The notes under the pieces: generated by a model | Told to the model about the DNA's origin: nothing | What the model saw: only the letters and a program-made list of their open reading frames with translations | Database searches by the model: none | IMG/VR virus record: IMGVR_UViG_3300018424_000079 | Location: 1-36,486 of that record | Reading direction: 5' to 3' (one strand) | DNA length: 36,486 bases | Source of the DNA: a virus | Program-made: the position numbers and the translations under genes | Shown here: piece by piece, positions 1 through 36,486 of the stretch | Layout: each line of letters opens with the position of its first letter | Numbering within the stretch: the first letter of the stretch is position 1

Positions 1-46
1 AGCGCCCCGCACGTTGCAGGGCGCACCCAACCCTAAGGAGTCTCCA

Positions 47-544
47 ATGGATTGTCCCACCACCACCACCCCCGAGGGGCACGCTCGCCACCTCGCCTGC
101 TACCACAGCGCCGTGCGCATCGCCAAGCACCACGTTCGCAAGCAGGAGCCGGTCCCGTTCCCGATGGCACGGCGGGCGCTGTGGTTCGCTGGCCGTATCG
201 ACGATGTGGAGCAGCGCCCACGCGAGATCGGCGCTGTGGCTCGCGTCCTCCGCCTGCTCGGTGCCCAGGCGGAGCAGGTCGCTATCCGCTGCTACGAGGA
301 CGCCATCGCATCGCTCGAGCGCGAAGCGGAGCGGCGCGGCGGACGTGTTCCCGCCTGCTCGGCGTTCGCCTTCCGCGCCCTCGAGGCACGTTGGGTCGCC
401 GAGGTCGCCGAGGTACCCGACCGGGCGTTGTATCGGCACCGCGACCCCTTCGACGTAATCCGCGACCGGATCGACATCCCCGACGAGCAGTACCCTTGCC
501 CGTTCCATCCCAATTGGGAAGGTTGCTCCTACGCTCCGCACTAG
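47..544 (+). CDS. Hypothetical protein, Arg/Ala-rich
   Basis: The protein has 165 residues and I do not recognise it. The ATG at 47 is chosen over the in-frame ATG at 14 because an AAGGAG ribosome binding site ends 6 bases before it. The middle is alanine-, arginine- and glutamate-rich and looks helical; the C-terminal end has two cysteines in a CPFHPNWEGC segment, which could bind a metal with earlier Cys/His residues, though no known zinc-finger spacing is seen. It is much more GC-rich than the structural genes to the right, like its two small neighbours. It is followed by a strong terminator, so it ends a transcription unit that starts left of the window. Confidence 0.6.
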   Translation: MDCPTTTTPEGHARHLACYHSAVRIAKHHVRKQEPVPFPMARRALWFAGRIDDVEQRPREIGAVARVLRLLGAQAEQVAIRCYEDAIASLEREAERRGGRVPACSAFAFRALEARWVAEVAEVPDRALYRHRDPFDVIRDRIDIPDEQYPCPFHPNWEGCSYAPH

Positions 545-565
545 CGGAGCGGTTCCCGCATAGCA

Positions 566-597
566 AGGGGATTCCCTAGGGAATCCCCTATTTTTTT
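566..597 (+). terminator. Rho-independent terminator
   Basis: A perfect inverted repeat (AGGGGATTCCC / GGGAATCCCCT, essentially no loop) is followed at once by a run of seven T. It lies 22 bases after the stop of the 47-544 gene and closes that unit, insulating the repeat region downstream. Confidence 0.85.
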
Positions 598-614
598 GCC
601 GCCGCCAGTAGTGA

Positions 615-710
615 GCCTCATGCTGAAGCTCATGCTGAAGCTCATGCTGAGTGTTGTGCTGGGCCTCATGCTGAATATTGTGCTGAAGCTCATGCTGAAT
701 ATTGTGCTGA
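615..710 (+). repeat. Eight tandem 12-bp repeats
   Basis: Eight exact-length 12-mers stand head to tail. The two main forms are AGCTCATGCTGA and ATATTGTGCTGA, sharing a (CA/TG)TGCTGA core. Such regular short iterons are typical of replication origins or of regulator binding arrays. Because 12 is a multiple of 3, the array also encodes an open frame from the ATG at 620 to a TAA at 713-715: 31 residues, strongly hydrophobic with a four-residue period (begins MLKLMLKLML). No clear ribosome binding site precedes it, so I treat the DNA repeat as primary and the peptide as possible only. Confidence 0.8.
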
Positions 711-776
711 GCTAACCCACTGCCTCATATCAGCCGAGCTTATTGTTGAGCGGCGTGCAACCTCATGATGTGAGCC

Positions 777-848
777 GTTCAGTTGTGCAGTTCAGTTGTG
801 CAGTTCAGTTGTGCAGCTCAACAACTGGTTGCTCAGTTCAGTTGTGCA
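777..848 (+). repeat. Four 13-bp iterons GTTCAGTTGTGCA
   Basis: Three perfect tandem copies of GTTCAGTTGTGCA lie at 777-789, 790-802 and 803-815, and a fourth identical copy at 836-848. The 20-base spacer before the last copy holds a small inverted repeat (CAAC/GTTG). This is the architecture expected of initiator or repressor binding sites. It sits between the 12-bp array and the palindrome cluster. Confidence 0.85.
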
Positions 849-880
849 TATGCCCAGTAGGGGGCTGGAGGCGCCCGGAC

Positions 881-1018
881 TACGCACTAGTGCGTATGCC
901 ATCCTGGCATACGCACATCGGCCCATACCTACGCACTAGTGCGTATACCTACGCACTAGTGCGTATGCCATCCTGGCATACGCACATCGGCCCAGCTCGA
1001 GCTACGCACTAGTGCGTA
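881..1018 (+). promoter_or_regulatory. Cluster of 16-bp palindromes and long hairpins
   Basis: The perfect palindrome TACGCACTAGTGCGTA occurs four times: 881-896, 930-945, 950-965 and 1003-1018. Interleaved with two of them are hairpins with 11-bp arms (TGCGTATGCCA / TGGCATACGCA) and a TCC loop, at 891-915 and 960-984; each hairpin shares its first six bases with the end of the preceding palindrome, so two competing structures can form. A 45-bp block is directly repeated at 881-925 and 950-994. Likely roles are multi-site operator, origin or packaging-related site; the sequence alone does not decide. Confidence 0.8.
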
Positions 1019-1084
1019 GTGTGCACGGCGCGAGCCCGCGAACGCATCCGATGCCGTGCCATGGCCTACTTGCAGAAAACATTG

Positions 1085-1121
1085 GCAAGGGCCTTGCACC
1101 GTGCGGAGTAGATGCTAGTAT
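1085..1121 (+). promoter_or_regulatory. Putative extended -10 promoter
   Basis: TTGCAC (1094-1099) and TAGTAT (1116-1121) are separated by 16 bases, and a TG stands one base before the -10 (TGCTAGTAT), as in extended -10 promoters of sigma-70-type polymerase. A small inverted repeat GCAAGG/CCTTGC (1085-1097) overlaps the -35 and could be an operator. It would drive the 1265-1687 gene with a leader of about 135 bases. Confidence 0.45.
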
Positions 1122-1127
1122 TTGGGG

Positions 1128-1170
1128 GTCGGAGGCATGTGCCTCCGACACCTGCCCCATCGGGGGCAGG
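1128..1170 (+). promoter_or_regulatory. Two leader hairpins
   Basis: Two strong stem-loops follow the promoter-like site: GTCGGAGGCA / TGCCTCCGAC with a 2-base loop (1128-1149), and CCTGCCCC / GGGGCAGG with a 4-base loop (1151-1170). The second is followed by GGCCTTTT, only a short T run, so it could be a weak terminator or attenuator, or it could protect the 5' end of the transcript. Confidence 0.5.
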
Positions 1171-1264
1171 GGCCTTTTGGCAACCAAGTAGCGGCGCGGC
1201 AAGGAGCGCCCCGGACCCCCCGGAGACAAGCCGAGACGGGGGGCTAACAATTGGAGGACTACAA

Positions 1265-1687
1265 ATGTCCAAACCTAGCAAGGCCGCGCAAGCGGCACCC
1301 AAGGCCGCTAAGGCCGCACCCAAGGCCGCTAAGGCCGCACCCAAGGCCGCTAAGGCCGATGCGCCCACCGCATGGGCGGAGCGCACGTCCCGTATCGTCC
1401 GCAAAGGCGAACGGTGCACCCTGTCCAACGGTTGGACCTTTACCGTCCCGACCGAGCTGGACGGGTGCAGCGTGCAGCATCTCGGCTACATATCGTGGCC
1501 GATCCGCCCTGTCGGGACCGTTTGGCACCTTGCCGATGCAATCGCGCCGGACGGTGCCAAGGCACGGGGGTGCATTATCCTGCACGCTAACCCGGTAGTG
1601 TCCGGCGTCGCGTCGTCCGGTCCTAACGGCACCTGGACGGTGCGCGTATGCCCGGATTGGGTGCTGCACGGGACCGCTGCACGCTAG
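1265..1687 (+). CDS. Small protein with Ala-Lys-Pro tandem repeats at the N-terminus
   Basis: The protein has 140 residues. The ATG at 1265 is preceded by GGAGG at 1252-1256; an in-frame ATG at 1112 lies upstream of the promoter-like -10 and was rejected. Residues 5-31 are near-perfect seven-residue repeats (AAPKAAK, three copies, from a 21-bp DNA repeat), like the basic tails of histone H1-type or bacterial nucleoid proteins. The C-terminal ~105 residues are a different, compact-looking domain with four cysteines and several tryptophans that I do not recognise. The tail suggests nucleic acid binding; a DNA-binding role at the adjacent repeat cluster is only a guess. It is GC-rich like its neighbours. 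Confidence 0.65.
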   Translation: MSKPSKAAQAAPKAAKAAPKAAKAAPKAAKADAPTAWAERTSRIVRKGERCTLSNGWTFTVPTELDGCSVQHLGYISWPIRPVGTVWHLADAIAPDGAKARGCIILHANPVVSGVASSGPNGTWTVRVCPDWVLHGTAAR

Positions 1688-1704
1688 CGGCCTTGCAACC
1701 CGCT

Positions 1705-1725
1705 CCCCTGGCACGGTGCCAGGGG
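1705..1725 (+). terminator. GC-rich hairpin between small genes
   Basis: Arms CCCCTGGCAC / GTGCCAGGGG enclose a single G. No T run follows (GGCACCTTTCCCCC), so it may be a weak terminator or an RNA-processing or stability hairpin between the 1265 and 1759 genes. Confidence 0.45.
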
Positions 1726-1758
1726 GGCACCTTTCCCCCTTACCAAAGGAGACACCCT

Positions 1759-1953
1759 ATGCCCGCAAGTATGGCACGGAGCCGTAAGGCACTTCCCACC
1801 CTTCCCACCCTTTCCCCGTTGGACCGGCGGCGCTTGCGCTGCCAGCGCAAGCGGCGCGCTCGAGCGGGTCGCCGCTTGCAAGCGGTAGGCGCGGCGCTCG
1901 GCATCGCAATGGTGCTCGGCACTTGCGCGCTGGCCTACTGCCTGCTCCCCTAG
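1759..1953 (+). CDS. Small basic protein with a C-terminal membrane segment
   Basis: The protein has 64 residues. The ATG at 1759 follows AAAGGAG (1745-1751); an earlier in-frame ATG at 1648 lies inside the previous gene and was rejected. Residues 23-39 are dominated by arginine and lysine, and residues 42-63 form one hydrophobic helix (AVGAALGIAMVLG then TCALAYCLL), so it is a tail-anchored or single-pass protein with a highly positive cytoplasmic part. Candidates are a membrane-acting early toxin, a superinfection-exclusion factor or a holin-like peptide; nothing in the sequence picks one. Confidence 0.6.
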   Translation: MPASMARSRKALPTLPTLSPLDRRRLRCQRKRRARAGRRLQAVGAALGIAMVLGTCALAYCLLP

Positions 1954-2078
1954 GGGAGCGGGCATTGCCCGTGCCCATTGGCACGGGCGCATCCCCGGCC
2001 GCTGGCCATTCGCCTACACCGTATTCGATGTAGGTAGGACCGTATTTCCGACACCCCCCTACCACGGCCAGGGGCCGT
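1944..2078 (+). other. Series of inverted repeats after the GC-rich genes
   Basis: Four inverted repeats follow each other: GCTCCCCTAGGGGAGC (1944-1959, overlapping the stop codon of the 1759 gene), GCCCGTGCC/GGCACGGGC with a CATT loop (1967-1988), CCTACA/TGTAGG (2013-2034), and ACGGCC/GGCCGT (2064-2078). None has a T tract. I see no gene in 1954-2206. The series may form a boundary between the convergent 1759 gene and the minus-strand gene at 2207-2965. Confidence 0.5.
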
Positions 2079-2132
2079 ACCTCTCTCATCCCTCATCAAT
2101 CTTTCAAAAAGGCCCCTAAGTCAGAAGGGAGT

Positions 2133-2181
2133 CAGCCTCCCAGCCTCCCGAGTCCCTCAGTCCCTCAGCCTCTCAGTCTCT
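2133..2181 (+). repeat. Tandem octamer repeat CAGYCYCY
   Basis: Five octamers (CAGCCTCC twice, CAGTCCCT, CAGCCTCT, CAGTCTCT) and one 9-base variant (CGAGTCCCT) run head to tail, followed by looser CTCAG-containing sequence up to 2210. One strand is almost purely pyrimidine. It abuts the 3' end of the minus-strand DpdA-like gene. Confidence 0.7.
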
Positions 2182-2206
2182 CAGGCCGACCTCAGCCATC
2201 AGCCGC

Positions 2207-2965
2207 TCAGTCATGAATGTTATCATCATTCGACTCATCTTGCGCATTTTGCGAGTTGGCGCGATCGTGGTTTTGCGGTCTCCGCGCTTGTTCCTCAAGT
2301 TGGCGCAGTTTGCATTCAGCGCATTCGTGTTCAGCTGTATTTCTCATATAGTCTTCGAGTCCGATTCTCATTTCGGATCTTCCTTTCAGCCATCCGGTTC
2401 CATCGATGGATTTAGCGCCAGCGAAGTGGCAGTCATAGAGTCGGTGTGCTCGGTTCACTCTTCCGATGTGTACATGTGGGAACTCACCGCACCACATGCG
2501 GTATGTTTCCCATTTCCATTCATACGATCCACCGACGAAGATGACATCGGCGGAGGATGGTACATCATCTTTGGTCATTCCGTCTTGTACGGCGAACGCG
2601 ACTTTCCAGTTGTAGTCGCGTATCACGGATTCCCATTTCTTGTATAGTTCGATGGTTTTCGCTTTGTTGGCGACTTCATCTGGTGCGAGTGCCCACATTG
2701 GTTTTTGTCCGACGTTTTGTCTAGCTTGCGTTGGTTTCAGTCTTTCAAGCCAGGACACTTCACCGAGCATGTTTCGGTATTCAAGCTCATCCCATTCTTT
2801 ATTGGATTGGTAGCAGGCGAACTTGCCGTTATCGAGTGCGAATGGTAGCCAGGGGTGTGTTCGTTGTAGTCCTTTGGGGCTAAACAGGTGTCCGATGCGT
2901 CCTGGGAATCGTCCGGCCAGATAGCCGACAATGATTCCGGTGTTGTTGCTGGGCATAACGATCAT
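2207..2965 (-). CDS. DpdA-like DNA-guanine transglycosylase (TGT superfamily)
   Basis: The protein has 252 residues. Phage DpdA proteins belong to the tRNA-guanine transglycosylase superfamily and exchange guanine in DNA for a 7-deazaguanine such as preQ0. Motifs seen in order are FALDNGKF (42-49, D45 a candidate catalytic acid), APDEV (94-98), AVQDGM (125-130), FVGGSYEWK (143-151), HIGRVN (166-171) and SIDGTGW (186-192); I know this set from short phage DpdA or queuine-transferase-like proteins. Residues 213-218 (HECAEC) could bind zinc, and the last 30 are polar and disordered. It is the only minus-strand gene. The start could also be the ATG at residue 4 (2956); neither has a clear ribosome binding site. 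No preQ0 synthesis genes are in the window. I am fairly sure of the superfamily, less of the substrate. Confidence 0.7.
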   Translation of the reverse strand: MIVMPSNNTGIIVGYLAGRFPGRIGHLFSPKGLQRTHPWLPFALDNGKFACYQSNKEWDELEYRNMLGEVSWLERLKPTQARQNVGQKPMWALAPDEVANKAKTIELYKKWESVIRDYNWKVAFAVQDGMTKDDVPSSADVIFVGGSYEWKWETYRMWCGEFPHVHIGRVNRAHRLYDCHFAGAKSIDGTGWLKGRSEMRIGLEDYMRNTAEHECAECKLRQLEEQARRPQNHDRANSQNAQDESNDDNIHD

Positions 2966-3135
2966 ACTCTATGCTACTCAAAATTAGGTTCATGAATATG
3001 AGCGAGGTCTTTCGCTTTCCGTCCTAAGTTTCAACAGTAGATAACCGCATCGTTCTATCGTGTATGCTTTTAGCTCAGTTGCTCAGCATGATGTATAGTT
3101 ACTTGGTGGGTGGTATCCTGCCGAGGAGTCGTGGC

Positions 3136-3435
3136 ATGGAGCCGGACGAGCATCTTTACTGTTACCGGCTTGTGGGTGGGCCGATGGACGGCAGCGAGCA
3201 TCTCATGACGATGGATGTCATGGAGATGGCTGTTCCGGTCAGTGGATCGGAGGAGGGTAGTTGGGAGGTGTATAGCGGTAGTGGCTCAGGTTCCTTGGAG
3301 CAGGAGCCGACATCGGCCCAGATGTCGGAGTATTATCACCTCTACCTCTGGTATGGTAAGATCGTAGACGGTAGTCGGATCATGGAGTATCACGGTTATT
3401 TCAGTGACGACGAGTTGGAGGATGCGGGGGATTAG
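3136..3435 (+). CDS. Small acidic hypothetical protein with a YRLVGGPMDG motif
   Basis: The protein has 99 residues. The ATG at 3136 is chosen because GAGGAG (3123-3128) lies 7 bases upstream; in-frame ATGs at 3064 and 3091 lack one. Near the N-terminus is Y-R-L-V-G-G-P-M-D-G, a pattern I have met in many short unnamed proteins of phages and their hosts. The rest is acidic with a Gly/Ser stretch (SGSGSGS). No function can be given. It is followed after two bases by the HTH regulator gene, so the two are probably co-transcribed. The 2966-3135 stretch before it is the divergent intergenic region facing the DpdA-like gene; I see no convincing promoter hexamers there, but promoters for both directions are expected. 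Confidence 0.6.
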   Translation: MEPDEHLYCYRLVGGPMDGSEHLMTMDVMEMAVPVSGSEEGSWEVYSGSGSGSLEQEPTSAQMSEYYHLYLWYGKIVDGSRIMEYHGYFSDDELEDAGD

Positions 3436-3437
3436 TT

Positions 3438-4118
3438 ATGGATATGCGTTTGGGTGTTGAGCCTTGGTTGGTCATTTTTCGTCGTCACTGCGAGTATGCG
3501 ATCAAGCAGTGTAATGGGAGTATAGGGAATGCTTCACAGTTGTTGGGTATAGGTAGGGCGACGTTATACCGTCATGTAAAGGCTTGGGAGAAGGAGGGGC
3601 CATGTCCGGTATCTCCGTACGCGGATTCGTCTGCTGCTTCGGTTTCTGGTCCATCACACAATCCTTTATTGGATGGTTGGTTGGACAGGCCGACTCCGAA
3701 GGCTTTATGGCGTCGTCGTCGTGTTGAGCGTTTATTGGAGGGGCATGGTAGTGTGTCGGAGACGGCGTCTGCGATAGGTGTCTCACGCGCTCATTTGGAT
3801 CGTGCTTTGGTGGAGTGGCGCGAATTGGACGAGCGTCGTGCGCGGGAGTGTGCTCGTCGTGAAGGCATTCTTCCGATAGAGATCGATGTGATATTCGGTC
3901 GCTGTAAGATTGAGCGTTATGCTTTGGAGTCGAATAGGAGTACGAAGTTGTGCTACGAGATGATCGACGAAGCCTTGCATATTTTGGGTTTACGTAGGTC
4001 GGGTAGGCGACTTGCGTTGGCCCCGCCGAAGTCGGAGGAGGAGTTGGAGGTACAGCATTGGCGTACCACGACTGATTCAACGGACGAACTGGAGGTAATG
4101 GTCTGTGGTAGCGACTAG
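3438..4118 (+). CDS. Putative transcriptional regulator with two helix-turn-helix motifs
   Basis: The protein has 226 residues. Residues ~17-52 read as a Fis-type HTH (the pattern is N-x-S-Q-L-L-G-I-G-R-A-T-L-Y-R-H-V-K), as in the C-terminal domain of NtrC/Fis proteins. Residues ~97-128 form a second, similar motif (ASAIGVSRAHLDRALVEW). There is no ATPase or receiver domain, so it is a stand-alone DNA-binding protein. Two spaced HTHs suggest binding to repeated or palindromic sites, such as those at 777-1018, but this is inference. Its 3' end overlaps the next gene by 14 bases. Confidence 0.65.
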   Translation: MDMRLGVEPWLVIFRRHCEYAIKQCNGSIGNASQLLGIGRATLYRHVKAWEKEGPCPVSPYADSSAASVSGPSHNPLLDGWLDRPTPKALWRRRRVERLLEGHGSVSETASAIGVSRAHLDRALVEWRELDERRARECARREGILPIEIDVIFGRCKIERYALESNRSTKLCYEMIDEALHILGLRRSGRRLALAPPKSEEELEVQHWRTTTDSTDELEVMVCGSD

Positions 4119-5013
4119 TTGGAAGTGGTGGTGGATTCTGCCGACGTTGTCGATCTGTGTATTCACTGCGGTAGTAGTAAATGCACTTCGTAACCGGCAG
4201 CCTGACCCTGTTCCTTACGAGTATCCGCTATCGCCTCCGGTAGTCGAAAAGGATCCGGTGGTAGCGGATCCATCACCGTTCGACCCGGATAACGATCTCA
4301 TTTATAGGGTTCCTCCTCCGAAGGATCCTATTGGTCCGACGCCTTATTTGAAGGCGATGTCGGAGAGTGCATTGACGGACGATGATTTCGGTCCGATGCT
4401 AGCTTTCCAGGCTTATGGTGAAGCTAGTTTCCAGTCGAATCAGACGGCCCGCGTTGTTGTAAGCGAGATGCCGCAACTGGCCGATGTTGACGGCGAGTTG
4501 CCGATTTTGAAGCCGCCTACTACGTTGCCGATAGCGGGTAGCGAGTTCATCCTTGAGTGGCTAACTCGTCCTAGTGCGACTTACCCTCAGAGTGTGATCG
4601 ACAGTTTCGATCCGAGTAAGCGGGATCCGCCGAACTTCTGGACGATCCCGAGTATTGAGACATACCACCCATCGATTCGGCCTGATCGTGCATGCGCATT
4701 ATTCATAAGCCTATCGAAGCCTGGGGAGCCGAAGCCGATTCCTGGTAGTAATGGATCGTTGTTGCAGGTTCCGCCTCGTTATGTGTTGGTGCCGAAGCGG
4801 ATCGTAGATCCTGATAAGATTGCGCCTTGGAATCGCCCTGGCGTGCCGTTTGAGTTCGTTCAAGATGAGTATGGTAAGATCATGCTACGAATAACCATCC
4901 CCGAGATGATGGATGGTTTAACGCTGTGGATGCAGCTTGTAGTCGAGGATCGTAGGGTTGCTTCTGGCTGTGTCTCGACGCCCATGATTGAGATGCATGT
5001 CGGCAGTGAATAG
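4105..5013 (+). CDS. Membrane-anchored protein with a large extracytoplasmic domain
   Basis: The protein has 302 residues and a GTG start at 4105 inside the previous gene, with GGAGG 9 bases before it. Residues ~7-28 (WKWWWILPTLSICVFTAVVV) form a signal anchor without a lipobox. Then comes a proline-rich linker (~31-80) and a beta-rich domain of about 200 residues. The ending (LTLWMQLVVEDRRVASG then a short hydrophobic strand) resembles C-terminal strands of secreted beta-sandwich proteins. I do not know the family. Placed before a large possible carbohydrate-active protein, it might act at the cell envelope, for example in exclusion of other phages, but no evidence decides. Confidence 0.55.
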   Translation: MVATSWKWWWILPTLSICVFTAVVVNALRNRQPDPVPYEYPLSPPVVEKDPVVADPSPFDPDNDLIYRVPPPKDPIGPTPYLKAMSESALTDDDFGPMLAFQAYGEASFQSNQTARVVVSEMPQLADVDGELPILKPPTTLPIAGSEFILEWLTRPSATYPQSVIDSFDPSKRDPPNFWTIPSIETYHPSIRPDRACALFISLSKPGEPKPIPGSNGSLLQVPPRYVLVPKRIVDPDKIAPWNRPGVPFEFVQDEYGKIMLRITIPEMMDGLTLWMQLVVEDRRVASGCVSTPMIEMHVGSE

Positions 5014-5038
5014 CTAACTTAAAGTAAGAGAGAAGAAC

Positions 5039-7057
5039 ATGGTGCGAGCGAGGATTCAGAATCTATCATCATTCAGCCGCAGGCATTGGGTCACGGTCAC
5101 TTTCCCGACTGCGTTGGTGCAGGACATGGGGGTGGAGTGCGAGTTCGTGTCGGACTCAGGTGATATTTGGCGTGCGGTGCGTGGTCGCGAGTGTGGCGGT
5201 CGTACGGTGTATCGCATAGACGCCGAGATCGCTGGCGGCGCGTGTGTGAATGGCGATCTTCGTCCGGCGATGACGGACGGTGCTTTTGCGTTCCAGGCCC
5301 ACCCTTGGGTGTTGGACGATCCTGCGGCGTTGGTGCCAAGACTGCATGGCTACGAGTCGGAGATACTGTCGGCTCCACGGCTCATCGACAAGTCTCCTGC
5401 GCACCTGCGTTTCCACACCAAGTTCAGGATCAAGGACACTGGACTGATCTTGGAGTGGTGGGTGGATATGCTGCACAACGATCCGGTCATGCCATGCTGG
5501 GGTAAGTTGGTATGGAGCGACCGTAGCGACACACGAGGCAACCGTACATTCGATGCAGGTTCGTTGTGTCTGGAGATTGGCGAGTATTCAGTGGTCGACT
5601 TCGCCAAGCGTCGTGGTATTGCCGCGCCTGTGCAGTTGGAGAATGGCAGGTGGGCGAGTGTGCTAAACGATCGGGCGATAACTTTGAATGACGGTGCCGG
5701 TATCCCGCTCAGTCTGAATCTGTTGCCGTTCGAAAGTGTTGATTCGGATAGTCCTCCTGTGCAGACAGATGTTGTGGACAGCTTGCAGCAGTCCATCATG
5801 AACCTACAGGCCGCCCAAGTTGGTAATATAGTCGGCGCTTGTATGGAGTGGGATGACTACTGGTGCGCCGCCGGTAACGTGCCGCCAGCTTACGCTAATC
5901 ATGAAGCGCAAGCGGCTGAAGAGACGTTCGCCTTCCATTCGCTGATGCACGTAAACTTCGGTCACTTCGAACCGATCGGTATCGGCATCGGTAAGACCCC
6001 TGGCCAGACCGGAGCGCAGGAAGATTTCGGTGCTGCTAAGGGTACGAACGTCGTGCGTAGCGGTCGGGTTGATTACCTGCCTGCGTTGCAGTTCGCGTCA
6101 TACTATGAGCTGTACCGTGGCATCAACCACTACGAGGCTGATGGCAGCAAGCTACGTGCTGACATGCATCTTAATTGGGTAACTTGGAGTGGCCGTACGC
6201 ACTGGCACACGGGTGTCTCGCCGGATCGTCTGGGTAAGGTAGGCGATCCGCCTCCCGGCACTGGCTGGTGGGGTTATGATGACCAACACCGTAGCCAAAA
6301 CAACTTTGCGGCTTACGCCATGCTGTCGGATGACCCCTTGGTTGACGACCAGCTTGAGCACCAGTATGAGGTCGACAAGGCTTGCTATCGTATAAGGTTC
6401 CCCAACAACGGCGCTGGAGCAGCGAGAGCGCAAGGCCGACAGATCGGTTGTTGGGCACAGTTCATGTCGATTACCGATCGGCCTAGGAGGGAAGACTGGA
6501 AGGGGCTTATCGACCAGCGTGTGCAACAGTGCTCCACGGTAGCAACGATGACCCTCGACGGCCCGATGAAGGTGCTTGCGACGATCGGGCCGGATTACCG
6601 GAAGAAGATTTACCGGGACGGGCAACTTGCGCCGACCGTGTCCATGTGGGAGCACGGACTGGCCCTTGTCGGTCTGTACAAGGCTTACAAGGTGAACCAG
6701 ACGCCAGCCCTGAAGAATCTGGTGGCCACCGTGTCGCAGACGATGATCGACTTCGCATGGTTTACTGAGAATGGCCATCGCTACGTAGTCGGCGACATCA
6801 TCTGGAATGATGGCCAAGCCGTTGATCTGAAGGTGGCGAACGGTTGGAACGAGTCGGGTGAGAACCCTATGACCCAACAGTTCCTCTACAGCGCCAACGG
6901 AGCGGGAATCAACATGTGGACGATGGCAGGGCTGCGGGTAGCGCGGGAGTTCCTTGACATTAATGATAACCAGCTAGATTCGCTGCTCGACGGTGCCATC
7001 ACGACCAAATCTAGGGCCGAGTGGGTCGCGGCGGTCAATCAAACCGATCGTGGCTAG
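5039..7057 (+). CDS. Large protein, possible polysaccharide-active enzyme (PcRGLX/YetA-like architecture)
   Basis: The protein has 672 residues and no signal peptide or membrane segment. The N-terminal ~230 residues look beta-rich (begins RIQNLSSFSRRHWVTVTFP; later FRIKDTGLILEWWVD), and the C-terminal ~400 are rich in Trp, His and helical segments, including WGYDDQHRSQNNFAAYAML, reminiscent of an alpha/alpha toroid. That order, beta barrel or sandwich then toroid, recalls exo-rhamnogalacturonan lyase/YetA-like proteins. From memory this is the best match, and catalytic residues cannot be confirmed. It could be a virion depolymerase, although it lies far from the tail genes. The ATG at 5039 follows a weak AAGAGAGAAG site. 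Confidence 0.35.
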   Translation: MVRARIQNLSSFSRRHWVTVTFPTALVQDMGVECEFVSDSGDIWRAVRGRECGGRTVYRIDAEIAGGACVNGDLRPAMTDGAFAFQAHPWVLDDPAALVPRLHGYESEILSAPRLIDKSPAHLRFHTKFRIKDTGLILEWWVDMLHNDPVMPCWGKLVWSDRSDTRGNRTFDAGSLCLEIGEYSVVDFAKRRGIAAPVQLENGRWASVLNDRAITLNDGAGIPLSLNLLPFESVDSDSPPVQTDVVDSLQQSIMNLQAAQVGNIVGACMEWDDYWCAAGNVPPAYANHEAQAAEETFAFHSLMHVNFGHFEPIGIGIGKTPGQTGAQEDFGAAKGTNVVRSGRVDYLPALQFASYYELYRGINHYEADGSKLRADMHLNWVTWSGRTHWHTGVSPDRLGKVGDPPPGTGWWGYDDQHRSQNNFAAYAMLSDDPLVDDQLEHQYEVDKACYRIRFPNNGAGAARAQGRQIGCWAQFMSITDRPRREDWKGLIDQRVQQCSTVATMTLDGPMKVLATIGPDYRKKIYRDGQLAPTVSMWEHGLALVGLYKAYKVNQTPALKNLVATVSQTMIDFAWFTENGHRYVVGDIIWNDGQAVDLKVANGWNESGENPMTQQFLYSANGAGINMWTMAGLRVAREFLDINDNQLDSLLDGAITTKSRAEWVAAVNQTDRG

Positions 7058-7688
7058 GCGACAGGTTATCCTCGTAAATGGGCCTCCCAGGTCAGGGAAG
7101 GACACGGTAGGAGAGATCCTGCGCCGTAGGCATGGCTGCTTGGTGACTAAGTTCGCCAAGCAGCTTAAAGAGATGGCTCATGGCCTACACAGCATAGTAG
7201 GTGGCGATGCCAAGCCCGTACGGCATGACTACTTTGAAAAACGCAAGGATGACTCCTGTGATGAGTTCATGGGCGCTACTCCTAGGCAGTGCTACATCGC
7301 TCTAAGCGAGAATTATCTCAAGCCCTTATATGGCGAGGATGTCATGGGCGAGATGCTACTAAAGTCGCTACTAGGTGGTGCACAATGGCGTACAGCGGTG
7401 GTGACCGATAGCGGGTTTTCGGATGAAGCTATGGTACTGCTTCGCCATTTCGGTGTGGATAGTATTGCACTGATCAGGCTTCACCGAGTTGACTGTTGTT
7501 TTAGTAATGACAGTCGAGGTTACATCCACCTACCCGGTGTGCGTTCCTTCGACATCGCTAACAACGGTCAGCTATCCGACTTAGCGGTTGAGGTGGCTAA
7601 GGTCGCAGACACGATTGGTGTCGTGTATGAAGGAGCCGAAAGTACCACTGAGCAAGCTGCTGAAGAAGATAGCAGCGGATCCGAATAG
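7050..7688 (+). CDS. Deoxynucleoside monophosphate kinase-like P-loop protein
   Basis: The protein has 212 residues from a GTG at 7050, which overlaps the previous stop (GTGGCTAG). A longer in-frame ATG at 6993 would overlap that gene by 65 bases and puts a non-conserved lead before the first strand, so the GTG is preferred. VILVNGPPRSGKDT carries a Walker A loop (GPPRSGKDT, residues 11-19) directly after the first beta strand, the layout of phage dNMP kinases such as T4 gp1. These phosphorylate dNMPs, sometimes modified ones, to feed replication. The acidic Ser/Glu-rich tail (last ~15 residues) overlaps the next gene's start. Confidence 0.6.
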   Translation: MARRQVILVNGPPRSGKDTVGEILRRRHGCLVTKFAKQLKEMAHGLHSIVGGDAKPVRHDYFEKRKDDSCDEFMGATPRQCYIALSENYLKPLYGEDVMGEMLLKSLLGGAQWRTAVVTDSGFSDEAMVLLRHFGVDSIALIRLHRVDCCFSNDSRGYIHLPGVRSFDIANNGQLSDLAVEVAKVADTIGVVYEGAESTTEQAAEEDSSGSE

Positions 7689-7914
7689 GCCCAAGTCGGG
7701 AACCAAGTGCTTCGTGTGTTCTGAGCCGCTAGTAGCGGCTGAAGTCAACAAGTTTGATAGCCTCCGTAGGTCTGGCGACCCATCAGCGAAGATGGTGTCG
7801 TGGGCCACTTTCTGGCGTCTGCATTTGCGGGGCCAGATGGAGTGGAACGGGACTTACAGTGCTTTGATGGGCCATGTCCGTAACCACCTGGGGAGGGATG
7901 GTCAAAAAGCCTAG
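7627..7914 (+). CDS. Small zinc-binding DNA-binding-like protein
   Basis: The protein has 95 residues, starting at the ATG at 7627 inside the kinase gene (62-base overlap). CFVC near residues 28-31 and H-x3-N-H near the C-terminus (GHVRNHL) give a CxxC...HxxxH-type layout that I know from small phage HTH proteins (C-x2-C, a helical middle, then H-x-R-N-H). This suggests a DNA-binding zinc module, but it is not a named family. It also overlaps the next gene. Confidence 0.5.
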   Translation: MKEPKVPLSKLLKKIAADPNRPKSGTKCFVCSEPLVAAEVNKFDSLRRSGDPSAKMVSWATFWRLHLRGQMEWNGTYSALMGHVRNHLGRDGQKA

Positions 7915-9244
7915 CAAGAAGATTGACGAGTTCCTGGCTGCTCCTGATGAGGTGGCCAAGGATCCCGAAGAGCGCGCTAAGTATCGGGAGCGTCGCTTAC
8001 GTGATGAAGCGAGGAAGAAGCGTCTTGCTCGTAGTAAGCGCAAGACGGTGCCGTCGCAGGAGGACTTGCTGAACGACATCGTGCGTGTCGCGGAAGATCC
8101 TGACACCAACCCGCTAGGTCATAACACACGTAGTATCAGCCGTGCGCGTTATGAGGTGTGGGGTTGGTACCCTGTGGAGCATGTGGATGCTCGTTTCGGC
8201 ACGTTTGCAAGGGCGTTGGAGACTGCTGGACTCCGTAATCGGCCCGGCAGCATGTTGTGGCGTGCTAACCGCGCTAGGGAGCACAGAGAGGAGCACACGG
8301 CTCGTTACTACCGTAAGTATATCGAGCCTTATGTAGTCAACAGAGACGACTTCAGGAAGATCAGTGGTGATCGCTACCTGTTGCTTTCGATAAGCGACAC
8401 GCACAGTACGATGCTGTGCCCGTTCGTGTGGTTGGCATTCTTGTTCGCCATCAAGGAACTGAAGCCGGACGGCGTCCTCTTCAACGGCGACACTATCGAT
8501 GGATCGTCGATCAGCCGCCATGCCAAGATCAAAGGCTATGTTCCGCCGCTAGCACTGGAGTTAGCCATCCAGCGTTCGATGATGGCGGATGTCCGTAAGA
8601 TCGGCCACCAGGGCGATATCTTCCACACCTGTGGCAACCACGACTTGGCTGCCCGCCTGCCGCACTATTTTGCTCACCAAGACGCCTCCCTTCTGGAAGT
8701 CGTTGAAGCAACCCATGGCCATCGCCGTGTCGACGAGATGATGGGCCTACAGGACTACGATGTGAAGCTGTTCCACGGCGGATCTCCTCTCAGCCCAAGA
8801 GGGCAGGAAGATGCCAAGACTGGCTTCATCATGTTCGACCACTACCGCATCCACCACGGCACGAAGCTTGGGCAGGTGCCATCATTGGCTGAGCTTCGCG
8901 CTGTGGGCTACAGTGGGCAGTCTGGCCATGTCCATAGGGCCTCACTAGTTTACGGAACTACGGAACGCGACAGCGGCCTCTCATGGATGTCTACGCCGAT
9001 GGGCGCTCGGTATGAGGTGGGCCGTGCATACATCCCTGGTCCGAGCACTGGATGGCAGAAGGGGTTTGGCGTCGCGTGGCTACATCCTGACGGGCATGTC
9101 CACCAATACCCGGTGGTAGTTGGTGGTAGGCAGGAATCTGTTGCTTTTGAAGGCTACAATCTAACACGAGCGGATAGTATGAAGGATCCGAGCCCGGATG
9201 TCGACTGGCTCAAAGACTACGATATCCCTGGTATGGTGATATGA
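7874..9244 (+). CDS. Calcineurin-like metallophosphatase with an N-terminal DNA-binding repeat
   Basis: The protein has 456 residues. The C-terminal domain has the metallophosphoesterase motifs in order: SDTH (174-177), GDTIDG (205-210), GNHD (254-257) and GHVH (351-354), so a two-metal phosphatase or nuclease is expected (Mre11/SbcD and MPP families). Before it lie a very basic segment (~35-60) and, at ~88-122, a stretch (ARYEVWGWYPVEHVDARFG then FARALETAGL) like the repeat found beside homing endonucleases (HNH-associated repeat). Together this suggests a DNA-acting enzyme. The start could also be the ATG at 7898, but GGGAGGG touches that codon directly, so 7874 is kept. Confidence 0.7.
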   Translation: MSVTTWGGMVKKPSKKIDEFLAAPDEVAKDPEERAKYRERRLRDEARKKRLARSKRKTVPSQEDLLNDIVRVAEDPDTNPLGHNTRSISRARYEVWGWYPVEHVDARFGTFARALETAGLRNRPGSMLWRANRAREHREEHTARYYRKYIEPYVVNRDDFRKISGDRYLLLSISDTHSTMLCPFVWLAFLFAIKELKPDGVLFNGDTIDGSSISRHAKIKGYVPPLALELAIQRSMMADVRKIGHQGDIFHTCGNHDLAARLPHYFAHQDASLLEVVEATHGHRRVDEMMGLQDYDVKLFHGGSPLSPRGQEDAKTGFIMFDHYRIHHGTKLGQVPSLAELRAVGYSGQSGHVHRASLVYGTTERDSGLSWMSTPMGARYEVGRAYIPGPSTGWQKGFGVAWLHPDGHVHQYPVVVGGRQESVAFEGYNLTRADSMKDPSPDVDWLKDYDIPGMVI

Positions 9245-9765
9245 TGGAAGACGAACTCTACGACAAGCTCCGTGATATGATCCAGAACGAGGTCAACTAT
9301 TGGGTCAAGCATCTCGGACTGCAATCTTGGACTATTGATCTGATATTTCAGCGTAACGGGTTCGACACCACCGAACAGGATGGTGAAAAGTTTTACGCTA
9401 GAACTGCGGCCCTTTGGGAGTATATGCAGATGTCGATTGACTGGGACATGCCGATGTGTTCCAAGTTGTTGAAGTCAAGCGGCGAGGAGGGGTTGACTAA
9501 CACTGTCGTGCATGAGTTGATGCACGGTGTTGTCAACGAGATGCATGAGATAGGGTCGCGCAAGCGCGAGCCCTCGGATTCAGACATAAAGCACGAAGAA
9601 AGGGTCGTAACTACCTTGACAAACTGCTTCATGGTCTACAAAGCTTACAGAGATCGTGAAATACAACAGCTATCCACTGAGATTGGACGGAAACCAGCTA
9701 ATCGCGCTGTTTCAGGCCGTAAGGCTGCGAAGAGCAAAGTCGGTAAGACTAGGCGAAAAGCCTGA
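9241..9765 (+). CDS. HExxH putative zinc metallopeptidase
   Basis: The protein has 174 residues and an ATGA overlap with the upstream stop. HELMH (residues 91-95) is a zincin active-site motif, with the conserved glutamate between two zinc histidines; E119 or E120 (KHEER) is a plausible third ligand. Small HExxH phage proteins of this size are common, but their substrates are unknown. The last ~25 residues are strongly basic (GRKAAKSKVGKTRRKA) and are encoded where the next gene already runs in another frame. Confidence 0.6.
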   Translation: MMEDELYDKLRDMIQNEVNYWVKHLGLQSWTIDLIFQRNGFDTTEQDGEKFYARTAALWEYMQMSIDWDMPMCSKLLKSSGEEGLTNTVVHELMHGVVNEMHEIGSRKREPSDSDIKHEERVVTTLTNCFMVYKAYRDREIQQLSTEIGRKPANRAVSGRKAAKSKVGKTRRKA

Positions 9766-10045
9766 AATACGTTATCATGCCGTGAAATGGCTTGAATCAG
9801 CCATCAAAGATGCAAAATGCGTCGAAATCGGCGAAAATGGCTCTTTGAAGCGCCTCCCAGGCTCTGAAACCTTCCAAACTACGCTAAGTAAGGCTTCATT
9901 CCTGCTTGAAGTGTCTGAATGGGCCTACAAAAACCGTATTTTGCTACAGAGGGACGCACTTTCGAGCGTCATCACCCAACTCCGCTTCACTATCGAGGAT
10001 ATTGTTAATGCTGAGCGACGAAGCAGTCAAGAATGTGAAACTTGA
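9656..10045 (+). CDS. Hypothetical protein overlapping the metallopeptidase
   Basis: The protein has 129 residues from a GTG at 9656, sharing 110 bases with the preceding gene. A GTG at 9782 would remove the overlap and leave 87 residues, but the upstream part (PLRLDGNQLIALFQAVRLRR) looks like real protein. It appears helical and of ordinary composition, with no known motif. Its end overlaps the next gene by 38 bases. Confidence 0.5.
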   Translation: MKYNSYPLRLDGNQLIALFQAVRLRRAKSVRLGEKPEIRYHAVKWLESAIKDAKCVEIGENGSLKRLPGSETFQTTLSKASFLLEVSEWAYKNRILLQRDALSSVITQLRFTIEDIVNAERRSSQECET

Positions 10046-10307
10046 GCTGAGAGATTGTATTCACGGGCTTGGTTTTGCTACAAGCACTGTTGTGCTGGCA
10101 TCATTGGATGCGGCCATCGCTAAGTACTCGACGATACCAGATATATCAAAAGACATGGTAAGACGACAACAACTGGAACAGATGCATGCCCAGATCAACG
10201 AACTCAAGAAGTTGGTCGAGCAGAAGGAAGCTGAGATCAAGAAGTTGAAGGCTCAGGCAGAGTCGAAGAAGGCTGCGCCTAGAATCGACACTCAGACTAA
10301 GAAGTGA
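10008..10307 (+). CDS. Small coiled-coil protein
   Basis: The protein has 99 residues. The ATG at 10008 has GAGG (9995-9998) at the right distance, which rules out the longer frame from 9906. Residues ~52-85 (RRQQLEQMHAQINELKKLVE and on) form a heptad coiled coil, followed by a Lys/Ala-rich tail. Function is unknown; it is perhaps an oligomerising partner of a neighbour. Its stop overlaps the GTG of the Mom-like gene, so the two are probably translationally coupled. Confidence 0.6.
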   Translation: MLSDEAVKNVKLELRDCIHGLGFATSTVVLASLDAAIAKYSTIPDISKDMVRRQQLEQMHAQINELKKLVEQKEAEIKKLKAQAESKKAAPRIDTQTKK

Positions 10308-10960
10308 GTGTTTTTAGCAGGCCGTTGATACCAGGAGAGACTCCTGTTGCGACACTTGCTGATTGGCTCAAGTCGAAGCACTACCTAGGACCAACTTTTC
10401 GAGGTTTAGGTTGGTCGGACGACTATGGATGCATGGTCCTGTCCAAGCCAACTTCTAGGAGGCTGCCTTCAGACGGATCATGGTTTGAGCTGTCTCGATG
10501 GTGCTTAGATGGCGATAAGAACGGGGGATCAAAGCAATGGTCCTCCGTCCGATCGTGGATCATATCGCAGTATCCATCGGTTACTACCGTAGTGTCCTAC
10601 TCTGACCCTGGTGCAGGCCATACAGGCTCTCTGTATAGGGCGTGCGGCTGGTTATGGGCACCTACTTGGCACCGACTAAGGCCACCCCCTACCGGGAATG
10701 GCAAATGGGCTAGAGCCGTAAGTCAAGACGGCGAGTCGGTTGAGGATGAGATTCAGACTACCAAAGATCGGTGGGTCGATTGTCTTCGGCCTGACGATAG
10801 GCGTGCCGAAATCTTGGCAGTGAACGATGACGCTATCATGCGTAAGTCGCCGTGGGCTCAGTTCATCGAGCCTAAAGTTAGGAAGAATCTGTGTGTCAGG
10901 GGCACAGGCGGTGGCGATTACAAGAGATGGGTGGATGAGAAGCTACAGCAGCTTGATTGA
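10304..10960 (+). CDS. Mom-like DNA modification protein (GNAT fold)
   Basis: The protein has 218 residues, with a GTG start overlapping the previous stop (GTGA). Phage Mu Mom has a GNAT-like fold and modifies adenine in phage DNA, protecting it from host restriction. The central block, FELSRW (61-66), then SKQW and a helix, then SYSDPGAGHTGSLYRACGW (98-116), closely follows the pattern I know from Mom-family proteins (L-x-R, SYADP-x-x-GH-x-GT-I-Y-x-A-x-N/G-W). Residues ~125-160 look less conserved. It stands just before the packaging genes, so modification before or during packaging would make sense. I am fairly confident of the family; the exact base change is unknown. Confidence 0.65.
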   Translation: MSVFSRPLIPGETPVATLADWLKSKHYLGPTFRGLGWSDDYGCMVLSKPTSRRLPSDGSWFELSRWCLDGDKNGGSKQWSSVRSWIISQYPSVTTVVSYSDPGAGHTGSLYRACGWLWAPTWHRLRPPPTGNGKWARAVSQDGESVEDEIQTTKDRWVDCLRPDDRRAEILAVNDDAIMRKSPWAQFIEPKVRKNLCVRGTGGGDYKRWVDEKLQQLD

Positions 10961-10993
10961 ATCAAATATCCAGTATATCAGTATCATAAGGTA

Positions 10994-11260
10994 ATGATAT
11001 CCTCTGATACTACCCAATCGTTCCTTGCCGAGTTTGAGACGCTCTGTAGAGAAGATCCGTCTCACACGCTGCAAATGATTGCCAACTTCTGCAAGTCGGA
11101 GCCTAACTTCGCAGCTTTCATGGTGATGCTGCACGGAAAGCCACTTTTGACTGATCCTGTGTCCATCGGAGTGCTTTCAGCGGTTTTATACTGCCAGATG
11201 CGCGACAGCCAGGATGAGGCAGATAACTTGAAGAAGGGCATCTCCGATGCGGATCAATAA
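10994..11260 (+). CDS. Small helical hypothetical protein
   Basis: The protein has 88 residues. The ATG at 10994 follows TAAGGTA, with an AAGG that is rather close. It is predicted helical (SFLAEFETLCREDPSHTLQM) with a short hydrophobic patch (SIGVLSAVLYC) and an acidic C-terminus. It overlaps the next gene by 14 bases and opens the packaging module. No family was recognised. Confidence 0.55.
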   Translation: MISSDTTQSFLAEFETLCREDPSHTLQMIANFCKSEPNFAAFMVMLHGKPLLTDPVSIGVLSAVLYCQMRDSQDEADNLKKGISDADQ

Positions 11261-11921
11261 GCGCGAGCAAGACAAGCTGGAGATGAACGCCATTCGGCGT
11301 TGCAGCGAAGATTGCTATTTCTTCAAGAATGGCGGGGAAGGCTGCCCTTACTACAAGAAGAAGCAAGTCTCATTCGGCGAGACTTGCATGTATGACCTTG
11401 CGCACCTGAAAAGCTACGCAGACGCCTTTGCAGAAGGTGATCTTGAGTTTGTTAAGCGTGATGCCTCCGGTATCACCGCTATGGTCATGATGCAGATCCG
11501 GCGCATGCTGGAACAAGTCAATATCGAGGGTGTTACGGTTGAAGAGCCGATTCTCGACGCCAAGGGCCAACCTGTGTGGATACCGGACCCTGAAGCGCCT
11601 CCGCCTGGGCCTGGGCAGGAGCGGCAGATGGTGGTAGCTATGCGGCTAAAGGATCACCCTCTGATAGCGCGTTGCATCCAGCTTGCCCGTAGTATTGGAG
11701 TCAACCTCAACGAATTCAAGCTTACGCCTAAGAGCGCGGACGAGAAGCGCATGGTTAGCGGTAATATCATTGCTGATAACCCTGACGACATCCAGACGGT
11801 GATGGCGCAACGGCGAATCGTCGAAGAGAAGTGGGTTGCCGCTATCGAGAAGGGTAACCAGCGCACACAGGAAGACCCGATCTACAAGAAGCTGAAGGAA
11901 GACGGGGAGATCGCGGAGTGA
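11247..11921 (+). CDS. Putative terminase small subunit or packaging-associated protein
   Basis: The protein has 224 residues from an ATG at 11247 with AAGAAGG upstream. Four cysteines near the N-terminus (CSEDC, then C-P-Y-Y, then C-M-Y-D; ~19-47) could bind zinc or an Fe-S cluster. The later stretch with LIARCIQLARSIGVN followed by LTPKSADEKR recalls the conserved helix-plus-LTP motif of P27-type small terminases. Its position three genes before the large terminase supports a DNA-recognition role. This is inference from context and one motif. It overlaps the next gene as GTGA. Confidence 0.4.
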   Translation: MRINKREQDKLEMNAIRRCSEDCYFFKNGGEGCPYYKKKQVSFGETCMYDLAHLKSYADAFAEGDLEFVKRDASGITAMVMMQIRRMLEQVNIEGVTVEEPILDAKGQPVWIPDPEAPPPGPGQERQMVVAMRLKDHPLIARCIQLARSIGVNLNEFKLTPKSADEKRMVSGNIIADNPDDIQTVMAQRRIVEEKWVAAIEKGNQRTQEDPIYKKLKEDGEIAE

Positions 11922-12466
11922 CCGATAAACTGCCCGATTCAACCGTAAGTACCGCTATTCACCTAGCGGAGAAGCATTCACTGCCTGTTCAGCTGATTCG
12001 GGCTATTCTGCAAGACTATACTGAGTGTATCCGCGCATCTCTTGAAAAAGAGATACCTTTCACCATCAACACGCTTTGCAAGCTGTATCATAGCTATGAC
12101 AAGCCAGGGAACCTGAAAAAGCACAAGAAACTGCCTGATGGCACCGATTTCTACGCTGGCAAGGTTATCAAGCATGTCAAGTTCAAATTGCTGGCTGATG
12201 CGGAGGAGCGGCTAAACGGATGGGTCCAAGACCTCGGCGTTAAGAACAACACCTATTCGGAGCTAAACAAGATCCAGATTAAGCCTGACGAGATTGAAAA
12301 GATCCGCCGTCGTAAGACTCTGGAAGAGCAACGATCTTTAGGCTTCCGATCAGACCTTCTGTTCGATGATCCGCCTACTAGCGACACTTTACTCGAAAGA
12401 GGACTCGGCCCTGCTCCTACCATCCAGGAGATCGCAGACAGGATCGGGCTGAATCTCGGTGTCTGA
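11918..12466 (+). CDS. Putative HU/IHF-like DNA-binding protein
   Basis: The protein has 182 residues from a GTG overlapping the previous stop, with GGGGAG 8 bases upstream. Residues ~18-95 follow the HU pattern: a helix (LPVQLIRAILQDYTECIRAS), a short strand reaching a glycine turn, a basic arm (LKKHKKLPDG) and a closing strand-helix (VKFKLLADAEERL). HU-fold proteins bend DNA and are sometimes encoded next to terminases. The C-terminal half is polar, with a basic helix (EIEKIRRRKTLEEQR). The assignment rests on pattern only. Confidence 0.35.
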   Translation: MTDKLPDSTVSTAIHLAEKHSLPVQLIRAILQDYTECIRASLEKEIPFTINTLCKLYHSYDKPGNLKKHKKLPDGTDFYAGKVIKHVKFKLLADAEERLNGWVQDLGVKNNTYSELNKIQIKPDEIEKIRRRKTLEEQRSLGFRSDLLFDDPPTSDTLLERGLGPAPTIQEIADRIGLNLGV

Positions 12467-12794
12467 GTGCCAGTGGGATGGCTGTGGTGTCCAGGCATCC
12501 TATCACGTTTTCAACAGCACTGGTAGGGATTCGGCGTTGCTTTGCGGCTTTCATCGCAAAGTAGCGCTAATCAACTTAGCCGAGTACGATCTAGTCTTCT
12601 CTCCCAATACCCACCGTAATGTCCCCCGCCGTCCTGGCGATCTGGGCAATATGAGGGAGGATGACAGGGCGGCTCCGGCAGATTGGGAGCAGGAAGCAGC
12701 CCAGAACGCCAGCGATTCCGCTGTGCCTATCGACGAGTTTAAGCTCAAGCGTTTCACGCAAATCGATGACCTGCCGGGGCCTAGGAGTGATTAA
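12459..12794 (+). CDS. Small protein with a probable zinc ribbon
   Basis: The protein has 111 residues, with a GTG start overlapping the previous gene by 8 bases. C4, C9, C29 and H32 (C-x4-C, then C-x2-H) make a credible single zinc site at the N-terminus; the remaining ~75 residues are polar and acidic, probably disordered. It directly precedes the large terminase, whose ATG overlaps its stop by one base. Its role is unknown; it may be a packaging accessory. Confidence 0.55.
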   Translation: MSECQWDGCGVQASYHVFNSTGRDSALLCGFHRKVALINLAEYDLVFSPNTHRNVPRRPGDLGNMREDDRAAPADWEQEAAQNASDSAVPIDEFKLKRFTQIDDLPGPRSD

Positions 12795-14455
12795 TGAGAG
12801 TACGTCTTGGCGCTAAGGTAACCGGCAACTTCCGTAAGGCGGTAGAGAGGGAGATTCAGAAGTTCCGTGGCGACCACTACCTGTGGCATAAGCATGTCAC
12901 AGGCATCGAGCTCAACCCGCACCAGATCGCGTGGATGAACGAGATGGATAGGAACGGCGACAGCCACATGCTTATCGGCAGCCGTCGTATCCGTAAGTCG
13001 TTCACGGTTGCTGCATACTTTCTTGAGGAAGCGGCATGTTTGCGTTACTCCGAGGTCAACGTACACAGCCCTGCTCTTGAACAGAGTAAGCGGAACCTCC
13101 GCTACATGACCGACATGGTCATGAATAGTGAGATCCTGCTTGCATATATCGACGAGAGGCTTGGTGAAGGTCTAGGTAAGGAGCACATCGAGTTCCAGAA
13201 CCGAAGCCACATCCAGGCCAAGGGCCAAGCGTCCTCCGTGGACGGTCTCGGTGCGACTCACCAATGGCTAGAGGAGTTTGACGACATGGATTGGGAGACG
13301 TTCCTAACCCGTGTCTATCCGACTGGATCGCAGATCAAGGACCAGCATGACTACGGTAACCACGTAGGCTGCTGTCGTGTCATCACGGGCACGATCAAGG
13401 GCATTGGCAACATCTACGCCATCGAGCATCCCAACACGATCGGCGAGTCGGGTAAGCTCATCAAGTTCAACGTCCTGCCTAAGCTAAACGCTTGGCACGG
13501 CGTCGAGATGGGCATCATTCCTGAGAACGACATCTACTTGTTCCAGAGCATGTCGACGCCGCACCAGTTTGCGCGCACATATCTGGTCCTGTATGTCGAA
13601 TCGAGTGCCTTCTACCCTGATCGATGGGTTCGTAACTGTGCCGACAACGAGTACGTGCCCGTAGAAATCAATCTCGACCCGAAGGTGTCTTACCAAGCGG
13701 TAGGCGATGTCTGTGTCGGGATCGACTGTGCTGGAGCAGGATCAGGGCAGGACGCATCAGCATGGAGCATCACGTTTACCGAGAAGATCGGAAACCAAGT
13801 CTACTGGCTACACACTGAGGAGTGGGGCGCTAACGAGCGCCCAGATGTAGTCATGGATCAGATCATGCGTCTATGTGCCTTCTTCCGCCCTATCGGTGGA
13901 TTCGGCGACGCTTTCGACACTGCGTTTCTCTACGACTTGAACAAGTCTCTATTCGAGCATTCCCTGACTCGGGTTGACGTACGCAAGTTCGAGAATAGGT
14001 CCGGCCCTAACGGGTGGGACCAGTGGTTCATAAAGCCTATCCGCTTTATCGGACCCACTAAACACTTGATGCATGAGCGCATGCAGAAGTACGTCTATGC
14101 AACCACGTTCCGTTACCCGGCAGAGGTTGAAGACGATCCAAGGTACGATAAGCTCAGCAAGCTGCTAAAGCAGTTTGGCAACATCAAGGCAGAGCGTAGC
14201 TCGGCAGGCTACAACAAATACACGATGCTGAACACGCTGCTAGGCGACGACTTGGTCGATAGCTGCATCGCTAGCGTGTGGGCGCAGGAGGAAATCAAGA
14301 CGCTGGTATTCCCGGCAGGGGGAAGCATCCCGCAAATGGGATTTGCCGATCGCCCAGAGTTCAAAAGGATTGGAGCCGACTTTCTGCATGATAGTAGGCG
14401 TTACGCTCCCCAGAGTGACCAATCTATTTACACTTTCTTGAAGGATGACAGTTAG
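12794..14455 (+). CDS. terL: Terminase large subunit
   Basis: The protein has 553 residues and is the packaging motor and genome-cutting nuclease. The ATPase domain begins near 35: LIGSRRIRKSF holds the P-loop at 62-69 (GSRRIRKS; the usual second glycine is an arginine), and THQWLEEFDDMDW (155-166) carries the Walker B acids. The RNase H-like nuclease domain begins at VCVGIDCAGAGSGQDASAW (D310, D319), with further acids in FGDAFD (369-374) and LGDDLVDS near residue 480. AGGAG stands 6 bases before the ATG. The portal gene follows after 17 bases. Confidence in the family is high; the packaging strategy (cos, pac or other) cannot be read here. Confidence 0.88.
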   Translation: MRVRLGAKVTGNFRKAVEREIQKFRGDHYLWHKHVTGIELNPHQIAWMNEMDRNGDSHMLIGSRRIRKSFTVAAYFLEEAACLRYSEVNVHSPALEQSKRNLRYMTDMVMNSEILLAYIDERLGEGLGKEHIEFQNRSHIQAKGQASSVDGLGATHQWLEEFDDMDWETFLTRVYPTGSQIKDQHDYGNHVGCCRVITGTIKGIGNIYAIEHPNTIGESGKLIKFNVLPKLNAWHGVEMGIIPENDIYLFQSMSTPHQFARTYLVLYVESSAFYPDRWVRNCADNEYVPVEINLDPKVSYQAVGDVCVGIDCAGAGSGQDASAWSITFTEKIGNQVYWLHTEEWGANERPDVVMDQIMRLCAFFRPIGGFGDAFDTAFLYDLNKSLFEHSLTRVDVRKFENRSGPNGWDQWFIKPIRFIGPTKHLMHERMQKYVYATTFRYPAEVEDDPRYDKLSKLLKQFGNIKAERSSAGYNKYTMLNTLLGDDLVDSCIASVWAQEEIKTLVFPAGGSIPQMGFADRPEFKRIGADFLHDSRRYAPQSDQSIYTFLKDDS

Positions 14456-14472
14456 TTGTATCAACTTTAGTT

Positions 14473-16014
14473 ATGAAGATTCGCCCTACCAACAAGCGGA
14501 TTGCCTTCGACCCGAAGGGCAACAAGCTTTCAGTTAGCGATGAGGACCAGACTGTCCAGGAAGTCTGGATCAGCAGTGGTGGTTCGTTCGACACCACCCC
14601 TCTCATCCGCAATGTCGGCATACCGCCGTTCAAGCTGCCTGATGCAGACAGGCATGACCTTCTTGACGAGTGCTACCGGCTGTGGAAGTATGATCCGCTT
14701 GGTGGCAGCATTGTTCGTACGACTACGTTCTTCACTCTCGGTCGAGGTCTAGTTTACCAGTTCGACGATGAGAACGCGCAGTTTTACGCCAACAAGTTCT
14801 ATGAGAAGAACAACCTAGAGATGCGGCTTCGTGCGGCAAGCGATGAGGCTACCGCATTCGGCGAAGTCTACATGTGGCTGCGACCCAAGTTCAGCGAAGT
14901 CAAGAAGGGGAACAAGGTACTGTGGCGACTTGGCGACACCCAGGTCACCTTCTTCCCTCCCGATAACATCACGCACGTTGAGACTGCGGACGAAGACATC
15001 GGAGACATCTACAACTTTCTTGTCGAGTGGGAGGACGGTCGAAAGGAGGACCACATTGAGACGATCCCTCACATCAGCAAGTATGACCTTGAGGGGGAGG
15101 GCGCTGAGAAGGGCTGCATTATGCAGCTTAAGCTGAACGCAGGCAACATGGACCCGTTCGGCCACAGCGACTTGATTCCCATCAAGGAGTGGCTGGACAA
15201 CTACCAGGAGTATCTGCGAGACGGCGTCATTATCAACAAGCTGTATCGCTCGCCTTGCTATGACATCAGCATCGAAGACGGAACTGAAGATGAAGTCAAC
15301 GCTGCGATAGCACGATACCGTGGCTGGGGCATCGGCAGCAACCCGGTCCACAACAGTCGTGAGAAGTGGCAGATCCTTGAGTTTACTGGTCCTAACTCCA
15401 GTAACGAGCAGGCAAGGCGTGCTCTTCTCCTGATTATTGCTGCCGGTGTTGGGTTCGCTGAGTTCATGCTTGCTGATGGCAGCAACTCGAACTTGGCATC
15501 CAGTAAGTCGCAGACCCTCCCTGTTGTCAAGAAGTTTGAGGATAGGCAGGATATCTGGGCGCACGTACTGAAGCAGATGATCCAGTTCGCTCTGATGACT
15601 AAGGCAACTCTAAATCCATCCAGCGGGTTGACGATGGAGTTGGATCAGGAGGGCGACCCGATCGAGTTCAAGGGCCGTGTCGAGTTCCCGCCGATCGCCC
15701 AAGATCGCGACCTGGAGGTTGCACAGACTAACAAGCTCGCGATGGAGGGCGGCTACATGTCCGAGAGGACTGCCGCTGCTCGGTTGAGCATTGACTACGA
15801 TCGAGAAATGGAGCAACAGCGCAACGACATCGATCGCCAACAGGAACTGAACCAGATGATGGTCGACGCTGGTTTGAAACCCGATGTTTCAGCTGTCGGG
15901 CAGAGCGAGGAGGAGTCGTATAGTCCTGGCGATCAAAGCGGCGAAGCAAGAGCCCGTCCACGACCAGACCGTAGTAGGGAGCCGAATGGTTCGAATGCGC
16001 CGCTTGATACGTGA
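14473..16014 (+). CDS. Portal protein
   Basis: The protein has 513 residues and would form the ring through which DNA enters and leaves the head. Evidence is the length, the position after the terminase, and features common in portals: an N-terminal segment with tryptophans and an LLDECYRLWKYDPLGGS helix, a central beta-rich wing, and the crown/stem helix RALLLIIAAGVGFAEFMLAD with a Ser/Asn loop (GSNSNLASS), typical of portal tunnel regions. The C-terminus is Gln- and Arg-rich and disordered. The region before the ATG lacks a clear ribosome binding site and instead has a small hairpin (AGTTG/CAACT, 14454-14466). Confidence 0.8.
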   Translation: MKIRPTNKRIAFDPKGNKLSVSDEDQTVQEVWISSGGSFDTTPLIRNVGIPPFKLPDADRHDLLDECYRLWKYDPLGGSIVRTTTFFTLGRGLVYQFDDENAQFYANKFYEKNNLEMRLRAASDEATAFGEVYMWLRPKFSEVKKGNKVLWRLGDTQVTFFPPDNITHVETADEDIGDIYNFLVEWEDGRKEDHIETIPHISKYDLEGEGAEKGCIMQLKLNAGNMDPFGHSDLIPIKEWLDNYQEYLRDGVIINKLYRSPCYDISIEDGTEDEVNAAIARYRGWGIGSNPVHNSREKWQILEFTGPNSSNEQARRALLLIIAAGVGFAEFMLADGSNSNLASSKSQTLPVVKKFEDRQDIWAHVLKQMIQFALMTKATLNPSSGLTMELDQEGDPIEFKGRVEFPPIAQDRDLEVAQTNKLAMEGGYMSERTAAARLSIDYDREMEQQRNDIDRQQELNQMMVDAGLKPDVSAVGQSEEESYSPGDQSGEARARPRPDRSREPNGSNAPLDT

Positions 16015-16484
16015 TCGTTCCAGCAGGGCCATACAAGTTTAAGGAAGTCAGCGCAGCCTTTCACCTAATTCGTGATAACGTCTACTCACCATGGAAGGTG
16101 ATAGGCGTTTTCATGGTTTGGCATAATTGGGCTAAGTCTCGCTATACTGAGCCTTACCGATACTTGGAGAAGGAGTTTGACTACGAAGTAGAGCAAGCCG
16201 GTCCTGCCGCCTTCACGTATGAATTTTTAGATAGGTGGCACAAAAGGCATCAGAATAGTTTGGATGTTGTATCAAAAGTCATAAGGTATTGTTCCACCAA
16301 CGACATGGAGAACATGCTCAAGAAGTTTGCCCGCCGTTACTGCGGTAACATGGATGAGGGTAAGCTTGGAGTCATGACTATCATGCTCAGGAGCGATACT
16401 CGATTCTTTCCAGTGCAACTGAACGATTCAAACGAAGCGAAGCGACAAGTTGCTGAGCTTCGTAAGGCAGGGCTGATAAATTGA
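16011..16484 (+). CDS. Hypothetical head-module protein
   Basis: The protein has 157 residues from a GTG overlapping the portal stop (GTGA) and is probably translationally coupled. It is mainly helical with many aromatic residues and no recognisable motif. It sits between portal and protease, where many phages carry a Mu gpF-like or other minor head protein, but this one is too short for that family. Its stop overlaps the TTG start of the next gene. Confidence 0.55.
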   Translation: MIVPAGPYKFKEVSAAFHLIRDNVYSPWKVIGVFMVWHNWAKSRYTEPYRYLEKEFDYEVEQAGPAAFTYEFLDRWHKRHQNSLDVVSKVIRYCSTNDMENMLKKFARRYCGNMDEGKLGVMTIMLRSDTRFFPVQLNDSNEAKRQVAELRKAGLIN

Positions 16485-17749
16485 GCGATCAACACCAAGA
16501 AGAGCAGGAGTTGCAGTTCCAACTCCAGAGCACTGTCATATCCGAGTGTACTGAAGACTCCGCATGGGATGGAGACGATGTGCAGCGTCTGGACGAGGCG
16601 GAAGTCGCCGAGATGTCCAAGTGCGACGAAAAGCCCTTCCATGTGGAGTTTGTCGCTCTTTACGAAGGTCTCAGCAACAACAAGCGCCACTACAGCAAGG
16701 AAGCTGTTGAGACTTGCGTGGACGCCATGGTCGGCGTGAACATGTACAAGGGCCACATCGAGCCCGGCACTTCAAGCTGGAAGTATCGCGAGCCGGTTGG
16801 TCGCGTCGTCGCGGCCAAGCTCGACAAGGTGAATATAGATGGTAAGGAAGTTCTTGCCGCCAAGGGCAAGGCTTACATCACGGAAGCAGACCCGAAGCTT
16901 CGTGATGACATCAAGCGCAAGATGGCCGGGAATGTAAGTATTCTCGGCAATGCGCGGCTAGTGCGTCAGTTTGGTGACAGCCACAAGACGGTCACTAAGA
17001 TGCATAAGCCACTCAAGAGTGTCGACTTCTGCAACCCTGGGTCTGGTGGACTCAGTCAAGCGGGAGTCATTGCTGTTGTATCAGAAATGGACGCTACAAT
17101 TAGCGATCCGCAAACCCCCGTAAAGGAACCAGAAGTACAGATGGTTATGGCAAAGCTCACTAAGGAAGAGCTGCTTTCCGAGTACAAGCCGGAGATCACG
17201 GCTCTTGTCGGTGAGCAGGTTGAAGAGCAGGTTCAAGAGATCGCCGCTGGTCGACGCGAGTTGGCCGAGCAGCGTGTTGCTTTCGACGATGAGAAGAAGG
17301 CGCTCGACGAGACTGTTCAAGAAATGACTCAGGCTCGCGACAACGCCATCACCGAGCGTGATGAGTGGAAGTCGAAGTACGAGCAGGAGCGCGATGCTCG
17401 CATCTCCTCCGATCTTACCGTGTTCAAGAACGAGCATGTCGCCGAGATGAAGGCTGGTGACAGCACTAAGGCTAAGATGTTCGATGTCGCCGCCAAGCGA
17501 GTCACGCCGAGCGTGGTCGATGGCTGCTTCGACAAGAGCAAGGAAGCCTTTATCGAGAACTTCAACAAGGCTGTCGAAGAAGTCAGCGAGCTTGCTGAAA
17601 TGTTCGCCAGCCCCAGCGAAGACGCCAGTGAAGCCCCGAAGAAGCTTCACGACCGTAACCCCGTGGCTCAAGGTGCCGCCAGCGCGAAGCTGAACGACAT
17701 CCTTGCGCCTTCACTGCGGAAGTCGCGTGATGCGCGATCGGAAGCTTAA
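16481..17749 (+). CDS. Capsid maturation protease fused to a scaffold domain
   Basis: The protein has 422 residues and a TTG start overlapping the previous stop (TTGA). The N-terminal ~200 residues look like a phage prohead protease of the herpesvirus-assemblin-like serine class: GHIEPG (H92), PVGRV (106-110), NVSILGNA (S153 a candidate nucleophile) and KSVDFCNPGSGG (180-190). From ~240 to 310 is a long charged coiled coil (begins VEEQVQEIAAGRRELAEQRV), the mark of a scaffold, and the tail is basic. Fused protease-scaffold proteins are known in other phages; here the two roles would be joined in one chain before the capsid gene. Which residues are catalytic is inference. Confidence 0.7.
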   Translation: MSDQHQEEQELQFQLQSTVISECTEDSAWDGDDVQRLDEAEVAEMSKCDEKPFHVEFVALYEGLSNNKRHYSKEAVETCVDAMVGVNMYKGHIEPGTSSWKYREPVGRVVAAKLDKVNIDGKEVLAAKGKAYITEADPKLRDDIKRKMAGNVSILGNARLVRQFGDSHKTVTKMHKPLKSVDFCNPGSGGLSQAGVIAVVSEMDATISDPQTPVKEPEVQMVMAKLTKEELLSEYKPEITALVGEQVEEQVQEIAAGRRELAEQRVAFDDEKKALDETVQEMTQARDNAITERDEWKSKYEQERDARISSDLTVFKNEHVAEMKAGDSTKAKMFDVAAKRVTPSVVDGCFDKSKEAFIENFNKAVEEVSELAEMFASPSEDASEAPKKLHDRNPVAQGAASAKLNDILAPSLRKSRDARSEA

Positions 17750-17778
17750 ACACCACTAACAATAGAAAGGATTGAAAG

Positions 17779-18342
17779 ATGACTAAGGCATTCCGTCAGG
17801 AAGGCAAGTCCATCGAGATCAGTGGTGTCACCACCACGGTCGCGGCGGGCAGCATCTACCGGCGCCAGGGCGGTCAAGGCAGCAGCCAAGCCCTGTCGCG
17901 CGCATTCGTCGGTGTCGTCACCGATGAAATCATCGGCACCAGTGCCGACCTCACCACCATCGACGGTCGTCCGATTCAGATCGGCGACGGCGTCGCCGCT
18001 GAGGCCCAGACGGGCACTGGCAAGGGCGATGCGATGATCGAGGGCGTGTTCACGCTGGCCTTGCCGACTTCCGGCATGGTCGTTTACGACGCGGACCCGC
18101 TCTACATGCAGGTCGCCGATGTCACAGCTCCTGGTGCTGTTGCCTCGGGTGTGACGAACAACGAAAACACTGACGCCTGGAACCGATTTGCCATCAGTGG
18201 CGCACTGGTCGGTTTCGCGGTCGGTCAGAGCTACACGGGCACCTCGGCGCCCTTCACCGGACTCAACGTCGTGGACGTTAAGCTCCTCGGTCTTCCCTTG
18301 CACGGCCTCGCCGATGCTGGTCCTGCTGGCGGCAACTACTAA
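17779..18342 (+). CDS. Head decoration / capsid-stabilising protein
   Basis: The protein has 187 residues. AAAGGA lies 7-8 bases before the ATG. It resembles the DUF2190-type capsid cement proteins: short, beta-rich, Gly/Ala/Thr-rich, with a GVFTLALPTSGMVVYDADP region like the recurrent turn of that family. Its place directly before the major capsid gene is typical. The role would be to bind the outside of the shell after expansion. The family is likely; exact copy number and site are unknown. Confidence 0.65.
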   Translation: MTKAFRQEGKSIEISGVTTTVAAGSIYRRQGGQGSSQALSRAFVGVVTDEIIGTSADLTTIDGRPIQIGDGVAAEAQTGTGKGDAMIEGVFTLALPTSGMVVYDADPLYMQVADVTAPGAVASGVTNNENTDAWNRFAISGALVGFAVGQSYTGTSAPFTGLNVVDVKLLGLPLHGLADAGPAGGNY

Positions 18343-18356
18343 GAGGAGAGAAAACC

Positions 18357-19358
18357 ATGGCACGCCTTTTTGCAGATAACATCAACTTCCGAAATGGCCA
18401 GATGGTCATTGAGGAAGACGGGCAGGTTCAGGAGATCATCGCGACCTCCGATGCCAAGCAGTTCTTCACCACGGCCGTCAACGAGTTCTTCATGCAGGAC
18501 GATGTTGACGCCGACACGCAGTGGGAGCAAATCTTCCGCGTCGTGCCGGGTCGTGGCCACGGCGAGTTGTTCCCGTTCCGTCCGCCGACCACGATCACCA
18601 CTGCTAGCGCCGCGACGGCCCTGGCTGCGGAGGACGAGGCCAGCAGCGGTTCGCACGGCATCGTGTTCAACGAAGTCGGCGAAGGTGGCGAGATCAAGTT
18701 CAGCCGCATCGTGTCGGCCGAGAAGTATGTCCGTCACGTGAAGTACGCGACGGCCATCGGCTACTCGAACGAGTGGTTCTCGGACGGTCAGATGTCGCTG
18801 GTTGAGATGGTGACGGAAGACTTCCGCACTGCCGCTAACGACAAGCTGGCCGCAATCCACTACGGTGCGATCGTCGCGTCGGTAACGTCGGGCCTGTCGG
18901 CTTCGACCGCTTACAGCGCGTCGGCCAGTGGTAGCGGTAGCGGCGTCATCGCCGGTCTCGTCAACACGATGAACACGGTCACGACCACCATGCGTCGCAA
19001 CCGCCGTTCGCCGAGCATCATCCTGTGTGCGCCCGAGAACGAGCAGCCGCTCCGCATCGCGATGAACACCCAGGGCATCCAGTCGTCTGGTAACGCTCCG
19101 CAAACGGAGGCGACTAGCCGTCTGCGGATGATCGTGTCGGACTACATCGCTGCTGGTACAGCCTATGTGATCGAGCCGCAGAAGCGACTGATCAGCACCA
19201 ACCGTCTGCCGCTTAGCCTGGGTAACTTCCAGGATCTGCTGCACGACAGCGAAGTGCTGGTCGGTAAGTTCCGTCGCGGTGTCCTTGTTGGCGAAGCTGA
19301 AGTGATCCACGCTATCACCAGCATGCCGACCGCGATCGCTAACGACAGCGACATCTAG
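18357..19358 (+). CDS. Major capsid protein
   Basis: The protein has 333 residues, with a strong site (AGAGGAG) before the ATG and the most uniform codon use in the window. It is expected to have the HK97 fold: an N-arm, then the long helix region with SAEKYVRHVKYATAIGYSNE and FRTAANDKLAAIHYGAI, a Ser/Gly/Thr-rich loop (~180-200), and a C-terminal domain with LRIAMNTQG and FQDLLHDSEVLVGKF. It is identified by position (after protease and decoration genes), length and composition. The following terminator suggests high-level separate transcription. Confidence 0.8.
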   Translation: MARLFADNINFRNGQMVIEEDGQVQEIIATSDAKQFFTTAVNEFFMQDDVDADTQWEQIFRVVPGRGHGELFPFRPPTTITTASAATALAAEDEASSGSHGIVFNEVGEGGEIKFSRIVSAEKYVRHVKYATAIGYSNEWFSDGQMSLVEMVTEDFRTAANDKLAAIHYGAIVASVTSGLSASTAYSASASGSGSGVIAGLVNTMNTVTTTMRRNRRSPSIILCAPENEQPLRIAMNTQGIQSSGNAPQTEATSRLRMIVSDYIAAGTAYVIEPQKRLISTNRLPLSLGNFQDLLHDSEVLVGKFRRGVLVGEAEVIHAITSMPTAIANDSDI

Positions 19359-19378
19359 TAGCCAGTCGGTGGCTGGAT

Positions 19379-19416
19379 AAAAACCCCTACAGTCATGCGG
19401 CTGTGGGGGTTTTTTG
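19379..19416 (+). terminator. Terminator after the capsid gene
   Basis: The stem AACCCCTACAG / CTGTGGGGGTT (with one mismatch or bulge) and an 8-base loop are followed by T-rich sequence (GGGGGTTTTTTG). It lies 20 bases after the capsid stop and before the ribosome binding site of the first lysine-rich gene. Confidence 0.85.
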
Positions 19417-19451
19417 TATTCATAGTGTTGTTAACACGAGGAGACATAAAG

Positions 19452-19595
19452 ATGCCTGGACACTACGGTCACGGAATGAAGAGCGGCGGCAAGAAGAAGT
19501 CCAAGAAGAACGGTGGCAAGAAGATGCCCCCCTTCCTGGAGAATATGAAGAAGAAGGCTTCTAAGAAGAAGAAGAAGTCCAAGAAGATGATGTAA
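19452..19595 (+). CDS. Tiny lysine-rich basic protein 1
   Basis: The protein has 47 residues. The ATG at 19452 has GAGGAG 9 bases upstream; the in-frame ATG at 19395 sits inside the terminator and is rejected. More than a third of residues are lysine (KSGGKKKSKKNGGKK and a similar tail). It has no fold signature and is protamine-like. It is the first of five consecutive basic genes just after the capsid gene. Likely roles are DNA compaction, packaging charge balance or internal head protein; none is proven. Confidence 0.6.
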   Translation: MPGHYGHGMKSGGKKKSKKNGGKKMPPFLENMKKKASKKKKKSKKMM

Positions 19596-19600
19596 TCGCT

Positions 19601-19792
19601 ATGGCGGCCCGAAAGAAGACTAAGAGCCGCGTGAACGAGGCTGGCGTCTACACGAAGCCCGCCTTGCGTAAGAGAATCTTCGAGCGCATCAAAGCTGGCG
19701 GCAAGGGCGGTAAGCCCGGCCAGTGGAGTGCTCGTAAGGCTCAGATGCTGGCCGCTGAGTACAAGCGGAAGGGCGGAGGCTACAAAAGCTGA
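19601..19792 (+). CDS. Small basic protein 2 (GGKPGQWSARKAQ type)
   Basis: The protein has 63 residues. It contains KAGGKGGKPGQWSARKAQML, a conserved core I recall from many small proteins in phages and marine bacteria (NEAGVYTKP... KGGKPGQWSARKAQ). No function is known to me. The last base overlaps the next start (TGATGG). It is basic throughout. Confidence 0.65.
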   Translation: MAARKKTKSRVNEAGVYTKPALRKRIFERIKAGGKGGKPGQWSARKAQMLAAEYKRKGGGYKS

Positions 19793-20049
19793 TGGCTAAG
19801 AAGAAGCCACAGAAGTCCCTCGATAAGTGGACGAAGCAGGAGTGGACGACACGGGACGGCAAGAAGGCTATCCGTAAGGATAGTAAGGGCCGTACCGTGA
19901 CGGCACGCTACCTTCCGAAGAAAGCCTGGGACTCGTTGTCGAAGTCTGAGGCTGCTGCTACTGACAAGAAAAAACGGGCTGGCAGCCGTAAGGGCAAACA
20001 GGTCGTGAAGAACACCAAGAAGGCCGCACAGGCTAGGAGAAGAGGATAA
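19792..20049 (+). CDS. Small basic protein 3 (SLDKWTKQEW type)
   Basis: The protein has 85 residues, about one third Lys and Arg. KSLDKWTKQEWTTRDGKKA near the start, then RYLPKKAWDSLS, then a basic tail (RAGSRKGKQVVKNTKKAAQA), match a pattern I recall from other phage and marine bacterial small proteins. Its role is unknown. It is coupled by one-base overlaps to the genes on both sides. Confidence 0.65.
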   Translation: MAKKKPQKSLDKWTKQEWTTRDGKKAIRKDSKGRTVTARYLPKKAWDSLSKSEAAATDKKKRAGSRKGKQVVKNTKKAAQARRRG

Positions 20050-20153
20050 TGGCGCATCACCCCATGGGTAAGTCTAAGGGCAAGAAGAAGGGTGGCAAGA
20101 AGACTATGCCTCGTCCTGCCGGTAAAAAGACCCCTAAGAAGAAGATGAAGTAA
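20049..20153 (+). CDS. Tiny basic protein 4
   Basis: The protein has 34 residues, below usual gene-finder limits. Its ATG overlaps the previous TAA by one base and its own TAA overlaps the next ATG, so the tight reading-frame chain supports it. The sequence is MGKSKGKKKGGKKTMPR-like: nearly half Lys/Arg with Gly and Pro. It resembles the first gene of the cluster (19452-19595) and may be a diverged copy. Confidence 0.55.
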   Translation: MAHHPMGKSKGKKKGGKKTMPRPAGKKTPKKKMK

Positions 20154-20443
20154 TGGCTTCCAAGAAAGATCCTCGTCTCGCCCGTGCTGGTGTTAGCGGT
20201 TACAACAAGCCGAAGCGCACGCCTAGTCACCCTAAGAAGTCGCACATCGTCGTCGCCAAGGAGGGTAGCAAGGTCAAGACTATCCGATTCGGCGAGCAGG
20301 GAGCTAGCACCGCCGGTAAGCCAAAGGCTGGCGAGTCAGCACGTATGAAGGCGAAGCGCAAGTCCTTCAAGAGCCGCCACGGTCGCAACATCGCGAAGGG
20401 CAAGATGTCAGCGGCTTACTGGGCTGATAAGGTCAAGTGGTAG
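20153..20443 (+). CDS. Small basic protein 5 (KDPRLARAGVSGYNKPKRTP type)
   Basis: The protein has 96 residues. It begins with a motif (DPRLARAGVSGYNKPKRTP, then SHIVVAKEGSKVK and IRFGEQG), then a basic region ending KGKMSAAYWADKVKW. I recall this nearly whole-length pattern from many phages, where it is listed as conserved of unknown function. Being shared so widely by phages, it likely does something in head assembly or DNA packing. Confidence 0.7.
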   Translation: MASKKDPRLARAGVSGYNKPKRTPSHPKKSHIVVAKEGSKVKTIRFGEQGASTAGKPKAGESARMKAKRKSFKSRHGRNIAKGKMSAAYWADKVKW

Positions 20444-20457
20444 AGCGCATGAATAAA

Positions 20458-20487
20458 CTGTGTTATGAGTATTAGCTCGTAACACAG
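20458..20487 (+). promoter_or_regulatory. Hairpin just before the glycosyltransferase start
   Basis: Arms CTGTGTTATGAG / CTCGTAACACAG pair over 12 positions (one T-G wobble) around a TATTAG loop. The ATG of the next gene lies 6 bases after it and there is no ribosome binding site, so the hairpin takes the place where one would stand. It may control translation or be an operator. Confidence 0.5.
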
Positions 20488-20493
20488 TGAAGT

Positions 20494-21873
20494 ATGAGCA
20501 ATAAGATCAAAATCCTTTTTATGTCGGATTGGGGTGACACCGGATTCGGCACGGTCGGTAAGGAACTCTGCGTACGTTTTGCAGAGATGGGCATTTTCGA
20601 TGTCCACTATCTCGGATGGCATGCCAACCCCAACGATGTTGGACCTGCCGCCAGAGAGGGAATCACTCTACATACGACCAAGTTCTGGGACGGATCGGAC
20701 CAGTTCGGTAAGCACTCATTCAACCACATCGTCGACAGGGTGCGTCCTGACGTAGTTCTGACGCTCGGCGATCCGTGGATGGTTGACCATGTCCAAACTT
20801 GCCCTACACGCGACAGCTTCACTTGGATTGGCTACGTCCCTATCGACCGAGACGTAATTAGTGTCCCCTGGATAGCACAGCTCAAGAAGCCCGACTGCCT
20901 CGTCCTTTACAGCCAGTTCGGTATTGATGTAGTTGAAGAGCAGATTCCGTTCAGGAATCCTCGCCTCATCCTGCATGGCGTCGATAAGACGACTTTCAAG
21001 CCGTGGTATCCGCAGGGGACTGATGAGAACACCCCGCTTCCCGAAGTGCAGCGCGCTCGTAAGGTAGCCTTGGGCCAGCAGTTCATCGATAAGTTTGTCG
21101 TAGGGTTCGTCGGCCGCAATCAAATCCGAAAGGGTATACCGCACGCCTTCAAGGCTTTCAAAGCTTTCAACTGCGCTACATGGATCGACAGGCAGGATGT
21201 GACTGTCCGCAATCCTGATACTGGCGAGGTCGAGGACAACTTTACCGCCGAGGAGTTCTGCCGAGACAAGCAGTGTTTCCGTTGCGATGTATGCCCTGCA
21301 TTCCAGCAGCGTGAGCAGACTGAAGACTCAGTCTTGTATCTGCACACGACTCGTGGCGACGGCAGTAATCCGCAGGATAGGCCCGGTATCGGCTGGAGGA
21401 TCGACGAGCTTGGCCACAGGATGGGGCTGCATGGCCGCGTCGCTATGACTCCGAACCTTGACGTTCTGAAGGGTGTCCCACGCGCCGTCCTGGCGCAGAT
21501 AATGCAATGTTTCGATGTCCACCTGTTCTTGTCGCATAGTGAGGGGTACGGGCTTCCGGTGGCTGAGACGCTCTCGTGCGGCGTCCCCACGTTGGTTACC
21601 AACTACAGCTCAATGCCTGAGCTGGTATCGGAAGGCGGAGGCGTCGCCATCGATGTTAGGGCCTACGACACCTTCACTACTTGGGAGAACGAGTGGGCCA
21701 TCGCCGATGTGGGTCACGCAGCCGACGAAGTGAATAAGATTTTCGAGGACTCTGAGTACGCAGCTAACATGCGTAGAGAAGCCGCTAACAACAGCTACAC
21801 ACCCGACTGGCACCAAGTAGCCTTGCAGTTCCGACGCTTGATACTTGAGGCCGTTAACCAGCCCGAATCTTAG
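20494..21873 (+). CDS. GT4-type (GT-B fold) glycosyltransferase
   Basis: The protein has 459 residues. The N-terminal domain begins KIKILFMSDWGDTGFGTVGK and the C-terminal domain has the EX7E motif (H348-S-E350-G-Y-G-L-P-V-A-E358) followed by LSCGVPTL, as in retaining GT4 enzymes, which transfer a sugar from a nucleotide-sugar. Between them, four cysteines (256, 261, 264, 267) form an inserted probable zinc site, unusual for the family. The substrate is not visible: candidates are a modified DNA base, a virion protein or a host glycan. It sits in a mixed block between head and tail genes. Confidence 0.75.
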   Translation: MSNKIKILFMSDWGDTGFGTVGKELCVRFAEMGIFDVHYLGWHANPNDVGPAAREGITLHTTKFWDGSDQFGKHSFNHIVDRVRPDVVLTLGDPWMVDHVQTCPTRDSFTWIGYVPIDRDVISVPWIAQLKKPDCLVLYSQFGIDVVEEQIPFRNPRLILHGVDKTTFKPWYPQGTDENTPLPEVQRARKVALGQQFIDKFVVGFVGRNQIRKGIPHAFKAFKAFNCATWIDRQDVTVRNPDTGEVEDNFTAEEFCRDKQCFRCDVCPAFQQREQTEDSVLYLHTTRGDGSNPQDRPGIGWRIDELGHRMGLHGRVAMTPNLDVLKGVPRAVLAQIMQCFDVHLFLSHSEGYGLPVAETLSCGVPTLVTNYSSMPELVSEGGGVAIDVRAYDTFTTWENEWAIADVGHAADEVNKIFEDSEYAANMRREAANNSYTPDWHQVALQFRRLILEAVNQPES

Positions 21874-21875
21874 TT

Positions 21876-22109
21876 ATGACCGATACCAAGCCTGGATCAG
21901 CTTCCACCGAGTGGAAGATGGTCGTTCTCAACTACATCGTCGGCGTCCTCCTGCTGGCTGCGTCCTTGTGGATGCAGATGCAGGGGCATGACACTACTGC
22001 GATCACTACGATCGCAGTGGGGTTTCTCGGGGTTAACGGTCTTGGTTACGGAGCCCTTCGCACCGTCCACAAGAACAAGGTTTCCGAGAATACGGAGGTC
22101 CAATCGTGA
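21876..22109 (+). CDS. Two-helix membrane protein, holin-like
   Basis: The protein has 77 residues. Hydrophobic helices at ~17-34 (VLNYIVGVLLLAASLWMQ) and ~42-60 (AITTIAVGFLGVNGLGYGA), with short charged ends, fit a small class of holins. The start overlaps nothing but lies 2 bases after the glycosyltransferase stop. The next gene starts inside its stop (GTGA). A lysis role is plausible because a possible lipoprotein follows, but no endolysin is seen nearby. Confidence 0.5.
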   Translation: MTDTKPGSASTEWKMVVLNYIVGVLLLAASLWMQMQGHDTTAITTIAVGFLGVNGLGYGALRTVHKNKVSENTEVQS

Positions 22110-22471
22110 TTAGGCTGTCTGTTATCTGCTGCCTGATGTCGGCTAGCTGTATCTCTCCCGACACTCAGCCTGTGATTGATACAGTCATCGAGTGGAAGCG
22201 GATCGAAGATAGCGAACTCGGCAAGCATCGTGAACTCGCCTTGGCGGCAAAGTTTTCGGACGATGCTGGGGAGCAGGAACGCTTGTCGGCGCAATATCTG
22301 GCATTGATCGATAAGCATAAGCAGGCGAGCGATGAATTCGCCATGAAGCTCATCGACTGGTCGCGCAAAGTTGGTAGCTTTGACTCTGCTTACGCGGATG
22401 GCCAAATCGACAAGCTAATCGAGGTTTACGAGCGCATCCGTAGGATAAGGGAGATGCTTGATAATGACTAG
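22106..22471 (+). CDS. Small exported or lipoprotein-like protein
   Basis: The protein has 121 residues from a GTG overlapping the previous stop. Residues 1-15 (IRLSVICCLMSASC) form a short hydrophobic lead ending in a cysteine at 15, like a weak lipobox (the -3 to -1 residues are not the standard ones). The rest is a charged helix or coiled coil (ELALAAKFSDDAGEQERLSA, IDKHKQASDEFAMK). Following a holin-like gene, a spanin or lysis accessory is possible but not shown. Confidence 0.5.
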   Translation: MIRLSVICCLMSASCISPDTQPVIDTVIEWKRIEDSELGKHRELALAAKFSDDAGEQERLSAQYLALIDKHKQASDEFAMKLIDWSRKVGSFDSAYADGQIDKLIEVYERIRRIREMLDND

Positions 22472-22739
22472 CATGGATGTCGATCCTTTCGATGGAGATG
22501 AAGAGGTGGATTGGGGCTCTGCTCCTAGCCCTATCGAAGTCGATCTCACACAAGCCAGTCCTGAAAAGATTCTTGAGCTACTGAAGGATCACATCGATGA
22601 AGAGTCAGCGAAGTCGCTCATAACTAGACTCGAAGGATCCGCCGACGACTACGAGCGCAATATTCGGCGCATTCAACAGATGCTTACGGGCATCCAGTCG
22701 GTGCTCGGCGCAGCTATCAAGATAGTAGCGATAATCTAG
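22464..22739 (+). CDS. Small acidic protein with a hydrophobic C-terminus
   Basis: The protein has 91 residues. AAGGGAG lies 10 bases before the ATG at 22464; a TTG at 22458 is too close. It is acidic at the N-terminus (DVDPFDGDEEVDWG), helical in the middle and ends in a hydrophobic helix (GIQSVLGAAIKIVAII) that could insert in a membrane. Its function is unknown; it may belong with the two preceding small membrane proteins. The stop overlaps the GTG of the next gene. Confidence 0.5.
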   Translation: MTSMDVDPFDGDEEVDWGSAPSPIEVDLTQASPEKILELLKDHIDEESAKSLITRLEGSADDYERNIRRIQQMLTGIQSVLGAAIKIVAII

Positions 22740-23623
22740 TGAATCGAGTAGGGCAGTACTGTCATGTTGCATTCTCCGGGGGGAGAACCAGTGCTTATAT
22801 GACACGGATGCTCTTGACCGAGGGGCGTGGGCTATTCGATGAATACATCGTATGCTTCGCTAACACTGGTCGTGAGCATCCTAAGACTCTCGACTTTATC
22901 AAGAAGTGCGATGATGAGTTCGGCTTCAACACCGTTTGGCTTGAAGCGGTCGTAGATCAGAGAAAGGGTAAGCAGATTACTCACAAAGTAATCGACTACG
23001 ACACGGCATCAAGAGACGGGCAGCCATTCGAGGATGTCATACGTAAGTATGGCATTCCGAATGTCAGTAGACCTCACTGCTCTGATAAGTTGAAGAAGTA
23101 CGTGATGTCGAGCTACATTCGTAGCCTAGGTCTGAAAGCATCCAGGGTTCCCACTGCTATCGGTATCCGAAACGACGAGTCTCGTCGTGTGTCAGGCACA
23201 GAGGCTGATGTAATCTACCCACTGATAGATATATGGAGTGTTGATCGTGAGCATATACTTCTGTGGTGGGAAGACCAGACCTTCGACCTGGAGATAGACG
23301 AGTTTGAAGGTAACTGTCAAGCCTGCTACAAGAAGTCTTTTCATAAGCTGCATTTGCAGATGGAGCGCGATCAGAGCGTGTTCGACTGGACAGACGAGAT
23401 GGAGCGGAAGTATGGCCACATCAATGCCAGGTCTAAATCGCCATACAAAAATAACAGCAAGGTTTGGGAGGAGAAAAGAGGTTGTAGGAGCGTGTTTTTC
23501 CGTGGCGGGAAAAGCACGCAAGACTTGAGAGATGAGCATGTGAGGCTCCAAGGCAATTACCGTAAGCCTCCTGAAGATGAAGGAGGCTGCTCAGAGAGTT
23601 GCGAGCCTTTCGCTACTGGTTGA
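22739..23623 (+). CDS. PP-loop protein of the PAPS reductase/ATP pyrophosphatase family
   Basis: The protein has 294 residues from a GTG at 22739. HVAFSGGRTSAYM holds the PP-loop (SGGRTS, 13-18), followed by the FANTGREHPKTLDFIKKC segment typical of this family and HCSDKLKK near 118. Cysteines at 193, 196, 249, 284 and 288 could hold an Fe-S cluster. The fold adenylates a substrate and swaps in sulfur or nitrogen; relatives include PAPS reductases and DndC of DNA phosphorothioation. DndA, D and E are not in the window. With the DpdA-like, Mom-like and glycosyltransferase genes it may belong to nucleic acid modification, but its substrate is unknown. Confidence 0.65.
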   Translation: MNRVGQYCHVAFSGGRTSAYMTRMLLTEGRGLFDEYIVCFANTGREHPKTLDFIKKCDDEFGFNTVWLEAVVDQRKGKQITHKVIDYDTASRDGQPFEDVIRKYGIPNVSRPHCSDKLKKYVMSSYIRSLGLKASRVPTAIGIRNDESRRVSGTEADVIYPLIDIWSVDREHILLWWEDQTFDLEIDEFEGNCQACYKKSFHKLHLQMERDQSVFDWTDEMERKYGHINARSKSPYKNNSKVWEEKRGCRSVFFRGGKSTQDLRDEHVRLQGNYRKPPEDEGGCSESCEPFATG

Positions 23624-23647
23624 TGATTCTTGCCTGAGTAAGAGTCA

Positions 23648-23686
23648 ATGGCATGCCATACCTGTTTATCGTTGTATCACAGGTAT
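23648..23686 (+). promoter_or_regulatory. Palindrome and start-codon-embedding hairpin
   Basis: ATGGCATGCCAT (23648-23659) is a perfect 12-bp palindrome, and overlapping it, ATACCTGT / ACAGGTAT (arms of 8, loop of 13; 23658-23686) forms a stem that contains the AGG of the next gene's ribosome binding site and the AT of its ATG. Translational control by hiding the start is a natural reading, with the palindrome as a possible protein site. Confidence 0.5.
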
Positions 23687-24194
23687 GGCCACCAGTGCGC
23701 AGATACTGAAGCTTCGTCGTAAGATCCAGGATTACTACAGCGCCCGCACAGGCGAGGTTCTTACCACCAGCGAGCAGGCATTCAAGGATGATGAGCTAGA
23801 GGACATCATCGACGACGCTGCTGCCGAATCAACGGATGGCGGCTCTACTGCCGCCGATTTAGCGCCCAAAGATGAGGCGCTGACTATGATTCTCGCCCGC
23901 GCTGATGCCATGTTGCAGATAGCGCAGGACGAGGCTCGCAGGGTGAAGTGGCAGACGGGTAACGAGATCCAAGACCCTTCTAAGGTCGCGGAGAACCTTG
24001 TCATGGTCGCTGAGGCTCTCCGCAGGCGATACAAGGATGCCAGGGATCGTGCGCTTAGAGAGGAGATCGCGGGCGTTGGCAGCCGTCCTACGGGCAAGAA
24101 CATGCACTTCAACGATACCGTAAAGCGCAACTACGAGCGCAACTTCGATAACGGTACTGTGAAGCGCAATCGCTCTCGCGACCACCTCTACTAA
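23685..24194 (+). CDS. Putative head-tail connector protein
   Basis: The protein has 169 residues. The ATG at 23685 has AGG just upstream; a longer frame from 23577 would overlap the PP-loop gene. The start (ATSAQILKLRRKIQDYYSAR) resembles the N-terminal helix of head-tail adaptors of the HK97 gp6 or lambda FII type; the middle is acidic (DDELEDIIDDAAAE) and the end basic. Its place at the start of the neck genes, before head-closure and tail-completion genes, supports a connector role. The family is inferred from position and pattern. Confidence 0.5.
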   Translation: MATSAQILKLRRKIQDYYSARTGEVLTTSEQAFKDDELEDIIDDAAAESTDGGSTAADLAPKDEALTMILARADAMLQIAQDEARRVKWQTGNEIQDPSKVAENLVMVAEALRRRYKDARDRALREEIAGVGSRPTGKNMHFNDTVKRNYERNFDNGTVKRNRSRDHLY

Positions 24195-24640
24195 TGGGCA
24201 CCTACCGTAGACAACACCACATCCACATAAGCGACACTGCTGATCTCATCAGCGATCAGCTACGTCGTGATATGTTCGATGGGAGCGAGGACGCGACTGA
24301 GATCCGTCGTCGGTCGACCAATGTAACTATAGACCCTTACACGGAAGAAGTTGTCTACAGTAGCGCAGACACATGGGAGCCTATTTCAGGCATCGTGTCC
24401 ACGGTGTCGGAAGGCGACACGCTTCTCGCTGGCGGTAGGATGAACGTCGGCGACACGATGGTGCTGTATCACTACGACACCATCAGCGGTGTGTACCTAC
24501 AGAATGAGATCAACGACATTCACGTTGCTGTTCCGGGCGTTAGCGGATTCTACCATGTTGCAGCCAGCATGGTCGAGACCGTTGGCGGTAAGCCCATGTT
24601 CCTGAAAGTTGGCTTAAAGTTCGATTCAAATGCCATCTAA
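24194..24640 (+). CDS. Putative head-closure/neck protein
   Basis: The protein has 148 residues; the ATG overlaps the previous TAA by one base. It is beta-rich, with GDTLLAGGRMNVGDTMVLYH and a short VPGVSGFYHVAASM ending, as in small neck or stopper proteins. Position between the connector and the HK97 gp10-like gene supports this. No catalytic motif is seen and the exact family is not certain. Confidence 0.5.
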   Translation: MGTYRRQHHIHISDTADLISDQLRRDMFDGSEDATEIRRRSTNVTIDPYTEEVVYSSADTWEPISGIVSTVSEGDTLLAGGRMNVGDTMVLYHYDTISGVYLQNEINDIHVAVPGVSGFYHVAASMVETVGGKPMFLKVGLKFDSNAI

Positions 24641-25076
24641 AATGACGTTCGGGTTCCGAAAGACCAACGCTTTCGGATTCAGGATTGATCTCGTCGAGTC
24701 GCCTACTGGCCGCACGCCTAGCGAAAGGACTAAGAAAAACCTTGCTAAGTACGTGGTTAAGAATATGAACAAGATGGGCGAAAAAGCCTATAAGACTACT
24801 CAGAGAAGGGGCTGGACTCCTTTTGATACTGGTGCTCTGAGGGCATCCATCCATTGGCAAGACGCTAGGGTTACTGGTGTAGCGAATGTGGTTCCAGGCG
24901 TACTGTCCGCTAACGTCCCCTATGCCGCCCTTTACGAGTTAGGTAATTCACACCCAAGGCGGCGGTACCTGGGCAGGGCGATCGACAAGCACCAACCTGC
25001 GTTCGTACGAGCTTTGAACAAGCGCAAGATCGTCGAGGATATCACCTTCGGCCGTAGCGACGCACAAACATTCTAA
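24630..25076 (+). CDS. HK97 gp10-like tail-completion protein
   Basis: The protein has 148 residues. TPFDTGALRASIHW, then VPYAALYELG, then the arginine-rich turn and YLGRAI match the signature of HK97 gp10-type neck/tail proteins (DTG-x-L-R-x-S-I ... Y-A ... E-x-G ... F/Y-L-x-x-A). They stand between the neck and the tail terminator. The N-terminus is basic with a coiled stretch. It overlaps the previous gene by 11 bases and the next by one. Confidence 0.7.
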   Translation: MPSKMTFGFRKTNAFGFRIDLVESPTGRTPSERTKKNLAKYVVKNMNKMGEKAYKTTQRRGWTPFDTGALRASIHWQDARVTGVANVVPGVLSANVPYAALYELGNSHPRRRYLGRAIDKHQPAFVRALNKRKIVEDITFGRSDAQTF

Positions 25077-28000
25077 TGGCTGACCGTCTAGTAGACTTCG
25101 CGACTAAGAGTCTCGTTCACTATATCGAGACCAATGTCAGCGTCGACAACGCTTACATCGTCACGCCTGACTTCAATTGGGATCGTAAGCCTGACCCACT
25201 GGATCCTGGCAACAAGACTGTTGATAGGGGTCTTCCTTACGCTGCCGTACAGCTGATTGAAGACAGGGAAGTTCCGTTCACGGTATCCGGCAACATCCTG
25301 TATGAGGCGAACATCACTGTTGAGATCAGTGTATGTGCTTCTACCTACACGCAGTGCGTCAGGCATACGTCGGACATCAAGCAGGCGTTGCGCACTGCAA
25401 CGTCTGACACTTCAGGCGTCGGCATCACCCTATACGACTTCAACACTGTAGAAGGCGAGTTCTACGCTGCGGCTGGAACTATTCAGCTTGATATTCAAGG
25501 CAGCGACTTCCCCGCGCCTGAGGGTCAAAAGCAGGAGGGTAACTACAAATACCGATCGTTGACCGTAGTGACTCTGACCGCATTCCGTGACGCTACAGCC
25601 ACTCTACTTGAGGATAAGAATCGAATTAGCATAAATGAGGTTATCACTGTCGCCGAAGGTGGCGGAGGTGTAGGCGAAGGAGGAGACGATGGCGGACAAG
25701 ATGGAGGAGGAACTGACGGCCCGGATGGAGGAGGCGATACTGAAGAAGTCGTCCCGCTGCTGCTGGACACCTATTCCGGTGCGGCAGGCGCCTACAGTGT
25801 TCGGAAACTTCGGACCGAATGGACAGGGTCGTGCATCAGAGTTCGTGAAGACATCGGCGAGACCGAGGCGGATATCGGTTTTGATACCGATGGCAACCTC
25901 GACACGCAAGCTATAGCCGATCACTGCGGCGATGCAGATGGCTACATCGTGTCGTGGTACGATCAGAGCGGTAACGATCGTCACTTGACACAGAGCACTG
26001 CGTCGCAACAGCCTAAAATCTATGAAGGGTCTACAGCGACGGTTACTACTGTCGACAATGACCCGTCGATCTTCTTCGACCAGGATATAAACGCAGTCCT
26101 CATCAACTCCTCTTTCACTTACTCAACAACGATCAGCTTCTCGATCGTCTACAAGGCGAATCTTGCTAGTGAAAGTTACAAGTACCTGTTTAACAACGGT
26201 CCGAGCAACGGAGTCCGTTTCCAGATATTGACGACTGGAGAGCCCAATCTATACACGAGCGGCGACGGTCGCACTTCAACTTACAAGGCATTTGATGATG
26301 AAACCAGCTTGGTGTTCGGGGCGTTAGTCAACTCGAACACTAGCAGCAACGTATGGATCAACGGTGAAAACTTCATAAGCTCTACCTCGCAAGTAATTGT
26401 ACCTTCTACGGGGACACTGAATGTAGGCAACTACAACGGTAGCGGCAATTACGCCCTGCGCGGCCACATTCAAGAGTTCATCATCTGGGATACCGATCAG
26501 ACTAGCAACAGGCAGGGTATCGAAGACAACGTAATCAATCGATACGAGATCAACTTCGGGCTGCTTGATAAAGATGCCGTCAATGCTGAAGCTGCCATAA
26601 GCGTTCGCAGGCTTAAGCGCAGCTACACAGGGTTCTGCATGCAGATTCGTGAAGCCGCTGGGGATACGCTCCAGAATATCGGCTTTGACGTTTACGGCAA
26701 CCTAGACGTAGCGGCGATTAAGGCACACTGCGGAAGCTCAGTCGGCTATGTCGTACGTTGGTACGATCAATCAGGTAACGGCAGACACGCTATACAGGAG
26801 ACGCCCTCACAACAGCCTGCAATATATAACGGTTCAGATGTATTTGCAGCTAACCAGAGGCCAGCCGTAGATTTCAACCTAGTCTCCTCAAGTATGCTTG
26901 AGCTAGTCAGCAACCCTTTGAGCGGGGTGACTGGAGCTACGGTGTTCACAGTGTATACTCGCAACACTGGTAACAATCTTGGCGTTTGGACCCTTAACAG
27001 GGGCACCAATATTACCGGCGAGCAGTCAAGCCTATATCCGAACTCGAGTCTTTATTCGTTTAGTGGTCGATCGAGTTACGATATCTCTAATCACCGAGGT
27101 CTTTCATATTTTGATGGCGGTTACTGGTGGCGTCAATCGATGGTGGGCGTCTTTTATCCCGAAGGTGGATATTTGTCTGAGATAAAGAAATCGTCTAATA
27201 CCGAGTTGGCTGTGGCCAGCGGTGTGAACAGCGGATTGCCTACCTACTCGGATCCGCTTTACGTCACGACACAGAGCTTTGCTAGCCTAGGTACTACAGT
27301 CCTAGGAACAAATTGGGGCAATGGTTACTTTAGTGGTCGTATGCATGAGTTCGTCGTTTACTCGGTTGATAAGATCAATAGCCGTGTCGAACTAGAGGCG
27401 AACATTGACTATTACTATAAGTCATCAAACCAAGGTTTCGTCAACCTTTTTGCTACCTATGGGCAGGATGTGATACCTGCCGCGTACAGTGTATCAAGAG
27501 TCAATAACCACTACAAGGGCTTCTGCCTTCGTGTACGAGAGTCGAGCGGCAACACAGAAAAGGACATCGGGTTCGACTCGCGGGGAATACTTGATGTCGA
27601 CGCGATCAGTCTCTTCTGCGACCAGTCGACTGGTTATGTCGTGAAGTGGTACGATCAGTCAGGCAACGGCCGTCACGCGACGCAATCTACGCAGGCGGAG
27701 CAGCCTATCATCTATGAAAATGGAGCCGTCATCCGTGATCGCAACAACTACCGATATGGTTTGAAGTGGGAGGACGGCCAGAACCAGTCGCTGTCTGCTT
27801 CTTTCGGTAGGACCGTACCGCAGCCGATCGTATCATTATGTATAACTAGCGGCGCACCTACTAATGATGAGGAACAGTATGTATTTGATAGCGCAGGCGC
27901 TACTAATCGCTTGTATATGAGAAGGTCTTCTAACAACCGTTATGCGATGTATGGCGGGAATCAACTTGAAGATCCGAGTACATTCAGCACCAGCCCGATC

Positions 28001-28270
28001 GATTATTCGCGGGTATGGGCGATGATTTTCGATGGGTCCAGCAGCTACTTCGCTAGAGATCGAAGCCAGCGTGCTGTCGGTGATATCGGCAGCAACTCGA
28101 TGGATAGCGTTGTTATCGGAAACTACGGACAAAGCCCATCATCGACCTACAATTGGGACGGCTATGTACATATGCTCGTTTTCATGAGAGATGTCGAGGA
28201 TCTCCTGTATGCTTATCGCGACACCATGCAGGTAATCCTTCAAAATAACACTTACAATCCGATGATATAG
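25076..28270 (+). CDS. Tail-terminator-like domain fused to three lectin-like modules
   Basis: The protein has 1064 residues. Residues ~1-190 look like a tail terminator (LPYAAVQLIEDREVPF, NILYEANITVEISVCAST then helix, as in gpU-type proteins), which caps the tail tube at the neck. An acidic glycine linker (~198-224, GGGGVGEGGDDGG) follows. Then come three copies of a module starting at ~239, 507 and 803 (spacing 268 and 296): each begins A-Y/I-S-V, has C-x-x-R-R/V-R-E and a WYDQSGN-x-R-H core, as in arabinofuranosidase-like and LamG/ConA-like phage modules, and then a ~150-residue beta-rich part. Such modules bind sugars. A terminator with large adhesive extensions at the neck is unusual. 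Confidence 0.7.
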   Translation: MADRLVDFATKSLVHYIETNVSVDNAYIVTPDFNWDRKPDPLDPGNKTVDRGLPYAAVQLIEDREVPFTVSGNILYEANITVEISVCASTYTQCVRHTSDIKQALRTATSDTSGVGITLYDFNTVEGEFYAAAGTIQLDIQGSDFPAPEGQKQEGNYKYRSLTVVTLTAFRDATATLLEDKNRISINEVITVAEGGGGVGEGGDDGGQDGGGTDGPDGGGDTEEVVPLLLDTYSGAAGAYSVRKLRTEWTGSCIRVREDIGETEADIGFDTDGNLDTQAIADHCGDADGYIVSWYDQSGNDRHLTQSTASQQPKIYEGSTATVTTVDNDPSIFFDQDINAVLINSSFTYSTTISFSIVYKANLASESYKYLFNNGPSNGVRFQILTTGEPNLYTSGDGRTSTYKAFDDETSLVFGALVNSNTSSNVWINGENFISSTSQVIVPSTGTLNVGNYNGSGNYALRGHIQEFIIWDTDQTSNRQGIEDNVINRYEINFGLLDKDAVNAEAAISVRRLKRSYTGFCMQIREAAGDTLQNIGFDVYGNLDVAAIKAHCGSSVGYVVRWYDQSGNGRHAIQETPSQQPAIYNGSDVFAANQRPAVDFNLVSSSMLELVSNPLSGVTGATVFTVYTRNTGNNLGVWTLNRGTNITGEQSSLYPNSSLYSFSGRSSYDISNHRGLSYFDGGYWWRQSMVGVFYPEGGYLSEIKKSSNTELAVASGVNSGLPTYSDPLYVTTQSFASLGTTVLGTNWGNGYFSGRMHEFVVYSVDKINSRVELEANIDYYYKSSNQGFVNLFATYGQDVIPAAYSVSRVNNHYKGFCLRVRESSGNTEKDIGFDSRGILDVDAISLFCDQSTGYVVKWYDQSGNGRHATQSTQAEQPIIYENGAVIRDRNNYRYGLKWEDGQNQSLSASFGRTVPQPIVSLCITSGAPTNDEEQYVFDSAGATNRLYMRRSSNNRYAMYGGNQLEDPSTFSTSPIDYSRVWAMIFDGSSSYFARDRSQRAVGDIGSNSMDSVVIGNYGQSPSSTYNWDGYVHMLVFMRDVEDLLYAYRDTMQVILQNNTYNPMI

Positions 28271-28273
28271 ACC

Positions 28274-28669
28274 GTGGCTAATACATACCTTTCCGTGGTG
28301 CCGAGGGCGGGCCTTACCAGTGAAGAGAGGGCTGACGCCATCAACTCTGAGCTTTATCGACTCAAGTTGCCGCTACACCTACAGCCCGAAGGCCACTTGA
28401 CAGATGCCCTATTGGCAAAAATCAAGCACCCCGAAACTGGCGACTGCGCCCTTGTCGCTCAGTCTTCGTTCACCATCCGTGTTCATGAAGAGGCGGACAC
28501 AGATGCTCTCGTAGCACTTTTCCCACATCTGTCAGAAGAAGAGGAGCAGGCGATTGTATCACTGATTGTCCCTGGCTCCGACATTCGACTGTCCGACATA
28601 ACCCCTGGCGACACCAACATCATGACTCAACTGGAGGCGGAAGCCACTGGTTGGTTCACAGCCTCCTAG
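28274..28669 (+). CDS. Hypothetical tail-module protein
   Basis: The protein has 131 residues from a GTG start 4 bases after the previous stop. It is a mixed alpha/beta acidic protein with no recognised motif (ALVALFPHLSEEEEQAIVSL is an acidic helix). It lies between the terminator fusion and another short tail gene and may be a small tail-tip or assembly factor; that is only positional. Confidence 0.5.
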   Translation: MANTYLSVVPRAGLTSEERADAINSELYRLKLPLHLQPEGHLTDALLAKIKHPETGDCALVAQSSFTIRVHEEADTDALVALFPHLSEEEEQAIVSLIVPGSDIRLSDITPGDTNIMTQLEAEATGWFTAS

Positions 28670-28761
28670 CTGTTCGAAGAACAGCACTCAATCTCAAAAA
28701 CTATCATCCTACGTTGTATAGAGCGTAGCGACAACAACGCTAATCAGTATAAGGCACACAC
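28670..28761 (+). other. Short intergenic stretch with inverted repeats
   Basis: CTGTTC/GAACAG (28670-28684) directly follows the stop codon and lacks a T run. TAGCG/CGCTA flank a 7-base loop further on. AAGG stands before the next ATG. A weak promoter is possible, but the hexamers are not convincing. Confidence 0.35.
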
Positions 28762-29301
28762 ATGGCAGCTGATATCCCATCCGGTCCTGAAGGCTTCAAC
28801 ACCACCTTCAAGGACATCGGCTCGATGATTGCGATCTACGATGAGATCGTCGCAGGCAACACTAACGTGAAGACCAAGCTGGTCGCCTCCATCGAGCAGC
28901 AAGACTACGACTATGGCACCATAAAGTCGCTTTCGACTTTCATCAACAACATGGTTGCCGCTTCGAACAACCTTGACACTGCGAAGACGAATCTCGTCAG
29001 CGCTGTCAACAACTACGTAACTGTCGTTGCGAAGGCTGACATTAACTCCACTGCGACGACTGTTTCAGGCGTCTTGGCTGATCTTGTCCTTGCGATGGAT
29101 GGAGCTACCAGTGGCACGCCGTCTGGCGTAGTTGCCCTTACGGGAGGCAACTTCGACACGTTCTTCAAAACTGAATTGAGCGTCGAGCTTCCGACCGGAG
29201 CTTCGGACGTAACAGTTCTTAACAACACTGAGGCAACTAACCTTAAGAGTGGCACTTTGCCTGCCGCTCAACGAAGGATCGACGACACCTACGCTGACTA
29301 A
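28762..29301 (+). CDS. Putative tail structural protein
   Basis: The protein has 179 residues and is rich in Thr, Ser, Asn and Val, with regular hydrophobic spacing (FINNMVAASNNLDTAKTNLV) suggesting long helices in the first half and beta strands in the second (GASDVTVLNNTEATNLK). AAGG lies about 8 bases before the ATG. It precedes the tail tube gene. I cannot name the family; it is a probable virion protein. Confidence 0.5.
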   Translation: MAADIPSGPEGFNTTFKDIGSMIAIYDEIVAGNTNVKTKLVASIEQQDYDYGTIKSLSTFINNMVAASNNLDTAKTNLVSAVNNYVTVVAKADINSTATTVSGVLADLVLAMDGATSGTPSGVVALTGGNFDTFFKTELSVELPTGASDVTVLNNTEATNLKSGTLPAAQRRIDDTYAD

Positions 29302-29325
29302 AACAGGCACTAACAAGGACTAGAC

Positions 29326-30066
29326 ATGGCAGGTATTCACGGAAAGAACGCTTCTATCCGGGTCAGCACTTCTGAGAGTGTTGTTTCCGGCGTCGAGATG
29401 ACGGGCACGCAGGGTAGCTACTTCCAGGCTGGGGCAAGCTCCCGTAACTGGAGGTACGACGACGGCGTCCTGGTTCAGTTCAACAGTAACGACGGCGGCG
29501 AACAAGGCCCCGCTGAACTGATAACTGACAGCTCGATCGCACAAGACAGAGGCTACACGGGCATCAACACGCAGACTCGCCTGATTAACTACGCTGCTGG
29601 CGCCATCCACCTGGGCCAACACCCTGGTGTTGTGTCCGGTGTTTACGCCATGGCCACCAGCATGCAGCTTTCGCAGGTCGCTAACCTTGTTGGCGATGCG
29701 CGTAGCTTCACTGTGTCGGTGACCAACGACACCGTCGACTCGACGGTGATCGGAGATAGCTGGAAGCAGTTTGAGGACGGCCTGTCCGGCTTCGAAGGCT
29801 CGCTGGAGGGTTTGGTAGTCGACGAGTTCTGGTACCGTCGATCGATCGCCACCCTGTCTGGCCTTCTGCCGCGCACTGTGTGCCGTTTCCAGATTGACCC
29901 ACGGGACGCCACCAGCTACTACCAGGGCACCGTCATCTTCCCAAGCTTCGAGCTTACGGGCGGATTCGACGCCCTTGTCGAGTACAACGTGCCCTTCCAG
30001 GGCCGTGGTCCGCTCGACTTGGTTCAGAACGGAACGCCGTTCTTCAAGATTCATGAAGTCACTTAG
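29326..30066 (+). CDS. Major tail tube protein
   Basis: The protein has 246 residues. Beta-rich, it begins AGIHGKNASIRVSTSE and has VSVTNDTVDSTVIGDSWKQF, then GSLEGLVVDEF and SFELTGGFDALVEYNVPFQ, which fit the tail tube fold (as in lambda gpV and its relatives) and its usual phrasing. It comes just before the tail assembly chaperone, as expected. After the TAG stop the same frame stays open for 17 codons (LATPVGDGDDEGGGGGE, then TAA), an acidic glycine tail, so stop readthrough or a lost extension should be considered. Confidence 0.8.
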   Translation: MAGIHGKNASIRVSTSESVVSGVEMTGTQGSYFQAGASSRNWRYDDGVLVQFNSNDGGEQGPAELITDSSIAQDRGYTGINTQTRLINYAAGAIHLGQHPGVVSGVYAMATSMQLSQVANLVGDARSFTVSVTNDTVDSTVIGDSWKQFEDGLSGFEGSLEGLVVDEFWYRRSIATLSGLLPRTVCRFQIDPRDATSYYQGTVIFPSFELTGGFDALVEYNVPFQGRGPLDLVQNGTPFFKIHEVT

Positions 30067-30102
30067 CTAGCAACGCCTGTTGGCGATGGCGATGATGAAG
30101 GC

Positions 30103-30137
30103 GGAGGCGGAGGAGAGTAAACATCTCTTCCACCTCC
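30103..30137 (+). promoter_or_regulatory. Long hairpin after the tail tube gene
   Basis: GGAGGCGGAGGAG / CTCTTCCACCTCC form a 13-position stem with one mismatch and one G-U pair around a 9-base loop. It covers the last codons of the possible readthrough tail. Confidence 0.55.
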
Positions 30138-30144
30138 AAAGCAG

Positions 30145-30176
30145 GGCGCGAAAGTTTTTACTTTTGCGCCTTTCAT
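30145..30176 (+). terminator. Terminator-like hairpin before the tail chaperone gene
   Basis: GGCGCGAAAG / CTTTTGCGCC (10 pairs, one G-U) with a TTTTTA loop is followed by TTTCATATTATAT. It is probably a partial terminator that lowers the chaperone genes below tail tube output. Confidence 0.55.
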
Positions 30177-30203
30177 ATTATATGATCCGAGTAATGAGCT
30201 GAT

Positions 30204-30590
30204 ATGGGCAAGATCCTTAGCAAGGACGACATTTTCAAGAAGCAGGGCCTGCGTCCCCGCACTGTCAACGTACCGGAGTGGGGGGGCGATATTCGCTACC
30301 GTCCCATGTCCATGACTGAGCGTCGCGAGATTCGAAAGAAGAGCACGACCACGAGTATCAAGGGAGGCAACACCGATGTGCAGATCGATAGTGAACTCAT
30401 GGAGGTGTATACTGTCATCACTTGCGTGCTCGACCCGAAGGATGACGACAAGCTGATGTTTGGTCCCGAGGATCTTCCGATCCTTGAGTCGCACATGTCC
30501 GCTGGAGGCATTAGCACGATCGCTCAGGCTATTCTTCGCGATAGCGGAATGGGCGGCGAAGCTACCTTTTCAAGCGAAGAGGACGATTGA
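30204..30590 (+). CDS. Tail assembly chaperone (gpG-like)
   Basis: The protein has 128 residues and ends in an acidic tail (FSSEEDD). Small, charged and located between the tail tube and tape measure genes, it fits the first chaperone (lambda gpG role), which holds the tape measure protein during tail assembly. A second open frame, shifted by +1 relative to this one, continues beyond its stop, as expected for a frameshift product. The ATG at 30204 lies 27 bases after the terminator-like hairpin. Confidence 0.7.
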   Translation: MGKILSKDDIFKKQGLRPRTVNVPEWGGDIRYRPMSMTERREIRKKSTTTSIKGGNTDVQIDSELMEVYTVITCVLDPKDDDKLMFGPEDLPILESHMSAGGISTIAQAILRDSGMGGEATFSSEEDD

Positions 30591-30780
30591 TAACGACCCC
30601 GAGCTATATGCTATCATGCATATAGCCGAGTCGAAGAATTGCTGGCTATCGGACTTGGACGATGTGCCAGCAGGCGAACTTGAGCTCTGGTTGGCTTACT
30701 ATGAGATCAAGCATCGCGAAGAGGAAAAGGCGCGTAAAAAAGCGGAGCTTGAGGCCAAGGCTAAGGGCAGGCACCGCTAG
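30571..30780 (+). CDS. Frameshifted extension of the tail chaperone (gpGT-like)
   Basis: The frame beginning near 30571 encodes QAKRTIDNDPELYAIMH and on to KARKKAELEAKAKGRHR, with WLSDLDDVPAGELELWLAYYE matching the W...L..P..E...W.AYY pattern of second chaperones in other phages. It is joined to the 30204 gene by a shift of +1 (or -2). The candidate slip site is CC-TTT-TC at 30567-30571, where a tRNA(Phe) on UUU could move one base into UUU. The fusion would span 30204-30780. The downstream frame has no good start of its own. That it is expressed this way is inference from synteny. Confidence 0.65.
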   Translation, partial: QAKRTIDNDPELYAIMHIAESKNCWLSDLDDVPAGELELWLAYYEIKHREEEKARKKAELEAKAKGRHR

Positions 30781-30839
30781 TTAGGCCACAAACTGAGGCT
30801 TTCGCCTTTCCTTCAACTTGTTTATCATGGTAGCAAGCC

Positions 30840-33800
30840 ATGGCAAACAGGTTTACCGTATCGTTCCGCGTCGTCGACCGGGCTAGCAATGCTTTCCGGC
30901 GAATAGCCCGTTCGACACAGGAGATCGAACGGTCCTCCAAGAACGCCTCGGCGCAGTTCGCCAACATGGCGCAGGTCACCTTGGCGACCACTGGCGCCAT
31001 GGTTGCCGGTTTCACTTCCGCCGCTGCGGCGGCAGGTGAAGTCGAGGACGCCTTGGCGCGTCTCCAGACGGTCACCCGTGGTACTGCGGAGCAGATCGAA
31101 AACTCTCTGAACAGCGCGAAGTCGGCGGCACTTGCGTTCAGCACCGAGTTTACTGCATCTAGTAGAGAGCTTGTCGACGCGCAGTTCCAGATAGCTACGG
31201 CAGGCGTCGCAGTCGAGGAGCAGATCGCTGCTACCCAGGGCGCCTTCAAGCTGGCAGTTGCGACACAAGGTACGTTCGCACAGTCGACGCAGCTTCTTGG
31301 TAGTCTTTTGAACACGTTCGGCAAGGCTGCCGAGTTCAACTACCTTGATCCTGCTCGTAAGGTCGAGGCTATTACTGACAAGCTGTCGCTGGCTGTGCAG
31401 CGATTCCAGGTGACACTGCCCGTCTTGGCAGAGTCCTTGAAGTTCGTCATCGGCCCTGCATCTACGCTGGGTCTGAAGTTTGCTGAGGTGACTGCCTCTC
31501 TCGGTGTTCTCAACACGGCAGGCTTCCGTGGTTCGCTCGCAGGCACCGCACTCAGCAACATGTTCAACAAGCTCGACCGCGCTGTCGACATGTTGAACTT
31601 GGACACGAGCAAGTTCGTCGATCTGAACGGTAACCTGAAGGACATGGCGTCCTTCCTGGAGGAGGTAGAAAGAGGTATCGCTGGCATGACCTCGATCGAG
31701 CAGCAGAACAAGCTGATCGAGGTGTTTGATATTCGCGCCGGTCGAGTCGTTAAGACACTGCTGAACCAGGTCGGTGCGATTCGTAAGAACACGCTTGAGA
31801 TGGAACTCAACCGTGGTGCGACGCAGAAGATGGCCAATCTTCAGCAGAATACCCTGAGCGCTGCGACTCAAAAAGCTAGTAACGCTTTCAATAATCTTGC
31901 GATTACGCTGGGCGATTCGATTTCGCCTGTATTGAAGGAGTCAGTCGTCCTGTTGACTGGCATGGCTAAGTCTTTCACGACGGCCATCAAGGCGATGGGG
32001 CCGTTTGGCTCCAGCCTCATCAGCCTTATCGCAACTACGTCAGCTTTTGTTGCAGGCTTGACAGCCGCCCGTGTTGCCCTGAGGGCGATGTCGGCCGCTG
32101 GATTCGGGCTAGTTGCGACTAAGGTCTTGAAGCTGGCGACGAACATGAGATTGCTGAGTCGGTATATGACCCTGGCTGTCATACCGGCGATCCGACACCT
32201 AGTCAAGGTAATCGCTACTCGCCTCACTACTGCTTTCATAGCAGCGAGTCGCGCAATGACGGTGGGCCTGTTCAAGGCTATGATGAATCTGGTGCCTTTG
32301 ACTTGGGCGACAATCAAAAGCACAGTGGCCTTCATCGCCGCTGAATATGCTCGTATAAAAGCCATGCTTTTGAGCAGCGCTGGCGTCCAGGCTCTCGCAG
32401 CCAACCTTGTCCGTCTGGCTGTCACTGCGGCGATAGTGACTGGCGGTATTTACCTCATAGTTGTAGCTTTGGGGGCGTTGATGTCAGCTTTCATACCTGC
32501 TATGGATGGCGCTGACGGACTCAACCTAAGCCTTTTGAACATATCCAACAGTATTGTTGGCGTTCAAGGTCAGTTGGCTCAAGGTATAGATGAGCTCAGT
32601 CGCCTGTCGAAGCTTGGTAAGACTGACGTCAAGCTTTTGGAGGCAGGCGAGGTGGGTGCCACCCCGCTGGCCAAGATGTTCGATGAGCTCACTACTGCTA
32701 CTGGCCGAAGCATTGAGAAGGTTGAGAAGCTGAAGGAGCGACTGAAGAATATTGCTCCTGACGCTGCTATTGAAGTCACTGCCTCCATGTTGCAGTTTGA
32801 GGATCAGTTTGAAGGGGGCGCCGCAGCAGCTAAGAAGTTTGCTGAGGATATGCGCAATGTCAGGATGAGCAGCGATGCTGGGTTCAAGAGCCTTGACGAG
32901 TTGGGCCGTGCTGCTGTTATTGGATCAGACGCTATGGAGCTATTTAGGCTCCAGATTACTGCTGCTGCTGGCGGCAACGATACTCTTGCTGAGAGCCTTT
33001 TGAAGGTCAACGAGCAGCTTGGAGCGATCGACCGCGCCTCCCAAGGTATGGGGGAGTTGCTCAAGCGATTGGATGATGCCTTTACAGGTGCAAGACCCTT
33101 CGAAAATAGAAATGAAAGGTTCGCAGTCACCGCCCAGATCAAGGCCATCAAAGACCAACTGCCTGAGCTTAAGAAGCAACTAGCTACCAATATTCTGGAT
33201 GATGAGTTCAGGGCGCAACTTCAAAGATCGGCTGATAAGAGCAACCCGATTGTCGCCGCCCTGCTTAACACTTTGAATGATCCTCAGGCTAAGTCGGCGA
33301 TAGCTAACAAGGCTACTGAGGATCTCGGAGAACTACTCGTCAATGGTATGAAGAGGGCCAAGATTACTGACGCCTTCTCCGAAGATATGTTGGGCGCGGT
33401 CGAGTTCGGCAATTTGACGAAAGCGCTGAACGCCGCCGTTTCTCGTGCTGGTTCATTGCAAGAGAAGCTGGAGGAGGGAGCTAAGAGCGCTGTCGATGTC
33501 GCTAGGGGAGTTGATAGCGCCCTGGACGAAGCTCCTCAAAAGATAGCGCAACTCAGGTCTTTGCTGAGCATGGACCTCGCGCAGTCTTTGAAGAATGTCG
33601 ACAATGCATTCAAGGAGATGCCTCTTGAGGAGGCGTTCCAGAAAATACAGGACGAAGTTGATCAACTAGACTTCAGGCTGTTTGAGGAGCAACTCGCAAG
33701 AACTGCTATGGCTTGGCAGGAGCAGATTGCTAAGTCTATCAATGCGATCGATCCGGGGCCACTGCGCAGAGAGCTGGGTAAGCTCGCTAAGGATTTTGGC

Positions 33801-36486
33801 GAAGATATAGGCTCGGCTGTCAACGAGTTCTTGATGGGCGGCAGCAGGATCGATCTTGGCGAGGCCATACGAGACAAGCTCGGCAACATGGTCATCGGCA
33901 ACATGGGCCAATCAATCGCCGAGCAACTGTTCGTTGGTATCGGCCCCCAAGTCATCGAGCTACAGGGCATGATGCGGGAAGCCTTCAATCCTGACAACCT
34001 GGATATCTCAGGAGGTTTCCAGGGCATCCAAGATAAGTTCATGCGAGTTCTTGGATCTACTGAGCTTGGAAGGGCCTTGCTTGCAAGCATGGACGGTGTT
34101 CCCGGCCAGTTCAGCAAGAAGCTGATGGAGTCGATACAGGAGATCCAAGTCGACCTCGATATCATGAATGCTAGGCGCGACCTCGACAATGTCAGCGCCG
34201 GATTCGCACAGGAGCTACAGGATGTTGTCGAGCGGTCTCTTAACGACACTAGCGTTGAAGGACTGCAACGAAGTGTCAACAACGCGCTGGACCTTCTCTC
34301 CGAGGCTACAGCGTCTGGTGCCGACTCCTCGGTCGTACGTCTGATCGAACAACAGATTAAGGCATTCAAGGAGGCGCAGAAGGAGACTGGACAGAGTAAG
34401 CTGCTTGAGCATATCGCTGGGTCAGCCACCAAGGTCCAAGTAGCTATATCTCAGGGCGCCACTGACTTTGCCCGTATAGCTCAAAGCATCAACTCAGGGA
34501 TGCAGGCCATTGGTGTCGCGCCAACAGGAGGCGTGAGGACCGCTATAGCGCCTACTAATTTGGACATCGTCGATCAGGTTGCCGCTTCGGTAGCCGACGT
34601 AGCGGCGAGAGCTATGGCCTTACAGTCGCAGGCGTTGCCAGATGCGGTCGAAGGACCGACATCCGGCGGGTCGCTAGACGATCACCTCGCACCCCTGCGT
34701 ATAGGCGCGCAAGGCTTGGAGGCACAGATAGGGCAAGTTAACAATAAGTTCCAGGAATCGGCCCGACAATTGAGTGATTACGCTCGTGTCACGGACATGA
34801 CGCGAGAGATGGCGATAAGACTGAACGACAAGATAGGGCCAGTCGTAGCAGGGTTGGGCAAGTTTGGTAGCGATGTCGTCAACTTCTTAGACCAAAATGC
34901 GTTCAAGGAGATGAGGGCTACTCGGGCGCAGGAGGTCGCCAAGGGAGTAGAGACTACTCAGGCACAGCAACTGTCGAAACTGACTATCTTGAAGGACATG
35001 GCGCGGGTTCTGATGACTAACCTCAAAGATGAGGTGGGTCCAGAAGTAGGCCCGGCTGTAGCGGGTATTCGTAAGTTTGGTGAGGATGTTGTCAACTTCT
35101 TGAAGCACAATGCATTCAAGGAGATGAGGGCTACTCGGGCGCAGGAGGCAGCTAAGGAAGTAGAGACTACTCAGGCGCAGCCGCTTTCAAACTTTACTCG
35201 TGTTGCCGATATGGCGCGAGTAATGATGAATAACCTGAAGGATGAGGTTGGACCAGCGGCCTCAGGTATTCGTAAGTTCGGTAGCGATATCGCAGCGTTC
35301 CTGGACCACAATGCGTTCAAGGAGATGAGGGCCACTCGGGCGCAGAAGGTCACCAAGGAAGTAGAGACTACCCAAGCACAGCCGCTTTCAAACTTCACTC
35401 GTGTTGCCGATATGGCGCGAGTAATGATGAATAACCTGAAGGATGAGGTTGGGCCAGCCGCCTCAGGTATTCGTAAGTTTGGTGAGGATGTTGTCAACTT
35501 CTTGAAGCACAATGCATTCAAGGAGATGAGGGCCACTCGGGCGCAGAAAGTCACCAAGGAAGTAGAGACTACTCAGGCGCAGCCGCTTTCAAACTTTACT
35601 CGTGCTACCGATATGGCACGAGTAATGATGAATAACCTGAAGGATGAAGTTGGACCAGCCGCCTCAGGTATTCGTAAGTTCGGTAGTGATATCGCAGCGT
35701 TCCTGAACCATAACCTCTTCAAGGAGATGAGGGCTACTCGGGCGCATAAGGTTACCAAGGAAGTAGAGACTACTCAGGCGCAGCCGCCTTCAAACTTTAC
35801 TAGCGCTACCGATTTGGCGCGAGTAATGGTGGATAACCTGAAGTTCCAGGTTGGATCAGCCGCCCCAGGTATTCGTAAGTTTGGTGAGGATGTTGTCAAC
35901 TTACTGAATCAATATGCATTCAAGGAGATGAGGGCTACTCGGGCACAACCTGTGCCTGATTCAACAGTCGATATTGGAACGTCAATCGAGGGCGCGATCG
36001 TTAAGGCAACACGCCTTACTAAGCAGCCGATCGAAGGTGTCGCTACGGAGATAAAGAGCGCGGTTGCTAGAATGGCGCCCGCTGCTCCGTCGCCAACGGA
36101 TGGCGCTGCTGCGCAGATAGAGAGCGCGGTTGCTAGAATGGCGCCCGCGTCGGCCGACGCATCTCCGATGGAGAACGCTACTGCTGCATTGACACATGCG
36201 GCTAACACTTTGTTGGCAGCCGCCACGAAGCTCGACAATCTGGCTACCCCACTTGCCGAAGCTACAAGGAATACAGCTACTGCTCCGTCGCCAGCGGATG
36301 GCGCTGCTGCGCAGATAAGGGAGGTGACTACAGCAATAGCCCAAACCCTGTCGGCCGACGCATCTTCGATGGGGAACGCTGCTGCTGCATCAATACGTGC
36401 GGATAACACTTTGTTGGCAGCCTCCACGAAGCTCGACAATCTGGCTACCCCACTTGCCGAAGCTACAAGGAATACAGCTACTGCTC
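30840..36486 (+). CDS. Tail tape measure protein (partial, runs off the window)
   Basis: At least 1882 codons are read from the ATG at 30840 with no stop. The N-terminus (FRVVDRASNAFRRIARS, then a region with ALARLQTVTRGT, LGVLNTAGFRGSLAGTALSN and FDIRAGRVVKTL) carries the standard tape measure signature. Residues ~360-570 are hydrophobic helices, as expected for the part that crosses the host membrane. A long helical middle follows. The C-terminal part visible here has two sets of repeats (see repeat features). By the known rule of about 1.5 angstrom per residue, the tail would be some 280 nm or longer. No ribosome binding site of good quality precedes the start. The end and any lytic domain lie outside. 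Confidence 0.9.
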   Translation, partial: MANRFTVSFRVVDRASNAFRRIARSTQEIERSSKNASAQFANMAQVTLATTGAMVAGFTSAAAAAGEVEDALARLQTVTRGTAEQIENSLNSAKSAALAFSTEFTASSRELVDAQFQIATAGVAVEEQIAATQGAFKLAVATQGTFAQSTQLLGSLLNTFGKAAEFNYLDPARKVEAITDKLSLAVQRFQVTLPVLAESLKFVIGPASTLGLKFAEVTASLGVLNTAGFRGSLAGTALSNMFNKLDRAVDMLNLDTSKFVDLNGNLKDMASFLEEVERGIAGMTSIEQQNKLIEVFDIRAGRVVKTLLNQVGAIRKNTLEMELNRGATQKMANLQQNTLSAATQKASNAFNNLAITLGDSISPVLKESVVLLTGMAKSFTTAIKAMGPFGSSLISLIATTSAFVAGLTAARVALRAMSAAGFGLVATKVLKLATNMRLLSRYMTLAVIPAIRHLVKVIATRLTTAFIAASRAMTVGLFKAMMNLVPLTWATIKSTVAFIAAEYARIKAMLLSSAGVQALAANLVRLAVTAAIVTGGIYLIVVALGALMSAFIPAMDGADGLNLSLLNISNSIVGVQGQLAQGIDELSRLSKLGKTDVKLLEAGEVGATPLAKMFDELTTATGRSIEKVEKLKERLKNIAPDAAIEVTASMLQFEDQFEGGAAAAKKFAEDMRNVRMSSDAGFKSLDELGRAAVIGSDAMELFRLQITAAAGGNDTLAESLLKVNEQLGAIDRASQGMGELLKRLDDAFTGARPFENRNERFAVTAQIKAIKDQLPELKKQLATNILDDEFRAQLQRSADKSNPIVAALLNTLNDPQAKSAIANKATEDLGELLVNGMKRAKITDAFSEDMLGAVEFGNLTKALNAAVSRAGSLQEKLEEGAKSAVDVARGVDSALDEAPQKIAQLRSLLSMDLAQSLKNVDNAFKEMPLEEAFQKIQDEVDQLDFRLFEEQLARTAMAWQEQIAKSINAIDPGPLRRELGKLAKDFGEDIGSAVNEFLMGGSRIDLGEAIRDKLGNMVIGNMGQSIAEQLFVGIGPQVIELQGMMREAFNPDNLDISGGFQGIQDKFMRVLGSTELGRALLASMDGVPGQFSKKLMESIQEIQVDLDIMNARRDLDNVSAGFAQELQDVVERSLNDTSVEGLQRSVNNALDLLSEATASGADSSVVRLIEQQIKAFKEAQKETGQSKLLEHIAGSATKVQVAISQGATDFARIAQSINSGMQAIGVAPTGGVRTAIAPTNLDIVDQVAASVADVAARAMALQSQALPDAVEGPTSGGSLDDHLAPLRIGAQGLEAQIGQVNNKFQESARQLSDYARVTDMTREMAIRLNDKIGPVVAGLGKFGSDVVNFLDQNAFKEMRATRAQEVAKGVETTQAQQLSKLTILKDMARVLMTNLKDEVGPEVGPAVAGIRKFGEDVVNFLKHNAFKEMRATRAQEAAKEVETTQAQPLSNFTRVADMARVMMNNLKDEVGPAASGIRKFGSDIAAFLDHNAFKEMRATRAQKVTKEVETTQAQPLSNFTRVADMARVMMNNLKDEVGPAASGIRKFGEDVVNFLKHNAFKEMRATRAQKVTKEVETTQAQPLSNFTRATDMARVMMNNLKDEVGPAASGIRKFGSDIAAFLNHNLFKEMRATRAHKVTKEVETTQAQPPSNFTSATDLARVMVDNLKFQVGSAAPGIRKFGEDVVNLLNQYAFKEMRATRAQPVPDSTVDIGTSIEGAIVKATRLTKQPIEGVATEIKSAVARMAPAAPSPTDGAAAQIESAVARMAPASADASPMENATAALTHAANTLLAAATKLDNLATPLAEATRNTATAPSPADGAAAQIREVTTAIAQTLSADASSMGNAAAASIRADNTLLAASTKLDNLATPLAEATRNTATA
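34857..35945 (+). repeat. Six 67-residue repeats in the tape measure gene
   Basis: The anchor TTCAAGGAGATGAGGGC recurs at 34902, 35115, 35316, 35517, 35718 and 35919 (first spacing 213 bases, then four of 201). Each unit codes for a FGxDxxxFLxxxxFKEMRATRAQ core and PLSNFTR-type linker. Units alternate between GSD and GED types, so the array grew as a pair of units (402 bases). Copies are nearly identical in DNA, which points to recent amplification. Confidence 0.85.
36055..36486 (+). repeat. Second repeat set at the edge, 201-base period
   Basis: The stretch from AACACTTTGTTGGCAGCC to GCTACTGCTC occurs at 36203-36284 and 36404-36486 with only one or two differences, a spacing of 201 bases, and the second copy reaches the window end. 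A shorter 66-base unit (GCGGTTGCTAGAATGGCGCC) repeats at 36060 and 36126. The encoded region is Ala/Thr-rich (TLLAAATKLDNLATPLAEAT). Confidence 0.8.

Follow-up and report, generated by a model that had tools for sequence, protein, structure and literature searches.

The closest described counterparts of the protein analyzed here are the phage tail terminators, such as lambda gpU, SPP1 gp17, T5 p142, and R4C vBDshSR4C_018 (PF11367; PHROG 347). Known terminators are mostly small, and some have extra domains, for example for interaction with the sheath (PMC11784142). Hexameric terminator rings have been described for R4C (PMC10276861) and for T5 (PMC11784142); in T5, the terminator C terminus contributes to the contact between neighboring subunits (PMC11784142). 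The NPS collars of lactococcal 936 and P335 phages place carbohydrate-binding modules at the neck (PMC6669499, PMC4493119), and one 936 neck module was shown to bind its host (PMC6669499); these modules belong to a separate, nonessential protein with a BppU-like N terminus, and TP901-1 retains its own 129-amino-acid terminator. Anabaena phage A-1(L) carries long, flexible neck fibers (gp82-gp81-gp80 on gp5), in which separate fiber proteins are hooked to a pentadecamer to give five arms, with no terminator fusion (PMC10966104). The neck whiskers of Alteromonas phage R7M were considered as the same system and rejected, because the R7M terminator is a separate 140-amino-acid protein and the whisker candidate, ORF28, is another gene. 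In the open-licence literature that we searched, we found neither a description of terminators with adhesin modules nor a report of a terminator-adhesin fusion.

Like the known terminators, our target protein is encoded after Neck1 and ahead of the major tail protein, and its modeled N-domain resembles the terminator fold; unlike them, the target carries three modules of ∼270 amino acids. It shares with the NPS collars a predicted placement of carbohydrate-binding-type modules at the neck, and with A-1(L) predicted long, flexible neck arms, but the modules lie on the apparent terminator itself. We conclude that the target is probably a phage tail terminator with C-terminal adhesin arms.

The window (the whole stretch of DNA analyzed, 36,486 bases) is a virus record from an uncultivated contig and represents a partial genome. 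Positions 25076 to 28270 of its + strand form a single uninterrupted open reading frame (ORF) of 1,064 amino acids. Its ATG shares a base with the stop codon of the upstream gene (TAATG), so its translation is probably coupled to that of the Neck1-like gene. The features of the window are as follows.

12794-14455: TerL
14473-16014: portal
18357-19358: capsid
23577-24194, + strand: possible head-tail adaptor, judged from position only
24194-24640, + strand: possible head-closure (stopper) protein, from position only, parallel to L211 (a fusion relative) and phage TripleJ
24630-25076, + strand: Neck1/HK97 gp10-like gene (phrog_5, E = 1.1e-9); its stop overlaps the target start
25076-25645, + strand: N-terminal tail-terminator-like domain of the target, residues 1-190 (custom profile, AF2, Foldseek)
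25646-25759, + strand: acidic, glycine-rich linker, residues 191-228 (read directly)
25760-26560, + strand: GH54/LamG-like module 1, about residues 229-495 (PF09206 and phrog_10356; approximate boundaries)
26561-27445, + strand: GH54/LamG-like module 2, about residues 496-790 (PF09206 stretch; 31% identical to module 1; approximate boundaries)
27446-28267, + strand: GH54/LamG-like module 3, about residues 791-1064 (best PF09206 stretch 801-875; PDB 1wd3, E = 1.9e-4)
28274-28669, + strand: small partner gene, 131 amino acids, GTG start, 3 nt past the target stop codon
28762-29301: 179-amino-acid gene between the partner gene and the major tail protein
29326-30066, + strand: major tail protein (phrog_1407, E = 1.8e-11; L211 has the same family)
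30204-30590, + strand: tail assembly chaperone (phrog_344, E = 1.1e-12)
30840-36485, + strand: tape measure protein (phrog_28, E = 1.2e-44), running off the window

Profile searches returned no match for 23577-24194 and no significant match for 24194-24640. Between the capsid and connector genes, 20494-23623 holds a glycosyltransferase gene and a PAPS-reductase-like gene, an unusual spot for metabolic genes. The phrog_1407 match of the major tail protein starts at residue 120, leaving its first ∼115 residues unmatched.

The linker, VAEGGGGVGEGGDDGGQDGGGTDGPDGGGDTEE, is acidic and Gly-rich, and direct reading places it after residue 190 and ahead of module 1, where the first-pass annotation had put an acidic glycine linker. 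That annotation had also described the ∼840 residues that follow as triplicated WYDQSGN-type modules, which held up: the motif occurs at residues 294, 562, and 858 as the core of each module; the three modules, of ∼270 amino acids each, are pairwise 27 to 31% identical over aligned residues; and Pfam finds PF09206 (GH54 alpha-L-arabinofuranosidase B, catalytic) in three stretches (E = 4.5e-18). Module identity at this level, together with PF09206 in three stretches, argues that the triplication is not due to chance.

Gene order supplies a first line of evidence on the N-terminal domain. The window runs Neck1, target, two small genes, major tail protein, chaperone, and tape measure protein. Its Neck1 is homologous to gp10 of Arthrobacter phage TripleJ, where gp10 is followed by gp11 (annotated as tail terminator), a small gene, and the major tail protein. 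The slot of the target, between the neck genes and the major tail protein, is thus equal to that of TripleJ gp11: the target fills the tail-terminator slot. In L211, the fused terminator comes after a head-tail adaptor, head closure Hc1, and a neck gene, in that order, and is followed by a small gene, a major tail protein (phrog_1407), and the tape measure protein.

The first ∼190 residues had been read at first pass as a neck-side tail terminator, and this reading is supported by a custom profile, gene position, and fold comparison, with Pfam and PHROGs silent: neither the whole target in Pfam nor residues 1-202 in PHROGs matched a terminator family. The custom profile was seeded from two confirmed terminators (L032 and L057) and then iterated. 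With the first version (8 members), the target was the best nonmember, ranking first of 7,597 ORFs (E = 0.14); with a larger version from which the window was left out, the target reached E = 0.005 in the ORF set. Against that larger profile the N-domain alone scored 18.9 bits, compared with a best of 10.1 bits in 2,000 shuffles, and the best reversed ORF in the terminator-profile control scored 9.3 bits. Further iteration gave E = 2e-16, a value not to be counted because the profile then includes the window itself. Within the window (a partial genome, searched with a moderately sensitive profile), the target scored 16.2 bits and the next best ORF 3.4 bits. The 45 best ORFs of a profile built only from seven free-standing terminators do not include the target, so the sequence support for terminator identity is weak. 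Neither the N-domain nor Neck1 nor the full protein gave matches in direct IMG/VR searches, and tblastn of the N-domain against phage records was likewise empty; a search with a Neck1 alignment returned four loci and added little.

Structure prediction of residues 1-190 pointed to a terminator-like fold. From a 34-row alignment, AF2 modeled the N-domain with a helix at residues 2-20, a strand at 25-29, a hairpin at 55-88, a helix at 91-111, and a strand at 130-143; the mean pLDDT was 59.5 over 190 residues, with the core (residues 2-143) at about 63 to 81 and most of it >60. Single-sequence AF2 of residues 1-202 yielded no usable fold (pLDDT 31). The best PDB matches of the model in Foldseek were the R4C stopper-terminator complex, 2GJV, the HFTV1 tail, T5 p142, and other necks, with 4ACV at rank 36; 2GJV and 4ACV are both named as tail terminators in PMC11784142. 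Matches to the R4C, 2GJV, and T5 terminators had probabilities of 0.77 to 0.99 and E values of 4e-3 to 5e-2, with no Foldseek match below 0.001; they were obtained with a model whose alignment contained terminators. BFVD matches included DUF3168, tail completion, and tail terminator proteins. The model is alpha/beta (moderate confidence) and no BppU protein was found among the top 50 PDB matches; the BppU-like N-terminal beta-sandwich of the NPS collar protein was thus not found in the target. Because terminators were in the alignment, the model is partly circular: it is consistent with a terminator rather than independent proof of one, and we regard its resemblance to the terminator fold as moderate. 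The contrary outcomes named in the first-pass annotation were not encountered, given this resemblance and the position of the gene in the terminator slot.

The weakness of the sequence similarity to terminators, and the presence of a 179-amino-acid gene without assigned function at 28762-29301, would suit a different reading, in which the N-domain is another alpha/beta neck or collar protein decorating the ring and the true terminator lies elsewhere, for example at 28762-29301. We consider this doubtful, since that gene scored only 0.7 bits with the terminator profile and relatives with a clear PF11367 domain in the same slot have the same partner gene behind them.

The main support for a terminator-module fusion is its recurrence in other contigs. 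Scans of IMG/VR for the module motif, whose counts are lower bounds from a sample that is not unbiased, brought up contigs with long ORFs that end in this type of module. In at least 29 IMG/VR contigs besides the window, a single ORF combines a terminator domain with a long C-terminal part; the same iterated profile also finds at least 7 free-standing terminators. The terminator domains of the fusion contigs (at least 30, window included) fall into three clusters at 35% identity. All three fusions scanned with Pfam had PF11367 above the cutoff: the N termini of L032 and L057 are Tail_completion_gp17 (1.5e-9 and 1.2e-9) and tail terminator by PHROGs, and that of L142 matches PF11367 at 2.7e-12. 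No second terminator match was found in the fusion loci examined with the terminator profile. When the L142 fusion was searched by tblastn against 50,697 phage records, terminators and modules occurred only in separate records, the fusion being absent at that sensitivity. The window itself is one uncultivated contig, which is the point in favor of an assembly artifact as the source of the fusion; with the reading frame intact and the same kind of fusion in at least 29 other contigs, such an artifact is very unlikely.

Several loci touch on this pattern from other sides. In L154, L184, L208, L207, and L159, the same module type follows other N termini that look terminator-like by eye (that of L159 has a weak PF11367 match, E = 0.05), possibly reflecting repeated capture of modules by different terminators. 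L077, L089, L100, L128, and L239 have a different architecture of ∼1,100 amino acids with a C-terminal module and the partner gene; their N termini do not match the terminator profile, and L128 additionally encodes a free-standing terminator. The same neck cassette is present at L245:5878-8815, on a contig of a Pirellulaceae metagenome-assembled genome (MAG), which may hint at the host, provided that the binning is correct. The module ORF of this contig stops early, and the partner lies several hundred nucleotides further on, which points to a frameshift or an error in the sequence.

Phage structural proteins are commonly processed, and the long, flexible Gly/Asp linker of the target is a possible cut site. 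The N-domain might then be a terminator that loses its modules by cleavage or does not display them on the ring, so that the arms act elsewhere or during assembly only. This seems unlikely to us: the relatives retain the fusion although fiber-like sequence of several hundred residues stands in place of the linker, and Pfam detects no protease domain in the partner gene.

As for the modules, their only clear solved relatives are alpha-L-arabinofuranosidases B. A profile of 32 modules searched against the PDB matched only arabinofuranosidase B chains, at residues 15-88 (E = 1.1e-10), and the best PF09206 stretch on the target covers profile positions 13-89 of 315. GH54 alpha-L-arabinofuranosidase B (PF09206; 1wd3) is thus like the target modules in its N-terminal ∼75 residues, including YDQSGNG, and unlike them in the rest of its catalytic domain, which is unmatched; no module of the target matches the whole GH54 catalytic domain. 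WYDQSGN forms the invariant columns across the 32 modules; outside them the sequence varies, apart from a glutamate that is conserved close to the C-terminal end. Past WYDQSGN, the 32 modules have no invariant acidic pair, and the region is not alignable to 1wd3. The GH54 catalytic residues, E221 and D297, lie outside the part matched by the modules. The kinship with arabinofuranosidases would fit active GH54-like enzymes that degrade cell-surface polysaccharide rather than simple binders, but we judge this improbable, given a match confined to residues 15-88 of the 1wd3 chain and the lack of an invariant acidic pair past the WYDQSGN region in 32 modules. From their sequences, we read the modules as a probable lectin-like derivative of the GH54 fold, for which catalysis is unsupported.

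The same modules are also found on phage proteins of other kinds, minor tail proteins among them, and as single-module genes, which argues for a portable module that has the terminator as one of its anchors. In the phage records of Fizzles (L005), Giantsbane (L008), and CL131 (L003), GH54-like modules are separate proteins among the head-tail and major tail genes; these separate genes may represent a step before fusion. PHROG 10356 (virion structural protein, 852 positions), which matches the target modules at E = 9e-39, looks composite: its positions 4-103 match the L211 head-closure protein and 308-627 the module. Since its first ∼100 positions match head closure, it may be a head-closure/module family with a different neck anchor. 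This make-up hints at head-closure/module fusions in known viruses; none was present among the loci examined.

The 131-amino-acid partner (28274-28669) is 33% identical to its L211 copy and reached E = 1e-16 to its family in the first search pass. It has no Pfam match, and neither the window nor the L211 copy has a match in the phage record collection. In nearly all of the 67 matches listed, the partner family lies directly behind a module ORF. Among ORFs that are complete at the 5′ end and have 300 nt or more of flanking sequence downstream, and counting the matches listed, the partner follows all 19 terminator fusions (window included) and only 16 of 148 other module ORFs. More generally, the family accompanies long GH54-module ORFs, whichever their N-terminal anchor. 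The simplest guess is that the partner serves long module arms as a chaperone or helps to attach them. We regard it as an undescribed family, whose possible role in making the modules is testable.

These features suggest that these phages use the head-tail joint to mount host-gripping arms. Six copies of residues 1-190 would assemble into a ring that closes the tail tube and connects it with the head, with the flexible acidic linker leading each chain outward; the contribution of the T5 C terminus to subunit contact means that such an outward exit is not guaranteed. Up to six arms with three lectin-like modules each would set 18 modules around the neck. There, before the tip of the tail engages, the modules would reversibly contact polysaccharide present on the host or around it, and the small downstream gene may help to fold or attach them. 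With some reserve, we favor the full picture in which an essential terminator ring mounts six multimodule, lectin-like arms with the help of a dedicated partner, an arrangement widespread in uncultured siphophages and missing from cultured ones.

Phage neck adhesins have so far been known as separate accessory proteins, and we found no description of a terminator as an adhesin anchor. If the picture is true, every virion would carry adhesins in fixed number, and host contact would be tied to correct completion of the tail. Recurrence of the fusion in at least 30 contigs makes neck-borne adhesion directly testable and would help to annotate long "hypothetical" neck genes.
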